Below are positions 1 through 64,000 of a stretch of 64,000 bases of DNA, one piece after another (position 1 is the stretch's first letter; every line of letters starts with the position of its first letter). A program made the position numbers and the translations under genes. This DNA is from Halovenus salina. GTDB lineage: Archaea > Halobacteriota > Halobacteria > Halobacteriales > Haloarculaceae. The notes under the pieces are model-generated. The model saw only the letters and a list, made by a program, of their open reading frames with translations, had not been told where the DNA came from and did not search any database. The DNA lies in assembly GCF_026410925.1 (NCBI RefSeq), contig NZ_CP112974.1, positions 62,001 through 126,000 of the forward strand. Reading direction: 5' to 3'.

Positions 1-810
1 CTCCGCGATTTTGTTATTGATTCCCGTGAGCGCATCACGGTAGGTGTCCAGTTTGTCTTCCGGAATATTGTCGTAGACGATTTCTTCTAGACACCGCGCC
101 ACACCACTCCGCCCGAAGAATGCGTCCCGATACTTTTCGACGTGATCCGAGAGGGGAACGTAGACGTACTTCCCCCTGATGATGGATTGGATGTCGCCAC
201 CTGGCTTGTTGTCCTTCCGGGCTTCGCAATGCCGGTTCGCGTGAGCCAATGGCACCTTGAAGAATTTTGCATCTCCCAGTGGTTCGAGTGTGTCAATCCC
301 TTCGACTGGCTCACCAGCTGGTGGGCCGTACTCATCTTCCTTATCTCGGTTGTAGACAACCGTCCCCAGAGCTGTGTATATCTCGTCACCATGCTCTGAG
401 GTACGGGCCGCCCGGTAGACATTATTGAGATAGTATTCGTGCAGCCGCTCATGGATGATGCAGTCGCGGCTGTCCTTCTGTATCTTCGGGTGTCGCTGGA
501 CCAGCACTGAACCGAATGTCATGAGTAGCATGAGCCGACCGGGGTCTGGATTCGTGAGGTCAATGTCCGTTGCATCTTCAGGGTCGGACTCACCCGCAAG
601 CATTTCATCCAGTTCTGGCTCTTGGAAGGCACAGGCAGTGAACTCCGCCACGTCGTTGATCATCGCTTTCTCGTTTGCCTCCCCGTTCGTGCTATAGTAC
701 TGTGCGCCCCGCTCAAGCAGGAGCCGCCGATTCAGTTTCGAATGGTTGCGCGGATTGACTGCCACCTGCCATGCACGGACCACGTTTTTCGTGGGGTCTT
801 TTGTCACCAT
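1..810 (-). CDS. Unknown haloarchaeal protein, 3' end outside the window
   Basis: The frame is open from an ATG at 810 to the window edge (about 270 residues seen), so the C-terminus is missing. I do not recognise a family. The visible part is acidic and mainly helical, with no signal peptide, membrane segment or obvious catalytic motif. A patch around residues 185-200 has a His and Cys close together (ANRHCEARK). Its ATG overlaps the TGA of the primase-like gene (804-806), so the two are probably translationally coupled and may act together in plasmid or virus replication; that role is inferred from position only. Confidence 0.6.
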   Translation of the reverse strand, partial: MVTKDPTKNVVRAWQVAVNPRNHSKLNRRLLLERGAQYYSTNGEANEKAMINDVAEFTACAFQEPELDEMLAGESDPEDATDIDLTNPDPGRLMLLMTFGSVLVQRHPKIQKDSRDCIIHERLHEYYLNNVYRAARTSEHGDEIYTALGTVVYNRDKEDEYGPPAGEPVEGIDTLEPLGDAKFFKVPLAHANRHCEARKDNKPGGDIQSIIRGKYVYVPLSDHVEKYRDAFFGRSGVARCLEEIVYDNIPEDKLDTYRDALTGINNKIAE

Positions 811-1319
811 TGAATCTCACTCTCGTTGTTGCGTATCGACTCAGGAAGTGCTGGCTCCTCAATGAAGTTGAAGTCTCGCTTGCTTATTGGCGTGACAATT
901 CTGTTGACCTCTGTGTGCAGACTGTATGGGAGCCGGATAACACGTGACCGATCCCAGGTGACTTCATCGTCAATCGGAAAGCCAAGTCGCTCGTTGATGT
1001 ATCGGCCAATATACTTGCGAGACTGGTGAGTCAATTTGAGGTAAGGGTCATCCGACTTCGCAAAGATGTGGACTCCCTGGCCACTGTAGAAGACATCCGC
1101 ACTGTCGAAGCCAACGGTGTCGGTTAGCCAGTCTCGAATCTCGAAACCGTTGTGGATGGCTTTGCGGATGTCTTGAAACTCGTATGCGTATTCGTTGGTG
1201 ACCGTCTCTGAGACAGTTCGCTCAGCGGCCTCAGATTCGTCGCTGTCCGATTTCTCGTCTGCGATGGTCAGTGGGACATCTGTCTCGGCATCGACTGCAT
1301 CTGCACGGGGTACTGCCAC
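804..1319 (-). CDS. Archaeo-eukaryotic primase (AEP)-like protein, possibly N-terminally truncated
   Basis: 171 residues from a GTG at 1319. The segment YSGQGVHIF near residue 80 matches the sGxxGxH motif II of AEP primases, and RVIRLPYSLHTE near residue 125 matches the conserved RLP-SLH stretch that follows. A clear DxD of motif I is not visible; YEFQDI near residue 46 sits where it would be expected. The protein is much shorter than full AEP primase-polymerases. The same frame stays open for 33 codons upstream of the GTG, back to the TAA of the preceding gene, and translates to protein-like sequence (PFGIPLAPIEEEHL), so an older longer start may be lost. It could prime plasmid replication or be an inactive fragment. 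Confidence 0.6.
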   Translation of the reverse strand: MAVPRADAVDAETDVPLTIADEKSDSDESEAAERTVSETVTNEYAYEFQDIRKAIHNGFEIRDWLTDTVGFDSADVFYSGQGVHIFAKSDDPYLKLTHQSRKYIGRYINERLGFPIDDEVTWDRSRVIRLPYSLHTEVNRIVTPISKRDFNFIEEPALPESIRNNESEIQW

Positions 1320-1418
1320 TGGAGCAGGCTCAGAGGAGAATACATTGTGCTCTCGCAGATGCTCTTCCTCGATAGGGGCAAGTGGAATTCCAAAGGGACG
1401 CCGTCGTGAATTACCGAC

Positions 1419-2267
1419 TTACACCGACAACGCCGCGAGAAGCCACTCATCCTCCACTGTATCCAAGACGACCGACGTCGTCAACGTCTGGGAGAGCAGT
1501 GCGAACAATTCCATCTGATTCATCGTCAAATTGTATCGACTCACCACCGTCTCTACCAACCCTTCCAGTGTCTCGTGATCGCTGACCACCTGCTCACGAA
1601 TTGCCAACCGCGTCAGTTGCAGGTCGTGTTTGTTCTTCAGCCCCAACTGCTGTGCTCGCCAGTCTTGTGTGCCGTCTCGTCCCTCACCTGTGATTCCTTT
1701 GTGACACGCACGACACAGACAAATCCCCTGGTCTGGATCACGATGCCAGTGGTGGTAGTCGAACATCTCAATACCAAACTCCGGGAGTGATCGCCGACAC
1801 AGCGGGCAGCTGACTTCCCATTCCCACCCAAACTGCTTTGCCTGCTTCGTGTACTCCTCAGTGTACTCTTCCGTTCGAGGGTACGATTCACCAGTCATGA
1901 TTCCCGTCCACAGATGCCGATCCCAGTAGCCCGTCGTCACCGACTCTAACTGATCGACACTCGGTGCCGTCTCCAATGAAGTCGCAATCGCCACGACACT
2001 CCATCGCTGCAGCCCTGTCTCGCAGTTCTGACACTCCTCTTCGAAGTGTGCCAATCTGGATGGGAAGCCATCTCGGTAGCGAGTGATCACGTCACCACAG
2101 CCCGGGCAGAGAATCGACACTGGACGCTGCCGTAGAACCTCACCCTCTTCGGCTGCCTCCAAAACCACTGGTTCGACCGAACACGAACTGCTCTCTCCAA
2201 ACGGGTTCTTTCCCGCCGTGATTGACGGCAGAACCTCCTCGAACGCCACCCGCTGATCCCTATGCAT
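1419..2267 (-). CDS. HNH-like zinc-binding protein
   Basis: About 282 residues from the ATG at 2267, which overlaps the stop of the upstream gene; a longer frame from 2330 exists. Two zinc-binding regions are visible: CPGCGD...CQNC in the N-terminal third, and CPLCRRSL then FDYHHWH, CLCRACH near residues 175-215. The second has the Cys-His-His-Cys spacing of an HNH/McrA-type endonuclease fold, and FDYHHWH supplies the ββα histidines. The C-terminal 80 residues are helical. HNH proteins with this layout are common on mobile DNA as nucleases. The substrate is unknown. Confidence 0.55.
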   Translation of the reverse strand: MHRDQRVAFEEVLPSITAGKNPFGESSSCSVEPVVLEAAEEGEVLRQRPVSILCPGCGDVITRYRDGFPSRLAHFEEECQNCETGLQRWSVVAIATSLETAPSVDQLESVTTGYWDRHLWTGIMTGESYPRTEEYTEEYTKQAKQFGWEWEVSCPLCRRSLPEFGIEMFDYHHWHRDPDQGICLCRACHKGITGEGRDGTQDWRAQQLGLKNKHDLQLTRLAIREQVVSDHETLEGLVETVVSRYNLTMNQMELFALLSQTLTTSVVLDTVEDEWLLAALSV

Positions 2268-3480
2268 CACTGTCACCATCGCTGCGAGAGTTACCTTGTC
2301 CAGAATCGAATTCCTCCAACTCTCCATCACTCTCTTCAGTCTCTAGACTCGCGTCTTCTATGGTCCGTAGATCCCACGATGTTTGCTCCTCCGTAAGCTG
2401 GGAGTTCTTGACGCTCTGAGTCTCTGAAACGGAATCCTCTCTCGTCCGCCCCGCATCGGTCTCACTACTGTGATCTTCAGTACCCGTGTTCGTCGATTGT
2501 TGTCCAAGGTACGGCGTAATGTCCTCACTCTTTGCGTACGCTCGCAGCAAGTCCGCCGACGATTGCTCGTCATTCTTCTCGTATACATCCGCGATGTTTC
2601 GGCTCAACAACTGCCGGGACAGGTTATTCGACTTATCTGCCAGCGCATCCACCGCTGCGATGATCGCCGCCGGATCCTCGCGTGACTCTTCACGATCTGC
2701 CCACTTTTCGAAAGGAAACCCGAATGCTTCCCCCCGCTGGCGCATCCGTGGAATCTGTTGGCGATTCCGCCCAATGATCCCAGCAATCACAGCCTCATGA
2801 TCCTCAACCTCGTCCGCAAGCTGCTCGCACAGTCGACGTACCAACTCGTCGAGAATCCGACTCTGGAGTTCTGCCGTCCGCACTGGTATAACTCCACGAG
2901 CATCGTGTTCGTCTGGGACTTGCCACGGCAGTCCGTAGGTCTGATTCATCCGGTCCTTCACGACAATCCGCTCCTCAACCGTTGGCTCCGAAACATCCAG
3001 AGCCATCAACAAGTACAACGCCTGTCGCACCCCCGGCTTACTGCGCAAATTGACGTGCTCCAAAATCTCACCAGTCGTCGCCGGCCCCTCCTCTCCGAGG
3101 TACTGCAAGATCTCTGCACGGTTGGGCTCAAGCGTGACACTCCCGAGGCGGTTTTTGATCTGAGGTCTGAGATCCTCCGTCGTCGGCATCTGCGCGATCC
3201 AGACACTACAGCGGAGACACCGCGTCTCTAAGTCTGTGAGGTCAGGCTCACCATCCCCGCCTCCATGCTGTTCAATCTGCTGGACGAGCAATTGTGCCGA
3301 GCCATTGTGAGCGCGTCCTTGACAGCCCTTGATGCGGCATCGATGTCCATCTCGCTTGAGAACCTTCTGTCGGAGATCCTCAGGAATCGAGCGGTGTTCC
3401 ATGTGAATCTGCTCTTCCAGATCCGCTCGATCCTTCTCAGACTGCCCCGGCTCGGAGTCTGTCCCTCTGTTACTCGCCAT
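2260..3480 (-). CDS. Zinc-finger/winged-helix protein with HNH-like N-terminus
   Basis: About 406 residues from ATG 3480; the frame extends to 3582 but the extension is not acidic like the rest. The N-terminal part has IPEDLRQKVLKRDGHRCRIKGC, which looks like the start of an HNH module, and a later LETRCLRCSVW; the His-Asn residues are not clearly kept. Residues ~130-185 look like a winged helix (EILQYLGEEGPATTGEILEH). The C-terminal ~120 residues are highly acidic and low complexity. First gene of the minus-strand set that continues with the HNH-like and primase-like genes by short overlaps. Probably DNA binding; exact role unknown. Confidence 0.55.
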   Translation of the reverse strand: MASNRGTDSEPGQSEKDRADLEEQIHMEHRSIPEDLRQKVLKRDGHRCRIKGCQGRAHNGSAQLLVQQIEQHGGGDGEPDLTDLETRCLRCSVWIAQMPTTEDLRPQIKNRLGSVTLEPNRAEILQYLGEEGPATTGEILEHVNLRSKPGVRQALYLLMALDVSEPTVEERIVVKDRMNQTYGLPWQVPDEHDARGVIPVRTAELQSRILDELVRRLCEQLADEVEDHEAVIAGIIGRNRQQIPRMRQRGEAFGFPFEKWADREESREDPAAIIAAVDALADKSNNLSRQLLSRNIADVYEKNDEQSSADLLRAYAKSEDITPYLGQQSTNTGTEDHSSETDAGRTREDSVSETQSVKNSQLTEEQTSWDLRTIEDASLETEESDGELEEFDSGQGNSRSDGDSDA

Positions 3481-3763
3481 TTGCACCCACCTCTCGTCGT
3501 GTGTTGTTACTCGATAGCTGTCCGTCGATCGTACCGGAGCTTTCATTTCCGGTGCAGTTGTTAGATTGCATTGCTTCGTCATCCGGCGAAGCGCGGGGTC
3601 GGTGTCCTAGCACCGTCCTCATCTTCTGTGAGGTACCCTGCTTCATATTCTTGTACAGTACCCAAATGTATAAACCTTAGGTTCTATGGTGGCATATCTA
3701 GGGCTAAACTATGCTGGCAAAATGAATTAGTGTATTGCCACTAGACTCAAACCAAAGATACTG
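3481..3763. promoter_or_regulatory. Divergent intergenic region with a TATA-like box
   Basis: Space between the minus-strand set and the plus-strand winged-helix gene. TATAAA lies at 3669-3674, roughly 90 bases before the plus-strand ATG, and the stretch from 3640 to 3760 is AT-rich. No convincing operator palindrome was seen. Confidence 0.3.
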
Positions 3764-3973
3764 ATGCTTAGCGAAGATGACTTGGCTCCTGCAGATGAGG
3801 AGTTGCTCGGTTTGTTACAAGAAGGTAGAATAACCGCACCATATGCCGCTGAGGAGACTGGTTATAGTACGCAGTACGTTCGTGAACGACTGACCCGAAT
3901 GGTTGAACACGGAAACGTGAAGAAAATACACGAAGGATTATACGAAATTATAGAAGACCCTCGGCGCAGATGA
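3764..3973 (+). CDS. Small winged-helix DNA-binding protein
   Basis: 69 residues. Residues ~10-60 have the helix-turn-helix-wing pattern of PhiH1/MarR-like haloarchaeal repressors: a leucine-rich helix (EELLGLLQEG), a turn, a recognition helix (STQYVRERLTRM) and a wing (GNVKKIHEGLYEI). It stands alone, divergent from the minus-strand set at 2260-3480, which suggests it could regulate that set or itself. A decayed Bax1 copy starts at its 3' end. Confidence 0.65.
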   Translation: MLSEDDLAPADEELLGLLQEGRITAPYAAEETGYSTQYVRERLTRMVEHGNVKKIHEGLYEIIEDPRRR

Positions 3974-4783
3974 CGAGACTGACCAGACTGTTAACTGGCT
4001 GCTGGTTCGCTACAATCTAGCACTTGGCTAGGCCGTCCTATACGACGCCACTGAAATGCGTATCCGTATCTGGGATTCCTTCGGGACGGTGTTCAGCCAC
4101 GACAAGCTGTTCGGGTTGATGCACCACATCTATCCCATCGACACCAACGGCGGCCGTGTAAACAGTACGGATGCGGCGGCCAGCTACGAGGCCGTACTGG
4201 ACGGGCCAGCCTCGCTGTTCTCGAAAACACAGAAATACGGCATTCGCATGGCTACGTTCCTCCCAGCGCTGCCACTGTGTAACCGCTAGGAGATGACCGC
4301 CGACATCACCGCAGATCAGCAAAACACCGACACCCTTCAATTCACACTCAACACCCATGACGGACTGGTTTCGCACTACAGTGCGGGCGGGGAGTTCGAC
4401 AGCGATGTTGAGCGCACGCTCGCCCGAAAGTGGAAGCGATCAAATACCGACTGGGAACTACAACGCGAGCGGGACGTGTTCGAACTCGGCAAAAAAGTGA
4501 TTATTCCCGATTTCGCCATCAAACATCCTGATGGCCGACGTGCGATTTTAGAGATTATCGGCTTCTGGACCCCGAGTATCTGGACGCAAAACTCCAGAAA
4601 CTCCGTCAACTAGACACGGACTACTTCATACTGGCAGTCTCAGAGCGTCTGGCTTGCAGCAGTGACGACTTCAGCCAGGCCGCCGACCGCATCCTCTGGT
4701 TCAAGACCGGTATGCACGTCTACGATCTCGTCGAGTTGGCCGACCAGTACGCGAGCGAACCACATCAGAAGGATCGTCCGTGA
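3967..4783 (+). pseudogene. Decayed Bax1/DUF790 nuclease copy
   Basis: Conceptual translation matches the C-terminal two thirds of the intact Bax1 at 9541-10893 over its whole length: VNWLLVRYNLALG, AVLYDATEMRIRIWDSF, KYGIRMATFLPALPLC, YSAGGEFDSDVERTLA, PDGRRAILEIIGFWTP, RILWFKTGMHVYDLVELA. There are in-frame stops at about 4027 (TAG) and 4287 (TAG), and a frameshift at about 4570. The N-terminal part is absent. The match is clearly diverged from the intact gene, so this is an older paralogue and not a recent duplicate. Confidence 0.85.
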
Positions 4784-4905
4784 ATATCACCATCGACGAT
4801 GTCTAACGTCTGGTAGAGAGTCGAAAGGCATACCCCGACATGCGTTCGGTTTTAGCTTCGGTACTTCCTGACCGCCGTAATCGGCGCGATTGAATCACCG
4901 AATTG

Positions 4906-6103
4906 ATGACGAGAAAGTGTCTGGTTCTGGATGTGTTCAGCATCCCCGAACCAGACGGTTACCTTTCGGCCTCAGATGTCAAAGACGTAGCGGAAGAAGT
5001 CATTGCTCCACTCCCGTTGCCGGGTGTCGAGGGGACCCCTCGACCCCGGCGACATCTGGCTCGTCGTCATCCTAGCCTGCACCAATCAGACCTCGATTTG
5101 GGAAAGGTGCAAGGATACCGACGGCGCACCCTGTGACGATACCGTTTTCAACTGGCTGCATACGCTCAACCGTCACTGGCTCGAAGTCGTCGCCAACCTT
5201 CTGCTTGGACGCCTTGCCATGACAATTCTCGACCCTAACCGGTCGAGAATCGTCTCTATCGACTTCATCGACAACCCCTATCACGGCGAGCACTACGCCG
5301 AAGAAGGCGAACTCTGCTCGATGGCTCCCAAAGACGGGACAACGACCTGTCACCGCTACTGCACTGCATACGTCGTGTCCAACGAGAAGCCGGTCACGCT
5401 GGCAATGACCTACGTTCGCAACGACGAAGACGAGGCCGACGCGGTCGAGCGCGTGCTCGCCCGCGTCGAGAACTATCCCTTCGACATCGACCTTCTGCTT
5501 GCTGACAGCGGGTTCTACAACGAGCGCGTTATCCGCCGCGCTCGTGAAATTGGTGCGACGGTTGTCCACGTGCCCAAGAAGGGTGAGCGGATGAAGGACA
5601 AACTCGACACCCACAAGTCGTACATGACGGTCTATCGCATGTACAAGGACAGCGAGCGGGAACTGCGCTTCCCGCTCGCGGTCGCTGTCTCGTATCAGAA
5701 CGGTGATCGAGGCAAGCACGGCGAGGTTGTTCGTGGCTACGTCGCTTGTGGAGTTGCCGAGAAGTCAGCCAAGCAGGTTGAACGCCTCTACAGGAAGCGC
5801 TCAGGCATCGAAACGACCTATCGGTTGCTGCGGCAGGCACGCGGAATCACGACGACACGTGATCCCGTCGTGCGGTTTGCCATCATGCTCGTTGCAGCAC
5901 TGTTGGAGAATCTGTGGCTGGTGCTGCGGTGGGCGGTCGTCGCCCGCCCACAGCGGGACGGGCGCGACCTGCCCGAGGAGTTCACGTTCAACACGTTCTG
6001 TGACTGGATTCGTCACGAGCTGGAAGAGGAGTTACGCCGCCGGTGGAGGATCAAAGCGAACGGTGTTGGCGTGCCGGCGTCACAGGCAACTGCCGCGGGC
6101 TGA
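4906..6103 (+). pseudogene. ISH-type DDE transposase with a frameshift
   Basis: The N-terminus reads from ATG 4906 (SIPEPDGYLSASDVKDVA). The frame then shifts at about 5030-5040, where GVEG should join LDPGDIWLVVIL, and the rest runs to 6103. DDE residues are visible: D in VSIDFIDNPYHG, D in LLLADSGFYNERV, E in YRKRSGIETTYRLL. This resembles haloarchaeal ISH3/IS4-superfamily transposases. One extra base, or two missing, restores the frame. It sits directly after the decayed Bax1 copy. I could not define terminal repeats. Confidence 0.75.
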
Positions 6104-6866
6104 CCGGAGTCAGCCCACGGCCTGCCCGTTGGGCAATAAGCGACAGCTTTGGGCAGATACCGCCGGGAGCCAGTTGCTATCGTCTGTTCGGAGCGGTGAA
6201 TTGGAACTGCCTCGATCTACTCTGTGGTAACAGCAGAGACTGACCGTCAAATTATACAGAACCAGCCCTCGATCATCTAGGTGGCCCAATCGCACTTCTG
6301 GCACTCGCTGATGAGACGCCCACGGTCGAGTTCAGACTGGGAATTCGTTTTTCGACGTAAAATCCACGCAACAGAAGCGGTTTCTTCACCATCTTTACCG
6401 TCTGAACCCGAGGGTTGCCGTTCGGATAACGTCCTCTAGATTGACGCTCCGGAAATTGCTCGCCCGACATGGCGATCAGTTGTCGACCTCTGCGCGTGAG
6501 GACTCACAACAGCGTCTCCACAGTCGAGATACTGTCTCGACAATCACAGAGCAACACGCTCGCAACACTGAAGATACCTTGGACACACTCGGTCCTGATG
6601 ATTCGGCACGAGATGTACTCGTATCGATACGCCGTTCACGGACAGAATACCGAACATACAGTGATTTTTGGCCGCAACAATAATCATGTGAGTTCAACAA
6701 GATTTTGATGTATCCCGCCGGAGCCCGTCTGAGGTGACATACTCACTCTGGCAACGGTGGGATGCCGTAATCCTCACGAAGTTGTTTCGCTCAATTCGGT
6801 AAGAGCCCTATCCAACAGAGTGTTCAGACAGCTTGAAGCCGAAGCCTTCGCTGATTCCTCAGGCAA
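6104..6866. other. Gene-poor stretch with decayed coding segments
   Basis: No intact gene is convincing here. Short coding-like pieces remain: a plus-strand frame ending near 6360 (GGPIALLALADETPTVEF), and a two-frame piece at about 6738-6900 (YSLWQRWDAVILT, then RALSNRVFRQLEAEAF) that looks like a broken small helix-turn-helix gene. An 80-codon frame at 6441-6683 has no recognisable family. The region reads as debris between the transposase and the replication module. Confidence 0.35.
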
Positions 6867-6912
6867 TCTTACCAAACAATCAAAAGGGTATGCACTGTAA
6901 TGTTAGGTAAGA
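6867..6912. repeat. Inverted-repeat site A (7-bp arms, 32-bp spacer)
   Basis: TCTTACC at 6867-6873 and GGTAAGA at 6906-6912 are exact reverse complements with a 32-bp spacer. The same arms and the same spacer length recur at 9145-9190, just before the DUF6788 gene, so the pair brackets orc1 and the origin. Confidence 0.6.
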
Positions 6913-6969
6913 GTTTCATACCGGTATGCCATCCCCTTCTGGGAGTTCCAAATCTCAGTAACACTCAAT

Positions 6970-6990
6970 ACCCTCCACCGTTTCCGGAGC
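6970..6990 (-). repeat. Distal ORB-like element
   Basis: Reads on the minus strand as GCTCCGGAAACGGTGGAGGG, essentially identical to the ORB copy at 9008-9027. It lies just downstream of the orc1 stop, so ORBs occur on both sides of the gene. Confidence 0.65.
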
Positions 6991-7030
6991 TTTCACCGAA
7001 ATTTTCGCAATAGATTCGCGGAAGCCAAAC

Positions 7031-8287
7031 TCAATAGTCGGAGATACCGGACTGGAGAAGATTGTTATCATCAGCTGTCGACTTGATGATATCCGAGAGT
7101 TCTTCGAAACGAGAAGTTGAATTAAGGACATCAAGAACCGTTTTCAACGGGATATCGAGCTCGTACTCGTGATACCGGCCAGCTGAAAGTCCCTCATTGC
7201 GTTCGTTGACACTGATAAGCCCGAGCATATGCATATCCGAAAGATGATCACGAACGCGCCGTTCGCTTACACTATCAGCGTCAAGTCGGTCACAAACCGT
7301 CAGATACCGCTCATAAAGATCACGGGACCGGACGGGTACCTCATCAAGTGCCTGGTGATAAGCGAGCGCACAGAGTACTGCGTGGCCCTGTGTGGTCAGT
7401 TCCTGCATTCCTTGGTAAAGCTGGTTCTTTTCGAGTTCGTCTTGTGCATCTCGAACATTCTCTTCAGTCACAGTTTCGGAATCCTTGGCTTGCGTGAGTT
7501 CGCCAGCCTCACGAAGCAGCCGAATCGCCTGCCGAGCAGATCCCGTGTCTTGAGCAGCAAACGCCGCACAGAGTGGAACAACATCGTCAGTGAGAACACC
7601 ATCATGAAACGCTTTCTCGGCCCGTGGCTCGAGAATCGAACGTAATTGATTCGCGTCGTAAGGCGGGAAGAGAATCTCCTTTTCAGCGAGCGTATCCTTG
7701 ACCTTCGGCGAAAGATTATCACGGAACTTGAAATCATTGCTGATGCCGACGATCACTGGACGGACAGTGTCGACATACCCATTCGACCGTGCTCGAGGAA
7801 GCCCGTAGAGGATGTCGTCAGAATGTCCGATGTTATCGATCTCGTCAAGTACAATCACGACTGTACCACCAAGCGCGTCGAGTTCTTCATAGAGAAGATC
7901 AAAGACCCGTTGCTGTGAGTAGCCGGTTGTACTGATACGATCTTTATTTTGATTTTTGCGAAGTTCATTGACAAGGGCAACAGCAACCTGATAAGACGAA
8001 GAGAGGTTCTCACAACTGACCCAAACAGTTGATAAATCTACATCGTCATACCCGACGGCGGAGTTCTCCAGATGTGATAGCATATACTTCGTGGCGACGG
8101 TTTTCCCTGTACCCGTCTTGCCGTACAAAAAGATGTTCGAAGTCGGGCGGTTATCAATAATCGGCTGAAGAGCTCGTTGATATTTTTCAAGTTCCTCGTC
8201 ACGTTCACGAACATCCTCAGGCTCATAAGAGTCGTCGAGTGGCTCGGCATCAGCGAACACCTGACGATCTCGCTCGAACATCCCCAT
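7031..8287 (-). CDS. orc1/cdc6: Orc1/Cdc6 replication initiator
   Basis: 418 residues, the usual size. AAA+ ATPase: Walker A GKTGTGKT at ~56-63, Walker B VVIVLDEID at ~143-151, sensor-2 region GSARQAIRLL near 255. The C-terminal ~110 residues form the winged helix that contacts ORB DNA. It would bind the ORB repeats in the adjacent 8288-9144 region as the initiator that melts the origin and recruits MCM. The gene reads away from the origin, the standard haloarchaeal arrangement. An ATG two codons downstream (8281) is an equally possible start. Confidence 0.95.
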   Translation of the reverse strand: MGMFERDRQVFADAEPLDDSYEPEDVRERDEELEKYQRALQPIIDNRPTSNIFLYGKTGTGKTVATKYMLSHLENSAVGYDDVDLSTVWVSCENLSSSYQVAVALVNELRKNQNKDRISTTGYSQQRVFDLLYEELDALGGTVVIVLDEIDNIGHSDDILYGLPRARSNGYVDTVRPVIVGISNDFKFRDNLSPKVKDTLAEKEILFPPYDANQLRSILEPRAEKAFHDGVLTDDVVPLCAAFAAQDTGSARQAIRLLREAGELTQAKDSETVTEENVRDAQDELEKNQLYQGMQELTTQGHAVLCALAYHQALDEVPVRSRDLYERYLTVCDRLDADSVSERRVRDHLSDMHMLGLISVNERNEGLSAGRYHEYELDIPLKTVLDVLNSTSRFEELSDIIKSTADDNNLLQSGISDY

Positions 8288-8335
8288 GATTTGCCATTAC
8301 ACAGTACAATATCATAAAACCACCTCTTCCTTAGC

Positions 8336-8438
8336 TTCCGGAGTTTCCGGAGCTAGGTGTTTTATAAACATCTACAACACCGGCATTTCCGGAGCTCAGT
8401 TCTTTTTATAACTCTCTCACTCCACTGTTTCCGAAGCT
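8336..8438 (-). repeat. Left ORB group
   Basis: One full copy at 8418-8438 (minus strand AGCTTCGGAAACAGTGGAGTG) and two half copies that keep only the TTTCCGGAGCT end, at about 8341-8354 and 8386-8396. Confidence 0.7.
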
Positions 8439-8647
8439 ATGACGAATACATATAGACCACTTCTAAAACATCTCTAGTACAACAAAAGAATTAAATAAAA
8501 TACGTTTGAACAAAACCCGTACTAGAACTAGGACAATATTCTAGAAAAAGAATATGTCCAAGACAGAACGACAGAAAACTCGAGAATAGTCGTTTTCCCG
8601 GTTATATTTGCTATCTCTTTTGTGGGTCCGTCTCTCTTCTTGCAGAT

Positions 8648-9129
8648 AGCTCCGGAAACAGTGGAGTGAGGGTTCATGAAATCTGTCGTCAAGAAAAGCT
8701 TCGGAAACGGTGGAGTGTATATTTTCCATATGACATTTCTAGTACCCCCAACTGCCCGTTCCAGCTCCTATTCTGATTCAAACTGGAGGTGTCTGATTGG
8801 GTGTTGAATTATTAAACGTCTCTCTAGGTTCTGATCAAGGTATTGGACGATGGTGCTCTGTTGAATAGCGGTGATTGGCTTGGCAATCAGAATGTAGATC
8901 AGTTCGTGAGTGGGTGTAACAAGTGGTCTCAAAATCGGTGTCGCCTCTACCTTACTCAGAGGCCGCTATTCAACAGAGCAGACGATAGTGGAATCTAATT
9001 CCTAAAAGCTCCGGAAACGGTGGAGGGTAGTATTTTCGGATTAATCCAAAATCTTTTCTGCCCGTGCTATTCCGATAATCGGACGATTCAGCCGATCTTA
9101 TCGGTGATTGCTCGGGAAATAGTGGTGTG
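8648..9129 (+). repeat. Right ORB group
   Basis: Copies at 8648-8670 (GCTCCGGAAACAGTGGAGTG), 8697-8718 (GCTTCGGAAACGGTGGAGTG), 9008-9027 (GCTCCGGAAACGGTGGAGGG) and a degenerate one at 9110-9129 (GCTCGGGAAATAGTGGTGTG). All share orientation and are opposite to the left group. Confidence 0.75.
8846..8988. mobile_element. 127-bp MITE with 8-bp target duplication
   Basis: Exact 18-bp terminal inverted repeats TGCTCTGTTGAATAGCGG (8854-8871) and CCGCTATTCAACAGAGCA (8963-8980) bound a 127-bp element with no open frame. It is flanked by GACGATGG (8846-8853) and GACGATAG (8981-8988), a near-perfect 8-bp duplication. Eight-base duplications fit IS6-family transposition, so this is probably a non-autonomous relative of an IS6-type haloarchaeal element; its ends differ from those of the IS6 copy at 35897-36634. 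It inserted inside the origin. Confidence 0.75.
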
Positions 9130-9144
9130 TTTCCTCCCACCAAT

Positions 9145-9190
9145 TCTTACCTAGCATTTATTCTTTTTTGACGCATATTGTTTGGTAAGA
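9145..9190. repeat. Inverted-repeat site B, abutting the DUF6788 start
   Basis: TCTTACC at 9145-9151 and GGTAAGA at 9184-9190 with a 32-bp spacer, identical in arms and spacing to site A. The right arm ends two bases before the ATG at 9193, so a protein bound here would cover the promoter or start. Confidence 0.6.
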
Positions 9191-9192
9191 TT

Positions 9193-9531
9193 ATGTCGAC
9201 TCGGCCACAGACCCCCGATTCACTTCCGAAATATCTCGCTGAGGGCGTCCCAAAACAAGACGACGCAGACTTGCGCGCTCTTCAAGATTGGATCGACGAC
9301 CTGCTCGAGTATCGTCAAGATGTCGCTGCCGAGGATATCGACGCCGGCGAAGGTGAGTCGATAGAAACTGTCGAGGAATCGAGTGGAGGAACTGTGGTGA
9401 TCAAGAAGGTTAGCTGTGGCAAGGACAACTGCAAATGCCAATCTGGCGACCTGCATGGTCCCTACAAATACATTGTCCGACGGCAGGGAGACAGTCTCGA
9501 CTGGGTGTACAAAGGAGCGGTCACTGATTGA
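9193..9531 (+). CDS. DUF6788-type small Cys protein (copy 1)
   Basis: 112 residues. N-terminal half: PDSLPKYLAEGVPKQD and a helical region. C-terminal half: VSCGKDNCKCQSGDLHGPYKYI, a CG-x3-C-x-C-x(5)-HGPY motif that looks like a small metal site next to a beta hairpin. The copy at 39052 has the same order and motif. The family's function is not established to my knowledge; the Cys cluster and the inverted repeat at its start suggest nucleic-acid binding, which is inference. It sits between the origin and the XPB-Bax1 genes. Confidence 0.7.
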   Translation: MSTRPQTPDSLPKYLAEGVPKQDDADLRALQDWIDDLLEYRQDVAAEDIDAGEGESIETVEESSGGTVVIKKVSCGKDNCKCQSGDLHGPYKYIVRRQGDSLDWVYKGAVTD

Positions 9532-9540
9532 TACCTGACC

Positions 9541-10893
9541 TCATCGGTGTAATGAAACTTCGACGGCGTATTCTTCTGCTAACTCCACGACCTCGTAGAC
9601 GTGCATCCCTGTTTTGAACCACAGCACACGGTCATCCATCCCCTCAAAATCCTCCGACGAGCAGTCGAGTCGCTCGGAGACAGCGATGATCAGATTCTCA
9701 CGGTCTGCATCTCGTATCTTTGCCAGCTTCTCATCAAGATACTCTGGCGTCCAGAAGCCCACGATTTCGAACAGTGCCCGCCGTCCGTCTGGATGTTCGA
9801 GGGCGAAGTCGGGGAGCATCACCTCAGCACCCAGGTCCAACACGTCGTCTTCTCGCCGGAGTTCCCAGTCCGTGTTCGCTCGTTCCCATTTCTGGGCGAG
9901 TGTCCGTTCGATGTCGGAGTCGAACTCACCCTGAGCAGAGTAGTGCGACGACAGGTCATCGGTGTGGTCAAGTTCGAACGATAGGGTCCGCCCCGTCGAA
10001 GCACTTTCGTCGTCAAGGATGTCAGCTTCTACGTCCCAGCGATCACACAACGGGAGCGCAGGCAGGAAATTTGCCATTCGAATGCCGTACTTCCGTGATT
10101 TCGAGAAGAGAGACGCTGCCCCATCTAAGATAGCTTCGTAGCCCTCTGCGACATCGGTACTTGCCACCCGATTGCCGTTCCTGTCGATTGGATAGATCCG
10201 GTGCATCAAACCAAACAACTTGACGTAGCTGAAGACTGTCGCAAACGAGTCCCAGACTCGGATCTGCATCTCCGTAGCATCATATAGAACAGCCTGTGCG
10301 AGCGCAAGATTGTAGCGTGTGAGCAGCCAATCGACCGTGATCGTATCTTCGGCGTAGGACTCCTCACTATCGCCTGTCAACCGAGTCGTGGTTGGTGAGT
10401 TGTCCGTCTCCTCGTATCCATCGGAAACACGGTGTCCAAACCGCACGAGTCGCTTGTTCTCCTCGAGGTCAGCGTACATTCCCCGATAACACTCTTCGAG
10501 CGTGATGCCGAGTTGATCGGCAATCGAACTGTAGACTTCTAACTTCTGGGTGTCTTCACCAAGCGTCGGGTGTCGGACAATCGGATATGAGTCGTTAGCT
10601 TTCTCGAACAGTAACTGACGGATTTCTCGTGGTTCGACTGGAGCAACTGTCTCGAACTCACACTCGTCTTGGAGGAGTTTGGCCAGTCCTTGAACGATTT
10701 TGTAGTCGGTATCGGCGACAGTCAACTCGTCAATCGTCGATTCGAGCTCGCCCTTGGACTCGCCAAGATGTGCTTCGAAGATGTCGATCAATTCGCTGGC
10801 TGTCTCCCGATATTGCTGGTCGTCAGTGTCGATAAACAGCGGTTCGATGTACCTGTCCCGCGTGCGAGAGCGGGCGAGATCAGCTGTCAGCAT
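9541..10893 (-). CDS. bax1: Bax1 (DUF790) XPB-associated nuclease
   Basis: About 450 residues. DUF790/Bax1 proteins are structure-specific nucleases that bind archaeal XPB and stimulate its unwinding. The C-terminal nuclease core shows YSAQGEFDSDIERTLA, EVMLPDFALEHPDGRRALFEIVGFWTPEYL, a PD-(D/E)xK-like run with acidic residues and a Glu in FEIVGFW; the end has VLWFKTGMHVYEVVELAEEY. ATG 10893 and GTG 10899 are both possible starts; both overlap the 3' end of the XPB gene (stop at 10880), so the two are one operon and likely form a complex in DNA repair. A decayed paralogue lies at 3967-4783. Confidence 0.88.
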   Translation of the reverse strand: MLTADLARSRTRDRYIEPLFIDTDDQQYRETASELIDIFEAHLGESKGELESTIDELTVADTDYKIVQGLAKLLQDECEFETVAPVEPREIRQLLFEKANDSYPIVRHPTLGEDTQKLEVYSSIADQLGITLEECYRGMYADLEENKRLVRFGHRVSDGYEETDNSPTTTRLTGDSEESYAEDTITVDWLLTRYNLALAQAVLYDATEMQIRVWDSFATVFSYVKLFGLMHRIYPIDRNGNRVASTDVAEGYEAILDGAASLFSKSRKYGIRMANFLPALPLCDRWDVEADILDDESASTGRTLSFELDHTDDLSSHYSAQGEFDSDIERTLAQKWERANTDWELRREDDVLDLGAEVMLPDFALEHPDGRRALFEIVGFWTPEYLDEKLAKIRDADRENLIIAVSERLDCSSEDFEGMDDRVLWFKTGMHVYEVVELAEEYAVEVSLHR

Positions 10894-12292
10894 CGGCACT
10901 CACCCCTTGGCGGCGACGCTGGGAGACGTACGTTTCCATCGTATCTTCGGTAATAATCTCGTAGAGACGAGCAGGCTGGCGATCGTCGGTGGGGCGGAGA
11001 ATCCGCCCGAGACGTTGTGCGTACTGTCGTTTCGAGGCACTCCCGGAGAGAATGATGCCAACGTTTGCAGCGGGAACGTCGATTCCTTCGTCGAGGACTT
11101 GAGAGGTGACCAGCATAGAATACTCGCCGCTCCGGAAGCGGTTGAGAATCTCACTGCGCTCGTCTGTCTCAGTCTGATGGGTGATACACGGGAGGATGAA
11201 CTCTTGGGAGATGTCGTAGGCAAAATCGTTGTTGGCAGTGAAGATAATCGCCCGGTCGTCGTGGTGACGTTTGAGGAGATTATCGAGCGTATCGAGTTTC
11301 TTTTCGGCGGTCCGAGCGATGGTTTCGGCGCGTTGTTTGGCGATTAGCGCTCGGCGGCCATGCGGATCGTAGGAGGTCCGTTTGAGGAATTCTTGATAGC
11401 CATTTTCCTTCCAGATCTCGAAGTCGTGATTGTCGACGTACTCTCGGTAGAGTTGGTATTCCTCGTCGTATCGCTCGCGCTCGTCGGGCGTGAGTTCGAC
11501 TTGGAGATGGATGGTTTCGTACTCGCTGAGATACTCGCCAGCAAGATTGTCAACATCTTCTGCATAGACGACAGGGCCGATCAACTCTTTGAGCACCTCG
11601 TGTTGGCCATCAGCTCGTTCGTAGGTTGCAGTGAGGCCGAGGCGATAGGGAGCAATGGTCATTTCGGGAATCTGCTGGTAGGTGGGAGCTGGGAGATGAT
11701 GGACTTCGTCGACGACGAGCAAGCCAAACTGATCGCCGTACTCGTTGATGTAGCGATAGGCGGAATCGTAGGTGGTGACAGTGATATCAGTAACAGTGTG
11801 ATCGCCGCCGCCGAGGACGCCAACGTCGTTGGGGAGTTGGTCGCCGAAGGCGTTGGTGAGAGTGGCGTGCCACTGGTTCAAGAGATCAATTGTTGGGACG
11901 ACGACAAGGGTGCTGACGCCAGCGTCGGCGATGGCTTGCACAGCGAGGAATGTCTTGCCGCTGCCAGTCGGGAGGACAACACTGCCGCGGCGGTGATGGT
12001 CAGTCCAGGCTGCCAGGGCGGCCTGCTGGTAGTCGCGGGGTTCGATCTTGACGGCAGGTGTGAGATAAAGATCGCTGTAGGCACGGGCATCGTCTTCGAG
12101 GGTCTCGACAGGCGCAGTCGATTGTTGGAGTGTGGACTGTCCATCAGTGTCTGACTCCGCCCAGTCTTGGAGGGACCGATATTGCTGGGCTCGTGCGCGG
12201 TACTGGTCGACGCGGTCGTCCCACTCTCCGTAGGGGACCGAATCTGGGGCGTCCTCGAGGAGGAGCGTGCCGTCGTCGAAGACCAGACGCAT
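10880..12292 (-). CDS. XPB/Rad25-family DNA helicase
   Basis: About 470 residues from ATG 12292; an upstream in-frame start at 12319 is less likely. Superfamily-2 motifs in order: DYQQAALAAW (Q-like), PTGSGKT (~108-114), DEVHH (~194), LGLTATYERADG, IIFTANNDFAYDISQ, LDEGIDVPAANVGII, QYAQRLGRILRP. DEVHH in place of DEAH is seen in archaeal XPB. It unwinds DNA with 3'-5' polarity, and with the overlapping Bax1 gene forms a helicase-nuclease pair for excision repair. A palindrome at 12386-12426 lies in its upstream region. Confidence 0.9.
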   Translation of the reverse strand: MRLVFDDGTLLLEDAPDSVPYGEWDDRVDQYRARAQQYRSLQDWAESDTDGQSTLQQSTAPVETLEDDARAYSDLYLTPAVKIEPRDYQQAALAAWTDHHRRGSVVLPTGSGKTFLAVQAIADAGVSTLVVVPTIDLLNQWHATLTNAFGDQLPNDVGVLGGGDHTVTDITVTTYDSAYRYINEYGDQFGLLVVDEVHHLPAPTYQQIPEMTIAPYRLGLTATYERADGQHEVLKELIGPVVYAEDVDNLAGEYLSEYETIHLQVELTPDERERYDEEYQLYREYVDNHDFEIWKENGYQEFLKRTSYDPHGRRALIAKQRAETIARTAEKKLDTLDNLLKRHHDDRAIIFTANNDFAYDISQEFILPCITHQTETDERSEILNRFRSGEYSMLVTSQVLDEGIDVPAANVGIILSGSASKRQYAQRLGRILRPTDDRQPARLYEIITEDTMETYVSQRRRQGVSADADS

Positions 12293-12385
12293 TGTAAGAG
12301 GGTGTACGGGCGGGGCCATGCTGTGTCTTGCGGAGCGGAGTTCCTGACTGGCAATTGGGAGCGATCAGTGACGACGCTCGAATTG

Positions 12386-12426
12386 TTAACCAACAACTCC
12401 GCAATATCGCACCGATTGTTGGTTAA
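12386..12426. promoter_or_regulatory. Palindrome upstream of XPB-Bax1
   Basis: TTAACCAACAA (12386-12396) and TTGTTGGTTAA (12416-12426) are perfect 11-bp inverted arms 19 bp apart, about 95 bases upstream of the XPB ATG. This fits a dimeric repressor site or a promoter hairpin. The rest of 12293-12589 shows no gene. Confidence 0.5.
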
Positions 12427-12589
12427 TATTGGACATCTCTCCGCAGACCTGGAGGGGTCCACTCTCTCAAGAAGGGGCCCGTCAGTTCCGCTGTTCTGCG
12501 TGGTGACTTGCGCCGTCCATCTTGGACGAGAACTTGTTACGATATCGCTACTCTGGCTGTGTTTCACTCAGTGTGGAGGCTCTCAGGCT

Positions 12590-13102
12590 CTACGGTCTTT
12601 CATTATCCGGAATGACAGATCCAACAGCCTCGATAATGTCGCTCTTGGATGGCTGAGTCACCTGCCCGGTTTGATTCTCATCACAGAACGCTCTAATCCG
12701 GTGATAATACACATCGGCATGGATTTGTATATCGATATCAGTCTCCATCGACTCGTATGACTCTTCAGTTACTGTAGGCGGCTCGTCACGCATTTGAGAC
12801 GCGCGTTCGGCTGCTCCTTCTGTTGTCGCGGATACGAGTGAATAGACATGATCCACGACAACCTCCTCAAATCCAGTAGTGATTGAATCATATCCTCGCA
12901 CGAGAAAGTAGATATCATCTTTGTAATCATACGACCAAATATCGATATGGACACCGATAGCTATCCCACCTTCAGGTATCTGTAGATCGTATTCGTTTTG
13001 AAATGCCTCGATTCTGTTCTGTATCGTCTCAATATCAGTATCCCCCAGATCGTCATGTATCTCATCAAGGAATTGTGCTAATACATCTCTGGGTGGTTCC
13101 AT
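12590..13102 (-). CDS. Unknown acidic protein
   Basis: 170 residues, strongly acidic, no signal or membrane segment. The central part alternates beta-like strands (GIAIGVHIDIWSYDY, IYFLVRGYDSI) with helices. No recognised family or motif. It is transcribed in the same direction as XPB-Bax1 but ends about 300 bases upstream of it, across the palindrome, so it is probably a separate unit. Confidence 0.5.
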   Translation of the reverse strand: MEPPRDVLAQFLDEIHDDLGDTDIETIQNRIEAFQNEYDLQIPEGGIAIGVHIDIWSYDYKDDIYFLVRGYDSITTGFEEVVVDHVYSLVSATTEGAAERASQMRDEPPTVTEESYESMETDIDIQIHADVYYHRIRAFCDENQTGQVTQPSKSDIIEAVGSVIPDNERP

Positions 13103-13190
13103 GCGTAACCCGATTTTTTAGCTCTATCCTCAAGAATCATGAGATTCGCCAGTACCACCAGTCCTACCTGATGCTCCTGTCGCAATGACT

Positions 13191-13217
13191 GTGCAATACT
13201 TGCGCCTTATCTTGCAC
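13191..13217. promoter_or_regulatory. GTGCAA-N15-TTGCAC inverted repeat
   Basis: Six-base inverted arms about 110 bases upstream of the tRNA-like locus. A related site with a 17-bp spacer is at 21917-21945, and the two share the stretch ATCTTGCACGCT (with one change). This could be an operator or shared relic sequence. Confidence 0.3.
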
Positions 13218-13329
13218 GCTTCAAATGACGGTGTTCGCATATGTCCAGCGGAATTCTACATTAGCACGGTGTACTAACTCTGTGGCTGCAGTACTACTAA
13301 GACACTACTCTTCGACGAGTAGCATTGCT

Positions 13330-13468
13330 GGGCATGTAGTTCAGTCTGGCAGAACGCCTGGAGTGAGGCCGGCTCGCCGGGTGCGTGAGTCCGCGCGGCG
13401 CGTACCGCGACCATCGGTCAGCGAGTCGGGCACCAGGAGGCCCTGGGTTCGAATCCGCAGCGTGCCCA
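13330..13468 (+). tRNA. tRNA-like gene with a ~65-nt insertion, isotype uncertain
   Basis: The outline of a tRNA is complete: acceptor GGGCATG/CGTGCCC, D-stem GTTC/GAAC, anticodon stem CCTGG/CCAGG, and a T-arm with TTCGAAT loop and A- and B-box promoters. Between the two halves of the anticodon stem lie about 70 GC-rich nucleotides with their own hairpins. Two faults: the T-stem has one bulged G (CTGGG/CCGCAG), and no U33 is found in the expected place. The variable region and T-arm resemble haloarchaeal tRNA-Ala, but the G3:U70 pair is not present. It may be an intron-containing tRNA with an unusual splice site, or a decayed tRNA. Confidence 0.45.
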
Positions 13469-13657
13469 TTACCACGCCTACACGAAACCGATCTACTAGT
13501 CGTGAAACCTTATTTTCCGACACCTGATTTTCGATGAACTCCCCGCTCCTGTCTGGCAGTATTCCAGCTAAAATGACGGGGATGCCCCACTGTCGGCAAG
13601 AGACTCCAGCGTGAGAGTGGCAGTAACTCTTTGCCTGCTGATATCCAACAGAACAGT

Positions 13658-14650
13658 ATGCCATTCAGTGTCTCTTGGCACACCCTCCTTGAGGAACTTG
13701 AGGACCTCCCCGATGGAGCGACGCTCGTGACGCCGCTCTCTCGGGATCGCTTTCGTCTCGACGATATCCAAGAACAACGGGTTGTCATCGACTTTCTTGA
13801 TCGTGACATCGACACCACACGGCCCTTGCAACGCGATCAATTCGAGACCCTCTATCGGCGTGTCACTGACAACGACGGTGCGTTCGAACTAGATCGACTC
13901 CCGCCTGACGCTGATCCCTATCCCGCAGTGTTGAGTCTCCACCCACGCTTCGAAGTCGACGAACAACAAGGTATGATCGTCGAAACAGAGGGGCCAACAG
14001 CCACGCAGGTTCTCGACGATGACAGCTCGCCAGTTGACACCAGCGAGCGGACTGAACCCGAGCTTGATGTCTACGCTGACGCACTCTTGCTCGTCGACGC
14101 GCTCGAACGCCACGACCTCGACACTTTCGAAGACCTCGAGACTGACGCCCTGGTCAACCTGTATACATTGTGTTCAGATGTCCAACGCAACGCCGATAGC
14201 CTTCGGAAGGAGATTGCCGACGTATTGCTCACCCGGTTACATCACGACCGCCCGGTCAGCGGTCCCTTCGGCTCCGTCCAGCGGACGTCACGGCGCAACA
14301 AGTCACTCAAAGACGACCAGGCAGTCATCGAGACGCTGGAAGCCGCAGGCGTCGATCGTGAGCAGATTACCAGTGTTGACCGCAGTAAAGTTGACGACGC
14401 CCTTGAGGTGACGGAACTTTCCGAATCCGATGTCTACGAGATCGATGAGTCAGAGTACGTCCGCAAGGCCGATGTCGACGAAGAGAGCAAGGAGACACGG
14501 CTCCAGGGATTGAAAGACCAACTTGCTGCTAGTGATGACGACGAGGCAGCCGAACTCCGGGACGAAATCGAGGCACTCGAGGCTCGGATCGAGGAGTTGA
14601 CCAGTTTCCGGACGGGGACGACGTTCCATACCCGTTCGAATGCCGAGTGA
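13658..14650 (+). CDS. Unknown coiled-coil protein
   Basis: 330 residues from ATG 13658; the frame begins at 13631. The first ~60 residues are mixed (FSVSWHTLLEELEDLP), and the C-terminal 90 residues form a charged coiled coil (KETRLQGLKDQLAASDDDEAAELRDEIEALEARIEEL). No signal or membrane segment. First of three plus-strand genes (13658-16180) that look like one unit. I do not recognise the family. Confidence 0.6.
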   Translation: MPFSVSWHTLLEELEDLPDGATLVTPLSRDRFRLDDIQEQRVVIDFLDRDIDTTRPLQRDQFETLYRRVTDNDGAFELDRLPPDADPYPAVLSLHPRFEVDEQQGMIVETEGPTATQVLDDDSSPVDTSERTEPELDVYADALLLVDALERHDLDTFEDLETDALVNLYTLCSDVQRNADSLRKEIADVLLTRLHHDRPVSGPFGSVQRTSRRNKSLKDDQAVIETLEAAGVDREQITSVDRSKVDDALEVTELSESDVYEIDESEYVRKADVDEESKETRLQGLKDQLAASDDDEAAELRDEIEALEARIEELTSFRTGTTFHTRSNAE

Positions 14651-14736
14651 CCCGCTTTGGGCCCGTATTCCTCACCCATTCCCCGGGTAAGACGACGGCA
14701 GTAGTTCGTTGGAGACGGGAGACGCGACTCGTAGAT

Positions 14737-14979
14737 ATGGCTACCATGTCGGCTGACGACTTCTCGATTCACACCGAGGACTGCCCTGCCGTCGGCGATG
14801 GGATGCCGCTCTCTGATCTGCCTGACGAAGTCACGTCAATTGAGGATCTCGACTGCGAGTGCTGGAGCGAGTATGACTCTTTAGACGAGATCTCAGAACA
14901 CCTTGTCTTCCTAGACACTCTTGGCGGGTTGCAGTGGTCCCGCTCACACTGGCGAGGTGATCAGAAAAATCCTCGATGA
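14737..14979 (+). CDS. Small acidic unknown protein
   Basis: 80 residues from ATG 14737, with a Cys pair (LDCECW) in the middle and a very acidic composition. It overlaps the start of the next gene by about 20 bases, which supports cotranslation. Its last 20 codons lie in the overlap and have unlike composition. No family recognised. Confidence 0.45.
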   Translation: MATMSADDFSIHTEDCPAVGDGMPLSDLPDEVTSIEDLDCECWSEYDSLDEISEHLVFLDTLGGLQWSRSHWRGDQKNPR

Positions 14980-16180
14980 GCGTAGCGAGCGTCTCGCGGT
15001 CGGCAGAGTCGACGTCGTCCGAGAGCTCCAGTTTCCGAACGGCGCTCCAGTCGACGAGAGTGATCGTTGCGACCTCCGCACGTTCTTGGGTGTTGCGAGC
15101 AGCGTCGGTAGCCGTTACGGAGCATACTCAGGGTATCGCGTCCTGCACGAATCACGGCCAGAGAAACGCGAGCAACTGCTCTCTGAGCCGAATGTGGACC
15201 CGATGGACCCCGAAGGGACACTGCTTGGGTCGTGGGTGCTGACTGGAGAGGGCGTTGCGGACCTCGAAGAGACGCTCTCATACTCCTCTGCTGACCTGGA
15301 ATTGCAGGAAGACAGCGAGAATTTCGCGCCATTCGTGCTCACTGGGAGTGTCGTCGACGGGAATCGGCGTCGAGCAGTAGCGGAAGCAGTCACTCGAATC
15401 CTGTCATTTAAAGATGGGCTTCGCCCGGAGCGGCAGGCGATCTCGGTGCTGGCTGGGTTGAGCAGTGACCTTGTGGCAGCGGCGGACGCGGTAGCTGCTC
15501 TTGGGGGAGAAGACGAGCCGCGAGAGATGGATCTACAGGATGTTCAGTACGGACTGTCCCAGTTGTCATGGCGACGAATCCTGCCTGAGATGGGTGAAAC
15601 TGTCGTGTCAAAGGTGGTCGCAGCGTTGCTCGACGCCCAGGAGCGAGTATCGAAAGCAGAGTTAGCTGACCTCGCAGGATGTGCAGCAAAATCACTGTCA
15701 GAACCACCCAACGAGCGGCGATTTGCGGAGTTGGAGAGTGCCGGACTCCTGGATCGTGACGACCAGGGATGCGGGAAAGCAACGCTGTGGCGATTGTGTC
15801 TCCCGCTCCGAACGGAACGACACGACGGCGAGCCGTTGCCGAGAATGTTGGTGGGGCAAAAAACCACGGCGACAGGTGGAGAATGGCACCTCTCGAACGC
15901 GGTGTCTGAGGTTCTGTTGACCAGCGCTGATGAGTACGGCGTCGAGTATGGGTTCGAGTTTGGAGGAGCGGTAGCGAGGGCAGCGTTCTGGGGGCCGCCA
16001 CCAATCGAGCGGGATGTAGGGCCACTGACGAGACAGTATCCGACGGTTGAGCCAGTCGTCTCACTCCTGGCTGTCCTGTTAGATCAAGAAGGCCGACTCA
16101 GGGAAGACAACAGTTCGTCGGTGGAGTTCGGCGTGCATCCAGATCCAGCTCAGGCGACACTCTCTGCAGCAGTCGGGTGA
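14957..16180 (+). CDS. Unknown protein, possible winged-helix segments
   Basis: About 407 residues from GTG 14957 (a TTG at 14921 would add 12 residues). Residues ~225-300 (VVAALLDAQERVSKAELADL, then ESAGLLDRDDQG) read as a helix-turn-helix with a wing, and a second such piece is near the end (VVSLLAVLLDQEGRL). No catalytic motif is visible. It closes the three-gene unit that starts at 13658; a DNA-binding role is a guess from the winged-helix pattern. Confidence 0.55.
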   Translation: MIRKILDERSERLAVGRVDVVRELQFPNGAPVDESDRCDLRTFLGVASSVGSRYGAYSGYRVLHESRPEKREQLLSEPNVDPMDPEGTLLGSWVLTGEGVADLEETLSYSSADLELQEDSENFAPFVLTGSVVDGNRRRAVAEAVTRILSFKDGLRPERQAISVLAGLSSDLVAAADAVAALGGEDEPREMDLQDVQYGLSQLSWRRILPEMGETVVSKVVAALLDAQERVSKAELADLAGCAAKSLSEPPNERRFAELESAGLLDRDDQGCGKATLWRLCLPLRTERHDGEPLPRMLVGQKTTATGGEWHLSNAVSEVLLTSADEYGVEYGFEFGGAVARAAFWGPPPIERDVGPLTRQYPTVEPVVSLLAVLLDQEGRLREDNSSSVEFGVHPDPAQATLSAAVG

Positions 16181-16249
16181 GTGACTGTGAACCGGTCTGT
16201 CGGTGATGAACAGCACGAGTCGTATCGTGCAGTGACAGGAACGGCCAAC

Positions 16250-17137
16250 TCACTTCTTATGGCTTCCTCGTGCCAGCACTGGGACCAGTGCGATTGAGAC
16301 AATAGCTACAATTAGATGAAACCCATCTCCATCTGCGTCTGAATCACCTGCTGATGTCACTGTCGTTGTGGGAGCATCTGATTGTGTCTCTGCTACTGTT
16401 GCTGTTGATGACGATGACTCCTCATCTGTCGGTGTCGGTGATGTTCCTGCTGTTGGTGACGCGGTAGATGTTTGCCTTGGAGTTGCCGTTTCTGTTCCGG
16501 ATGCAGGTGTTGTCCCTGTCTCGGGTGTTGCTGTCGGTTCGGACGTGGCTTCCGGGGTTGGGCTCGGTGTATCGTCTGGAGTGGATGTCGGTGTCGGCTC
16601 TGGTGTTGAAGTAGCCGTCGGGGTAGCCGTCCGTTCTGTTGACGTAGTGGTGGGTGCTGGCGTGGATTCTCCACGCTTGCTGAGTGAGACTGACAGATTG
16701 ACTTGTTGTACCTCACCTGATTCCCAGGTGACGGTTTCCCGGGCAGCTCCTCGATCAAGGCCGTCAGCGGTAATATAGAACACCACTTCTGCGCCATTCT
16801 CATCTTCAGAGCCACTGACGCGCAGTTTTGCGTCATTACCGGCAGGTCCACCGTATTCACCGGGAGTTGTGACTGTAATCTCGCCACGCGTGTCTCCATC
16901 AATAACCGCTTGAATTGTTGTCCCAGCAGGCGCTGGGTCGCCATTTATGCTGACTGTCCCGTAGTAGCTTGCGGGAACCGCGGTTTGTGCGCTAGCGCTC
17001 TCAGTCGCTGTCCCTAGGTCGGGGAATGCAATGATAATACAGAAGAGAAATCCACAGAGAAGGAGTCCACAGACGATGACCCTGATTCGCTGGTCGTCAC
17101 GTGGATGTGTCGTCGTGGGGGGGTTGTTCGTGGTCAT
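16250..17137 (-). CDS. Secreted or surface-anchored Thr/Pro-rich protein
   Basis: 296 residues from ATG 17137. Residues ~20-45 are a hydrophobic export segment (VIVCGLLLCGFLFCIIIAF). Then comes a beta-sandwich-like domain with NGDPAPAGTTIQAVIDGD and GEITVTTPGEYGG, the pattern of carboxypeptidase-regulatory-like folds. A ~110-residue Thr/Ser/Pro/Glu linker follows, of the kind glycosylated on haloarchaeal surface proteins, then a C-terminal membrane segment (FHLIVAIVSIALVPVLA) with a basic tail. It starts 13 bases after the 608-residue surface protein, so the two are cotranscribed. Confidence 0.7.
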   Translation of the reverse strand: MTTNNPPTTTHPRDDQRIRVIVCGLLLCGFLFCIIIAFPDLGTATESASAQTAVPASYYGTVSINGDPAPAGTTIQAVIDGDTRGEITVTTPGEYGGPAGNDAKLRVSGSEDENGAEVVFYITADGLDRGAARETVTWESGEVQQVNLSVSLSKRGESTPAPTTTSTERTATPTATSTPEPTPTSTPDDTPSPTPEATSEPTATPETGTTPASGTETATPRQTSTASPTAGTSPTPTDEESSSSTATVAETQSDAPTTTVTSAGDSDADGDGFHLIVAIVSIALVPVLARGSHKK

Positions 17138-17150
17138 TAGCGCTAATAAC

Positions 17151-18977
17151 TCACAATTGAATAATAATGCCGAGCTGTTCTTCAAGCTCGTCACGTGTTT
17201 CGGCCCCACTCAGAACACCCGGTAGTGTTGCATCGTCTTCGACAAAGACAAAATACCCTTTGAACGGGCTAACCTGGTTATCGTCTTCTCCGATATAGTG
17301 CGTCCCAAACTGATCGACACTTTGTATCAGCTCGGATTGTGGCTCATTAAACCGGTCAAGGACAAGGAAGGCGTCACTAATTCCAAACACTGTGTCGACA
17401 TCACCGAACTTCGGAGCAGATACGAAATTCCACCCTTCATCGAGGTCCGCCTGTGGTGGTGTCGCTGCCGATTGTTCTGTAAACTCGATATCGACAGAGA
17501 ATGAGTCAGGTTGGTTCTGTCCGCCTTCTGTAGCGACAATGAACGCATCAAGACCCTCGAACGTCTGTGACTCAAAATCAGTGATTGCGCTCCAGTCGCC
17601 ATTATCCCAGGTATAGACGGTATATCCCTCGGCATCCGGATCCATCATATCGGCAAGTGTTCCGTTCGTTGCACCAGGTAGCCCAACTGAATAGACCTCG
17701 CCATCGTTGGGGATTTCAAAACTGTAGGAGAGATTATCGGGAATCGTGAGTGGCTCAATTACGGTCGTTGAATTAGACATTGACGTTACGCCTGACTGAT
17801 TATGCTCGACTACTGCCTGGTATTCCCCCGGTCCATTGAGGTCTCTATCAGGCGTATAAGCTATTGACGCATCACCACTAGCATTCAAACTCGTTGTCGT
17901 TGTATTGACTACAGTCTGGTTACTGTCGAATATTGTCGCGTTTATATCGGTGCCAGTGAGGTCTGCAGAATTAACATCAAGTACCAGACTATCATCGGAT
18001 TCTATTTTATCGGTTGACCAGTTCGTCTCTAAATTCAGTGGTTGAAATTGTAATGGGATAATATTAGTAGGATCCTCGATCTGGACAACCCGTTCTTTGG
18101 TAGAATTGAGGTCATCTGCAATTTCGAAATTTGCTGTTGGTCCTGGCACGGTACCCATTCGGTCTACAATATCTCCCAATATGATTTCGCCTCCACTGGT
18201 TGTCTCAAACTCACGGATGCTCACCACCTTAGAGTTATTCTCAGCTTGAACTGTTAGTGTCTGGCCGCCCCATACCCTGAAAGCACCGTTATCTCCATTT
18301 CGAGAGTATGTAATGCTCGATACTGTGTCGCCAGATTTGTACTTCGAATCGTTATGATGAATCCCTGTGAGGCCCACGTTTGTGAATCTGTAATAATCAT
18401 CGTCTGTCGTGTTTTTTAGTGTAATCTCGTGTGAGATAATCTCATCAGTCTCAGGGAGCTCCCCAGGAGCAATCCAATCGATTGTCAGATTTTGGGTTGC
18501 AGACTTGGCACTAACGTCACCAGAATCAAATTGAATAGCAACTTCCTGTTCTGCAGTTCGAATTATCGTGTCAGATTGGCCAGACAGTGGCCCCGAGCCT
18601 ACGGAGACATTGTCTGGTTTAATCCCGATCTCTTCACTCTCTGAATAGTTGAGAATTATTTCTTGTTGACCGGCATCTGAACTCGTTATATTCAACTCTA
18701 AGATTAGTCTTTGGTTGTATGGTCCATCATTGAGTGACTGCACGTTGCTCGCATTTCCACCTTCCCACTCCGTGGAGTACGTAGGATTTCCGTCTATTAC
18801 TGTTCGATCATCTGAATCAATCTCTACATCGAGTAATTCCGACTCATCAACATGATTTGCAGCAGCGACTGCGCCGGTGAACGATGACACTGATAGCATA
18901 GATAAAATAACCAACAACGATAGAATAACCGCAGTCACCGGTCTCGATGGTGACTGTTTCCTCGAGCGGTGGGTCAT
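17151..18977 (-). CDS. Large secreted surface protein
   Basis: 608 residues. Sec-type signal: basic start then VTAVILSLLVILSMLSVSSF, ending near AVAAANHV. The body is beta-rich and acidic with many N-x-S/T sites, typical of haloarchaeal cell-surface adhesin-like proteins. Late segments (GEVYSVGLPGATNGTLADMM, DLDEGWNFVSAPKF, SPFKGYFVFVEDD) repeat a glycine/aromatic pattern seen in surface domains that end in 'GYWVYV'-like motifs. There is no C-terminal membrane anchor, so anchoring may come through the partner protein encoded 13 bases downstream. Confidence 0.75.
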   Translation of the reverse strand: MTHRSRKQSPSRPVTAVILSLLVILSMLSVSSFTGAVAAANHVDESELLDVEIDSDDRTVIDGNPTYSTEWEGGNASNVQSLNDGPYNQRLILELNITSSDAGQQEIILNYSESEEIGIKPDNVSVGSGPLSGQSDTIIRTAEQEVAIQFDSGDVSAKSATQNLTIDWIAPGELPETDEIISHEITLKNTTDDDYYRFTNVGLTGIHHNDSKYKSGDTVSSITYSRNGDNGAFRVWGGQTLTVQAENNSKVVSIREFETTSGGEIILGDIVDRMGTVPGPTANFEIADDLNSTKERVVQIEDPTNIIPLQFQPLNLETNWSTDKIESDDSLVLDVNSADLTGTDINATIFDSNQTVVNTTTTSLNASGDASIAYTPDRDLNGPGEYQAVVEHNQSGVTSMSNSTTVIEPLTIPDNLSYSFEIPNDGEVYSVGLPGATNGTLADMMDPDAEGYTVYTWDNGDWSAITDFESQTFEGLDAFIVATEGGQNQPDSFSVDIEFTEQSAATPPQADLDEGWNFVSAPKFGDVDTVFGISDAFLVLDRFNEPQSELIQSVDQFGTHYIGEDDNQVSPFKGYFVFVEDDATLPGVLSGAETRDELEEQLGIIIQL

Positions 18978-19154
18978 ATTTTATAGACTCAACAATCACG
19001 TATAATATTGGTGGCTGTTTTTCTGAAGACAATGAAACAGCGGTATCTATACAGAAGTTGGAAGATGGAGTCATGCAACATACAGAGGGTGGATGCAGCA
19101 GTGGACGAGTAGATATCCGGCCACCTCCCACCAGTTAACGACCAGGTCTTACGC

Positions 19155-21767
19155 CTACTGCTCACGGCGCAATTCAACGATGAACACGCTTCCGTCTGGC
19201 TCGTTGTTCTCAATCTGGACAGTCCCTCCGTAGCGGTCAACGAGTGTCTGGACGAGATACAGTCCGAGTCCAGTACCCTCGCTGTCGAGGCCTTTTTCAC
19301 CCTCTCGGAAGACTTGACCTTTTTGCTCGTCGGGAATCCCCGGCCCGTTGTCTGCAATACGGACCCGAACTGTCTCCTCGTCGGCAGTTGCCGAAACGGT
19401 GACTTCGGGAAGTTCCTTGTCGTTGTGAACGATAGCGTTGTTCAACACGTTCCGGAACACCGACTCCAGCATGTCGTCAGCCAGCACCGTCGTGTCCGGA
19501 ACTTCCCCTTCAGCAGAAACGAGAGCACGCTCGTGGTTCGTTCGCACGTGAGTCATCTGTGCTTCAAGCACGGACCTGAGATTTACCGGGGTCAGATCAG
19601 TCTCCGAGCCGAGCATCACCTCTGTCACTTCGGCAGCGGTCTGAGTTATTTCGACCGCTTCACGACCTGATTCCATGATATTTTGAAGATACTCCTCGCC
19701 GGCCTCCTCGACGTAGTCTTCGAGCACCTCGCCGTAGGTGAGCATGACCTGGAGGTCGTTGCGGATATCGTGACGCACAATCTGGTTGAGTACTTCGAGA
19801 TTGTCGCGCTGATTTTCGAGGGTCTGTTCGTACTCTTTGATCTCGGTGATATCCTGTACGATACCGACTGCCTCGATCGGGTCACCCGTTTCGTCGCGTG
19901 TGAACTCGGCGACTTCCTGCATCCATTTGATATTCCCTTCACCGGTGATAATCCGGTGTTCGACATCGTACGGTTCACCGTCAAGTGCGGCCTGCCAGGC
20001 CTGATCGACCCGGTCTGTGTCCTCAGGGTGAATGAACTCAAGGAATCGCTCGTGGTCGAGATAGCCGATTTCGCCGTCAGCCTCCCACATGTCGTAGACG
20101 TGCTCGGACCAGTAGATTTCGTCGGACGGGATCTCCTTACGCCACCACCCGATATCGGCGACCTTCTGTGCGTTCTGGAGATAGATCTCGTTTTGTCGTT
20201 GCTCCGTAATGTCGACGAGATAGCCCAGACGGTTGATAATCTCGCCGTCCTGCCAGACGTTCCGGGTGTAATCGAGCATCCATCGTACAGTGCCGTCAGC
20301 GGTGACGATCCGGTAAGGCTCGTGACTGAACTGCTCGGTTCCCTCGGTGTTGTTGTCGGCAACCTCCTGCATCACGCGCTCGCGGTCTTCTTCGTGAATA
20401 ATCTCGGCAAACTGTACAGCACCTGATTGCAATTCGTCCGCCGTGTAGCCCAGTACCGCCTCGACGTTCTCAGAGACGTGTTCGATCGGCCAGCCCTCCG
20501 CTTCCCGCCATTTGAAGACGACAGCGGGACCTTGCGTGAACATCTCTCGCTCCTCTGCAAGCTGGCGCTGGTATGTCTTCCGGTCGTCGATGTCAAGATG
20601 AATGCCAACGGCACGGGCCGGTTCGCCATCCTCGTCGCGTTCGGCTATTTTTCCAATATCACGGATCCACTTCCAGTTGCCGTCGGCGGTCCGCATCCGG
20701 TGTTCCGTATCGTACAGCTCCGTTTCGCCCGCGATGTGTTCGTCCAGCGCCTCCTCGACGGCATCGAGGTCGTCGGGATGGACGCGCTGTTCCCATTCCT
20801 CGAGGTGTGGCTCAATCTCGTCGAGGGAATGTCCAAGCATCCGAGCCCACTGCTCGTTGAACTCGACCTCGTCGGTCCTCATGTCCCAGTCCCAGACGCC
20901 GAGGTTCGCGCCCTCAACGGCAAGCTCGAATCGTTCTTTGAGGCGGGTAACCTCCCGTTCCCGTTGTTTCTGCCCGGTGATGTCTGTCGAGACGCCACAG
21001 ATCCCCGTGATCTCCCCGTCATCATCATACACTGGTGATTTTCGGGTGAGTCGGACGGTGTTCCCAGTGGCTGTCGGAATTTCTTCTTCGAGTTTGATCA
21101 TCTCACCGCTTTCGATGACCTGTCGGTCGTCCTTGGTAGCCTCTTCGGCAACCTCTGACGGGAAGAGGTCGTCGTCGGTGAGCCCGACGATGTCTTGATC
21201 GTCTACATTGAGTAGCTCCCGGCATGCCTGATTCATCAGCAGATACTGGCCGTCAGTGTCTTTCAGAAATACCGCCGCAGACATGGTTTCGAGGACGGTT
21301 TCGAACTGACGGTCGAGCCGTTGTAGCTTCTGTTGTTGTTCTTTTTGCTCGGTGACGTCACGGGCGACGCCGACGATCTGGGTTACTCGTTCGTCGTCGG
21401 TAATTGGGGTGAGTTTCGTCTGCCAGTGACTAGTTCCGGCTGGGAACTCCAGTTTCTCCTCGTACTCAATCGTCTCTCCCTGTTCGACACAGCGACGATA
21501 ATTCGCTGCGACGGCCGCGCCCTGTTCGTCGCCGAGCAGTTCTTGTGGTGTCTGCCCGCGTAGTTCGTCTTCGGACAGCCCGGTCAGTTGCTGGTGTGAG
21601 GCGTTGTTTCGTCGGAACGTGAACGTGTAGTCGTCGTCTGTCTGCTCAACCTCGACAAAAAAAACAGCATCCTCCATTTCCCGAACGATTATTTCGTAGA
21701 CGCTCTCCGCCTCGCCTCCAATCGCTTGAAAATCCTCTGTCGTATCTGGGCCAGAGTCGTCCTGCAT
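19155..21767 (-). CDS. Multi-PAS sensor histidine kinase
   Basis: 870 residues, no membrane segment, so probably cytoplasmic. About five PAS/PAC modules run from residue ~20 to ~640, each ending in a PAC signature (VGVARDVTEQK, GVSTDITGQK, VGIHLDIDDRK, LGYLVDITEQR, VGIVQDITEIK). The kinase follows: H-box IVRHDIRNDLQV with the phospho-His, N-box NVLNNAIVHND, G1 DNGPGIPDE, G2 GTGLGLYLV. Such haloarchaeal kinases sense light, redox or small ligands through PAS. No response regulator lies next to it, so the partner is elsewhere. Confidence 0.92.
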   Translation of the reverse strand: MQDDSGPDTTEDFQAIGGEAESVYEIIVREMEDAVFFVEVEQTDDDYTFTFRRNNASHQQLTGLSEDELRGQTPQELLGDEQGAAVAANYRRCVEQGETIEYEEKLEFPAGTSHWQTKLTPITDDERVTQIVGVARDVTEQKEQQQKLQRLDRQFETVLETMSAAVFLKDTDGQYLLMNQACRELLNVDDQDIVGLTDDDLFPSEVAEEATKDDRQVIESGEMIKLEEEIPTATGNTVRLTRKSPVYDDDGEITGICGVSTDITGQKQREREVTRLKERFELAVEGANLGVWDWDMRTDEVEFNEQWARMLGHSLDEIEPHLEEWEQRVHPDDLDAVEEALDEHIAGETELYDTEHRMRTADGNWKWIRDIGKIAERDEDGEPARAVGIHLDIDDRKTYQRQLAEEREMFTQGPAVVFKWREAEGWPIEHVSENVEAVLGYTADELQSGAVQFAEIIHEEDRERVMQEVADNNTEGTEQFSHEPYRIVTADGTVRWMLDYTRNVWQDGEIINRLGYLVDITEQRQNEIYLQNAQKVADIGWWRKEIPSDEIYWSEHVYDMWEADGEIGYLDHERFLEFIHPEDTDRVDQAWQAALDGEPYDVEHRIITGEGNIKWMQEVAEFTRDETGDPIEAVGIVQDITEIKEYEQTLENQRDNLEVLNQIVRHDIRNDLQVMLTYGEVLEDYVEEAGEEYLQNIMESGREAVEITQTAAEVTEVMLGSETDLTPVNLRSVLEAQMTHVRTNHERALVSAEGEVPDTTVLADDMLESVFRNVLNNAIVHNDKELPEVTVSATADEETVRVRIADNGPGIPDEQKGQVFREGEKGLDSEGTGLGLYLVQTLVDRYGGTVQIENNEPDGSVFIVELRREQ

Positions 21768-22164
21768 TGTATTCTCGATATAATAAAAAAGACGTGCCGA
21801 CAGTTAGCAATTCTGGATCGATTCTGTGGAAGAGATCCGTTCATATCGTCGAAGCTCGTGCGGTAGCATAATCGGCCTCCAGAGCTGCTACGTGGTTCAC
21901 GATCACTGACCATACAGTGCAACATACGCGCGTTCCATCTTGCACGCTAGTCGGTGACAGTATCACAGATACAATTGTTTCGCTGTGTTCGGTAAGAGCC
22001 ATTCGAGAATCCGACCATCTACTAACACCATCCAACCCCGGACTTTTGAATGTCTGAGACTGGACAGAAGTGAGTTTATTGATCTGGAATACATGATATA
22101 TTTTGTTAAACTTGATATACCAGCCTTCAAAAACTATTTTAATTTTGAATTGTTGTTTCTCTCT
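21768..22164. other. Gene-free stretch upstream of the kinase and lipoprotein genes
   Basis: Divergent promoter region. It holds a GTGCAA-N17-TTGCAC inverted repeat at 21917-21945, and a stretch near 21974-22003 (TTGTTTCGCTGTGTTCGGT) that resembles 6783-6810. From 22080 on the DNA becomes very AT-rich, as in the following gene. No gene seen. Confidence 0.35.
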
Positions 22165-23799
22165 ATGAAACGGCGTGATTATTTCACAACGATTGGTGCC
22201 CTAAGCGTAACAGGTGTATTAGCAGGTTGCTCCGGGGAAGATGATGAAGAGCCGACCGAAAACAATGATGATAGTGAATTAGAGGAGGGAGATAACTCCA
22301 CAGATGAAACCAATACTGAGACTGAAGAAGCCAATGACGAAACTGAAGAAAGAGAAGTAGTTTTTGAATTTACAGAAGCAACGCCACAGAGTGAAAGCTT
22401 TTCTGAAGGTCAGGAGATAACAGTTGCAGCAACTGTCGAAAACACTGGATCAATTGCGGGCGAACAAGCAGTGGAATTAGAGATTCAGGGAGAGACTAGT
22501 GAAACCAATACTGAGCTTGAATCTGGTGAGGATACAACCGTTGGAATCACATTTGAGTGGAGTGATTTCAGCCCGGGAACAGTAGAGTATACTTTTACTT
22601 CCGCTGATGATGAAATAAGTGGTTCATTCGAGATAGAGGAAGCACCCGAAGCAGTATTTGAGCTATCAGATGTTATAGCAGACGGGGAGACCTACTCAAT
22701 GGACGAAGAGGTTGTCATAGGGGCAACTGTAGAAAACACAGGTGATGCACCAGGTAGTCAAACAATCGAAATTGACTCTGATTGGTACTCATACTCCGAA
22801 GAACTGGAGCTTGAACCAGGGGAGAATACAGAATTTGGTGCAAGATGGGAGACTGCAGCAGATATTGAATCAGATGAAGCAGTAGGTGATCTAGAATATA
22901 CTATCCGCACTGATGATGACGAAATAATGGGTTCACTTACTATTGAAGAACCAGAGGAAGTTGAAGCAGTTGTTGGTTCCTTGATTGAAAGTGACGATAT
23001 GGCGTTGGTGGTAGAAGATTTCGAAAGAGGTGTTAATTTAGGAGAATTTGTTGAACCAGATGACGGAAACGAATTTGCAAGTGCGTCAGTCGCTCTAAAG
23101 AACACATCAGATGACTTTGTCAGCGTGAGTAATCTACTGCAAACTCGAATTCGTGACGATGAAAATTACAGTTATGACCAGACACTGTTTAGTGGTGATG
23201 AGCCGTCGTTCAATGATGGACAATTTGCTCCCGGTGAAGTTGAACGAGGAGCAATCAATTTCGAGATTCCAGAGGATGCAACTGGTCTAACATTAGTCTG
23301 GGACTTTAATTCTGATCTTTTCACCGGACTCGAGAGGGCACTAATTGACGTTGAAGAGGAAACAGCGGTTCACACATTGGAGCAAAACTTACAGATTGAT
23401 GTCTATGATGTCGGTACAACTGTCGAGTTCGAAGATACAGAGGTGACTGTGAACGAAATGCGTACCGAAGAGGAGCTGGGTAGGTTTACCGAGCCAGAGA
23501 CTGGTAATGAATACGTTATTGTTGATATTTCTATAGAGAATCAAACTGGTGAACAACAAAGGGTCTCCACAGCAATTCAGATGATGATTAAGGATGGTGA
23601 TGGGTATAGTTATCAGGAGGATCTTGGTGCAACAGTTGAGTTAGATAGAGCGTTTGACGAAACATCACCGATAGGTGATGGAGAAACCAGACGAGGAGAA
23701 GTAGTGTATGAGGTTGAAGAGGGACTTTCCCCACTGTACTGGGTCTTTGAATTCAGTCTGTGGAATGATGGGGATAAAACGTTCTGGGAGCTAAGGTAG
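22165..23799 (+). CDS. Exported acidic lipoprotein with DUF4352/CARDB-like domains
   Basis: 544 residues from ATG 22165. Twin-arginine-type signal KRRDYFTTIGALSVTGVLAGC with lipobox LAGC, so the Cys would be lipidated and the protein held on the outer face of the membrane. An acidic linker follows, then two related ~90-residue beta modules (both with VVIGATVENTG/TVAATVENTG), as in CARDB-type folds, and two DUF4352-like modules (GNEFASASVALKNTS; GNEYVIVDISIENQT). The gene is markedly AT-rich with A/T-ending codons, unlike its neighbours, which suggests separate acquisition. Confidence 0.75.
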   Translation: MKRRDYFTTIGALSVTGVLAGCSGEDDEEPTENNDDSELEEGDNSTDETNTETEEANDETEEREVVFEFTEATPQSESFSEGQEITVAATVENTGSIAGEQAVELEIQGETSETNTELESGEDTTVGITFEWSDFSPGTVEYTFTSADDEISGSFEIEEAPEAVFELSDVIADGETYSMDEEVVIGATVENTGDAPGSQTIEIDSDWYSYSEELELEPGENTEFGARWETAADIESDEAVGDLEYTIRTDDDEIMGSLTIEEPEEVEAVVGSLIESDDMALVVEDFERGVNLGEFVEPDDGNEFASASVALKNTSDDFVSVSNLLQTRIRDDENYSYDQTLFSGDEPSFNDGQFAPGEVERGAINFEIPEDATGLTLVWDFNSDLFTGLERALIDVEEETAVHTLEQNLQIDVYDVGTTVEFEDTEVTVNEMRTEEELGRFTEPETGNEYVIVDISIENQTGEQQRVSTAIQMMIKDGDGYSYQEDLGATVELDRAFDETSPIGDGETRRGEVVYEVEEGLSPLYWVFEFSLWNDGDKTFWELR

Positions 23800-23845
23800 A
23801 CTCAATCTATTACACTATCGGACTGGTTATATTTTCCTCAGCGAA

Positions 23846-24141
23846 TCAGACAGACGTGTTTGCGTTTTGGAATTCACGGTCGATCACGTCCTCGGTTGGT
23901 TCGGTGAGGTAGGGTTCAATGGCGGCGAATGAGTCCCATCCTCCAATTGCCATGACGACACGCGGACTTATCTCTTGGTCAACGAGTAAGCGTTGGGCGA
24001 AGCGACGGCGGAGGTGGGGAGAAACGCATCGCGGGGCTTGCCGCCGTTGCCTGTCGTGTCTTTCCCAGCTGGGACGTGGAGGCGATACTCGTCGTTGGCT
24101 GTCGTTTTGATTCCGGCTGGACGAATCTGGGGAACTGAGAA
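23846..24141 (-). pseudogene. Internally deleted integrase copy
   Basis: Two pieces of an integrase like the one at 24146: FSVPQIRPAGIKTTANDEYRLHVPAGKDTTGNGGKPRDAFLP, then with a frame change LRRRFAQRLLVDQEISPRVVMAIGGWDSF and the C-terminus. About 75 codons between them, including the region before the catalytic HxLR, are missing. It starts at the stop of the intact gene, so this is an old tandem copy that has decayed. Confidence 0.8.
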
Positions 24142-24145
24142 ACGC

Positions 24146-24745
24146 TTAGACGACATCGACTTCCGAGAAGGCATCGTCGACGATGTCTTCGCTTGGCGCG
24201 TTTAGATAGGGTTCGATAGCCTGGAAGCTACTCCACCCGCCGACTTGCATGACAACGCGCGGGTTCATCGCTTCGTCGACGAGGAGGCGCTGGGCGAACC
24301 GCCGTCGGAGGTCGTGGGTACTGACCTTGCGGAAGTCCTCGACACCGGTTTCTGCAGCTGCACGCTCGGCGGTGCGCTTGACGACGGCGCGGACACCGGG
24401 CTGTTTCAAATCGATAAAGGGGTCCCTCGGTGAGATGTTCTCGCTGTTCTGAAAGCGCTGGAGATCGCGCTCGACGCTGTTCGGGAGGAAGGCATTCCGT
24501 GGTTTTCCACCGTTGCCGCTGGTGTCCTTCCCGGCCTCGACGCGCAGTCGGTACTGTCCACCCTCGCTCTTGGTGATATCGCTGGGTGTGGGCTGTGGAA
24601 TTTCAAACGCACGCAGGCCGACGTACGCGCCGAGTTGGATGATGATGTCATCGCGCTGGCTGCGGGTCGCCCGTCGGAGGTCTTCGATCTCCTCGTCGGT
24701 GAGCCACACTTTGTGTTCATCGCCGCTGGTCGATTTGATACGCAT
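24146..24745 (-). CDS. Tyrosine recombinase (XerC/D-like), short form
   Basis: 199 residues from ATG 24745. Only a catalytic domain is present. GAYVGLRAFEI carries the first Arg, HDLRRRFAQRLL carries His-x-x-Arg, VVMQVGGWSSFQAIEPYL carries the second His position (as Gly-Gly-Trp) and the Tyr. The N-terminal core-binding domain of full integrases is absent, as in several haloarchaeal orphan recombinases. It may serve plasmid dimer resolution or element integration. A deleted copy follows directly. No attachment site was recognised. Confidence 0.8.
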   Translation of the reverse strand: MRIKSTSGDEHKVWLTDEEIEDLRRATRSQRDDIIIQLGAYVGLRAFEIPQPTPSDITKSEGGQYRLRVEAGKDTSGNGGKPRNAFLPNSVERDLQRFQNSENISPRDPFIDLKQPGVRAVVKRTAERAAAETGVEDFRKVSTHDLRRRFAQRLLVDEAMNPRVVMQVGGWSSFQAIEPYLNAPSEDIVDDAFSEVDVV

Positions 24746-25100
24746 TACGATTAGTATAGTTTCCGGTACTAAAGTATCTAGCGGCTGGTACAATCGGGGG
24801 TATACACACCGGATTTCGAGTGAAACTCGGGGAATCTGTTACGACTTATCAGACAAACCGTGAACCGTTGTATCTCTTCTGTCCGAGAGGGAAAGTGATA
24901 CATCGCGTTGTAGACTGACCGGTGGGGAAAATACCCGGTCAAAATAATATTTATACTGGTATGCAAGAAGGAGGGAGTGACTCTCGCACGACGGCTTCCT
25001 CTGTGTAATGTTGCTGTGATCGGTTGATCCTGAATAAACACTGTTCGGAGCAACTGTACAGTCACCCGATGGTCACAAACTGTGTTCCGAAGACGGGAAA
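24746..25100. other. Gene-free stretch between integrase and trkH
   Basis: No coding sequence seen. GACCGG (24917-24922) and CCGGTC (24935-24940) form a short inverted repeat, followed by an AT-rich run that contains TTTATA. It could hold the integrase promoter or the end of the trkH transcript. Confidence 0.3.
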
Positions 25101-26663
25101 CTATCGGTAGAGGTTGAGACGCTGGAAAATTGCGCCTAACAGAACTGCAATCGGGATAATCTCCAGACGGCCGACCCACATATTGATTATCAACATCACT
25201 TTAGCAGGTTTCTGCATCGTCGCCCCCGTGATACCGGAGTCCAGCCCGACGTTACTCTGTGCACTCATCACGTCGAAGATGACGTACTCCAAGGGTGGGA
25301 CCGGGTCGAGGACACGAAGCAACACGCCGACACCGATTGCGAGGAACGCAATCCAGAGGATAAACACCACTGTCGCTTCAGTGTACTCGCGCTGGGCCTG
25401 TTCTTCGTCGAGTTTGCGGTCGCCAATCTGCAGATACCGGATTGCGGTCTGTGGCATGAACACGTCGCGGATCTGCCAAGCAGTTCCCTTGACAAGGGTG
25501 ATTACGCGGATGAGTTTCAGACCGCTGACCGTCGACCCGGCGGCTGCGCCAGTCAACATCCCGACACACGTCAGTAACGTCGCGCCGGCACTCCAGACCG
25601 GCGGCCCCTCTGCTCCCTGCCCGATTGTTGCGGTTCCGAACCCGGTGTTCGAGGTGGCAGACACGAACTGGAAGAGACTGATTCGAAACGTCTCTTCGAG
25701 CGTGGCGTACTGTCCGTTCAGGAGATGAATCGCCGTCAGCACGAGAGAGCCAATTGCGAACCAGATGAATACCCATCGCGTCTGCAGGTCAGCATAGAAG
25801 TTCCGTATCTCTCCTTTGAATATCAGATAGTGGATAGGGAACGCGATACTGCCAGCGACCATCACCGGAACGACGGCGTACTCGATGAGCGGGCTGTTGT
25901 ACTGGCCAATCGAGTTCCCCCAAACGGAGAACCCACCGGTTGCGATACCGGTCATCGCGTGGTTGATAGCGCCCCACGGCTCCATGCCGACGAGCAGAAA
26001 CAGAACGACCGAGCCGACGGTAAGTCCGACGAAGATTTTCCAGATCTCCTGGACCGTCGTCACGATACTAGGGTGAATCTTCTCGGACCGGGCCTCGCTC
26101 TCATAGAGGGTGTACGACCCGCTGCTGCCGCCGCCCCGCCTGAGGATAGCGACAGTCAGGACAATCACGCCCACGCCGCCGACCCACTCAGTGAACGACC
26201 GCCACCAGTGCAGCGACCGTGGCAGTTGCTGCTCCGTCGAAGCCATCGTGAGGCCAGTGCCCGTGAAGCCGCTCATGCTCTCGAACACGCTATCAAGCGG
26301 GCGCAAAAAGACCTCCGTCGTTGGGTCCATCGCGGGTGTGTTCATCCAGGCAGGGAACGGATTCAGTTGGATTGTCCACGCGATGAACAGAAACGGCAGT
26401 CCACCGAGCATACCGATAACGAACCACCCAGTCGCCGCAGTGACCATCGCCTCCCGTTTCTCGGGTGGGTCGGCACCGCTGTACCACCAGACGAGTCCCG
26501 AACCCAACGCACCCATCACGATTGCAGAGACGATGAACGACGGAATTGCGAAGAGCTCGCCGTTGATGGCTGCCACGGGGATGGAAATCACCATCATCAG
26601 CGAGACAGCCTGTACGATGCGGCCGACGTCGTGTCCGACTGTTTCCGTTTGTACTCTCAACAT
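25101..26663 (-). CDS. trkH: TrkH-type potassium uptake membrane subunit
   Basis: 520 residues with about ten hydrophobic segments. The four pore-loop repeats of the Trk/Ktr/HKT family are visible, each with a filter glycine: ESMSGFTGTGLT, AMTGIATGGFSV, SATSNTGFGTAT, SAQSNVGLDSG. It imports K+ across the cell membrane, the basis of the salt-in strategy of haloarchaea. The TrkA gene lies 50 bases upstream in the same direction, so they are an operon with trkA first. Confidence 0.93.
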   Translation of the reverse strand: MLRVQTETVGHDVGRIVQAVSLMMVISIPVAAINGELFAIPSFIVSAIVMGALGSGLVWWYSGADPPEKREAMVTAATGWFVIGMLGGLPFLFIAWTIQLNPFPAWMNTPAMDPTTEVFLRPLDSVFESMSGFTGTGLTMASTEQQLPRSLHWWRSFTEWVGGVGVIVLTVAILRRGGGSSGSYTLYESEARSEKIHPSIVTTVQEIWKIFVGLTVGSVVLFLLVGMEPWGAINHAMTGIATGGFSVWGNSIGQYNSPLIEYAVVPVMVAGSIAFPIHYLIFKGEIRNFYADLQTRWVFIWFAIGSLVLTAIHLLNGQYATLEETFRISLFQFVSATSNTGFGTATIGQGAEGPPVWSAGATLLTCVGMLTGAAAGSTVSGLKLIRVITLVKGTAWQIRDVFMPQTAIRYLQIGDRKLDEEQAQREYTEATVVFILWIAFLAIGVGVLLRVLDPVPPLEYVIFDVMSAQSNVGLDSGITGATMQKPAKVMLIINMWVGRLEIIPIAVLLGAIFQRLNLYR

Positions 26664-26713
26664 AAGTTTCCCATCTCCAGTCCCGAATCAGTCGCGTCGT
26701 TGGCTCCCATTGA

Positions 26714-27400
26714 TTACACTGTTCGATCTTCGTAATGGCCGAAGATGTCCGTGAGTTCCGGGTCTGCCCCGGATGCCGAGTAGACCGTCAACAGGTCGTT
26801 CGGTTTGATTTGAGTATCTCCTCGGGGTGTCTGTGGCCTGTCTTCGCTTTCGTGTTCGATTGCGACAATCAGAACATTGTCTGAGAGGATGTTTTCTTGA
26901 CCTGCTTCAGTGAGTGTCTTACCGGCAATCGGTGCATCCTCGGTGACCGTAATTTCGAAGACCTCCGCCTGCTCGCCGATTCGCATGTAGTCCACGATAG
27001 CTGGCCTGGCGACTGCGCGGTAGAGATGTCCGGCGATGAGTTGCTGCGGGTTTTCGATCGTATTCACGCCAATCTGACGGAAGAGATTCATGTGTTCGGT
27101 GTTGTGAACGACCGACGTAATCGATAGCACCTCGAACTCTTTTGCAAGCAGACAGACCATGACGTTCGTCGCATCCTGCTCTGTCGTCGAAATAATCCCG
27201 TCAGCCCGCTCGATGCCGGCGTCAACGAGCGTTTCTTTCGTCGTCGCGTCCGCGTTGAGTACCAGACAATCGTACTCGCTAGCAATCAAGTCTGCTCTCT
27301 GTGCGTCTCGCTCGATTACGACGACTTCGTTTCCGCTACGTGTTGCGATTTCTATCAGTGGCGTTCCAATGTCACCTGCTCCAACGATGATGATGTACAT
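26714..27400 (-). CDS. trkA: TrkA-type RCK regulatory subunit
   Basis: 228 residues. RCK_N Rossmann fold with IIIVGAGDIGTPL (GxGxxG-type NAD/ATP site) and the acidic end of strand two (VVVIERD). The C-terminal ~75 residues are a TrkA_C domain (VFEITVTEDAPIAGKTL ... IKPNDLLTVYSASG). It is shorter than two-domain bacterial TrkA and matches the single RCK form. It gates the TrkH channel from the cytoplasm in response to nucleotides. Promoter lies in 27401-27592, which is otherwise empty. Confidence 0.93.
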   Translation of the reverse strand: MYIIIVGAGDIGTPLIEIATRSGNEVVVIERDAQRADLIASEYDCLVLNADATTKETLVDAGIERADGIISTTEQDATNVMVCLLAKEFEVLSITSVVHNTEHMNLFRQIGVNTIENPQQLIAGHLYRAVARPAIVDYMRIGEQAEVFEITVTEDAPIAGKTLTEAGQENILSDNVLIVAIEHESEDRPQTPRGDTQIKPNDLLTVYSASGADPELTDIFGHYEDRTV

Positions 27401-27592
27401 GTCTGGTGTAGATTAACAATGGCTAGTTTGCTTGGACACCCGATTCCTCGCCCTCGTCATGTGTCGCTCACTCTTTGGTGGGAAGAACCGCCGATGAAAC
27501 TGCAGTACGTCGAGAGTGCTGCAGTAGTCGCGGCGGCGTCTTCACGGCTTGCGATAGGGACAACTACTGTATCGAACAACGATTTCGCCACG

Positions 27593-27943
27593 TCACTCAC
27601 CCCCCGAATCGATGTCCACACGACCAAGATAATGCCACCAGTAGTGACCACCGTCGCCTTCGATCTCCGGCTCCCACTTGACCCGATAGGCGAATGGGCC
27701 ACGGGCACTGCCTGTCTCGTCCGGACGTTCGACGATGACGCTCGTATAGACATCGTGGTCGTCGATACGGAGGATTTCTTCCCCCTCACGTGGCTCGATT
27801 GCATCCGTCAGTGGCGGATGCTCACCGGGCAGTCGCTGTGCGTAATGGATGATATCCCTGAGCTGGCTATCACTGCTCGCTTCGAGCATCTCAGTGATGT
27901 CTTCGGGAAGGTCATCCGGGGGGTCGATGTTGGGTGAAGTCAT
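27593..27943 (-). CDS. Conserved haloarchaeal unknown protein
   Basis: 116 residues, acidic and soluble. The C-terminal half (GPFAYRVKWEPEIEGDGGHYWWHYLGRV) is a compact aromatic-rich beta region, and the N-terminal half is helical (EDITEMLEASSDSQLRDIIHYAQRL). I recognise the general type as a common haloarchaeal hypothetical, but no function is known. It sits between trkA and the regulator gene. Confidence 0.65.
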   Translation of the reverse strand: MTSPNIDPPDDLPEDITEMLEASSDSQLRDIIHYAQRLPGEHPPLTDAIEPREGEEILRIDDHDVYTSVIVERPDETGSARGPFAYRVKWEPEIEGDGGHYWWHYLGRVDIDSGGE

Positions 27944-28217
27944 GATTTGGCCTGTGATACGTTGATTACTTGGGGTAACGCTTCAGATGATAGCGGTGTA
28001 CCCGAACCGCGTTCGAGCGCTGTCCCTGACTACACCGCCATCCGAGCGTTCCTATACTCCCCTAGATTTGTGCACCACTATAAATATAGGCTATTTATTT
28101 TCGATGCCGAAATTAAATGGGGTAGATATTTACCTTCCAACACTCATGATTGTATAACATGATGAGTAGACCCGAACTCAGACGACTGGCCGTGCGGTTG
28201 GAAATCAGGAAGTAATT

Positions 28218-28985
28218 ATGAGTCATCACCGTAGTTCCGGTATGGACAGTCGAGTCGACGAAATCGACAAGCGAATTCTCTATTATCTGGCGCAGGACGC
28301 CCGGAACACGTCGGCACCAGCGATTGCAGAGGAAATGCAGGTAACGCCCGCAACAATCCGAAACCGTATCCAGCAACTCGAAGAGCAAGGCATCCTTCGC
28401 GGCTACCCTGCAGATATCGACTACGAGCGAATCGAGGGCCACGTCACGTACCAGTTTCGGTGTACGGCCCCGATTCCGGACCGGGATAGATTCGCCAAGT
28501 CGGCACTGGAGATCTCCGGTGTCGTGCGCGTCCGGGAACTGATGACCGGGCATGCAAACCTGGCGATTACTGTTGTCGGCTCGGATACGAACGACATCAG
28601 TCGGATTGCAGGTGACCTCTCGGACCTTGGGCTGGAGATCGAAGACGAGAGCGTCATCGAAGCCGAGTATCACCATCCCTACCACTCGTTTGGGCCGGAT
28701 GATGCACCGACAGGGCCGTCGTTAACTGATTTCATGAACCTTGCTGGAGGAGCCGAAGTTATCGAATTTACCGTTTCCGAAGGTGCCGAGATAGCAGGAT
28801 TGACAATTGAACAAGCAGTCAAAGAAGGATTGTTGGCCGACGAGATGCTGGTAGTCGGCATCGAACGAGACGGAGAAGTTCTCACACCGAAAGGTGGAGC
28901 AGAGATTCAATCGGGGGACGTCGTTTCGCTGTTTTCGAAAACGCCCCTCGAAAAGGACGCGCTAGAGGTGTTTGGAACACAATGA
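28218..28985 (+). CDS. Lrp/AsnC regulator fused to TrkA_C domain
   Basis: 255 residues. Residues ~12-60 are the AsnC-type helix-turn-helix (VDEIDKRILYYLAQDARN, TPATIRNRIQQLEEQG), ~65-145 an AsnC ligand-binding-like region, ~175-250 a TrkA_C domain (VIEFTVSEGAEIAGLTI ... IQSGDVVSLFS). The TrkA_C domain binds a small ligand in K+ channel regulators. Divergent from the trkA-trkH operon across the 27593 gene, so it probably controls potassium uptake in response to the same ligand; that is inferred. Confidence 0.88.
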   Translation: MSHHRSSGMDSRVDEIDKRILYYLAQDARNTSAPAIAEEMQVTPATIRNRIQQLEEQGILRGYPADIDYERIEGHVTYQFRCTAPIPDRDRFAKSALEISGVVRVRELMTGHANLAITVVGSDTNDISRIAGDLSDLGLEIEDESVIEAEYHHPYHSFGPDDAPTGPSLTDFMNLAGGAEVIEFTVSEGAEIAGLTIEQAVKEGLLADEMLVVGIERDGEVLTPKGGAEIQSGDVVSLFSKTPLEKDALEVFGTQ

Positions 28986-29039
28986 CGAGATCTTCGGGAC
29001 TCAGAAACAGTATTCAGAGAGACATCAGGGTGACTGTTC

Positions 29040-29156
29040 ATGAAGTGTGAACGCTGTCAGGAAGATACCTCTGTCCAACGCTACGACGTAGACGGATTCA
29101 CGGGCCGACTATGCGATAACTGTGTTGAGGCTTGGGACAAAATTCAGGCGGAGTAA
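29040..29156 (+). CDS. Small two-CxxC zinc-ribbon protein
   Basis: 38 residues from ATG 29040: MKCERCQEDTSVQRY, then GRLCDNCVEAWD. Two CxxC knuckles give a full zinc site in a minimal protein. It starts 55 bases after the Lrp-TrkA_C stop, so it may be cotranscribed. Such small zinc proteins are frequent in haloarchaea; the function is unknown. Confidence 0.6.
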   Translation: MKCERCQEDTSVQRYDVDGFTGRLCDNCVEAWDKIQAE

Positions 29157-29469
29157 CTGTTCAATCGGGCTGTTAATTTCACAGACAACGTTGGTACTGG
29201 AAAAGCACAATAGAGTTGCGTTGTTGTTCTGCTGAGTCCCTGGTATCACCTGAAATTCAATTATCAGTCGGTCACATCGAAGATCTCACTACCCTGTCCA
29301 GTAGCCGCTAAACCGTTGTCTTCGATACCTGGATAGTCTTCGAACGAATTAGAACGGTGAGTTCCGGTCTTGGCAACTGGAGTTTGATGCTGGCCAGTCG
29401 CTGTCGGCGGCAAATCGCCGCCGACGCGACAGCGTTGCCACTCACGACCGCTGTCCTCATTCGGGACAG
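29157..29469. other. Gene-free stretch holding the ISH3 relic's outer end
   Basis: No gene seen. Near its right side is a strong hairpin, GTCGGCGGC (29403-29411) with GCCGCCGAC (29417-29425) and a five-base loop. It sits just beyond the stop of the ISH3 relic and is either part of that element's end or a transcription terminator. Confidence 0.4.
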
Positions 29470-30036
29470 CTACCGGAAGAACCGATTGTCAAGCGGTTGA
29501 TTTGCTGGAACAGCTCTGTGGACGCTAAGTGCTGTCCAGGCTGCCCGGAGTACCATCTCACAGAACTCCCCTGAACTGCCATCTCCAGAGGCGGCGCCCG
29601 CCGCGGCAGGCCGCCGCCACGTACCTCCAGTGGAGATACCGTAACTGTTCTGCAGCAGCAGACTCACCACAAACATCACCAGCCGCAGGTCAGCGTCTTG
29701 ATAACTGGTGAACGCGAGGCTCTGCTTGGCTAATCGATAGCTCGATTCGATGCCGAAGCGCTTGCTGTAGTGTTCTCGGGCATCTCGTGGCGTGTCGGTA
29801 AACGGCGCGTCAGCGGCGTAGCCGTGACGCGCCGCCCCGTGTTCATCGTACCGTCCCTGCTGGTAGACACAGTCGATGAACACAGGAAACACCTTACCGG
29901 CGAGATCGTGTTTGATCTCGCGGCTCCAACCTCTGCTGAGTTCGTCTTGAATCGTCTCGCCCCACTTCACATTCGGCATGATGTAGGCGTAGTTGTGCGC
30001 GTACAGCAGGGTGAGGCAGGTACTGTTGTGGAACCT
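29470..30036 (-). pseudogene. ISH3-family transposase, C-terminal fragment
   Basis: Reads TCLTLLYAHNYAYIMP, ARHGYAADAPFTDTPRDAR, HYSKRFGIESSYRLAKQ (with the DDE Glu) and RAAWTALSVHRAVPANQP at the end, the standard C-terminal half of ISH3 transposases. The N-terminal half with the first two Asp residues is gone; the break at about 30036 joins it to a TnpB fragment on the other strand. Confidence 0.85.
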
Positions 30037-30067
30037 CGGCCAAGGTAGACGGCCTTGACGCAAGGCC

Positions 30068-30499
30068 GTCAAGCAGTTCCAGGACCTGAACGTGATGGAG
30101 ATGATGGAAAGTCCGTCGAACAGCCGCAACACGGCGTCTGCCGCGTGGCGAACGTTCCTCTCATTGCTCGAATACAAGTGCGAGCGTGAAGGAACACACT
30201 TCGTCGCGGTCAACCCGAGAGAAACGACCAAGGAGCGCGCATCGTGCGGTGTTTCGACTGACAAGCCGTTGTGGGTCCGTGAATACTCCTGTCCTGCCTG
30301 CGGATTTGAGGCGGACAGGGACGCGAACGCGGCGGGGAACATCCTTTCTCGCGGCCTCGAAGATGTAGAAGTGGGATACTCCGAATCAATGCCTGTGGAG
30401 ACTGCGCGCCCTGTGGATACGCCTGTATCTGCAAAGCGCGTCGTGGAAGCAGGAAGCCCCACCCTCAAGGAGCGAACGGCGTCAGCCGTGAGCGAGTAG
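30068..30499 (+). pseudogene. TnpB (IS200/IS605) C-terminal fragment
   Basis: About 140 codons: DLNVMEMMES, AWRTFLSLLEYKCER, the zinc-ribbon end YSCPACGFEADRDANAAGNILSRGLE with the last RuvC Asp. The first Cys pair is degraded (ASCGVS in place of CxxC-G), and all earlier RuvC motifs are missing, so it cannot be an active RNA-guided nuclease. It abuts the ISH3 fragment. Confidence 0.85.
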
Positions 30500-30655
30500 G
30501 GTAGGGTAGTTCACTTGTTCAATAACAAACCACTTTAGCTCTCGCTGGTTTGATGAGTAATAAGCAATGTGTGAAACGCTAGGCACAATACTGCAGCGCC
30601 GTTCAACGCAAACCCGCGTCGGTCTATATTCCCGCTGGTTCTGGGGTAGCGAGTA

Positions 30656-33535
30656 ATGGTGTCTTCTCCGACGATCCTTGATTCGTCCTGTATATTGCTT
30701 GTCGGGACGAACGAGTGGATCACGCAATTCGAAGCAACGCTCGAGACACGGACTGATGCGACTGTTCAGCGGGTTATGGCTAAGCGAGAAGCCCTCGATT
30801 TCTTCCAGACGCAGTCTCCAGACTGCATTATCACTGCGTACATGCTTGGGGAAACGACTGGACTTGACCTGCTCAGGGAGATTCGGATCGAAACCACTAC
30901 ACTTCCGGTTATAATGGGTACTGCGTCCGGAAGTGAAGCTATCGCTAGCGAGACCATTGGGGCTGGTGTCACTGATTACGTCGCGCTGACGGACTCGGCC
31001 GACCAGATGGTAGAGGACCTATTGGATCGAACCGAGCGAGTAGTTCGATCCGCACAACGTGCGGCCACACAGCGAGAGCGTGCCAGACAGTTCGATGCGG
31101 TCTTCAGCGATTCACGCACCGCGACGTGGGTACTCGACCCGGATGGCTCGCTCACCCGTATGAATCAGACTGCACGAGAGATGATCGATGACGATATTGA
31201 TACAGTCATCGGCGAGCCCTTTTGGACGCTGCCGTGGTGGGCACAAGCAGACGAGACGAATACGGAGGTCCAGAAGCTCGTAGAGAATGCACTCGACGGG
31301 GCGTTCGGGAATGCTGTCGTTCCACAGCCGCCGCATCTCAAGGATCCTCGCGTCATCGACCTCTCTGTACGTCCTGTGGAGAGCGAACGCGGTGATCTCG
31401 TCTCGACCGTCGTCGAGGGCGTCGATATTACTGAACGAGTAGACCTCGAGCGAGACCTCCGGCAATCCGAGAAACTTCATCGCGTCACGCTCAACAACAT
31501 GACCGATACTATTCTCATCACAGACGAAGCTGGTGAGTACACCTACGTCTGTCCCAACGTCCACTTTATTTTCGGCTACACGGTCGAAGAGATCCAAAAT
31601 CTCGGGACGATCGACGAACTCCTCGGTGAGAATCTCTTCGACCGTGAGGAGCTCGCCGCAAACGGCGTTCTCAAGAATATCGAGACGACGGCGGTCGACA
31701 AAGCCGGGCGCGAGCACACGCTCTTGGTCAACATTCGCGAAGTCTCGATTCAGGGCGGAACCCTCCTCTTTAGCTGCCGGGATATCACGAAACGGAAGCA
31801 ACGCGAGGAGGCGCTCGCAACCCTCCATGAGACCGCCCGCGATTTCCTCTACGCTGAAACTCATCAGGAGATTGCCCAGCACGTCGTCGACGATACACCT
31901 GGTGTGCTCGACCTCGATACGAGCGCCGTCTATCTCTTTGATGCCGATGCTAACGTCCTGAACCCCGCCGCATACTCGACGGCAATGCAGGAATTAAACG
32001 GGCCACTTCCGACCGTACCTACCGACGGTGAAACCCTTCCGAGCTACAGTTTCGTCGAAAACGAGGCACTGTTTTTCGATGACGTTCACGAGGCGGATCG
32101 ACTCGGAAATAGGGCAACTGATCTCCGAAGTATGTCCTACATTCCACTCGGCAAGCATGGCGTGTTCGTCGCTGGCTCAGACCGGGTCGGTGTCTTCGAC
32201 GATGTCACTCGAGAATTGACTGACCTCCTTGCTGCGACGGCTGAAGCGGCTCTCGATCGTGTTTCCCGGGAGTCACAACTCCGTGAACAGGACCGTACAC
32301 TTCAACGACAGAACGAGCAACTCACTGCTCTGAATCGAACCAACGAGACGATTCGAGAGATCGACCAGGCACTTGTCCAAGCCGAAACACGGGAAGAGAT
32401 CGATCATACGGTCTGTGAGCTGTTGGCTGCTGATGATCGGTTCAAGTTCGCCTGGATTGGGACGATCGATTCAACGGCTGATACCGTCACCCCACGAGCG
32501 TGGGCAGGACGCGACCAAGGGTATCTTGACAGCCATCCCTTTTCCGTCGCTGCATCAGGTGTTGACCCAGCGGGCCAAACCGCGGCGTCAGGTGAGGTAA
32601 CGATGGTGACGAACGTCGCCGCCGAGCTTCGCGACGAGCCGTGGCGGAAAGATGCACTCACCCGTGACTTTCTTTCAGTGTTGAGTATTCCGCTCGTATA
32701 TAATGATCTCAGACACGGTGTGTTGACGGTCTATGCAACGACCCGGGATGCATTCGACGAGACGGTGACAGCCGTTCTAGCAGAACTTGGTGAAACTATC
32801 GCGTCCGCACTCAGTGCAATCGAACGGAAGAATGCATTGCTTACGACATCTGTAACCCGCGTCGAATTCGACATCGACGACCCGACGTTCGTCCTCTCAC
32901 GTCTGGCGCAGGATGCGGCATGTACTCTCTCGTACCAAGGAGGCGTCCAACAATCCACGGAGGGAAGTTACGTTTTTGTCACTGTCGAAGATACTTCACT
33001 GAGTGAGATAGCCAAAGCAGCATCACAGCTGGTAGCAATTGATGACGTACAACCGATCAGTGCAGACGGAGAAGGTGGCGTCTTACGACTACGACTCACA
33101 CAGCCGTTTCTCGCCTTAGAATTGGCCGAACATGGCGCTGTCTTTCGGGTGGCGACTGCGGATCCAGAAGGCACCACACTCGTTATCGACATCCCCGAGA
33201 GCATTGAGGTTCGAACAATTACACGACTTGTCCGCGATATGTTCACTGAGGTCAAACTCTGCTCGAAGCAGACACTCGACCAGACAATAGAGCGTGATCT
33301 CTACTCGACGTTCCTTGAGAAGCTCACAGAGCGGCAACTTGAAGTTATCCAGACGGCGTACTATAGCGGATTCTTCGAATCGCCTCGTGAGAGTACAGGA
33401 GAAGATGTCGCGGAGACGCTTGGTATCTCTCCGCCTGCGTTCTATAAACACGCTCGAACCGTCCAGCGCAAACTGTTTACGACACTCTTCGACGAACATA
33501 ATCTTGCTGTCGCACCCTCCACTGAAAGGGGTTAA
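30656..33535 (+). CDS. Bat-like regulator: receiver, PAS, GAF and HTH_10
   Basis: 959 residues, cytoplasmic. Order: receiver-like domain ~12-125 (CILLVGTN ... PDCIITAYMLGETTGLDLL, with Asp in PDCII); PAS ~130-260 and ~270-395 (VVEGVDITERV, SCRDITKRK); GAF ~400-540 and ~570-720; the bacterioopsin-activator GAF-HTH-associated domain ~735-885; HTH_10 at ~890-945 (LTERQLEVIQTAYYSGFFESPR, then VAETLGISPPAFYKHAR). This family includes Bat, the oxygen/light regulator of bacteriorhodopsin genes. The target genes are unknown; gdhB and a zinc-ribbon gene follow downstream. Confidence 0.92.
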   Translation: MVSSPTILDSSCILLVGTNEWITQFEATLETRTDATVQRVMAKREALDFFQTQSPDCIITAYMLGETTGLDLLREIRIETTTLPVIMGTASGSEAIASETIGAGVTDYVALTDSADQMVEDLLDRTERVVRSAQRAATQRERARQFDAVFSDSRTATWVLDPDGSLTRMNQTAREMIDDDIDTVIGEPFWTLPWWAQADETNTEVQKLVENALDGAFGNAVVPQPPHLKDPRVIDLSVRPVESERGDLVSTVVEGVDITERVDLERDLRQSEKLHRVTLNNMTDTILITDEAGEYTYVCPNVHFIFGYTVEEIQNLGTIDELLGENLFDREELAANGVLKNIETTAVDKAGREHTLLVNIREVSIQGGTLLFSCRDITKRKQREEALATLHETARDFLYAETHQEIAQHVVDDTPGVLDLDTSAVYLFDADANVLNPAAYSTAMQELNGPLPTVPTDGETLPSYSFVENEALFFDDVHEADRLGNRATDLRSMSYIPLGKHGVFVAGSDRVGVFDDVTRELTDLLAATAEAALDRVSRESQLREQDRTLQRQNEQLTALNRTNETIREIDQALVQAETREEIDHTVCELLAADDRFKFAWIGTIDSTADTVTPRAWAGRDQGYLDSHPFSVAASGVDPAGQTAASGEVTMVTNVAAELRDEPWRKDALTRDFLSVLSIPLVYNDLRHGVLTVYATTRDAFDETVTAVLAELGETIASALSAIERKNALLTTSVTRVEFDIDDPTFVLSRLAQDAACTLSYQGGVQQSTEGSYVFVTVEDTSLSEIAKAASQLVAIDDVQPISADGEGGVLRLRLTQPFLALELAEHGAVFRVATADPEGTTLVIDIPESIEVRTITRLVRDMFTEVKLCSKQTLDQTIERDLYSTFLEKLTERQLEVIQTAYYSGFFESPRESTGEDVAETLGISPPAFYKHARTVQRKLFTTLFDEHNLAVAPSTERG

Positions 33536-33652
33536 ATAGTATACCACTCACAACAAAAGAGGGTTAGTCAATTAACGACTATACCTTCACATATAGGCCT
33601 ATTACTCCATTAGCGAGTGCCCAGGATACCTGCTGGCACTCGTGAATCTACA

Positions 33653-33796
33653 ATGAGAGATGTCGACCCAAAACCAGACGAAGAAACCCCGTACGAGTGC
33701 TTCGAGTGTGGGAATATCATCATCGCAGAAGACAGACCTGGCCTTTGCCCTGAGTGTGGTGGTTCGCTGCGGAACCGTCGCATGCCCGTCGAATAA
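33653..33796 (+). CDS. Rubrerythrin-like zinc-ribbon protein
   Basis: 47 residues: [24 protein letters not shown], two CxxCG knuckles forming a rubredoxin/rubrerythrin-like metal site, without the diiron part. Its TAA overlaps the ATG of gdhB by one base (TAATG), so the two are coupled. Small proteins of this kind commonly precede haloarchaeal gdhB. Confidence 0.8.
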
Positions 33797-35097
33797 TGAC
33801 ATCGGAATCCACTACTACCCCTGACAAGACGGAGGACTCAACGGTCGAATCTACTGAACCGGAGTCGGCACTTGAAACGGCGCGCCGGCAGCTCCACCAA
33901 GCTGCTAGCCACCTCGATATCGACCAGAATATCGTCGAACGGCTGAAGCACCCTATGAAGGTCCACGAAGTGACCGTCCCCATTGAACGTGATGACGGAA
34001 CGGTTGACGTGTTCACGGGATATCGGGCCCAACATGATAGCGTTAGAGGTCCATATAAGGGCGGGCTCCGGTATCACCCCGAGGTGACGCAGGCCGAGTG
34101 TGTCGGACTTGGGATGTGGATGACGTGGAAGTGTGCCGTCATGGACTTACCGTTTGGTGGTGCAAAAGGCGGAGTCGCAGTCAACCCGAAAGAGTTGAGC
34201 TCAGGTGAAAAAGAACGTCTCACTCGCCGATTCGCTCAAGAGATCCGCGATGTTATCGGGCCAAATCGGGACATTCCTGCGCCCGACATGGGCACTGACC
34301 CGCAGACGATGGCGTGGTTGATGGATGCATACTCGATGCAAGAGGGCGAAACAACACCAGGCGTCGTCACAGGCAAGCCGCCGGTTGTCGGTGGGAGTGA
34401 AGGCCGCGAAGAAGCCCCTGGTCGGAGCGTTGCAATCATCACCAAGCGGGCCTGCGAATACTATAATAGCGACCTCAATGGAACGACGGTTGCAGTTCAG
34501 GGATATGGGAGTGTCGGCGCGAATGCGGCTCGTCTCCTCGACGAGTGGGGCGCAACCGTCATCGCAATCAGTGACGTGAACGGCACAATGTACGACCCAG
34601 AGGGCATCGATACTGCCGCAGTCCCATCACACGACGAGGAGCCTGAAGCCGTCACAAAATACGCCGACGACGTGATCTCAAACGATGAGTTGTTTACCCT
34701 CGACGTCGACGTACTCATCCCTGCTGCTCTCGGAAACGTGATTACCGAAGCGAATGCGGATGCGATTGCCGCGGATCTCGTCGTCGAAGGTGCAAACGGT
34801 CCCACCACCTCGTCGGCGAGTGCGATTCTCGCAGACCGAGACATTCCGGTAATTCCCGACATTCTCGCCAACGCTGGCGGAGTTACGGTGAGCTACTTCG
34901 AGTGGCTCCAGGATATCAATCGCCGATCGTGGTCGCTCGAACGGGTGAACGACGAACTCGAAACAGAGATGCAGGCTGCCTGGGAAGCTGTTCGAACGGA
35001 ATTCGAGCAGCGAGACGTCACCTGGCGTGATGCAGCCTACATCGTGGCACTGTCCCGTATTGCGAAAGCACACGAGGCGCGTGGGCTCTGGCCGTAA
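33796..35097 (+). CDS. gdhB: Glutamate dehydrogenase (GdhB type)
   Basis: 433 residues from ATG 33796, one base inside the previous stop; a GTG at 33754 is in frame but would overlap the zinc-ribbon gene. It converts glutamate and 2-oxoglutarate plus ammonium using NAD(P). Visible: substrate site [11 protein letters not shown] and the catalytic Lys region [12 protein letters not shown]; Rossmann [26 protein letters not shown]-terminal [14 protein letters not shown]. Length and motifs are normal, so it should be active. Confidence 0.95.
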
Positions 35098-35101
35098 GGA
35101 G

Positions 35102-35512
35102 ATGGACGACCGCCAATTCAGACGACTCCGGCAGCCAACCACCCCGTTTGAGAGAGGGTTTTTTCGACTGTTTCAGCTTGTAACTCCTGGAGCCATTCTC
35201 AGCACTCTCAGCTTTCTTGGATACGTCGTTATTGGCTTCAGTTTATGGGCCGTTGGGGTTTATGAACCAGCGTATTCAGTGATGAGTTTTACTGACCCCG
35301 TTTTCATTGGTTTGTCATTCCTGACAGGGCTCTTCATCTGTGCGACGTCGGGCACGCTCGCAGTACTTACACTTTTGCTTGGTCCCAATGATTCGAAGGC
35401 TAATTTCGTCGTCCTCATGAGTCTGATCGCGTTTGGATTTGGGGCCGCTACCATGCGAGTTACATCCAAGGCCGTACAACCATGCCTCGCCCAGATAGTG
35501 AATTTTTTATGA
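35102..35512 (+). CDS. Small membrane protein, three segments
   Basis: 136 residues from ATG 35102, five bases after the gdhB stop, so in the same transcript. Three hydrophobic segments: ILSTLSFLGYVVIGFSLWAV, VFIGLSFLTGLFICATSG and FVVLMSLIAFGFGAAT. The start is cytoplasmic and basic. No recognised family. Confidence 0.65.
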   Translation: MDDRQFRRLRQPTTPFERGFFRLFQLVTPGAILSTLSFLGYVVIGFSLWAVGVYEPAYSVMSFTDPVFIGLSFLTGLFICATSGTLAVLTLLLGPNDSKANFVVLMSLIAFGFGAATMRVTSKAVQPCLAQIVNFL

Positions 35513-35633
35513 GAGAAATGGCAGTGGTGCAGAGTTCTTTTCACACCCTGTCGTACGGATGCGTGCTCGCGTACTCGCGTCGCTGAAACGTCGCTTCGAC
35601 CTCGACATCAATGTGATCGGCTGAATTAAAGAG

Positions 35634-35888
35634 ATGGACGACGGGACAGCTGTTATCCACAGGTATAAGCAGGGAGAGTATGCAGGTGAAGAAGTCCACG
35701 CGACAGTTGAGGGGGGTCATATTCGATACGATGGACAGTTGTGGTCACCATCGGGTGCCGCACGTGAAGCTGACCAAGATATTCGTGGTGATGACGCTCG
35801 GGAGAGCAAAGGGTATGGCGGCCCCGGCTGGTGGTGTATTGAAACCGAAAACGGTGAACTCAAGAAACTTAAGGAAACTGTCAGTTGA
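35634..35888 (+). CDS. RAMA/DUF4357-like small protein
   Basis: 84 residues. YAGEEVHATVEGGHIRYDGQ followed by LWSPSGAAREADQD and GGPGWWCIE matches the layout of RAMA/DUF4357 modules (strand, SPSAAA helix, NGW-x-W strand), which are usually appended to restriction-modification proteins or nucleases. Here it stands alone and its 3' end is eight bases from an IS6-family element, so a longer parent gene may have been cut. Confidence 0.5.
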   Translation: MDDGTAVIHRYKQGEYAGEEVHATVEGGHIRYDGQLWSPSGAAREADQDIRGDDARESKGYGGPGWWCIETENGELKKLKETVS

Positions 35889-35896
35889 GTGCCTTT

Positions 35897-36634
35897 GGCA
35901 CTGTCTAGTTGAGGGATTGAGAAGTGAGCAGGTCATAGTGAGCGGATGTCACTCGCAGACCTGCTCAACGAAACGTTAGCGGAGGACAGCCAAGACGTTT
36001 GGGAGAACGAGCGCACCCCGACACCCGTCCGGCGGTTTGGAGTGCGTCTCCATACGGCTGGGCTGTCGATCAGGGAGACGGTCGCCATCTTAGACCTACT
36101 GGGTGTCGATCGGTCACACGGTGCTGTCTGGAACTGGGTTCATACACTGTCTGAAGCACAGAGCGACCCGCCGACGGCGTCGCCGTCGCGGGTCGCGGTC
36201 GACGAGAAACAGATCAAGGTTGACGGCGAAAAGAAGTGGCTGTTTGCGGCGATCGACACAGAGTCAAAATTACTGCTCGAAATCGACGTGTTCAGTCGCC
36301 GTGGGACTGACCCCGCCGCGGCGTTCCTGCACCGGCTCATCGAGAAACACGATGTCGCCGATTCAGTGTTTCTCGTCGATGCTGGCGGCTATCTGACTGC
36401 CCTTTCACGCCATGATTTGAGCGGTCGGCTCGATTACCGAATCCGGAACCACATCGAAAAGTGGTTCCAGACTGTGACCATGCGGATCGACCGCTTCCAC
36501 TCCTTCTGGAGGGGCAGTCAATCCAGCGCGAAACAGTGGTTACAACGCTTCAGACACCACTACAACCACGAACGGCCAAACCAAGCACTCGACGGTCGAA
36601 CGCCAGCTGAGGTCATCCAGAACTAGACAGTGCC
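35897..36634 (+). mobile_element. IS6-family insertion sequence (ISH14-like)
   Basis: 738 bp bounded by perfect 14-bp inverted repeats, GGCACTGTCTAGTT (35897-35910) and AACTAGACAGTGCC (36621-36634). It carries one transposase gene. The flanking 8-mers (GTGCCTTT, ACTCAGTA) differ, so the element no longer has its target duplication, as expected after replicative recombination between IS6 copies. Confidence 0.9.
35946..36626 (+). CDS. IS6-family transposase
   Basis: 226 residues, full length for the family. N-terminal helix-turn-helix, then the DDE core: D in SRVAVDEKQIKVDG, D in VFLVDAGGYLTAL, E in HYNHERPNQALDG. It acts by replicative transposition through cointegrates. The second Asp region reads DAGGYL and the DNA-binding QxxN region looks normal, so it is probably active. 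Confidence 0.93.
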   Translation: MSLADLLNETLAEDSQDVWENERTPTPVRRFGVRLHTAGLSIRETVAILDLLGVDRSHGAVWNWVHTLSEAQSDPPTASPSRVAVDEKQIKVDGEKKWLFAAIDTESKLLLEIDVFSRRGTDPAAAFLHRLIEKHDVADSVFLVDAGGYLTALSRHDLSGRLDYRIRNHIEKWFQTVTMRIDRFHSFWRGSQSSAKQWLQRFRHHYNHERPNQALDGRTPAEVIQN

Positions 36635-36714
36635 ACTCAGTAGATCTGTATACTGATTGGTTGATACGTGAAAATTTAGTTAAATATATCAGAGTAGCCA
36701 CCACTGCCTATGAC

Positions 36715-36891
36715 ATGGATTCCAGTTTTCGAGACCGACTTTGGGTTTCCCTTACCCTTCTCTGTCTTACAGCGAGTTTTTCTTTCTTTCTAACTCTCCG
36801 ACTCTTAGGATGGGGGACTGCACTGTTAGCAATTGCCGTTGGATTCATTATTGCTATAGTCTTATTCATTCTAACAACACCCCGTGATTGA
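36715..36891 (+). CDS. Small two-segment membrane protein
   Basis: 58 residues from ATG 36715, with two hydrophobic segments (WVSLTLLCLTASFSFFLTL and WGTALLAIAVGFIIAIVLFIL) and a short charged tail. DNA is AT-rich. It begins 80 bases beyond the IS6 element. Unknown function. Confidence 0.5.
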   Translation: MDSSFRDRLWVSLTLLCLTASFSFFLTLRLLGWGTALLAIAVGFIIAIVLFILTTPRD

Positions 36892-37133
36892 GGTCTATTG
36901 TTCTGGTCTTCGTTTCAATACCAATCACTGATCTGGAATGAACGATATTTGCTTGACCTGTATCGACCGATCACACCATCCGCAATCAAATCCGTCACTC
37001 ATGCAAGACTCGTGCTGTCCATCTTCCCCGACTTTCAGAAAATATCCGAACGTTGTAGATTCTCTCAGCGGTTCGTCCGCAGGTCAAGTGGGCGACTGGG
37101 GGTCCCCGATTTCACTGGTACGGTACTGGGGGG

Positions 37134-37418
37134 TCACTCGTCGTCGTCCGATGGGGGTCGTTCAGAGAGCCGGTCGAAGCGACTTTGCGCTGACTCACGA
37201 CGCTCTTTTGTCTCGCTTGCCTCATACCTCGCCTCCACCAATTCCCCATCCTGCATTTCGACAGACAGCACAGCATCGGCGTGTTGCCCATCCTCGGGTA
37301 ACTCCGCTGGTTCGACGAGCAACTCGTAGGCGTCGGTCGCATCTTCTTCGAGTACGACAGCTGCGAGGCCGTCTTCGATCCGGTCGACGACTGCCGTGTA
37401 CTGCCCGTCCGGAATCAT
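37134..37418 (-). CDS. DUF3006-type protein
   Basis: 94 residues. MIPDGQYTAVVDRIEDGLAAVVLEED, ELLVEPAELPEDGQHADAVL is the small beta-barrel of DUF3006, with a charged C-terminal tail. DUF3006 genes commonly follow ComEC-like metallo-hydrolase genes, as here: its ATG overlaps the stop of the metallo-beta-lactamase lipoprotein by four bases. A joint role is likely but unknown. Confidence 0.8.
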   Translation of the reverse strand: MIPDGQYTAVVDRIEDGLAAVVLEEDATDAYELLVEPAELPEDGQHADAVLSVEMQDGELVEARYEASETKERRESAQSRFDRLSERPPSDDDE

Positions 37419-38917
37419 GAGTACGCCTCCATCACCACACGGTCACCGTCGGCAGTTCTGACAATCACAGTATCGCCGTTGTTGTTCCAGACGGGACTCC
37501 CAGCGCCCCAGTACAGGTCTGTCTCGGTGTTAGTCCCACTCCCAGTCCGCAATGTGACTGTCGCCCCGGGCTCAAGCCTGAACCCATCTGGGAACGTGTA
37601 CTGCTTGCCAGCGTCGTCTTCGACTGTCCACCCACCCATCGACAGCGCTTCGTCGCCGATATTCTCAAAGACGACGTACTCATCGTTGAGGTTCTCTCGG
37701 TCGTCACCCGCTGCATCGGCGTGGATCGTTTGAATCGCAAGCTCTCCACCAGTCCCTCCATCGCTGTCGTCGCCAGTGTTGGTGTTGTCCTCGGTATCGT
37801 CCGTCGTGTCTGTTGGTTCTTTGATTGGGCCGGCACCGATCTGCTCGCGTTCACTCACCTCGCCGTCCGTGCCCGGCTCGATTGGGTCGCCATCGAACAC
37901 CGACAACGGGTCAGTTGGGGCTTCCCGCTGTGTTCGGATCGAGACCCCTTCGCCATTCGAGACGAAGACGACATCCCCGTGTGTGGCCGTCCAATACGTC
38001 GTGATTGACCGCTCGGCGAGAGTCTGGAGGACTTCCTCGTGTGGATGGCCATACTGGGAGTCATACAGGCTCGAAATAACGGCTACTTGTGGATTCACCG
38101 CGTCCAACAACCCGTCGCTACTGGAGCTACTACTCCCGTGATGACCCGCTTTGTAGATTGTTGCGTTCAGCCCGGGTCCGTACTCGCCGACAAGATACTC
38201 TTCTTGTGCTTCCTCGGCATCACCAGTATAGAGAAAACTCGTCTGTCCGTACGCGAACCGCAGGACAATGCTGTTCTCGTTGCGATCCTCACCACTAAGA
38301 TACCCTTCAGGCGGGCCGAGCACTTGGACGTCGACGTTCTCCAGTGGAATGGAATCGCCCTCCTGTGCCCGATACAGTTGCACGTCGTGTTCTTCGACAG
38401 CGTCGAGGTACTCCTCGTAGGTGTTTGTACTAGCAGCAATCCCAGAGTCATAGACTGCGCCAACGCCATCGGCTTCAGTTTCGTAATACTCGATCACAGC
38501 TGCATTCCCGCCGATGTGATCGGCGTCATTGTGTGTGGCAACGAGATAGTCGATTCGGTCAATATCGTGTTGTTGCAAGTACGAGAGAACATGCTCACCG
38601 TCGTCATTGAAATGGCCGGTATCGATGAGCATCGTCTCACCGGTCGGGCCGACGACTACTGTCGCCGCAGACTGGCCGACATTGATATTATGGACCGCCA
38701 GTGTGCCATTCGCCTCAAATTCGCTGGGTGTCTCTTCTTGATTGATTTCTGTTTCGCTGGGTGTCTCTTCTTGATTGATTTCTGTTTCGCTGGGTGTCTC
38801 TTCTTGCTCGAGTTCTGTTGGGTTCTCCTCCCCAGCGGGATCGGACAACCCCGCACACCCGGCTGAGATGACGAGAACCCCGAGTAAGATGAGTGCAAGC
38901 GAGCGTGACAGCTTCAT
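37415..38917 (-). CDS. ComEC-like metallo-beta-lactamase lipoprotein with lamin-tail domain
   Basis: 500 residues. Signal with lipobox (LVISAGC), so lipid-anchored outside. An acidic linker has three tandem copies of an 11-residue unit (QEETPSETEIN). Residues ~75-330 are the metallo-beta-lactamase fold of ComEC/Rec2 C-termini: LLIDTGHFNDDG, THNDADHIGG (HxxxDH), LYTGDAEEAQE, KAGHHGSSSSSS. A lamin-tail domain closes it (EYVVFENIGDEALSMGGWTV). The transmembrane channel of ComEC is absent, so it is a stand-alone extracellular hydrolase, perhaps a nuclease or phosphodiesterase. Confidence 0.88.
   Translation of the reverse strand: MKLSRSLALILLGVLVISAGCAGLSDPAGEENPTELEQEETPSETEINQEETPSETEINQEETPSEFEANGTLAVHNINVGQSAATVVVGPTGETMLIDTGHFNDDGEHVLSYLQQHDIDRIDYLVATHNDADHIGGNAAVIEYYETEADGVGAVYDSGIAASTNTYEEYLDAVEEHDVQLYRAQEGDSIPLENVDVQVLGPPEGYLSGEDRNENSIVLRFAYGQTSFLYTGDAEEAQEEYLVGEYGPGLNATIYKAGHHGSSSSSSDGLLDAVNPQVAVISSLYDSQYGHPHEEVLQTLAERSITTYWTATHGDVVFVSNGEGVSIRTQREAPTDPLSVFDGDPIEPGTDGEVSEREQIGAGPIKEPTDTTDDTEDNTNTGDDSDGGTGGELAIQTIHADAAGDDRENLNDEYVVFENIGDEALSMGGWTVEDDAGKQYTFPDGFRLEPGATVTLRTGSGTNTETDLYWGAGSPVWNNNGDTVIVRTADGDRVVMEAYS
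38721..38819. repeat. Three tandem 33-bp units inside the lipoprotein gene
   Basis: Units start at 38721, 38754 and 38787; the first two are identical and the third differs toward its end. They encode the linker repeat of the lipoprotein and keep the frame, so copy number may vary between strains. Confidence 0.85.
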
Positions 38918-39003
38918 ACGAGACGATTGTCAGCAGCGGGTATAGATGCCAGGGTGTCTGACTGGCTGTCCCATGGCCGGACAACAATTCAGCGGATTTG
39001 TGC

Positions 39004-39048
39004 CTTATGTAACATTCATACTCTGTTAGCCACTTAGTGTTACATAAG
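39004..39048. repeat. Inverted-repeat site C, abutting DUF6788 copy 2
   Basis: CTTATGTAAC (39004-39013) and GTTACATAAG (39039-39048), perfect 10-bp arms, total span 45 bp. The right arm ends three bases before ATG 39052, the same geometry as at copy 1 (46-bp span, two bases). Confidence 0.65.
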
Positions 39049-39051
39049 AAA

Positions 39052-39387
39052 ATGACACGGCCAGAACCCCCAGATTCGGCCCCGAAGTACCTCGCAGAGG
39101 GCCTCCCGAAACAGGACGTGGATACCCTCCGAGACATCCGCGAGTACGTCGACGCGCTGATCGAGTACCGCGAGCAGCCAGTCGACCCTGAGGAACTGCC
39201 GGATACTGCGGAGCCAGTCAACCTGGACGACAGCGGGAAGGGAACTGTCGTGAAAGAGAAGGTGAAGTGCGGTGACGACACCTGCAAATGTGCTAGTGGC
39301 GCTCCAGCTGACATGCACGGGCCGTACCTGTACCGCTACTACCGCGACGGCGGCGAGTTAACCTCGGAGTACCTCGGGAAGCCGTGA
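39052..39387 (+). CDS. DUF6788-type small Cys protein (copy 2)
   Basis: 111 residues, alignable along its whole length with copy 1 at 9193: PDSAPKYLAEGLPKQDVDTL and VKCGDDTCKCASGAPADMHGPYLYRYY. The same CG-x3-C-x-C-HGPY motif is kept. It lies between two inverted-repeat sites of the same sequence (39004-39048 and 39392-39438) and just upstream of parA. Function unknown. Confidence 0.75.
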   Translation: MTRPEPPDSAPKYLAEGLPKQDVDTLRDIREYVDALIEYREQPVDPEELPDTAEPVNLDDSGKGTVVKEKVKCGDDTCKCASGAPADMHGPYLYRYYRDGGELTSEYLGKP

Positions 39388-39391
39388 ATTC

Positions 39392-39438
39392 CTTATGTAA
39401 CCGCTGCGCGCTGCTGCCATGGTGTATTGTTACATAAG
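39392..39438. repeat. Inverted-repeat site D, downstream of DUF6788 copy 2
   Basis: CTTATGTAAC (39392-39401) and GTTACATAAG (39429-39438), identical arms to site C with a 47-bp span. Its position just after the stop means the gene sits within a pair of sites. Confidence 0.65.
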
Positions 39439-39696
39439 GGACTACCTTGACACTCGCCAATCGTTGTGAGTTCCGACCCAACGTGGATGATACGCACGTC
39501 GTACATGCTACTACCAGAGGAGACCTCAAATGATTGAATATTATCATCGCCTCCTCTCCTCGTTGATCTTCGTCGTCGTCCAGTCCCCGCTCAAATTCAC
39601 CTCCACGGTTCGACGATGTCAACATTTCACCATCTATCCTGTTTGAGAGACCGGAGTTCGCCAAATGCGGTCATAGTGTCTGACGTAACGTTATGT
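39439..39696. other. Gene-free stretch upstream of parA
   Basis: No convincing gene. It includes an 8-bp palindrome TAACGTTA at 39686-39693, next to the parA operator-like repeat. The rest shows nothing recognisable. Confidence 0.35.
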
Positions 39697-39732
39697 GGTT
39701 CGGCTAGTTTGTATCGTTTGTATGGCCGAACC
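39697..39732. promoter_or_regulatory. Inverted repeat spanning the parA start
   Basis: GGTTCGGC (39697-39704) and GCCGAACC (39725-39732) flank a 20-bp centre and include the ATG at 39722. ParA proteins or their partners often repress their own promoter, or bind a centromere there, so this is a candidate operator or parS-like site. Confidence 0.55.
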
Positions 39733-40561
39733 AGCACAACCAGACAACCCATCCCAACCAGACAACCCATCCCAACCAGCAAAACTCGCTGTGACGAACC
39801 AGAAGGGAGGTGTGGGGAAGACTGCGGTCGCAATCAACGTTGCAGGCGCATTGAACGAGCGTGGCCGAGATGTCCTGTTTGTTGATCTTGACCCACAGGG
39901 GAATGCCACAGAGAACCTCGGAATGCGCGAGCTCTACGACTCGGACCCGCCCACGCTGTTCGATGTCCTGACCGAACCCGACAAACGAGAGACCATCGTT
40001 GACCTCGTCGAGTCACATCCCGAGATGGATGTCGTTCCATCCAGTATCGACATGACAGCCGTCGAGCCGGAACTCACACTATCACGGCGGAGCGGCGAGC
40101 AACTCCACCTCTGTCTTCAGTACGTTGCAGATGACTACGACTACATCATCGTCGATTGCCCACCGTTCCTGGGGAACCTGATGGACAATGCACTGTTCGC
40201 AACGCGAAACGTCCTGATTCCGGCACTCGCCGAGGACACATCGAAGCGGGCGTTCGAACTCCTGTTCGACCACGTTGACTCCTTGGCGGCTGATTACGAG
40301 ATCGCTGTCAACGAACGGGGAGTCGTAGTAAATCGAATCGATGTTCGGAAGACACAGGCCAATGAGATGATTGACTGGGTCAACAATGCGTTTGAGGGAA
40401 CGCCAGTATGGGAGGTCCGGGAGCGGGCGGCAATCCAGCGAGCGCTAAAAAACGGCGGGTCGATTTTCGTTGAGGAACCCGAGTGCGACCAGCTCGATGT
40501 GTTTAGCAGCATCGCTACAAATCTGGACGAGCAGTTCGGCTTTGCGGAGGTGACAGCATGA
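39722..40561 (+). CDS. parA: ParA/Soj-type partition ATPase
   Basis: 279 residues from ATG 39722. Deviant Walker A KGGVGKTAVAIN after a Pro/Gln-rich start with repeated PSQPDN; VLFVDLDPQGNATENLG; Walker B-like YIIVDCPPFLGNL; VVVNRIDVRKTQ. It forms an ATP-dependent dimer on nucleoid DNA to segregate plasmid copies. It overlaps the next gene by ATGA, forming the par operon. With orc1 and the origin, this supports a replicon. Confidence 0.92.
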   Translation: MAEPAQPDNPSQPDNPSQPAKLAVTNQKGGVGKTAVAINVAGALNERGRDVLFVDLDPQGNATENLGMRELYDSDPPTLFDVLTEPDKRETIVDLVESHPEMDVVPSSIDMTAVEPELTLSRRSGEQLHLCLQYVADDYDYIIVDCPPFLGNLMDNALFATRNVLIPALAEDTSKRAFELLFDHVDSLAADYEIAVNERGVVVNRIDVRKTQANEMIDWVNNAFEGTPVWEVRERAAIQRALKNGGSIFVEEPECDQLDVFSSIATNLDEQFGFAEVTA

Positions 40562-40983
40562 GAGACAATCAGGAGGGCAATGAGAGCGAGGATAGAGCCA
40601 GTCGATTGCGTGAACGGCGAAATCAGGTGCAGCAGAAGGCAAACACTGTTTCTGAATCTACGGATGGTAAATCTTCAGAGCCAACCGAATCCGCCTCGTC
40701 GGAATCCGACGACCAGTCAGAGGGGTCGGTGAAAGACGAACGCATAGGAACGTACATGTACTTGCAAGAGAGCCAGCAGAAAGAGCTCAAAAAGGTCTAC
40801 AATCAGATCAAGGCAGAGTATGAATACGAGTACGATACTGAATTTGAGAAGAACAGACAATTCTACCCGCTTGTTGTGGAGTACGGTATCCAAAGTTTGG
40901 ACAGTTTGGATGTTTCGGAGATACAAGAGAGATTAGAGAGTTTCACAGATTCGGCAGATAGGGGCGGTTACAAACGAGATTAG
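40558..40983 (+). CDS. ParA partner protein, likely centromere-binding
   Basis: 141 residues, overlapping parA by four bases. The first 70 residues are charged and disordered (SASSESDDQSEGS). The C-terminal ~75 residues (GTYMYLQESQQKELKKVYNQI ... YPLVVEYGIQSLDSL) look like a small ribbon-helix-helix or helix-rich DNA-binding dimer, as in short type Ib/III partition partners. Assigned by position; family not recognised. Confidence 0.55.
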   Translation: MRDNQEGNESEDRASRLRERRNQVQQKANTVSESTDGKSSEPTESASSESDDQSEGSVKDERIGTYMYLQESQQKELKKVYNQIKAEYEYEYDTEFEKNRQFYPLVVEYGIQSLDSLDVSEIQERLESFTDSADRGGYKRD

Positions 40984-41155
40984 GGAACTATCCCGGTTGA
41001 GGAATCATGTTCTCCCGCGAGATCGACCGCGCACTTCAGTTCCTCGGAGAAATCGACACCAGCTGCTCACAAACCTGCACAATTACCACGAAAAGAGCAA
41101 CCCGAGACAGTGCTGCCGCTCCCGACGACGCGACCCAGAGTGGTGAACGCCGCTG

Positions 41156-42898
41156 TCAGTCGACTCTGTGGAGGAACTCACCAAGCGCTCGAAGGAACGA
41201 TTTGAAACCCACTTCCGGGGGCGACCGAATCGCGGTATCTCTACCGACTTTGATGAGATAGTCCGTCAACCGCCACAGATTATACAATAACCCTGCCAAG
41301 ACGAAGTTACAGAACCGGACACGGTAGTCCGTTGACGACGTCCGTGGCAGACAATCCTTGATCGACTTGTATTGATTCTCGATATCCCACCGTCGTCGAT
41401 ACCCATTACACACCGCCTGTATTTCGTCTGGTTCAACCCTGTCACGATTTGTCACGAACACAGCATACGTCCCGTCTGCATCGTCATTGCGACTGGGAAC
41501 ATACAGATACTCCGTGCGGTGGTGGACCTCGCCGTCGACGGCTACCGGGACGTCGTGGTTCACAGCCGCATCTGCTGTTGAATGCTCTTCGATTTTCTTG
41601 ATTGCAGAGTAATCCGGCTGGTAGACTGGCACTGGCGCTGTGTAGGTGATTCCCCAGCCCTCGATGACAGCATAGACTTCCTTACTGTGAAAGCCACGGT
41701 CAAGATACACTTCGTCCAGGTCGACGAACCGCTCGGCTTTCTCCAGTAGCCGGTCGACCAACTCTGCTTTCGAATACGACGGTGCATTTTCTTCTTCCCA
41801 TGTGGAGTTCTCTTTGACCGGCTCGACGCCGAGAATGATTGGCACCAACTCGCCAGCCAGCGTGAGCGTGGCGTACTTGTAACCGCGCTTGTAGGCGTTG
41901 TCTTTCTTGTAGCCACTGACCATTCTCGGAAAACCCCGCTTGGGAATCCCAGCGTCTTTGTCTTGCCACGGCCAGACATGGAACTGCTCGTGCGTAATAT
42001 CAATCGCAGCCGTCTTGTGTCGATCAGCGAACGGCCCACCACCCTTGATTGACGAGATGATGTTATCTACGGCTGAATCGAACGAGTCCATGAGTGCATC
42101 ACGGATACCGTCAATCTTCGGCGTTCCATCAGCAGCGGGTATCTCGTCGAGGGTGTGCTGTCCATCGTCACCCTCAGGCGTGGCGAATTGCTTGAGCACC
42201 CGGAGAATCGTCGAGCCGTGTGCCGTATGTTCGTCATCCGAGAGCCAGCCATACTCGCCTTCTGAATGAGCACTCCCCGCATGCGAGCAGGTCCGCGCAA
42301 CCATGTCCAGAATTTCGTCGTCATCATACGTTCGATTGAGCGAGCGGCCACTCTCGAACTCGGGGAAGGCGTGTTTGCGAGCCAGCTTAATCGTCTTGGT
42401 CGCCTGCTGTTGCACCCGCTCGCGATGGGTACTGTCGTCATCATCGGAGGTCTCAGCATCATCATCGGCCAGAATCGGAACGAGTCCCTCGCTAATCACG
42501 TCGTATTCGACTGCATAGTGTGCGATTCCGACAGCAGCTGTCTCGATGGCACGCTGTGTGTTGTCACTGAACGCGTTCCAGGCGTGGCTGAGTGTCTGTT
42601 GACGGGGTGCGTCTCGTCTCTCAGAAAGATCGAACCGAAAAGCGTGTAAGAGGCTTGGTCGTTGTCTGAGTCGCTGCGCGAGTTCGTTCTGTGACAATCC
42701 ACGGATTTCGGCGTAGAGGAACGCACGAACGAGAGTTTCAGTCTCAAATTCCGTTTTATGTTGCTGGCGAGTATCCGTCAGCAACTCAGTTGGGATAGAA
42801 AGATTGCTAATCACGTCCCAGAGATGATTTTCACATTCACAGAGCATCTCACCGTGGACGACGATAGCCTCTGCGACAGCTGAGTTATCTCTACCCAT
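41156..42898 (-). CDS. IS4-superfamily DDE transposase
   Basis: 580 residues, full length. DDE core: D in AAIDITHEQFHVWPW, D in EVYLDRGFHSKEVYAV, E in YRRRWDIENQYKSIKD, the Y-x-R-W-x-IE-type signature of IS4-like elements. The N-terminal third has helical DNA-binding segments (NELAQRLRQRPSLLHAF). No in-frame fault seen. Terminal repeats could not be placed with confidence; GTGAAC occurs near both outer ends. A short coding-like piece just outside (41007, MFSREIDRALQFLGEID) may belong to another broken element. Confidence 0.85.
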   Translation of the reverse strand: MGRDNSAVAEAIVVHGEMLCECENHLWDVISNLSIPTELLTDTRQQHKTEFETETLVRAFLYAEIRGLSQNELAQRLRQRPSLLHAFRFDLSERRDAPRQQTLSHAWNAFSDNTQRAIETAAVGIAHYAVEYDVISEGLVPILADDDAETSDDDDSTHRERVQQQATKTIKLARKHAFPEFESGRSLNRTYDDDEILDMVARTCSHAGSAHSEGEYGWLSDDEHTAHGSTILRVLKQFATPEGDDGQHTLDEIPAADGTPKIDGIRDALMDSFDSAVDNIISSIKGGGPFADRHKTAAIDITHEQFHVWPWQDKDAGIPKRGFPRMVSGYKKDNAYKRGYKYATLTLAGELVPIILGVEPVKENSTWEEENAPSYSKAELVDRLLEKAERFVDLDEVYLDRGFHSKEVYAVIEGWGITYTAPVPVYQPDYSAIKKIEEHSTADAAVNHDVPVAVDGEVHHRTEYLYVPSRNDDADGTYAVFVTNRDRVEPDEIQAVCNGYRRRWDIENQYKSIKDCLPRTSSTDYRVRFCNFVLAGLLYNLWRLTDYLIKVGRDTAIRSPPEVGFKSFLRALGEFLHRVD

Positions 42899-43090
42899 TA
42901 GAAGCCCCCAAAGCCAGTCCAGGCTGCCACATCCACGTGACAGTTCACTCGCTCAGGGGGGATGAGAGCGTGAGTTGTTGTCACATGGGTCGCAGCCAGC
43001 CGTAACAGCATACTAATCATTACTTTGTTTAGCAGGTTGTATAATTCAATATGATGCTTGATTCAAACAAGTGTTTTTAACCCATCATCA

Positions 43091-43126
43091 CATATAAACC
43101 TTCACGAACAGTTGTTCAAATCGAAC
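43091..43126. promoter_or_regulatory. TATA box and operator-like palindromes
   Basis: TATAAA at 43093-43098, then GAACAGTTGTTC (43106-43117), a perfect 12-bp palindrome, and GTTC-N5-GAAC (43114-43126) directly before the ATG at 43128. Overlapping palindromes at the start of a regulator gene suggest autoregulation. Confidence 0.5.
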
Positions 43127-43127
43127 A

Positions 43128-43595
43128 ATGGGTGACAACGATAGGGACACTCACCAGATAGATGAAGCTGTCGCTGATCTTCTACAGAAGAAAGGAACGT
43201 TAGAGATGGTCGTTGAGATTGGGGAACACGGTTCTCAGCGACATACTGACTTGCGAGAAGAGTTGTTATTGAGTTCGAGCACGATTCAGCAACGTCTCAA
43301 AGACGGGAAAAAGCAGGGGTTGTGGGAGCAACTACTCGAAGAACGGGGTGATATTGCAGCGAAGGTGTATCGACTTACCCCACTCGGAAACGTTATTTAC
43401 GACATTGCAGTCGATTTAGAACTCAACCAGTTGTATCGGTCAAAGCGCGGTATCATCCGGGCAATCGATAACCGAGAACGCCGGGTGATTGTGGATTCGT
43501 CCCCCTCAGATGTGGAGTGGCTCTCTGAGATCAAGATGGAAGAACACAATCTCCATTCAGTTCAGAAGTTCCTGCAACAATTCGTCGACAAGTAA
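43128..43595 (+). CDS. Winged-helix transcriptional regulator
   Basis: 155 residues. Residues ~10-90 are a MarR/HxlR-like winged helix: DLLQKKGTLEMVVEIGEHG, RHTDLREELLLSSSTIQQRLKD as the recognition helix, VYRLTPLGNVIYD as the wing. The C-terminal ~65 residues (LNQLYRSKRGIIRAIDNRERRVI) may be for dimerisation or ligand binding. It is the first gene of the metal/exporter island and probably controls itself and the ABC genes at 43835. Confidence 0.75.
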   Translation: MGDNDRDTHQIDEAVADLLQKKGTLEMVVEIGEHGSQRHTDLREELLLSSSTIQQRLKDGKKQGLWEQLLEERGDIAAKVYRLTPLGNVIYDIAVDLELNQLYRSKRGIIRAIDNRERRVIVDSSPSDVEWLSEIKMEEHNLHSVQKFLQQFVDK

Positions 43596-43834
43596 CTGAA
43601 CAGAGTCCTGAGAAAATACAATATTGTTGTTTTAATGATATAATGGTTCTATATAGTATGTAAATTGAGATGACCAGTCCTAAACATAAGTAATAGCAGC
43701 ATTTATAATAATCAGATAACACACTTATATGATTTTTGTTATTAAAACACAATTTCGAAATTATTTGTTTTAATGTAATTTACACTGCTAAATAGCAGCT
43801 AATTTAATAAGAAATTGTTGACAACGTTGAACTG

Positions 43835-44562
43835 ATGAGTTCGACTCCGAATCCCACAGCGATCGATGCGTCGCCAAACACTCGGCCAGACAGTACAGAT
43901 CGAGCTGACAGCGCCGTGGTTCTCTCTGCATCCGATATCGAGAAAACCTACGACACCTGGTTGCCATTCGGCCGAACAGTCGATGTACTTGATGGTGCAA
44001 CCATGGAAATACGGGCCGGCGAAATCATCGGAATCGTCGGTGAGAACGGGAGCGGCAAGTCTACGTTGATGCAGATTCTCGTCGGTGCGCTTGAAGCTGA
44101 CGGGGGCGCAGTGGAGGTCGACGGGCAAGTCGGCTGGTGTCCCCAGGAACCCCGGTTGTACGACCGGTTGACTGTCGAGGAAACCTTCCACCTGTTCGGT
44201 GAGGCGTACGACATGACCCACGAGGAAATCCGCTCGGCACGCAATCACTTTTCAGAGACGCTGGATTTCGAGCGCTTCCTCGACTATCAGGTTCGTCATC
44301 TTAGCGGTGGAAATCGACAAAAAATCAATCTCAGTGTCGCATTGATGCATGACCCTGACGTTCTACTGCTCGACGAACCCTACACAGGCTTCGACTGGGA
44401 CACGTACCTCGCCTTCTGGAACCTGACTGAACAGCTGATTGAGAGGGTGTTGGCATCGGTATTATCTCGCATTTCATCAACGAACGGCAACGCTTCGATG
44501 GCATCTACGAACTCGTCGACGGTACCCTTTCTTGGGAGGAGATTGAAGATGGCGACGACTGA
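43835..44562 (+). CDS. ABC exporter ATPase, frame disturbed near 44445
   Basis: ATP-binding subunit. Walker A GENGSGKST, Q-loop CPQEPRL, signature LSGGNRQKI, Walker B DVLLLDEPYTG. After about residue 204 the expected C-terminus (GIGIISHFINERQRFDGIYELV ... DGDD then TGA at 44560-44562) is in the +1 frame. One missing G at about 44443-44447 puts the gene into the permease frame, making one open frame to 45316. The switch His (SHF) is thus in the other frame. It is either a sequence error or a true fusion. Confidence 0.75.
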
Positions 44563-45316
44563 GAGGTCACTACCGGGAACGGGGCACCGCGTCTGGACGG
44601 GAGTACGAGCACATGCGACGGCGTTTTTCCGAGAACCACTCTACCTCGTGCTCCTGATTGCGCTGCCAGTGGTGGAAATCTGGTTTGCTGGCTCCGCGCT
44701 CGAATCGCTCCCAGACGCCGCGTTTACAGAAATGGATGTGTCTCTGATCACTACAGGTAGAATGTTCGGTGCGATATTCGCAACGGCAGTCTTTGCTGGC
44801 ATCGTCGGCTTGTTTCAGCGACTCAGTGCCGAAGACACAGACCGACGGCTGATTATCGCTGGCAGTTCGCCCAGTCGACTGTTCGTTACCCGAGCCCTGA
44901 CGATTCTCGGAATTACGACTGTGGTCGCGGTCGTCTCGACGATTGCCCTCTTGGCGTTCGAGCAGGTAGCGCGCCCGGGACTTGTGTTTGCGGTTCTCGT
45001 GACTGCCGGCATTCTGTATGCTGCGTTTGGGATACTCGTCGGGTCGCTGTTGTCTGGGGAACTGGAAGGGTCGCTGGCGCTGGTCTTTCTTGTCGATATC
45101 GACGTAGTGCTCGCAACAGGACTTCTTCCCACGGATCTGTTTGTCGGAGAATTGTTCCCACTGTTCCATCCGTATCAGCTACTGGAGACTGCAGTCGTGG
45201 GAGGCGATGTCAGTAGTGGTCATGTACTTCCGTCTCTGGGATATGTCGTCGTTGTTAGTGGCGTTGCAGCACTGGTGTATGCCCGTACGACAACCATCAA
45301 TGGGGGTGCAGGCTGA
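44549..45316 (+). CDS. ABC exporter permease, subunit 1
   Basis: 255 residues from ATG 44549, which in the restored ATPase frame overlaps the ATPase stop by 14 bases. About six membrane segments (YLVLLIALPVVEIWFAG, GAIFATAVFAGIVGLF, LTILGITTVVAVVSTIALL, LVFAVLVTAGILYAAFGILV, and two more). The order ATPase, permease 1, permease 2 is that of ABC-2-type exporters of antibiotics, lipids or metals. Substrate unknown. Confidence 0.78.
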   Translation: MATTERSLPGTGHRVWTGVRAHATAFFREPLYLVLLIALPVVEIWFAGSALESLPDAAFTEMDVSLITTGRMFGAIFATAVFAGIVGLFQRLSAEDTDRRLIIAGSSPSRLFVTRALTILGITTVVAVVSTIALLAFEQVARPGLVFAVLVTAGILYAAFGILVGSLLSGELEGSLALVFLVDIDVVLATGLLPTDLFVGELFPLFHPYQLLETAVVGGDVSSGHVLPSLGYVVVVSGVAALVYARTTTINGGAG

Positions 45317-46047
45317 TGCGAACGCGACACGTACAGACAGCGGTTACGACAGGGTTGCGTGAATACGCTCGCACGCCGGTCTTGCTTGCATTGCTGTTGT
45401 TCGCTCCCGCGTATTTGATTGGTCTGTTTGGGTATCTTGCACCGGAGACACCCACACCTGTTGATGTGCCGGGTGCTGGTCAGTTGACGGTTCCACTTGC
45501 GGATGTGCTGACTGTCGGTGGGGTTCTTGTTGCGAACGCGCTGGTCGGTGGGCTCGTCGGTTTGTTTGTGGTTCAGTCGGCCACCGACGCAGACGGACGA
45601 CTCGTCATCGCAGGGTTTGAACCGGCGTCACTGTTGCTCGCCCGAGGCACCCTCGTTGGTGTTGCAGCTATCGCAACAGTCACCGTTTCGATGGCAGTGA
45701 CACTCCTGTTCTTCGAGCCAGCGAACGTGGCTATGCTGGCGACAGCCGGCTTCTTGACGGCGCTTACCTACGGAATGGTCGGCATCATCGTTGGTTCTCA
45801 GGTCGACACCTTGGCAGGCGTCTGGATTCTGTTGTTCCTGCCGATTCTCGACGTGCACCTGTTCCAGAATCCACTGGCAACAGAGACGGAACTGATTGCA
45901 ACGATTCTTCCCGCTCATTCGACGACGAACCTCGCCACTGACGCGGCTTTCGAAGCCGGCATCTGGTTGTTGAATCTCGGAACAGCGATCGCCTATCTCG
46001 TCGTGACAACGGTGATTGCCACCGGCCTATATTACCGGGAAACGTAA
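45316..46047 (+). CDS. ABC exporter permease, subunit 2
   Basis: 243 residues, starting at the last base of subunit 1. Six membrane segments (VLLALLLFAPAYLIGLFGYL, VGGVLVANALVGGLVGLFVV, GVAAIATVTVSMAVTLLFF, and three more), related in layout to subunit 1 (both have DADGRLVIAGFEPASLL / DTDRRLIIAGSSPSRLF). They probably form a heterodimeric channel. Confidence 0.8.
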   Translation: MRTRHVQTAVTTGLREYARTPVLLALLLFAPAYLIGLFGYLAPETPTPVDVPGAGQLTVPLADVLTVGGVLVANALVGGLVGLFVVQSATDADGRLVIAGFEPASLLLARGTLVGVAAIATVTVSMAVTLLFFEPANVAMLATAGFLTALTYGMVGIIVGSQVDTLAGVWILLFLPILDVHLFQNPLATETELIATILPAHSTTNLATDAAFEAGIWLLNLGTAIAYLVVTTVIATGLYYRET

Positions 46048-46167
46048 CTGCCTTCATCACTATTGGCGGAATTAATAACTCAGTCAATTTTGGTTGTTAA
46101 TAAGTGCTAGCAAAACCCCGATTACAAACAGCGGGTTTAACAAAATAGCAGCGTCGACGAACAGATA

Positions 46168-48816
46168 ATGACGTCTCCTGAGAGAGAGTCCTCTGATACG
46201 CCTCAATCTTTTCATTCACACGAGTGTAGCCATGACCACAACGACGGTCATGACCACCACCATGATCACGACCATGCCCACACACGTGAGACAGGGACCG
46301 ATTCCTCAGATATCGAAACCCAAGGAGATGTAGTCCAGCTGTCGGTCCCAGAGATGGATTGCCCCTCCTGTGCCGGCAAAGTCGACAATAGCGTACAGAA
46401 AATCGACGGAATCCTCCAGGTCAGGCCGCAGGTAACTACAGGAACCCTGACTGTCACCTACGATGGTGAGCAGACAAAGCCAGACGCTATCGTCGACCGC
46501 GTCGAAAAGGCCGGTTACAGCGTCACAAATACCGGCGAAGACACTGTGACAATCACCGCCCCTGAAATGGACTGTCCGTCCTGTGCCGGCAAAATTGAGA
46601 GCGCACTCGACGGACTTGACGGCATTTCCACCTACGACACCCGCCCGACGACCGGGAAAATCGTCGTAACGTACGATACAGCGACCGTCAAGACGGACCG
46701 AATTGTCGATACAATCGAAAACGCGGGCTATGATGTAGCGGCCACGAGTACCAGCGGTGAAGAGGCGAGCGCAACAGCCACCTCCCAAGACAGTATCTGG
46801 ACGAGTACGCGTGCGTTAAAAACCTGGGTGAGCGGTGGCTTCGTCGCGCTCGGATTCGCTTTCGAGTTCCTCCTTGTCAGCCAGAATGGCGAACTCGTCA
46901 GCGGTCTTGGCACCGAATTACTGCTATCTGATGCCCTGTTCATCATCGCAGTTGCGTTCGGCGGACAGGAGATTCTCCGCAACGGCTACTACTCCGCGCG
47001 CAATCGGAGTCTCGACATCGACTTCCTGATGTCGGTTGCCATCCTTGGCGCACTTGCATCGAGTCTTGTGTTCGGTGAATCCTACTACTTCGAGGCGGCG
47101 ACGCTGGCGTTCCTGTTTAGCATCGCCGAACTGCTCGAACGCTACTCGATGGATCAGGCCCGCAACTCCCTTCAGGAGTTGATGGACCTCTCGCCCGACG
47201 AAGCAACTGTCAAGCGTGATGGTGATACTGTCACTGTTCCGGTTGACGAACTCTCGGTCGGAGATATCGTGGTGGTGAAACCGGGCGAGAAAATTCCCAT
47301 GGATGGCATCGTTGTCGACGGGTCGAGTGCAGTCAATCAGGCTCCGATAACAGGCGAGAGCGTGCCGGTTGATAAGACCACTGGCGACAACGTCTTCGCC
47401 GGTACCATTAACGAGGAAGGCTACCTCGAAGTTGAGGTCACCTCTGAATCCGGTGACGACACGCTCTCACAGATCATCGAGATGGTCGAGGATGCCCAGT
47501 CGAACAAGACCGACCGCGAACAGTTCGTGGAACGGTTTGCCGCGTACTACACACCACTCGTCGTCGGGTTCGCTGTGCTTGTCACGGCCGGGAGTCCGTT
47601 CGTTCTCGGAGTGGAGTGGTCGGAGGCTGTCGTCTATGGTTTGACGTTGCTCGTGCTGGCGTGCCCGTGTGCGTTCGTGATTTCGACTCCCGTTTCGGTG
47701 GTGTCGGGCATCACCAGCGGCGCGAAAAACGGTGTTCTCATCAAGGGAGGGAATCACCTCGAAGCGATGGGCAACGTCGACGCCGTAGCACTCGACAAAA
47801 CGGGCACGCTGACGCGAGGGGAACTCACGGTCACGGATGTCGTGCCCCTCAACGGAAATACCGAGGAGGATGTCCTGCACTGTGCCCGGGGTCTGGAACG
47901 CCGGAGCGAACACCCGATTGCCGACGCAATCGTCGAGAAGGCAGAGTCCGTCGGCGTTGGCGGTCGAGAGATAGCAAACTTCGAGAGTATCACCGGCAAG
48001 GGTGTCAGGGCCGACCTCGACGACAAGACACACTACGCAGGTAAGCCCGGCCTGTTCGAGGAGTTGGGCTTTGACCTGTCACACGTCCACGCGACGACAG
48101 ACGGAGGTGTCGTCACGATGGACAAATGCGAGCAGGAGAACTGCCTCTCACTGCTCGATGAAACTGTCCCGAAGCTGCAAGACCAGGGGAAGACGGTGGT
48201 GCTGGTCGGAACGGAAGACGAACTCGAAGGCGTCATCGGTGTTGCGGACGAGGTACGGCCAGGCGCAAAGCGTGCCGTCCATCGTCTGAAAGAACTCGGC
48301 ATCGAGCGAACGGTCATGCTCACCGGCGATAATGCGCGGACTGCACGCGCGATTGCAAACCAGGTGGGCGTCGACGAGTACCGTGCCGAACTACTCCCCG
48401 ACGAGAAGGTCGCCGCAATCGAAGAGCTACAGGCGGACGGCAATCAAGTCGCCATGGTCGGTGACGGCATCAACGACGCGCCTGCACTGGCGACTGCGAA
48501 CGTTGGCGTCGCGATGGGTGCAGCGGGGACTGACACCGCACTGGAGACGGCCGACATTGCGCTGATGGGTGACCAGTTGTCGCGGCTCCCGTATCTGTAC
48601 GAGCTCTCCCACGACGCGAACGGCGTCATTCGACAGAACATTACCGCCAGCCTGCTCGTGAAAGCAGGGCTGGCACTCGCAGTCCCGATTCCGGGGATTC
48701 CAGTCCCGGTCTGGGTGGCAGTGCTCGTCGGTGATGCCGGGATGACACTCGGCGTCACCGGGAACGCGATGCGTCTCTCTCGAATCAAACCAGAGAGTGA
48801 ATCGACGGAGGGGTGA
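46168..48816 (+). CDS. zntA: P1B-type Zn/Cd/Pb-exporting ATPase
   Basis: 882 residues. A His/Asp-rich start (HSHECSHDHNDGHDHHHDHD), two HMA domains each with PEMDCPSCAGK (Cys pairs near residues 66 and 136), CPC in LACPCAF near 494, DKTGTLT near 541, TGDN and GDGINDAPAL later. The HMA CPSC motifs, His-rich start and CPC are those of ZntA/CadA-type exporters of Zn, Cd and Pb. Complete and probably active. The CDF gene follows 7 bases after it, so the pair is an efflux operon. Confidence 0.92.
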   Translation: MTSPERESSDTPQSFHSHECSHDHNDGHDHHHDHDHAHTRETGTDSSDIETQGDVVQLSVPEMDCPSCAGKVDNSVQKIDGILQVRPQVTTGTLTVTYDGEQTKPDAIVDRVEKAGYSVTNTGEDTVTITAPEMDCPSCAGKIESALDGLDGISTYDTRPTTGKIVVTYDTATVKTDRIVDTIENAGYDVAATSTSGEEASATATSQDSIWTSTRALKTWVSGGFVALGFAFEFLLVSQNGELVSGLGTELLLSDALFIIAVAFGGQEILRNGYYSARNRSLDIDFLMSVAILGALASSLVFGESYYFEAATLAFLFSIAELLERYSMDQARNSLQELMDLSPDEATVKRDGDTVTVPVDELSVGDIVVVKPGEKIPMDGIVVDGSSAVNQAPITGESVPVDKTTGDNVFAGTINEEGYLEVEVTSESGDDTLSQIIEMVEDAQSNKTDREQFVERFAAYYTPLVVGFAVLVTAGSPFVLGVEWSEAVVYGLTLLVLACPCAFVISTPVSVVSGITSGAKNGVLIKGGNHLEAMGNVDAVALDKTGTLTRGELTVTDVVPLNGNTEEDVLHCARGLERRSEHPIADAIVEKAESVGVGGREIANFESITGKGVRADLDDKTHYAGKPGLFEELGFDLSHVHATTDGGVVTMDKCEQENCLSLLDETVPKLQDQGKTVVLVGTEDELEGVIGVADEVRPGAKRAVHRLKELGIERTVMLTGDNARTARAIANQVGVDEYRAELLPDEKVAAIEELQADGNQVAMVGDGINDAPALATANVGVAMGAAGTDTALETADIALMGDQLSRLPYLYELSHDANGVIRQNITASLLVKAGLALAVPIPGIPVPVWVAVLVGDAGMTLGVTGNAMRLSRIKPESESTEG

Positions 48817-48823
48817 TTCGTCG

Positions 48824-49795
48824 ATGAACCCGAACGACGAACACAGTCACCACCAGCACGCAGACGACGGCGCTGGGAGTCAGGAGTTCGAGGCTGGTGA
48901 GAGTCACGACCATACAGATATCGACGAAACCAGCACACACAAACTGGCGCTGGTAGCAGGAATCAATTTCGTCGGATTCGTCGTGGAACTTGCGGGTGGC
49001 CTGTTGTTCGGGTCGGTGGCACTGATCAGCGACGCGTTTCACATGCTGTTCGATATGTTGGCGTACGTGATGGCGTTCAGTGCGAGCTACGCGGCCGAAC
49101 GGTTCGACCGTGGTGACGAGTGGTCCTACGGGCTCCATCGACTCGAACCCGTTGCAGCGTTTCTCAACGGCATACTGCTCGTTCCGATGGTCGGCTACAT
49201 CGTCTGGGAGGCCTACAAGCGGTTTCTCGAACCGGCCAGCATCAACGCCGAGTTGACGCTGGTGATCGCCACTGGGGGATTACTCGTCAATATCGGGTCC
49301 GTGTTCGTTCTCCAGGGCGGTGAGATGAGTCTCAATGAGCGTGGCGCGTTTTATCATCTTCTCGGCGATGCGGGTGGGTCAGTCGCAGTAATCGTGTCGA
49401 CGCTCGCGGTCTCGGTACTCGATATGCCGGTAGCTGATCCACTGGCTGCAGTGTTGATCGGCCTCCTCGTGTTGTGGTCGGCCGGAAAAGTTCTCGTCGA
49501 AAGTACGTCTATCTTCCTCCAGCACAGCCCCATGTCGATGGCGACACTCCGTGATGAGGTGACCAACATCGATGCGGTTGCGAGTGTCGAGGACATCCAC
49601 GTCTGGCAGGTCTGTAGTCAATTGACCGTCGCGACCGTCCAGGTCCAAACCACCTCCAACTCTGCCGACGAACAACAGCAGCTCAGAGCAACTGTTCACG
49701 AGACGCTCGCTGACGCTGGTATCAACCATATTACCGTCGAGATTATCGGTCCATCGAACGTGCAGTCGACTGAACACCGACAGCACAGTCACTAG
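48824..49795 (+). CDS. CDF cation efflux protein (CzcD/ZnT-like)
   Basis: 323 residues from ATG 48824. His-rich start (EHSHHQHADD). Six membrane segments; metal site residues in LISDAFHMLFDMLAYVMAF (HxxxD-type) and HLLGDAGGSVAVIV (HxxxD), and a cytoplasmic ferredoxin-like C-terminal domain (VASVEDIHVWQVCSQLTVATV). It exchanges Zn or Cd for protons. Cotranscribed with the P1B ATPase, giving primary and secondary efflux of the same metals. Confidence 0.92.
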   Translation: MNPNDEHSHHQHADDGAGSQEFEAGESHDHTDIDETSTHKLALVAGINFVGFVVELAGGLLFGSVALISDAFHMLFDMLAYVMAFSASYAAERFDRGDEWSYGLHRLEPVAAFLNGILLVPMVGYIVWEAYKRFLEPASINAELTLVIATGGLLVNIGSVFVLQGGEMSLNERGAFYHLLGDAGGSVAVIVSTLAVSVLDMPVADPLAAVLIGLLVLWSAGKVLVESTSIFLQHSPMSMATLRDEVTNIDAVASVEDIHVWQVCSQLTVATVQVQTTSNSADEQQQLRATVHETLADAGINHITVEIIGPSNVQSTEHRQHSH

Positions 49796-49806
49796 GGTGG
49801 GGTCGT

Positions 49807-51657
49807 TTACCAAGACCGACTATCAGTCTCTTCATTCGACGACGGTTCCTCCTCGGGGACAGGTTGTACGTGGAGTGGACGCATCATATCATGGTCTTCG
49901 TGCTCGATCATGTGACAATGCCACATGTACTCGCCCGTTTGGTCGTTGAACAGTCCCTCGTACTCACCAAAGTGGACAAGGAGATGGACCACGTCACCAG
50001 GATTAACTGAAACCACGTCATTCCATCCCTGTTCGAACGGCTTGGGGTCTCGAAGTTCATTCTGGTCGATATCGTCCTCAGCAGGGTCATATTCAATAGA
50101 TTGTCGTCCAAGCACCTGGAAGTGAACGAGATGGAGATGAATCGGGTGGGACATCCCGGTAAGATTGGCAACACTCCAGACTTCGGTGTCACCTACTGTA
50201 GGGGTTTCTGTGGCGGGGTCTGTCAGTTTGTGCCCGGACTGGTTTTCTTGTGTCCCGAGCAGAAACATCGGCCGCCCATATTCATCATCTGACTGTATCA
50301 ATGGCAAATATCGTTCGTTGTCGGCTGCATTGAGGGGGATATCTGGAACCTGTGTCAGTGTCTCTGGAACCTGTTTCTTGTCTGACCCATTCCCAGTCTT
50401 GTCCACGTCGACGAGCATAATTTCGGGCAACGGTTCCTCGTCGTCTCCGTCAACCGAACCAACGTACCTCGCTGGCGCGTTGTTGTGGAGCAGAAGCGTC
50501 TGGTCCGCATACTCGGAGAAATCCACGACGACATCGGCCCGTTTGCTGGACCCCAGTTCAAGTCGGTCTTCGAGTTGGACTGGGCGTGGGAGTAACCCCC
50601 CATCGTTTCCAATCTGGATGAAGGATGGGCCATCACCGACAATCGTGCCTGAACTCTCATCGTATTCGAGCAGTTTGAGGCTGTAGTACCGGCTGTTCGC
50701 TCCGTTGAGCATTCGGAGTCGATACTTCGTTGGTTCGACGGACAGACGCGGCCACGCTTTCCCGTTGACGACCGAGACATCGCCGTAGAACTGGGGCACA
50801 ATGCTCGGTTCGAGGGGTAACTCATCTTCATCATCTTGGTTCTTTGGGCCTGTTGGATAGAACAGTGAACCGTCCTCATTGAAACGCCGGTCTTGAAATA
50901 CGAGTGGTATCTCGTAGCCGCCTTCAGGTAGGCCAAGACTGCGTTCGTGTTCGTTGCGAAGGAGATAGAAACCCGCAAGCCCAGCGTAGACGTTCAACCG
51001 TGTGATACCGAGTGAGTGGTCGTGATACCAAAGCGTCGCTGGCGGCTGCTCGTTCACGTAATAGTAGTCTTTTTTCTCGAATTCGGGACCGGTCTCTTGA
51101 AAATCCCGAGTGTACCATGCCTGTGCATGGCCGTCGCTTTCATCCTCAACGTTCCCACCGTGAAGGTGAGTTACAGTTCGGACTCCTGTTGAATCATATG
51201 GTACAATGTCACTGTGAATTGTCGTGTCTTCGGGAAGGAGATGGGTGTCTGGTAGATTATTTTTCCACCGGACATAGATTGGCTCGCCTTGCTGAGCTTC
51301 TATCGTCGGTCCAGGATACTGCCCATTGTATCCCCAGACAGTTGTCGCCGGGAGGTCGCTGTGGAGTTTCTGTTCGACTTCACGCATTTCGATCTCGTAG
51401 TACGGCTGGCCGTTTTTCGTTCCAGCTGGGTCCACTGTATCCGGCCGAGGGGCTTCGTCCACCCACTTGGTAAGTTCAGGCGAGGTATGGCCTGTTGAAG
51501 GGGGTCGCTCTGGTGAGGGCGTTTCATTTTCCGCTGCCGTGGTCTCTGTGTCGCTCGCTAAACAGCCAGCACTGGTCGACACACCGGCAACTCCCACTGC
51601 AAGGAGAAAGTTGCGTCGAGACAACTCGGCACCGGTGGCTCCAAAACGTCTGGTCAT
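49807..51657 (-). CDS. Secreted multicopper oxidase (CotA/bilirubin-oxidase-like)
   Basis: 616 residues. Twin-arginine signal SRRNFLLAVG and lipobox ending in Cys32, so it is exported folded with copper and then lipid-anchored. Three cupredoxin domains. Copper ligands: HLHGG, WYHDHSLGIT, HPIHLHLVHFQV and WHCHMIEHEDHDMM; the type-1 axial Met lies in the last. It oxidises Cu(I) or phenols and reduces O2 to water. Convergent with the CDF gene (stops at 49795 and 49807). Confidence 0.92.
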   Translation of the reverse strand: MTRRFGATGAELSRRNFLLAVGVAGVSTSAGCLASDTETTAAENETPSPERPPSTGHTSPELTKWVDEAPRPDTVDPAGTKNGQPYYEIEMREVEQKLHSDLPATTVWGYNGQYPGPTIEAQQGEPIYVRWKNNLPDTHLLPEDTTIHSDIVPYDSTGVRTVTHLHGGNVEDESDGHAQAWYTRDFQETGPEFEKKDYYYVNEQPPATLWYHDHSLGITRLNVYAGLAGFYLLRNEHERSLGLPEGGYEIPLVFQDRRFNEDGSLFYPTGPKNQDDEDELPLEPSIVPQFYGDVSVVNGKAWPRLSVEPTKYRLRMLNGANSRYYSLKLLEYDESSGTIVGDGPSFIQIGNDGGLLPRPVQLEDRLELGSSKRADVVVDFSEYADQTLLLHNNAPARYVGSVDGDDEEPLPEIMLVDVDKTGNGSDKKQVPETLTQVPDIPLNAADNERYLPLIQSDDEYGRPMFLLGTQENQSGHKLTDPATETPTVGDTEVWSVANLTGMSHPIHLHLVHFQVLGRQSIEYDPAEDDIDQNELRDPKPFEQGWNDVVSVNPGDVVHLLVHFGEYEGLFNDQTGEYMWHCHMIEHEDHDMMRPLHVQPVPEEEPSSNEETDSRSW

Positions 51658-51822
51658 GGGACATTCGACGTTATGTAGAGCCGCAATATAGGGGGACGGC
51701 GCAATCCCAGTTCACGGGACAGCGCGTGAACATATTCGGCGAAAATAGGAACTTTACTCACACGACCAAGAGTCAGTACTCTTCCCGACCTGGAAAATAC
51801 TTCTTGATTTTTCCTAACTCTG

Positions 51823-52281
51823 TCAGGGCGCTGTGTCTGTTTGTCGTGTCTGGCTCGTGCGTGCCGTTTCGTTTGCGCCGAATACAGCTATCGTTACAAA
51901 CAGGAAGCCAAGTAACGACAGGTTCGGAATCGATAACCCAACGACTGGAGCCTGCCACTGTATGATTGCACAGGGTCCACTGAACGAACACGAGTCGGTC
52001 GTCATCTGAAGAATAGAATGATACCCGGCGATGCCACCACCGAAAACAGAGAGTGGGAGAGCAGTCCGCCAAACGCCCGGCCGCCGTTCAGCGGTAGCAA
52101 CACCGAGCACGACCACCAGTGGATACATCAGGATTCGCTGATACCAGCATAGCTCACAGGGGACGAGCCCGAGTCCGAGACTGAACCACAGGCTTCCGAC
52201 AGTTGCGACGGTAGCGACGAGGGTTCCGGCTACAAGCCAGAGCTGTGTCCAATCTACGCGGTCAGGAACTGGCGATTGCAT
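51823..52281 (-). CDS. dsbB: DsbB-type disulfide oxidoreductase
   Basis: 152 residues from ATG 52281; the frame extends to 52341. Four membrane segments, PCELCWYQRILMYP with the CxxC of loop one, and a second Cys pair DSCSFSGPC in loop two. It reoxidises DsbA and passes electrons to quinone. It overlaps the end of the DsbA gene by 20 bases, and sits beside the multicopper oxidase, which itself needs exported folding. Confidence 0.9.
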   Translation of the reverse strand: MQSPVPDRVDWTQLWLVAGTLVATVATVGSLWFSLGLGLVPCELCWYQRILMYPLVVVLGVATAERRPGVWRTALPLSVFGGGIAGYHSILQMTTDSCSFSGPCAIIQWQAPVVGLSIPNLSLLGFLFVTIAVFGANETARTSQTRQTDTAP

Positions 52282-53206
52282 TTTCGACAGCTTGTCTCGT
52301 TTGTTCGGGGCTCGCGAGCGGGTTGAACGACGACCCTCCAACGACGAGTGCTGGTGTCCCTCTGATACCAGCCTCCTGTGCCGCCGCTTCTGTTTCCTGG
52401 AGTGCAGTGCTGTACCGAGATTCCTCGACTGCCGCCCGCACGACGCCGGGATTAGAGACGCCGGCCTCGCGGGCGAACTCTGTCAATCGATCTGCGGTCG
52501 CCCACTGCTGACTTTCTGGCGGCTGGTTTTCGAATACGTACTCGTGGTAATCGAAGTACGAACTCGGCTCGTTGTTGTAGACTGCCAGTCCTGCGTGTCC
52601 GGCATTCGGGGCATCCGGTCCCAGAAACGGCTCCCCGCCGAGATACGCGACATTACGATAGACGATCGCGAGTTCTCCGGGTTCGACGTAGTCTCGAATC
52701 AGTTTCTGCAACAGCCCAGTACTGAACTGCGCGCAGAACGGGCATTTGTAACTGCCATAATAGGTAATAGTCGTCCCGGCATCCACAGATCCGATTGTCG
52801 CGTACTCGTACTGGTCGGCTGAATTTGCTTCGTTATCCACTCCACTACCGGACTGAGAGTTCAGGTATGCACCAGCACCAGCGATAGTGCCTGCCACCGA
52901 GACACCACCCGCGAGGAGAAAGTATCGTCGGGGGAGGCCTGTAACGGCAGCCCCAACAACCTGGCTGGAGAGACGATCCGAGAACGTGATTGAGTCGACA
53001 GCTGAGCTCGCCTGCTTGCGGTCCATTCGCCGTAAATCATCAGGGTGGGCTGTGAGCCAGTGTTTGAACAGTTCATATTTGGAGGCATCGTCAGCTAATT
53101 GTTCGCCACAGTAGTGACATGCGCGGTGCTGATTCCACGTGTGGTCTCGGACATTACCGCCTGAATCGAATTGCTCCTCACAAATTGGACATTTTTGTGA
53201 TGACAT
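52262..53206 (-). CDS. DsbA-like thioredoxin with N-terminal zinc fingers
   Basis: 314 residues from ATG 53206. Residues ~5-70 hold two C2H2-like fingers (CPICEEQF ... HTWNQH; CHYCGEQL ... KHWLTAH). A basic stretch and a hydrophobic segment (LPRRYFLLAGGVSVAGTIAGAGAYL) follow, then an outside DsbA domain with the active site KCPFCAQFS and cis-Pro loop GIRGTPALVV. It donates disulfides to exported proteins and is reoxidised by DsbB. The inside zinc-finger part joined through a membrane segment to the thiol domain is unusual and might pass a redox signal inward; that is inferred. Confidence 0.88.
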   Translation of the reverse strand: MSSQKCPICEEQFDSGGNVRDHTWNQHRACHYCGEQLADDASKYELFKHWLTAHPDDLRRMDRKQASSAVDSITFSDRLSSQVVGAAVTGLPRRYFLLAGGVSVAGTIAGAGAYLNSQSGSGVDNEANSADQYEYATIGSVDAGTTITYYGSYKCPFCAQFSTGLLQKLIRDYVEPGELAIVYRNVAYLGGEPFLGPDAPNAGHAGLAVYNNEPSSYFDYHEYVFENQPPESQQWATADRLTEFAREAGVSNPGVVRAAVEESRYSTALQETEAAAQEAGIRGTPALVVGGSSFNPLASPEQTRQAVENAIASS

Positions 53207-53281
53207 TAGCTTGCAGTTGGTGGTACTAGCTGATATTCGAGACAAATCTGTTTTGATTGGATATACATTGTCAGGATGTTC

Positions 53282-54010
53282 TCAGACTCCACCGGTTGCT
53301 GTGAGGTACGCGCTCGCGAACTGTACTGCGTTGTACGCACCGTGAATCATGGCTGGAACGGTGAGGTTCCCGGTATACTCGTAGGTAGCACCCAAGATGA
53401 ACGCCAGAACGAATGCGATACCGAGGTATACTAGCTTCCCCTCTCCATTCAGTGAGAAGAGATGAATTGAGGCAAATAGTGCGCTTGCAAGCATGATTGC
53501 ACGGGTCGGATGGAGTGTTTCTCGAAGTATTCCTTGAACGAGACCACGGAATAACAACTCCTCCCCAGGACCCACCAACAAGAACGACAGGGGGATGAGA
53601 AGTAAAAACACCGCTGGATTTTGCTCGCCGACCGTTACGATCTGATTTTCTGCCGATTTGATGCCGAGCGCCGAGAGAATCACCGACGTTCCAAGAAGCA
53701 GGCCCAGAAGTGCGAATATTCCAACGACGATTACGGCAAAATCACGCCCGTCCGGGATGGTAAATGGGACGAAATCGAAATCACGATTCCGGATTCTGAG
53801 ATAGAGGAGGGCAACCCCTCCAAATGTAACCCCCTGCAGCATGAGTGTGTTCAACAAAAGCCGTAACGATGGGCGAGATGCGAGATCGATTCCAAGCCCG
53901 CCAAAGATTGAAGCAGCGGCGAAGGTGGTAACTCCTCCAATCAAGATGGAACCGTATGTGAGTCCAATTGCACTCCCAACTGCGGTGAGTCGTGATGTTG
54001 AGTATGTCAT
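53282..54010 (-). CDS. CPBP-family intramembrane metalloprotease
   Basis: 242 residues with about seven hydrophobic segments. Motif 1 GPGEELLFRGLVQG (EExxxR), motif 2 FASIHLFSL, motif 3 MIHGAYNAV are those of the CAAX prenyl protease/Rce1-like family. Catalytic Glu and His residues are present. Substrate unknown; membrane located. Confidence 0.88.
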   Translation of the reverse strand: MTYSTSRLTAVGSAIGLTYGSILIGGVTTFAAASIFGGLGIDLASRPSLRLLLNTLMLQGVTFGGVALLYLRIRNRDFDFVPFTIPDGRDFAVIVVGIFALLGLLLGTSVILSALGIKSAENQIVTVGEQNPAVFLLLIPLSFLLVGPGEELLFRGLVQGILRETLHPTRAIMLASALFASIHLFSLNGEGKLVYLGIAFVLAFILGATYEYTGNLTVPAMIHGAYNAVQFASAYLTATGGV

Positions 54011-54051
54011 TTGATGCTATTAATATCTGGAGGGGTTGTGCTGGGATTCTC

Positions 54052-54217
54052 TCATTCTTTTCGAAGATATGTTGCGAGTACGGTTGTGAGAAGACTGAGG
54101 AGTGTCAGTGTTGCGACTGCGAGATGCATGGTCACAATTACTGGTTTGAGATCCCATGTGACGGTGAAAACGTTTTTCGAAGGTGGTTCCACTGTAGTAT
54201 GTCTTCGCTCATACACT
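54052..54217 (-). pseudogene. Possible heme A synthase (CtaA/COX15) C-terminal fragment
   Basis: A short minus-strand frame, ending with a TGA at 54052-54054, gives VFTVTWDLKPVIVTMHLAVATLTLLSLLTTVLATYLRKE, a membrane segment with the H-x(8)-helix feel of the last CtaA segments. No start of a full protein is visible. It precedes the MITE-like element, so an insertion may have cut the gene. Family assignment is tentative. Confidence 0.35.
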
Positions 54218-54584
54218 TACTGGGGAACTTTTGTATGTCGACATCTCGTATTGGTACACCACTAATAAAGAAGTAGGGCGGAATCCTATTGAGTGGGATT
54301 CTGCTTTTTGTTCACACCGGTCTCATTCTTTGGCTCTGAAGAAGTACAACGGAGGGGGAAACTACTTGAGAATTACACTTGTGTCGGCAGCAAGTAAGAG
54401 ACAATGCACCCCAACGAATTGGATAAACAATGATTCTATACTTGCCACTCATTCTGTATAATGGCATTTGCAGGCCGAATTCCCACTGAATGAGATTCCG
54501 CCGTATCTTCATTACGGAGGTACTCCATGTTCCTGTTAAGAAAGCCCACTATTTGTTGGGAAAAAAGCTATCTTAAAGACTTCA
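54218..54584. other. Gene-free stretch with MITE-like element and TFB promoter
   Basis: No coding sequence. Most is filled by the element at 54277-54502. The remainder holds the AT-rich leader of the TFB gene, with a TATA-like run (TATCTTAAAG) at about 54570-54580. Confidence 0.4.
54277..54502. mobile_element. MITE-like element with ~28-bp inverted ends
   Basis: The left end (GGCGGAATCCTATTGAGTGG onward, 54277-54304) and the reverse complement of the right end (54474-54502, GGCGGAATCTCATTCAGTGG onward) match at all but a few positions. The 226-bp element has no gene. No target duplication is obvious. It lies between the CtaA-like fragment and the TFB gene. Confidence 0.55.
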
Positions 54585-55547
54585 ATGACACATCCCAATC
54601 AAGGCGGTGAACCATCTTCAGAGGACCACAAACGGGGACCAACGCAAGGAGAAGGAGACACCTGTCCCGAGTGTCAGGGCAAAATCACACAGACTAGCGA
54701 GCGGGGAGAGGCTACGTGTGAAAACTGTGGGTTGGTTTTCGAGGAAAATCCAATCGACAGAGGTCCCGAATGGCGCGCCTATAACGCCAACGAGCGCGAT
54801 GAAAAGAGTCGGGTGGGGACTCCAACGACTCATCTGATGCATGATAAGGGGCTGAGTACGATAATCGGCTGGCAAAACAAGGATGCCTCCGGCCAGGCTA
54901 TCTCCGCTCGTAAACGTGCCCAATTACAGCGCCTCCGGACGTGGGATGAGCGATTTCGGACAAAGGGTGCCCACGAGGAAAATCTTAAGCACGCTCTTGG
55001 CGAGATCGATCGAATGGCATCAGCTCTTGGGCTTCCAAAACCGGTTCGTGAAACGGCAGGTGCCCTCTACAGGCGTGCTGTCAAAGAGAATCTGTTGCCT
55101 GGACGCTCGATAGAAGGAATGGCAACTGCCTCATTATATGCAGCTGCTCGACAGCATGACCTCCCACGTTCGCTGACGGTTGTCACTAATGTCAGTCGTG
55201 TCGAACAACTTCGTATTCAGCGGGCATACCGACACCTCTCTCGTGAGTTAGGATTAGAAATCGAGCCGGAAGAACCCTCACAGTATCTTCCTCAGTACGC
55301 ATCATCGCTTGGGGTGAGCGATGAGACAGAACAATTGTCCCGTGAACTTCTGGAGGTGGCGACAAATCATGCGATTCACAGTGGAAAAAGTCCAGCAGGA
55401 TTGGCGGCCGCAGCCCTCTATGCCGCGGCCCAACTCACAAATGAGAAACTAACACAGGAAACAGTGAGTGACGCTACGAATATGAGCAAATTGACGATAC
55501 GAAATCGCTACCAAGAAATTCTTGAGGTATACGAGGAACATGACTGA
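54585..55547 (+). CDS. tfb: Transcription initiation factor TFB
   Basis: 320 residues. Zinc ribbon Cys27, Cys30, Cys45 and Cys48 (CPEC ... CENCG), the B-finger/linker (RAYNANERDEKSRVGTPTT), then two cyclin-like repeats (~110-205 and ~215-310; SIEGMATASLYAAARQ and SPAGLAAAALYAAAQ). TFB recruits RNA polymerase to TATA-bound TBP. Haloarchaea carry several TFBs; this copy in a metal-resistance island may be specialised, though this is inferred from position only. Confidence 0.95.
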   Translation: MTHPNQGGEPSSEDHKRGPTQGEGDTCPECQGKITQTSERGEATCENCGLVFEENPIDRGPEWRAYNANERDEKSRVGTPTTHLMHDKGLSTIIGWQNKDASGQAISARKRAQLQRLRTWDERFRTKGAHEENLKHALGEIDRMASALGLPKPVRETAGALYRRAVKENLLPGRSIEGMATASLYAAARQHDLPRSLTVVTNVSRVEQLRIQRAYRHLSRELGLEIEPEEPSQYLPQYASSLGVSDETEQLSRELLEVATNHAIHSGKSPAGLAAAALYAAAQLTNEKLTQETVSDATNMSKLTIRNRYQEILEVYEEHD

Positions 55548-55799
55548 GTGTAAAATTCACTCATCCGGAACACGACTCCTGAGTCGTCTCTGGATTGGAC
55601 GCCAATCTGATCGGATTCCCGACTCGGGACCACCCGGACCTCCTCGATAGCAGTGTCACCATGTCACCACCACTTCGACAACTCCGCCAAGGGCGTCTCT
55701 ATCACGACCAGGAGATCGCAGTCCAACGTGATGTTGTACGTCTACAAGGCGACCAGGATGCCAATATCAGAGAATATCCTGACGTATTTCTATAATTCA

Positions 55800-56177
55800 A
55801 TGGGGGACAATTCATTGCCTTCCGGAGATACACCGGAACTACAGGATGTGCTTGATGCGCTGGATGATCCAGACTGTCGGGCTATTCTCCGTGAAACGAC
55901 TGAACCTATGACTGCCAACGAACTCGTCACCGCCTGTGATATCCCACGGTCAACACTGTATCGAAAATTAGAACTTCTCAGTTCAGCATCTCTTGTTGTG
56001 GAGCAAGAGACGATCAATCCAGGAGGAGGACGGGTCACTCACTATAAACAATCGTTTGACGACGTGATAATAACTATGGATGACACAGGTGAGTTTTCAG
56101 TAAGTATAGGAGAGCAACAGCAGTCGACTGACGAACGTCTTGCAGACATCTGGTCCAAGATGGGAGATGAGGTATGA
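55800..56177 (+). CDS. Winged-helix regulator (ArsR-like) of an HTH/DUF7521 pair
   Basis: 125 residues from ATG 55800. HTH: VLDALDDPDCRAILRETTEPMTANELVTACDIPRSTLYRKLELL, then a wing (GGGRVTHYKQSF). It overlaps the next gene by four bases. The pattern of a small winged-helix gene followed by a DUF7521 membrane gene is recurrent in haloarchaea. DNA at 55548-55799 before it shows only unrecognised fragments. Confidence 0.8.
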   Translation: MGDNSLPSGDTPELQDVLDALDDPDCRAILRETTEPMTANELVTACDIPRSTLYRKLELLSSASLVVEQETINPGGGRVTHYKQSFDDVIITMDDTGEFSVSIGEQQQSTDERLADIWSKMGDEV

Positions 56178-56452
56178 ACGAGATTATAACAGCAATTGCA
56201 GTGGTCAAGTCAGTAATCTTACTTCTCGGCGGTGGGATCACTTACATCGCATTCAAAGCCTATCGACGAACTGGTGAGGAGTCGTTGCGGGTTCTGGGTG
56301 TCGGGTTCGGTATCATCACTCTTGGAGCATTGCTTACAGGCGTGGCTAATCAGTTCTTCTCGGTCTCATTAGAAGTCGGGGTCCTTATTAACAGTATATT
56401 CGTAGCTCTCGGCCTTGCAGTCATCATGTATTCCCTCCACATTCAGAGCTGA
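56174..56452 (+). CDS. DUF7521-type membrane protein
   Basis: 92 residues with three hydrophobic segments (IAVVKSVILLLGGGITYIAF, VLGVGFGIITLGALLTGV, VGVLINSIFVALGLAVIMYSL). It partners the preceding winged-helix gene by overlap (ATGA). The membrane protein may control the regulator's activity; function not established. Confidence 0.75.
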   Translation: MNEIITAIAVVKSVILLLGGGITYIAFKAYRRTGEESLRVLGVGFGIITLGALLTGVANQFFSVSLEVGVLINSIFVALGLAVIMYSLHIQS

Positions 56453-56722
56453 CAGCAGGTGTCCATGAACCGTTCCGTATCTGTTGCTTGAAGCCACTGG
56501 AGCGCGGTTGAACGATGGTTCATTATGAAATAGCGATCTGGGTGGGTGCGACCGCCAAAAAGAGACAGATGATGAGACATCACCTAAATAACTGCTTCAG
56601 ATGAAACCTTATTGCTAATAGTTAAACACATTTTTGATTAGCTTGTTACCACAGCCATAACTCTTCCACAGATTCGGACCGAGAGAGATGTGCTTATGAT
56701 TCTTGGAGCACAATACCCGGTA

Positions 56723-56800
56723 ATGGAACAGCGATCGGACAAAAGTGCTGAGTTCCTTCGTATGTTTCGCACAATGGAGGCTTCGGACGTTGGCTACTGA
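56723..56800 (+). CDS. Possible 25-residue leader peptide
   Basis: ATG 56723 to TGA 56798: MEQRSDKSAEFLRMFRTMEA, charged and helical. It overlaps the 5' part of the P-type ATPase frame, and its stop lies just inside the candidate TTG start at 56790. It could be a coupled leader peptide or chance. Confidence 0.3.
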   Translation: MEQRSDKSAEFLRMFRTMEASDVGY

Positions 56801-59330
56801 ATCAACCTGTCCTGGCAACTGTAGCTTGTGTGGACGTGAACTTTCTATACCTGCCACTGAAAACGATGAGGAGGTTTCGTTTTGTTCGCCTGGGTGTCAG
56901 GATGTCTATACAACACTCGGTGCTGCCGAACCTCGGGAACGAGATATTAAACCCAGCGGGAGAGAAAGTGGCCGCGCCACCGAACACAATATAGCAGACA
57001 ATCGTGACAACGGGCCGAGTGACGGCCATGCTCGCACATTCTTCCGCATTGATGGGATGTACTCTGTGACGTGTGAAGCCTTTCTAGAAGCAGTTGCCAA
57101 CGGACAGGAAGGAGTTATCGATGCTGAGGCAAGCTATGTGACCGAAACGATACGGATAGAACACGAACCTGACGGAGTCTCCAAGACCGAGCTCAGAGAG
57201 GCACTGAGTACGCTCGGGTATACGGCATCGTTGCGTGAGCACGCATCGGGTGCTGGACAGGAGGCAGCAAGTACAGCTCGACAAGCACAAGAAACGCCAG
57301 GGATGCAAAAGCGACCGGACGACAATATCTTAGAGTTTCGCTACGCTGTTGGACTTCTTTTCGGCGCGTTTCTGATGATGCCGTATGTCGCGATCGTGTA
57401 TCCAGCCCATCTCGCCTCGGTTTTCAATTGGGAGTTCCTCGAAATTTTTGAGGGAAGCTTCCAACCGAGTGGTGCGGGTGCGGTTTTTTTCCTCCGCCTC
57501 TACCTCGTGTTGTCGGGCATCATTCTCTTTTTTACAGGATTGCCAGTGTTACGCGGCGCGTACATTAGTCTAAAAATGCGACGCCCGAACACAGACTTGC
57601 TTGTTGCAATTACTGCGCTAAGCGCCTACGCTTATGGCACAGTCGCGATTCTTCTTGGACGGAACGATGTTTTCTTTGATCTGACTATTGTGGTCGCTGC
57701 TGTCGTGACAGCAGCAATGTTCTACGAGTCAGCAGTCAAACAGCGCGCACTGGGGCAACTTACAGAACTTACTGTTTCACAAGTAAATACTGCAGAAGTG
57801 TACGACGGAGAGGGAACGACGAGAGAAGTGGCGGTCGAGGAGCTGACATCGGGTGAACGTGTACTCGTCCGACAGGGTGAACGAGTCCCCGTTGATGGCG
57901 TACTAGTTGAGGGGCCCTGTACTGTCGATGAATCAGTGGTAACAGGCGAATCTCTTCCAGTCTTGAAGCAAACGGGTGACGATGTTGTCGGTGGTTCAAT
58001 CGTCACAGATGACGCAGCGATTGTCCAGGTTGGAGAAAACGCTACGAGCAGTATTGACCGAATAACGACAGCAGTCTGGAATCTGCAGAGTGCAGATCAC
58101 GGCGTTCAGCGTCATGCCGATCAGTTAGCCTCACGTATTGTTGGGTTAATCGGCGGTATCGCCCTTCTCGTGGGCATTGGAGCAGTGGTATTTGGAATCG
58201 GAGTCCTGGAGGCAATCCGACTGTTCTTGCTGGTCTTGCTCGTGGGGAGTCCGTGGGCCCTCGGGCTTTCGACACCACTCTCCGTAGCGACAAGCCTCAA
58301 CGAAGCCTTACAGCGAGGTATCGTCGTGTTTGATGAGACCGTTTTCGAGCGTCTTCGCGACATAGACATCGTCGTGTTCGACAAGACGGGAACGCTCACG
58401 ACTGGAGAAATGGACGTGATCGAAGCTGATGCTCCGACGGACCTCCTAGAAATGGCTGCGGAACTGGAGAATCGAGCGTCACACCCCGCTGCAAAGGCAA
58501 TCGCAACTGCGTTTGCCAGTGAGGCGGGGGACACTAAGTCGCCTCTCTCTGATGGCGGGAGGAGCACAGAGAGCGACATCAAACATTCAAGAACAGTCAG
58601 TGAATTCACGAGTTATGCATCCGGAATTGAGGGAGTCGTCGATGGCAAAGAAATCCTTGTCGGTAATCTCGACCTCTACGCGGAGCAAGGATGGGAAGTG
58701 AGCGATGATCTTAAATTACGAGTCAGCGATGCCCGAGGCTTCGGGCGACTCCCGGTCATCGTCGGCCGAGATGGAACGGCAGAAGGAATCATTGTTGTGG
58801 GAGACGAACCCCGAAGTGGCTGGGATGACGTCGTAACTCGTCTCGGAAATCAGGGAACGAAAATAGTCGTCCTGACCGGCGATGATGAGGAAGCTACGGA
58901 CTTTTTCAGCCAGCATGACTTCGTCACGCACGCGTTCGCAGATGTGCCGCCCGAGGGGAAGACTGCGACAATTCGGCAGCTCAAATCCGAGGGGCAGGTT
59001 GCGATGGTCGGTGACGGGACAAACGACGCACCAGCACTCGCGGCGGCCCATCTTGGAATTACACTCGGAAGCGGCACCGCCTTAGCGGCTGATGCCGCAG
59101 ATATTGCCATCGCTGACGACAAAATCAGTTCCGTCGAGATAGCATTCGACATCGCGAGCGCGGCGAGCAGTCGTGTTCGACAGAACAATAGATTAGCCCT
59201 CGTGTACAACGGGTTGGCAATTTCTGCAACGGTTGTTGGCTTGTTCAACCCACTGACGGCTGCCGTCGCGGTAATAACCAGCGGAGGCCTCATCGCCGCT
59301 AACAGTTCGAGGACCCTGATAGAATCGTAG
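56745..59330 (+). CDS. P1B-like ATPase with SPW in place of CPC
   Basis: 861 residues from GTG 56745; TTG 56790 is also possible. N-terminus: Cys-rich CPGNCSLCGREL ... FCSPGCQDVY, like the ends of CcoI/FixI-type copper ATPases; then a degenerate HMA (IDGMYSVTCEAFL, one Cys of CxxC). Core: TGES, DKTGTLT near 545, TGDDEE, GDGTNDAPAL. Membrane segment 6 reads LVGSPWALGLSTP near residue 500, where copper pumps have CPC; both Cys are gone. It cannot use the normal metal site, so its substrate may differ, or the segment uses other residues. Confidence 0.85.
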   Translation: MLSSFVCFAQWRLRTLATESTCPGNCSLCGRELSIPATENDEEVSFCSPGCQDVYTTLGAAEPRERDIKPSGRESGRATEHNIADNRDNGPSDGHARTFFRIDGMYSVTCEAFLEAVANGQEGVIDAEASYVTETIRIEHEPDGVSKTELREALSTLGYTASLREHASGAGQEAASTARQAQETPGMQKRPDDNILEFRYAVGLLFGAFLMMPYVAIVYPAHLASVFNWEFLEIFEGSFQPSGAGAVFFLRLYLVLSGIILFFTGLPVLRGAYISLKMRRPNTDLLVAITALSAYAYGTVAILLGRNDVFFDLTIVVAAVVTAAMFYESAVKQRALGQLTELTVSQVNTAEVYDGEGTTREVAVEELTSGERVLVRQGERVPVDGVLVEGPCTVDESVVTGESLPVLKQTGDDVVGGSIVTDDAAIVQVGENATSSIDRITTAVWNLQSADHGVQRHADQLASRIVGLIGGIALLVGIGAVVFGIGVLEAIRLFLLVLLVGSPWALGLSTPLSVATSLNEALQRGIVVFDETVFERLRDIDIVVFDKTGTLTTGEMDVIEADAPTDLLEMAAELENRASHPAAKAIATAFASEAGDTKSPLSDGGRSTESDIKHSRTVSEFTSYASGIEGVVDGKEILVGNLDLYAEQGWEVSDDLKLRVSDARGFGRLPVIVGRDGTAEGIIVVGDEPRSGWDDVVTRLGNQGTKIVVLTGDDEEATDFFSQHDFVTHAFADVPPEGKTATIRQLKSEGQVAMVGDGTNDAPALAAAHLGITLGSGTALAADAADIAIADDKISSVEIAFDIASAASSRVRQNNRLALVYNGLAISATVVGLFNPLTAAVAVITSGGLIAANSSRTLIES

Positions 59331-59572
59331 CTAACTTCCCAGCAGTCCGGCAACGATGTTGGATAGTTTCGAGCGGTGGTCCGAATCTGGTTGGCTGGAT
59401 TCTTCCTGAGTCGTAGAGGATTCTATCTTTTCGTCTGAATTCCCCTCACTTTCGGGTCTTTGACAGTAAATGCACATCCTTAGATGATTTCGGTTCGGGC
59501 CCCACATGTACCTACCGGAAGTGAGCCAAAGCCGATAGAGAAACTTTCCTAAGAGTTTTGCTACCTATTGCC

Positions 59573-60775
59573 TCAGTCGGCTGGGACTGCACAAACAGAG
59601 CTACTCTCTCGGGTCGCTGTTCTTGCCGAGTAAACGAGCGTCCCGGTGAACAACACGATAGCGCCGACGACGAAAATCACCCCGAGTGGTGAGTCCGAAT
59701 CGACAAACAGCCAATACAGTGGGGCCGCGATAGTGGAACTCACGGCCACGGTTGCGATATTCGCGACAAGTGGGCCACAGCAACCACAGGTACAGGAACC
59801 GACAATTGCTGCCGTTCCTGCGGTCCCTTCAGTCGTCCCTGCAGATTCGTTGACCCGCCAGCGCCGAGCGATGAGAGCTGCATTGAGTCCGACGAGAACA
59901 CCGATAACACCGTTCAGTATGACAACTCCTGGTGAAATTGCGATAAACATCGGAATTTGCGGAAGAGCGATCTCTAGTGTCGGCCACTGGACGAGTTGAT
60001 AGACAACTGGCAAGACGACGACAGTGGTCTCTGTCACACCACCATCCTCCCAGAAAAACGAAACATATCCCGTTCCCATCAGGAAAAACAGTGTAGCCAC
60101 GACGGCGACACCGAGACTGAACTGCCGGACGACGCGATCTTGCAGAACAGCACGGAGGACTCCCCAGGCGTCAGTCCAGATGATGTATCCCACGAGTACA
60201 GGCGTACTCAAAACGATGAGGTAGCCGAGTGGGTGGGTGATGCTGGTGAGGTCCGGGAACAGTTCGGGGTAGAGAATCCAGGCACCCATCAGGATGCCGA
60301 GAAAGGTATAGCGCGGACGCGTCGGCCATCGGGTTATCCCAACGATGATGCTCACAATCATTGTGAGGAGGCCTGTCATCAGCGCGATGGGTGTGTACCA
60401 CGCCCGCGGGAACGGCATTGAATCTGCCGTGTACGTGGGGTCGGGCGAAAGACCTTCGAAGACGATTGCACCCAAGCTAGCAAGGACTATTCCCAGGAAG
60501 ACCACACCAAGCGCACGAGTTGGCGAGAGTCGCTCAGTGCGCTTTGCAAGAGCGCCTCCGACGAGTACCGCTATACCGACCAACAGAACCACGAGCCCGT
60601 GCCACTTTGTGACAAAATGTGGCGTTACGGCCTGTTCACCACCATGAGCGGATACAGCAGGTATCTGTGTGGCAAAGGTCACAAGAGTGAGTACCACTGA
60701 AAGCACTGACCGTCTCCATAACGACCGTCTGTGTCTCTGGCTGTCGGGAGGGGAACTGCTGGTATTAGCCACCAT
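59573..60775 (-). CDS. Integral membrane protein with Cys-rich CTCGCCGP motif
   Basis: 400 residues. A signal-like start, then HGGEQAVTPHFVTKWHG after the first segment, and about nine further hydrophobic segments. Near residue 330, VGSCTCGCCGPLVANIA has four Cys in a CxCxCC pattern at a membrane edge, a likely metal site. Convergent with the SPW ATPase (stops 59330 and 59573). Similar proteins accompany haloarchaeal copper genes; a copper-handling role is plausible but not shown. Confidence 0.65.
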   Translation of the reverse strand: MVANTSSSPPDSQRHRRSLWRRSVLSVVLTLVTFATQIPAVSAHGGEQAVTPHFVTKWHGLVVLLVGIAVLVGGALAKRTERLSPTRALGVVFLGIVLASLGAIVFEGLSPDPTYTADSMPFPRAWYTPIALMTGLLTMIVSIIVGITRWPTRPRYTFLGILMGAWILYPELFPDLTSITHPLGYLIVLSTPVLVGYIIWTDAWGVLRAVLQDRVVRQFSLGVAVVATLFFLMGTGYVSFFWEDGGVTETTVVVLPVVYQLVQWPTLEIALPQIPMFIAISPGVVILNGVIGVLVGLNAALIARRWRVNESAGTTEGTAGTAAIVGSCTCGCCGPLVANIATVAVSSTIAAPLYWLFVDSDSPLGVIFVVGAIVLFTGTLVYSARTATRESSSVCAVPAD

Positions 60776-60939
60776 TAGTTGTTCAAAATAGGCTGTCTCG
60801 TTTTTTTCTTTCGCTGTGGGCCGGAGTCACAACCACAAACACCTGACTAGAAATCTTACAAATTCGGATATTATATTTTACATTCCTTTTACGATCCAAT
60901 CCACCAGAAAAATGCGCGATTTCAAGCGTTGTTGAAGAG

Positions 60940-61101
60940 TCACGAAGAGGTAGCCATCCGGTAGCGGAAAGAAAGATATACAATTACTACACCGAATGTC
61001 ACGGTGATTAGCCATTCGCCTGCTTTGGCTGTGGAGAGCATTGCAACGGTGTTGAGAGCGATTCCGACAACGTATATCGCTTGTAATCGGCTATCGATCA
61101 T
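60940..61101 (-). CDS. Small two-segment membrane protein
   Basis: 53 residues from ATG 61101: two hydrophobic segments (LQAIYVVGIALNTVAMLS and WLITVTFGVVIVYLSF) joined by a short charged loop. Its ATG lies inside the last codons of the gene at 61091-61327 (11-base overlap), a sign of coupled translation. Confidence 0.5.
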   Translation of the reverse strand: MIDSRLQAIYVVGIALNTVAMLSTAKAGEWLITVTFGVVIVYLSFRYRMATSS

Positions 61102-61327
61102 TAATCACGAAAGTGCTGCTTATGTTTAGTTCTTGATTTCTGTATCCACGGAGTTTGATCTCGTGTACTGATTGTCCCTTAGGTTGAAAAGTAAACTGAT
61201 CTCTAAATCCGGGAGGTCCTGTGGAGGTCGAGGACCATGTCGGAGAGTATGGTTTCAATTCGCCCTTCTTGTCAAAATTCCGGTTGTTTGTAGAAAACCA
61301 TCTGCTGAACCTGTGGAGTTTAGACAT
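61091..61327 (-). CDS. Small unknown protein coupled to 60940
   Basis: 78 residues from ATG 61327. N-terminal half basic, C-terminal half with strand-like segments (FTFQPKGQSVHEIKLRGY, ELNISSTFVINDR). No signal or known motif. Its stop overlaps the start of the membrane protein at 60940-61101, which supports both being real. Confidence 0.4.
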   Translation of the reverse strand: MSKLHRFSRWFSTNNRNFDKKGELKPYSPTWSSTSTGPPGFRDQFTFQPKGQSVHEIKLRGYRNQELNISSTFVINDR

Positions 61328-61444
61328 CAAAAATTGATATCGTGATATACCATTTATCCTGCAGGATTATTGGGGTCATGTCACCCAGGTTCCCACCCTG
61401 TCCTTTGGTCTGCTAATTGTTCTGTGACACTCTTCTCGTGTCTG

Positions 61445-61705
61445 TCAGTCTCGGCCCGGGACGACCTCGCTTTCCAGCCACTCGCGGTCAAGAACCTGAT
61501 TATCGATCAGGATGTGAAGCACTGCGATTCGAGCAGCTTCTTCTCCTTTCATCGATTCGATGTACTCGATGGTCTCGGTCGTGTGCCGAACCGACCGATG
61601 TCCAAATCCGAGCCAGGCTGCTGACTGATCAATGAAGGCGTGGACTCCTTCGTCAGTGTAGCCGAGTAATTGCTCGTCGACAGCCATGTGTTCGTCCCGA
61701 TTCAC
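61445..61705 (-). CDS. Small unknown acidic protein (third of three)
   Basis: 86 residues from GTG 61705, overlapping the previous stop as GTGA. Helical, acidic (TTETIEYIESMKGEEAARIAVLHILID). No known family. Last gene of the three-gene unit 62300 to 61445. Confidence 0.55.
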   Translation of the reverse strand: MNRDEHMAVDEQLLGYTDEGVHAFIDQSAAWLGFGHRSVRHTTETIEYIESMKGEEAARIAVLHILIDNQVLDREWLESEVVPGRD

Positions 61706-62031
61706 CGACGCCCACCTCGTGATTCGGATGAGACTCTGGGTTCCTGTTCTCTGCGCTCTTCTGCGAGTTCAGCAGACCGACCAATCAAATCCCGCGGCAG
61801 TGGCCGTCCTTCCTCGAGCATATCCCGATACATATCGAGCCACTCGTTCATCATGGACTGCACTTGATCTCTGGACTGGTCTTGCAACTCATCGTCATCG
61901 ATATTCTTGAGGATGTTTTCCGCAGGATTCGTCCGTAGGACAACATCGAGTGCCATGTCGATGTTACGCTGGATGAGTTGGTTCCGGTCGAAGGAGTCTT
62001 TGAGTTCTTCGCGGGGGGTTTGATCTGTCAT
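61702..62031 (-). CDS. Unknown helical protein (second of three)
   Basis: 109 residues from ATG 62031, overlapping the previous gene by ATGA. Almost all helical and charged (DSFDRNQLIQRNIDMALDVVL, VQSMMNEWLDMYRDMLEEG), as in small adaptor proteins. An upstream longer frame is the shadow of the previous gene. Family unknown. Confidence 0.6.
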   Translation of the reverse strand: MTDQTPREELKDSFDRNQLIQRNIDMALDVVLRTNPAENILKNIDDDELQDQSRDQVQSMMNEWLDMYRDMLEEGRPLPRDLIGRSAELAEERREQEPRVSSESRGGRR

Positions 62032-62300
62032 TGGAGCGTTTCCTTGATTTGGTCGTCGAGGTTGGTCAGATGCTGATTCACCCGCTGATTCCGTTTCTTC
62101 CGTTGGTGAGCGATCTCCGTTTTCTGGGTCTGGATCTGGTGCCATACAGAATCCTCCGTGGATGGTTGGTCAATGGTTTGCTCGCTGTTCCTCGCAACCT
62201 GAGCCACTACTGAAGCCAGCTCACCCTTCTCGTGGGAACGGAGGTGTTGATGTATCCCACTTGCTTCGTATTCTTCGTTGCAGACGGGGCATTCTGGCAT
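62028..62300 (-). CDS. Small zinc-finger protein (first of three)
   Basis: 90 residues from ATG 62300. The start MPECPVCNEEYEASGIHQHLRSHE is a C2H2 finger (C-x2-C ... H-x4-H); the rest is charged and helical, ending KETLQ just inside the next gene. Divergent from the DNA methyltransferase gene, 140 bases away. Zinc fingers of this kind often bind nucleic acid. Confidence 0.65.
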   Translation of the reverse strand: MPECPVCNEEYEASGIHQHLRSHEKGELASVVAQVARNSEQTIDQPSTEDSVWHQIQTQKTEIAHQRKKRNQRVNQHLTNLDDQIKETLQ

Positions 62301-62440
62301 GAGTCTCCCCGTATTATGTGGTATGTTGACAATCAACTTATTTTTTACCTCTGAGTATGTTGCAATTGTGAACGATTCGATGATGTTCGTTGTGTCTATC
62401 AATAGTTTCTTTGTGATTCGTTTTCCCTTCTAGTGTATTC

Positions 62441-64000
62441 ATGAGTCAGGCTACGCTGAGTCCGTCGCCCTATCGCAATTCGAGTCTCTTTTCTGGGTAT
62501 TATCTCGACGAGCGAATTGATGATCTCGAAGAATGGGACTGTGACCAGGAAGCCCACGAGACCTTCGAGGAACTACAACGTCTATGGGACGAGGAAGGCG
62601 GGCTGGTTGCGGGATACAAGGAACATGCGTTGTTGGGTTCGTGGATTGATGAGGTACTTGATATCCTAGGGTTCGGTAGACAATCAGAGACGACAATCCC
62701 CCGAGGGAATGGCTACAACGACCGGTTGCTATTCGCCTCTGAAGAAACCCGCCGAGATGCCGCCAAGCGTGGACTGGATGGGGACACCGAAGCGATGTAC
62801 GGGATGGCAGCCGCTGTCTTAGAGGCAAAGCAGTGGGATGTCGATTTCACCAAGAAATTCAACGAAGATCGCTCGTACCGAGATGCCTCTCACCAGATCA
62901 AATACTATCTCGAACGGACGCCTGAGCGGTTACAGTGGGGAATTCTCACGAACGGCAAGAAATGGCGGCTCTACGGGACCAAAGACTACGCCACAGAGGT
63001 CTACTACGAAGTCGACCTTCCCGAACTGCTCGAATCTGGTGACATAGAGGAATTCAAATATTTCTATGCGTTCTTCCGGCCCGACGCATTCCGTGAAACT
63101 GGCGGAACAACGTTTCTCGACCGGGTCTGGAACGAGTCAGAAACCGCCGCACAGGAACTCGGTGAGGATTTGCAGGATAATGTATTCACCGCGCTGCGGG
63201 TTCTTGGTGAAGGATTCATCCACACGAATGACCTGAACATCGACCCTGACGATGCAGCGGCACGAGCAGAACTGAAAGAGCAGTCATTGGTGTTACTGTA
63301 CCGGCTGATGTTCGTGCTGTATGCCGAATCTCGGGGACTGATCCATCCCGACGACCCTGACGCCCAAGAAGAGTACGACGAGCATTTCTCGCTCGATGAA
63401 GTCAGGCTGGAGATTCACGACCGGATCACATCGGGTGACTCATACGACGACTGGAGCGGGTACGCGACCCAAATCTGGGGACAGTTAGAGGACCTGTTCA
63501 ATCTAATCGACGAAGGCCAGGAAAACCTCGGTATCCCTCCGTACAATGGCGGCCTCTTCAATGAGGAAGAACACACGTTCCAGCCGACAACGAGGTTGCA
63601 GACCGATACATTGCGGAGGTCATTCATCGATTGGGGACGACCGAAAACGAAGAAGGAGAGCCAGTCCCAGCCGACTATGCCGATCTCGATACCCGTCACC
63701 TTGGCAGTATCTACGAAGGGCTCCTCGAACACGAATTCCGCATTGCGTCAGAACCGTATGCTGCCGTCGCTGAAGACGGTGGACAGGTCTGGAAGCCAGG
63801 AACGGAAGTGAGTGTGGCTGAGGCAGTCGAGACAGTCGAGGAGGGTGAGTTGTACGTCGTCAACGACGATGGTGAGCGGAAGGCCACTGGAGCCTACTAC
63901 ACGCCTGACTACGTGGTGAATTACATCGTTGAGGAGACGGTTGATCCACTGCTTGATGAGATTAGAGCCGATTTAGAGGCTGACGGGCTGGACCCGAGCG
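62441..64000 (+). pseudogene. Eco57I/PglX-type DNA adenine methyltransferase, frameshifted, 3' end outside
   Basis: The N-terminal ~380 residues resemble the helical part of large Eco57I-type R-M or PglX methylases (ETTIPRGNGYNDRLLF; QWGILTNGKKWRLYG, a nuclease-like segment; VLYAESRGLI). At about 63585 the frame shifts: PPYNGGLFNEEEHTFQ should continue DNEVADRYIAEVIHRL, which is in another frame and stays open to the window end, with KATGAYYTPDYVVNYIV, the SAM-binding region of N6 methylases. One missing base (C) restores it. This may be a true break or a sequence error. It could belong to a restriction-like, BREX or DISARM system; the downstream genes are not in the window. Confidence 0.8.

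Follow-up and report, generated by a model that had tools for sequence, protein, structure and literature searches.

Long-spaced palindromic sites on plasmids and viruses of haloarchaea as putative binding sites of DUF6788 proteins

Two copies of a 46-bp palindrome with widely spaced arms bracket the orc1 gene and presumed origin in the window, that is, the whole stretch of 64,000 nucleotides of Halovenus salina DNA that was analysed. Sequence comparison gives good support to the view that both are binding sites of the DUF6788 protein encoded beside the second copy, since such sites are associated with the start codons of DUF6788 genes and their arms co-vary with the protein. The best explanation, to which we give a probability of roughly 0.6, is that DUF6788 binds the sites, represses its own gene, and marks the replicon for partition or origin function. 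The sites are a previously undescribed family on plasmids and viruses of salt-loving archaea; no description of them was found in the open-access literature searched.

Paired sites around orc1 and the presumed origin

The sequences at 6867–6912 (site 1) and 9145–9190 (site 2) of the window both read exactly TCTTACC-N32-GGTAAGA, at the positions given in the original prediction. None of 100 dinucleotide shuffles of the window contained this pattern. In the whole genome (3,769,933 bases) the two window copies were the only ones, while the reversed control gave 0. These results rule out a chance origin of the pair, which the prediction had already considered unlikely. It had also described arms and spacer as the same in both sites. 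This holds for the arms and for the spacer length, but the spacer sequences differ, and the arms are really longer than 7 bp: the motif found across haloarchaea is TCTTACCWAACA-N22-TGTTWGGTAAGA, with arms of about 12 bp. The two window sites are inverted relative to each other, with 16 bp in perfect complementarity (AATCTTACCAAACAAT at 6865–6880 and ATTGTTTGGTAAGATT at 9177–9192).

As had been claimed, the sites bracket orc1 and the origin, with Orc1-box-like repeats between and around them. The orc1/cdc6 replication initiator gene is located at 7031–8287 on the minus strand (Pfam Cdc6_lid, Cdc6_C, and AAA). Site 1, a class I orphan site, lies 122 bp downstream of its 3′ end and has no promoter element in its spacer. 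An Orc1-box-like repeat on the minus strand (6973–6988), which matches TCCGGAAACGGTGGAG with 0 mismatches, lies between this site and the stop codon of orc1, some 60 bp away from the former. The presumed origin is the intergenic region 8288–9144, which contains repeats at 8420–8435, 8651–8666, 8700–8715, 9010–9025, and 9112–9127. The last of these, on the plus strand, is 17 bp upstream of site 2. The locus has the arrangement of an Orc1-type haloarchaeal origin, an orc1 gene adjoined by an intergenic region with inverted Orc1-box-like repeats. The origin region also holds a perfect 18-bp inverted repeat, TGCTCTGTTGAATAGCGG, at 8854–8980 with its arms 91 bp apart, which looks like the remnant of a short mobile element.

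Site 2, also of class I and a putative operator, spans the DUF6788 promoter and has a TATA-like TTTATT in its spacer (9157–9162). Its last base is 9190 and the ATG of the DUF6788 gene begins at 9193; the predicted gap of two bases is correct.

The whole module (site, orc1, origin, site, and DUF6788 gene) was found again in other haloarchaea. In all 12 modules with the layout of the window, two of which (L081 and L083) come from one genome, orc1 and the DUF6788 gene were divergent. An Orc1-box-like repeat preceded the DUF6788 site by 10–17 bp, mostly 13–14 bp, in 11 of the 12, the exception being L079. The site at the 3′ end of orc1 was about 53–63 bp from such a repeat in most modules. Equivalents of site 1 in this position were present in L065, L067, L068, L069, L078, L079, L081, L083, and L092, and in 14 cases a site lay downstream of orc1 at a distance of no more than 600 bp. 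In the viruses phiH1 and phiCh1, a site follows repH by 39 bp and 63 bp, respectively.

DUF6788 genes and the specificity classes of their sites

The gene beside site 2 (9193–9531, plus strand) encodes a class I protein of 112 aa that belongs to Pfam PF20586 (E 2.5e-8; 34.5 bits against a curated cut-off of 27.2) and to PHROG 22659, a group with no function annotated. The second DUF6788 gene of the window (39052–39387, plus strand) encodes a class II protein (E 4.9e-9; 36.7 bits). DUF6788 was named in no paper of the searched open-access literature, in which a Haloquadratum paper on palindromes deals with transposon ends. Protein scans of viral contigs gave no match. In AlphaFold models (pLDDT 74.6 and 84.2), a helix precedes a beta sheet that surrounds a conserved Cys/His loop. 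Foldseek returned no significant fold match for them, and DNA binding by DUF6788 thus lacks structural support. The alignment revealed W-x-Y in the C-terminal hairpin of class I proteins and mostly S-E-Y in that of class II proteins. Because the hairpin differs between the two classes, it is the first place to seek the reading element, and we regard it as a candidate for the part that reads DNA.

A long-spaced palindrome at the start codon, i.e., one whose end overlaps the start or lies a few bases from it (in a few cases up to about 30 bases away), was found in the upstream regions of 53 out of 57 DUF6788 genes of the subfamily. It was found in none of 19 distant homologues, which comprise copies on haloarchaeal chromosomes as well as proteins of other archaeal families. 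We propose a start-codon palindrome of the type CTTNNNNAAC-N20..28-GTTNNNNAAG as the criterion for this DUF6788 subfamily. Among the four exceptions, the site of phiH1 is displaced upstream by one gene, and those of L390, L038, and L056 are imperfect. Loci obtained by protein search alone had the start-codon site in 21 out of 22 assessable cases, L052 being left out.

The motif occurred in 28 of 392 genomes of the order, and its reversed control in one. A 14-base pattern was also run over all genome contigs, with longer arms as a filter, since about 1000 chance matches are expected in 257 Gb; the matches were indeed mostly of the chance type. The same class I site is present at the start, or immediately upstream of it, in two DUF6788 genes of Archaeoglobaceae type (L136 and L230), and the pattern scan gave further Archaeoglobaceae-type matches. 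The contig of L136 (JALSOD010000190.1), which carries Archaeoglobaceae-type class I sites and DUF6788 with several sites in or around small genes, is labelled candidate division WOR-3 and is possibly misbinned.

Within the arms, an outer CTT and an inner AAC are mostly fixed and the four bases between them vary. These four bases define class I (ACCW), class II (ATGT), class III (ATCA; phiH1 and phiCh1), and class IV (GTGC or GTGT). Mapped on the DUF6788 tree, arm class required 5 changes against a mean of 21.9 after shuffling, and none of 200 shuffles was as low. Classes II and IV formed one clade (support 99/98). A promoter site is linked to its gene, and co-variation there could therefore reflect shared descent. 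The stronger argument comes from dispersed sites, which share the class of the local DUF6788. There are 19 sites of class IV type (GTGC) over 406 kb in Halalkalicoccus jeotgali plasmid 1 and 6 in strain CGA53. The class III (ATCA-type) sites, 4 in phiH1 and 4 in phiCh1, match the local DUF6788 class, as do the 4 class I (ACC-type) sites of Haladaptatus QDMS2.

Among aligned class I sites of haloarchaea, the information content is nearly 2 bits per position in the arms and mostly 0–0.4 in the spacers of orphan copies. The distance between the outer ends of the arms varies little; it is 43–45 bases in class I, a range partly biased by the exact search, and mainly 44–47 in class II, which was searched with a free gap of 20–30.

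One of the roles that the original prediction had offered was an operator for the DUF6788 protein. The motif proved to be conserved upstream of DUF6788 genes in other haloarchaea, and both the start-codon palindrome of the subfamily and the tracking of protein phylogeny by the arm letters argue strongly for such a role.

Dispersed sites, parA, and plasmid distribution

The second DUF6788 gene of the window has a class II site (CTTATGTAAC-N-GTTACATAAG) at its start (39004–39048) and another one directly after it (39392–39438). The latter is 257 bp upstream of a gene for a ParA-family ATPase (39695–40561, plus strand; Pfam AAA_31 E 5.3e-40, CbiA E 3.4e-21), whose start codon is uncertain. A small gene on the same strand (40558–40983) overlaps parA and has no Pfam match. 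Its relatives adjoin parA in L062, L063, L092, L144, and L180, and it is a possible ParB-like partner of ParA. The region 39004–40983 may itself be a partition cassette. Sites were also located upstream of parA in phiH1 and phiCh1 (54 and 72 bp) and in L088, L063, and L062 (134–449 bp). ParA was found within 6 kb of 13 of the 73 class I sites counted, as well as in phiH1, phiCh1, and the contigs C3 and C4 of the present genome; none was detected near many others. For 26 class I and 19 class II sites, no DUF6788, orc1, or ParA was detected within 6 kb.

Those sites of NC_014298 that could be placed on its gene table, which is incomplete, were all intergenic, and only the one at DUF6788 abuts a start codon. 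The fourth site has an identical intergenic location in phiH1 and phiCh1, some 20 bp beyond a stop codon. In the present genome, class I and class II sites were found on the three plasmids and none on the 3.33-Mb chromosome, where there was one generic match of the chance type. Plasmid C2 carries class II sites and lacks a DUF6788 gene.

Putative function and alternative explanations

From these data we infer that DUF6788 probably binds DNA in a sequence-specific manner, at an operator through which it regulates its own gene and at further sites throughout the replicon. Repression is suggested by the position of the site, and a role in maintenance by the placement of the extra copies. Two DUF6788 subunits would probably read the two arms of 10–12 bp, whose centres are about three helical turns apart, and would disregard the spacer. 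Site 2 has its arms on either side of the TATA box of a near-leaderless promoter, where binding should repress the DUF6788 gene. At orphan sites, bound DUF6788 would mark the replicon for maintenance. The placement of copies just downstream of orc1 or repH and next to Orc1-box-like repeats, and in some cases upstream of parA, points to plasmid partition or origin control. Most likely, DUF6788 would be a centromere-type (partition) or bridging protein acting with ParA and/or Orc1 at the origin.

Bacterial replicon-marking proteins, ParB with parS and MatP with matS, use several dispersed and strictly conserved short palindromes. The DUF6788 sites resemble them as dispersed palindromes that would mark a replicon. 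However, the protein families are different, and the half-sites of parS and matS are contiguous or almost so, while about 20–26 unconserved bases separate those of the DUF6788 sites. Closer analogues are found in Sulfolobus. AspA of the AspA-ParB-ParA system of pNOB8 is a small DNA-binding protein of an archaeal plasmid with a palindrome upstream of its own gene, as DUF6788 has, and a ParA is sometimes near DUF6788 too. But AspA belongs to the winged-helix proteins and has a single 23-bp palindrome, whereas the DUF6788 sites are 46 bp long, multiple, and dispersed, with widely spaced arms (PMC5120986). The DUF6788 profile gave no AspA match among PDB sequences, and Foldseek gave no fold match to it. 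In SegAB, the archaea-specific partner of a ParA-type ATPase also binds palindromes upstream of its cassette; however, segB always follows segA, while the DUF6788 gene is separate and often divergent (PMC5120986). No homology between DUF6788 and SegAB was found. We would class DUF6788 as a self-regulated, multi-site DNA-binding protein of replicon maintenance, with AspA-ParB-ParA and SegAB as its closest analogues.

A more specific proposal, which we hold tentatively and at somewhat below even odds, is an undescribed archaeal system for the segregation or organisation of plasmids and viruses. In such a system a DUF6788 of unmatched fold would act on dispersed, centromere-like 46-bp sites with a lineage-specific 4-bp arm core that tracks the protein. 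These sites would lie by orc1 or repH and parA, in lineages from haloarchaea to Archaeoglobaceae. Against partition, a possible centromere binder is already encoded by the small second gene of the ParA operons. With class II sites on C2 but its DUF6788 gene lacking, a partition mark would there have to be shared between replicons. The many sites at which no DUF6788, orc1, or ParA was detected within 6 kb also count against this reading. A review lists as open questions the identity of the centromere sequences on archaeal replicons and their clustered or dispersed arrangement (PMC5120986), and the sites are concrete candidates for such sequences. They offer a testable role for DUF6788 and PHROG 22659, a family without known function, and the motif is present in dozens of genomes of haloarchaea, in Archaeoglobaceae, and in the viruses phiH1 and phiCh1. 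The natural specificity classes provide ready-made swap controls, and the two viruses, together with laboratory hosts, a tractable test system.

The original prediction had also listed a copy-control site for the origin. A role in origin or copy control, or in partition, is plausible in view of the sites near orc1 or repH, the Orc1-box-like repeats, and sometimes parA; copy control by itself we consider rather unlikely, with something over one chance in five. Under this alternative, an autoregulated DUF6788 would act negatively at the origin, either by touching Orc1 on the adjoining boxes or by looping the origin shut through the paired sites. The close spacing of Orc1-box-like repeats and sites at both ends of the module would suit it, as would the bracketing of orc1 and the origin in many genomes. 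In Haloarcula hispanica, boxes downstream of cdc6E damp oriC2 (PMC3936714). Such Orc1-box clusters flank haloarchaeal cdc6 genes and control the origin; the DUF6788 sites are likewise cis elements on both sides of orc1, with a possible part in origin control, but they have another sequence and are tied to DUF6788 rather than to Orc1, though they stand beside Orc1-box-like repeats (PMC3936714). Copy control fits less well with sites far from any origin, as in the 406-kb plasmid, with sites beside repH, which is a different initiator, and with the C2 sites that have no DUF6788 gene. Most of the evidence is common to copy control and partition.

It is improbable that DUF6788 is a local repressor with a small regulon, the orphan sites being operators of other plasmid genes. 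The site does span the promoter of the DUF6788 gene itself, and the spacers of 13 of 22 promoter sites as scored contain a TATA-like element. There are sites upstream of parA, and the phiH1 transcription start T8 is inside the right arm of a site. However, the orphan spacers almost never have such an element (3 of 35 as scored, two of these three being mislabelled promoter sites), and the sites checked in NC_014298 are 100–335 bp upstream of genes or downstream of genes. A purely local repressor would account for the DUF6788 promoter and perhaps that of parA, but would leave the dispersed sites unexplained.

Recombination or inversion sites, or ends of mobile elements, which the prediction had also suggested in part, are disfavoured and very improbable. 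A spacer that differs between the two window sites and is unconserved elsewhere offers no crossover core, and a site-specific inversion system would have an identical one in both sites. The constant orientation in 12 out of 12 modules speaks against recombination and excludes an invertible origin switch, and no recombinase or transposase was a recurrent neighbour in the plasmid loci examined, a partial survey. The one lead is the inversion of nt 31,932–34,126 between phiH1 and phiCh1 (PMC6210493). Its right end is at the edge of the site at 34,078–34,125, and, with int2 and repR as reference, the DUF6788-parA block between two class III sites has opposite orientations in the two viruses. This flip could be ordinary homologous exchange between two similar palindromes. 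An insertion sequence with terminal inverted repeats was rejected as only orc1 and the origin, and no transposase, lie between the sites; mobile-element ends were rejected as the flanks of sites 1 and 2 have no matching target duplication and the copies are single or dispersed.

Several minor observations concern the plasmids. In contigs C2, C3, and C4, 30–43 kb of the start is repeated at the end with 99.9% identity, so they represent uncircularised circular plasmids of about 146, 102, and 87 kb. The class II sites of C4, at 702 and 43825, are 43.1 kb apart and thus almost opposite each other on the 86.7-kb plasmid; one is at the DUF6788 gene and the other about 1 kb upstream of orc1. Two genomes, L064 and L080, have in common two class I sites separated by 1.87 kb, near which no DUF6788, orc1, or ParA was detected. 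A 6.6-kb segment of the window (9534–16182), encoding an XPB-like helicase and a DUF790 (Bax1-type) protein, is 96% identical to C4:34089–40741 and is close to orc1 on both plasmids. A DUF790 fragment is also present at 4293–4613 of the window.
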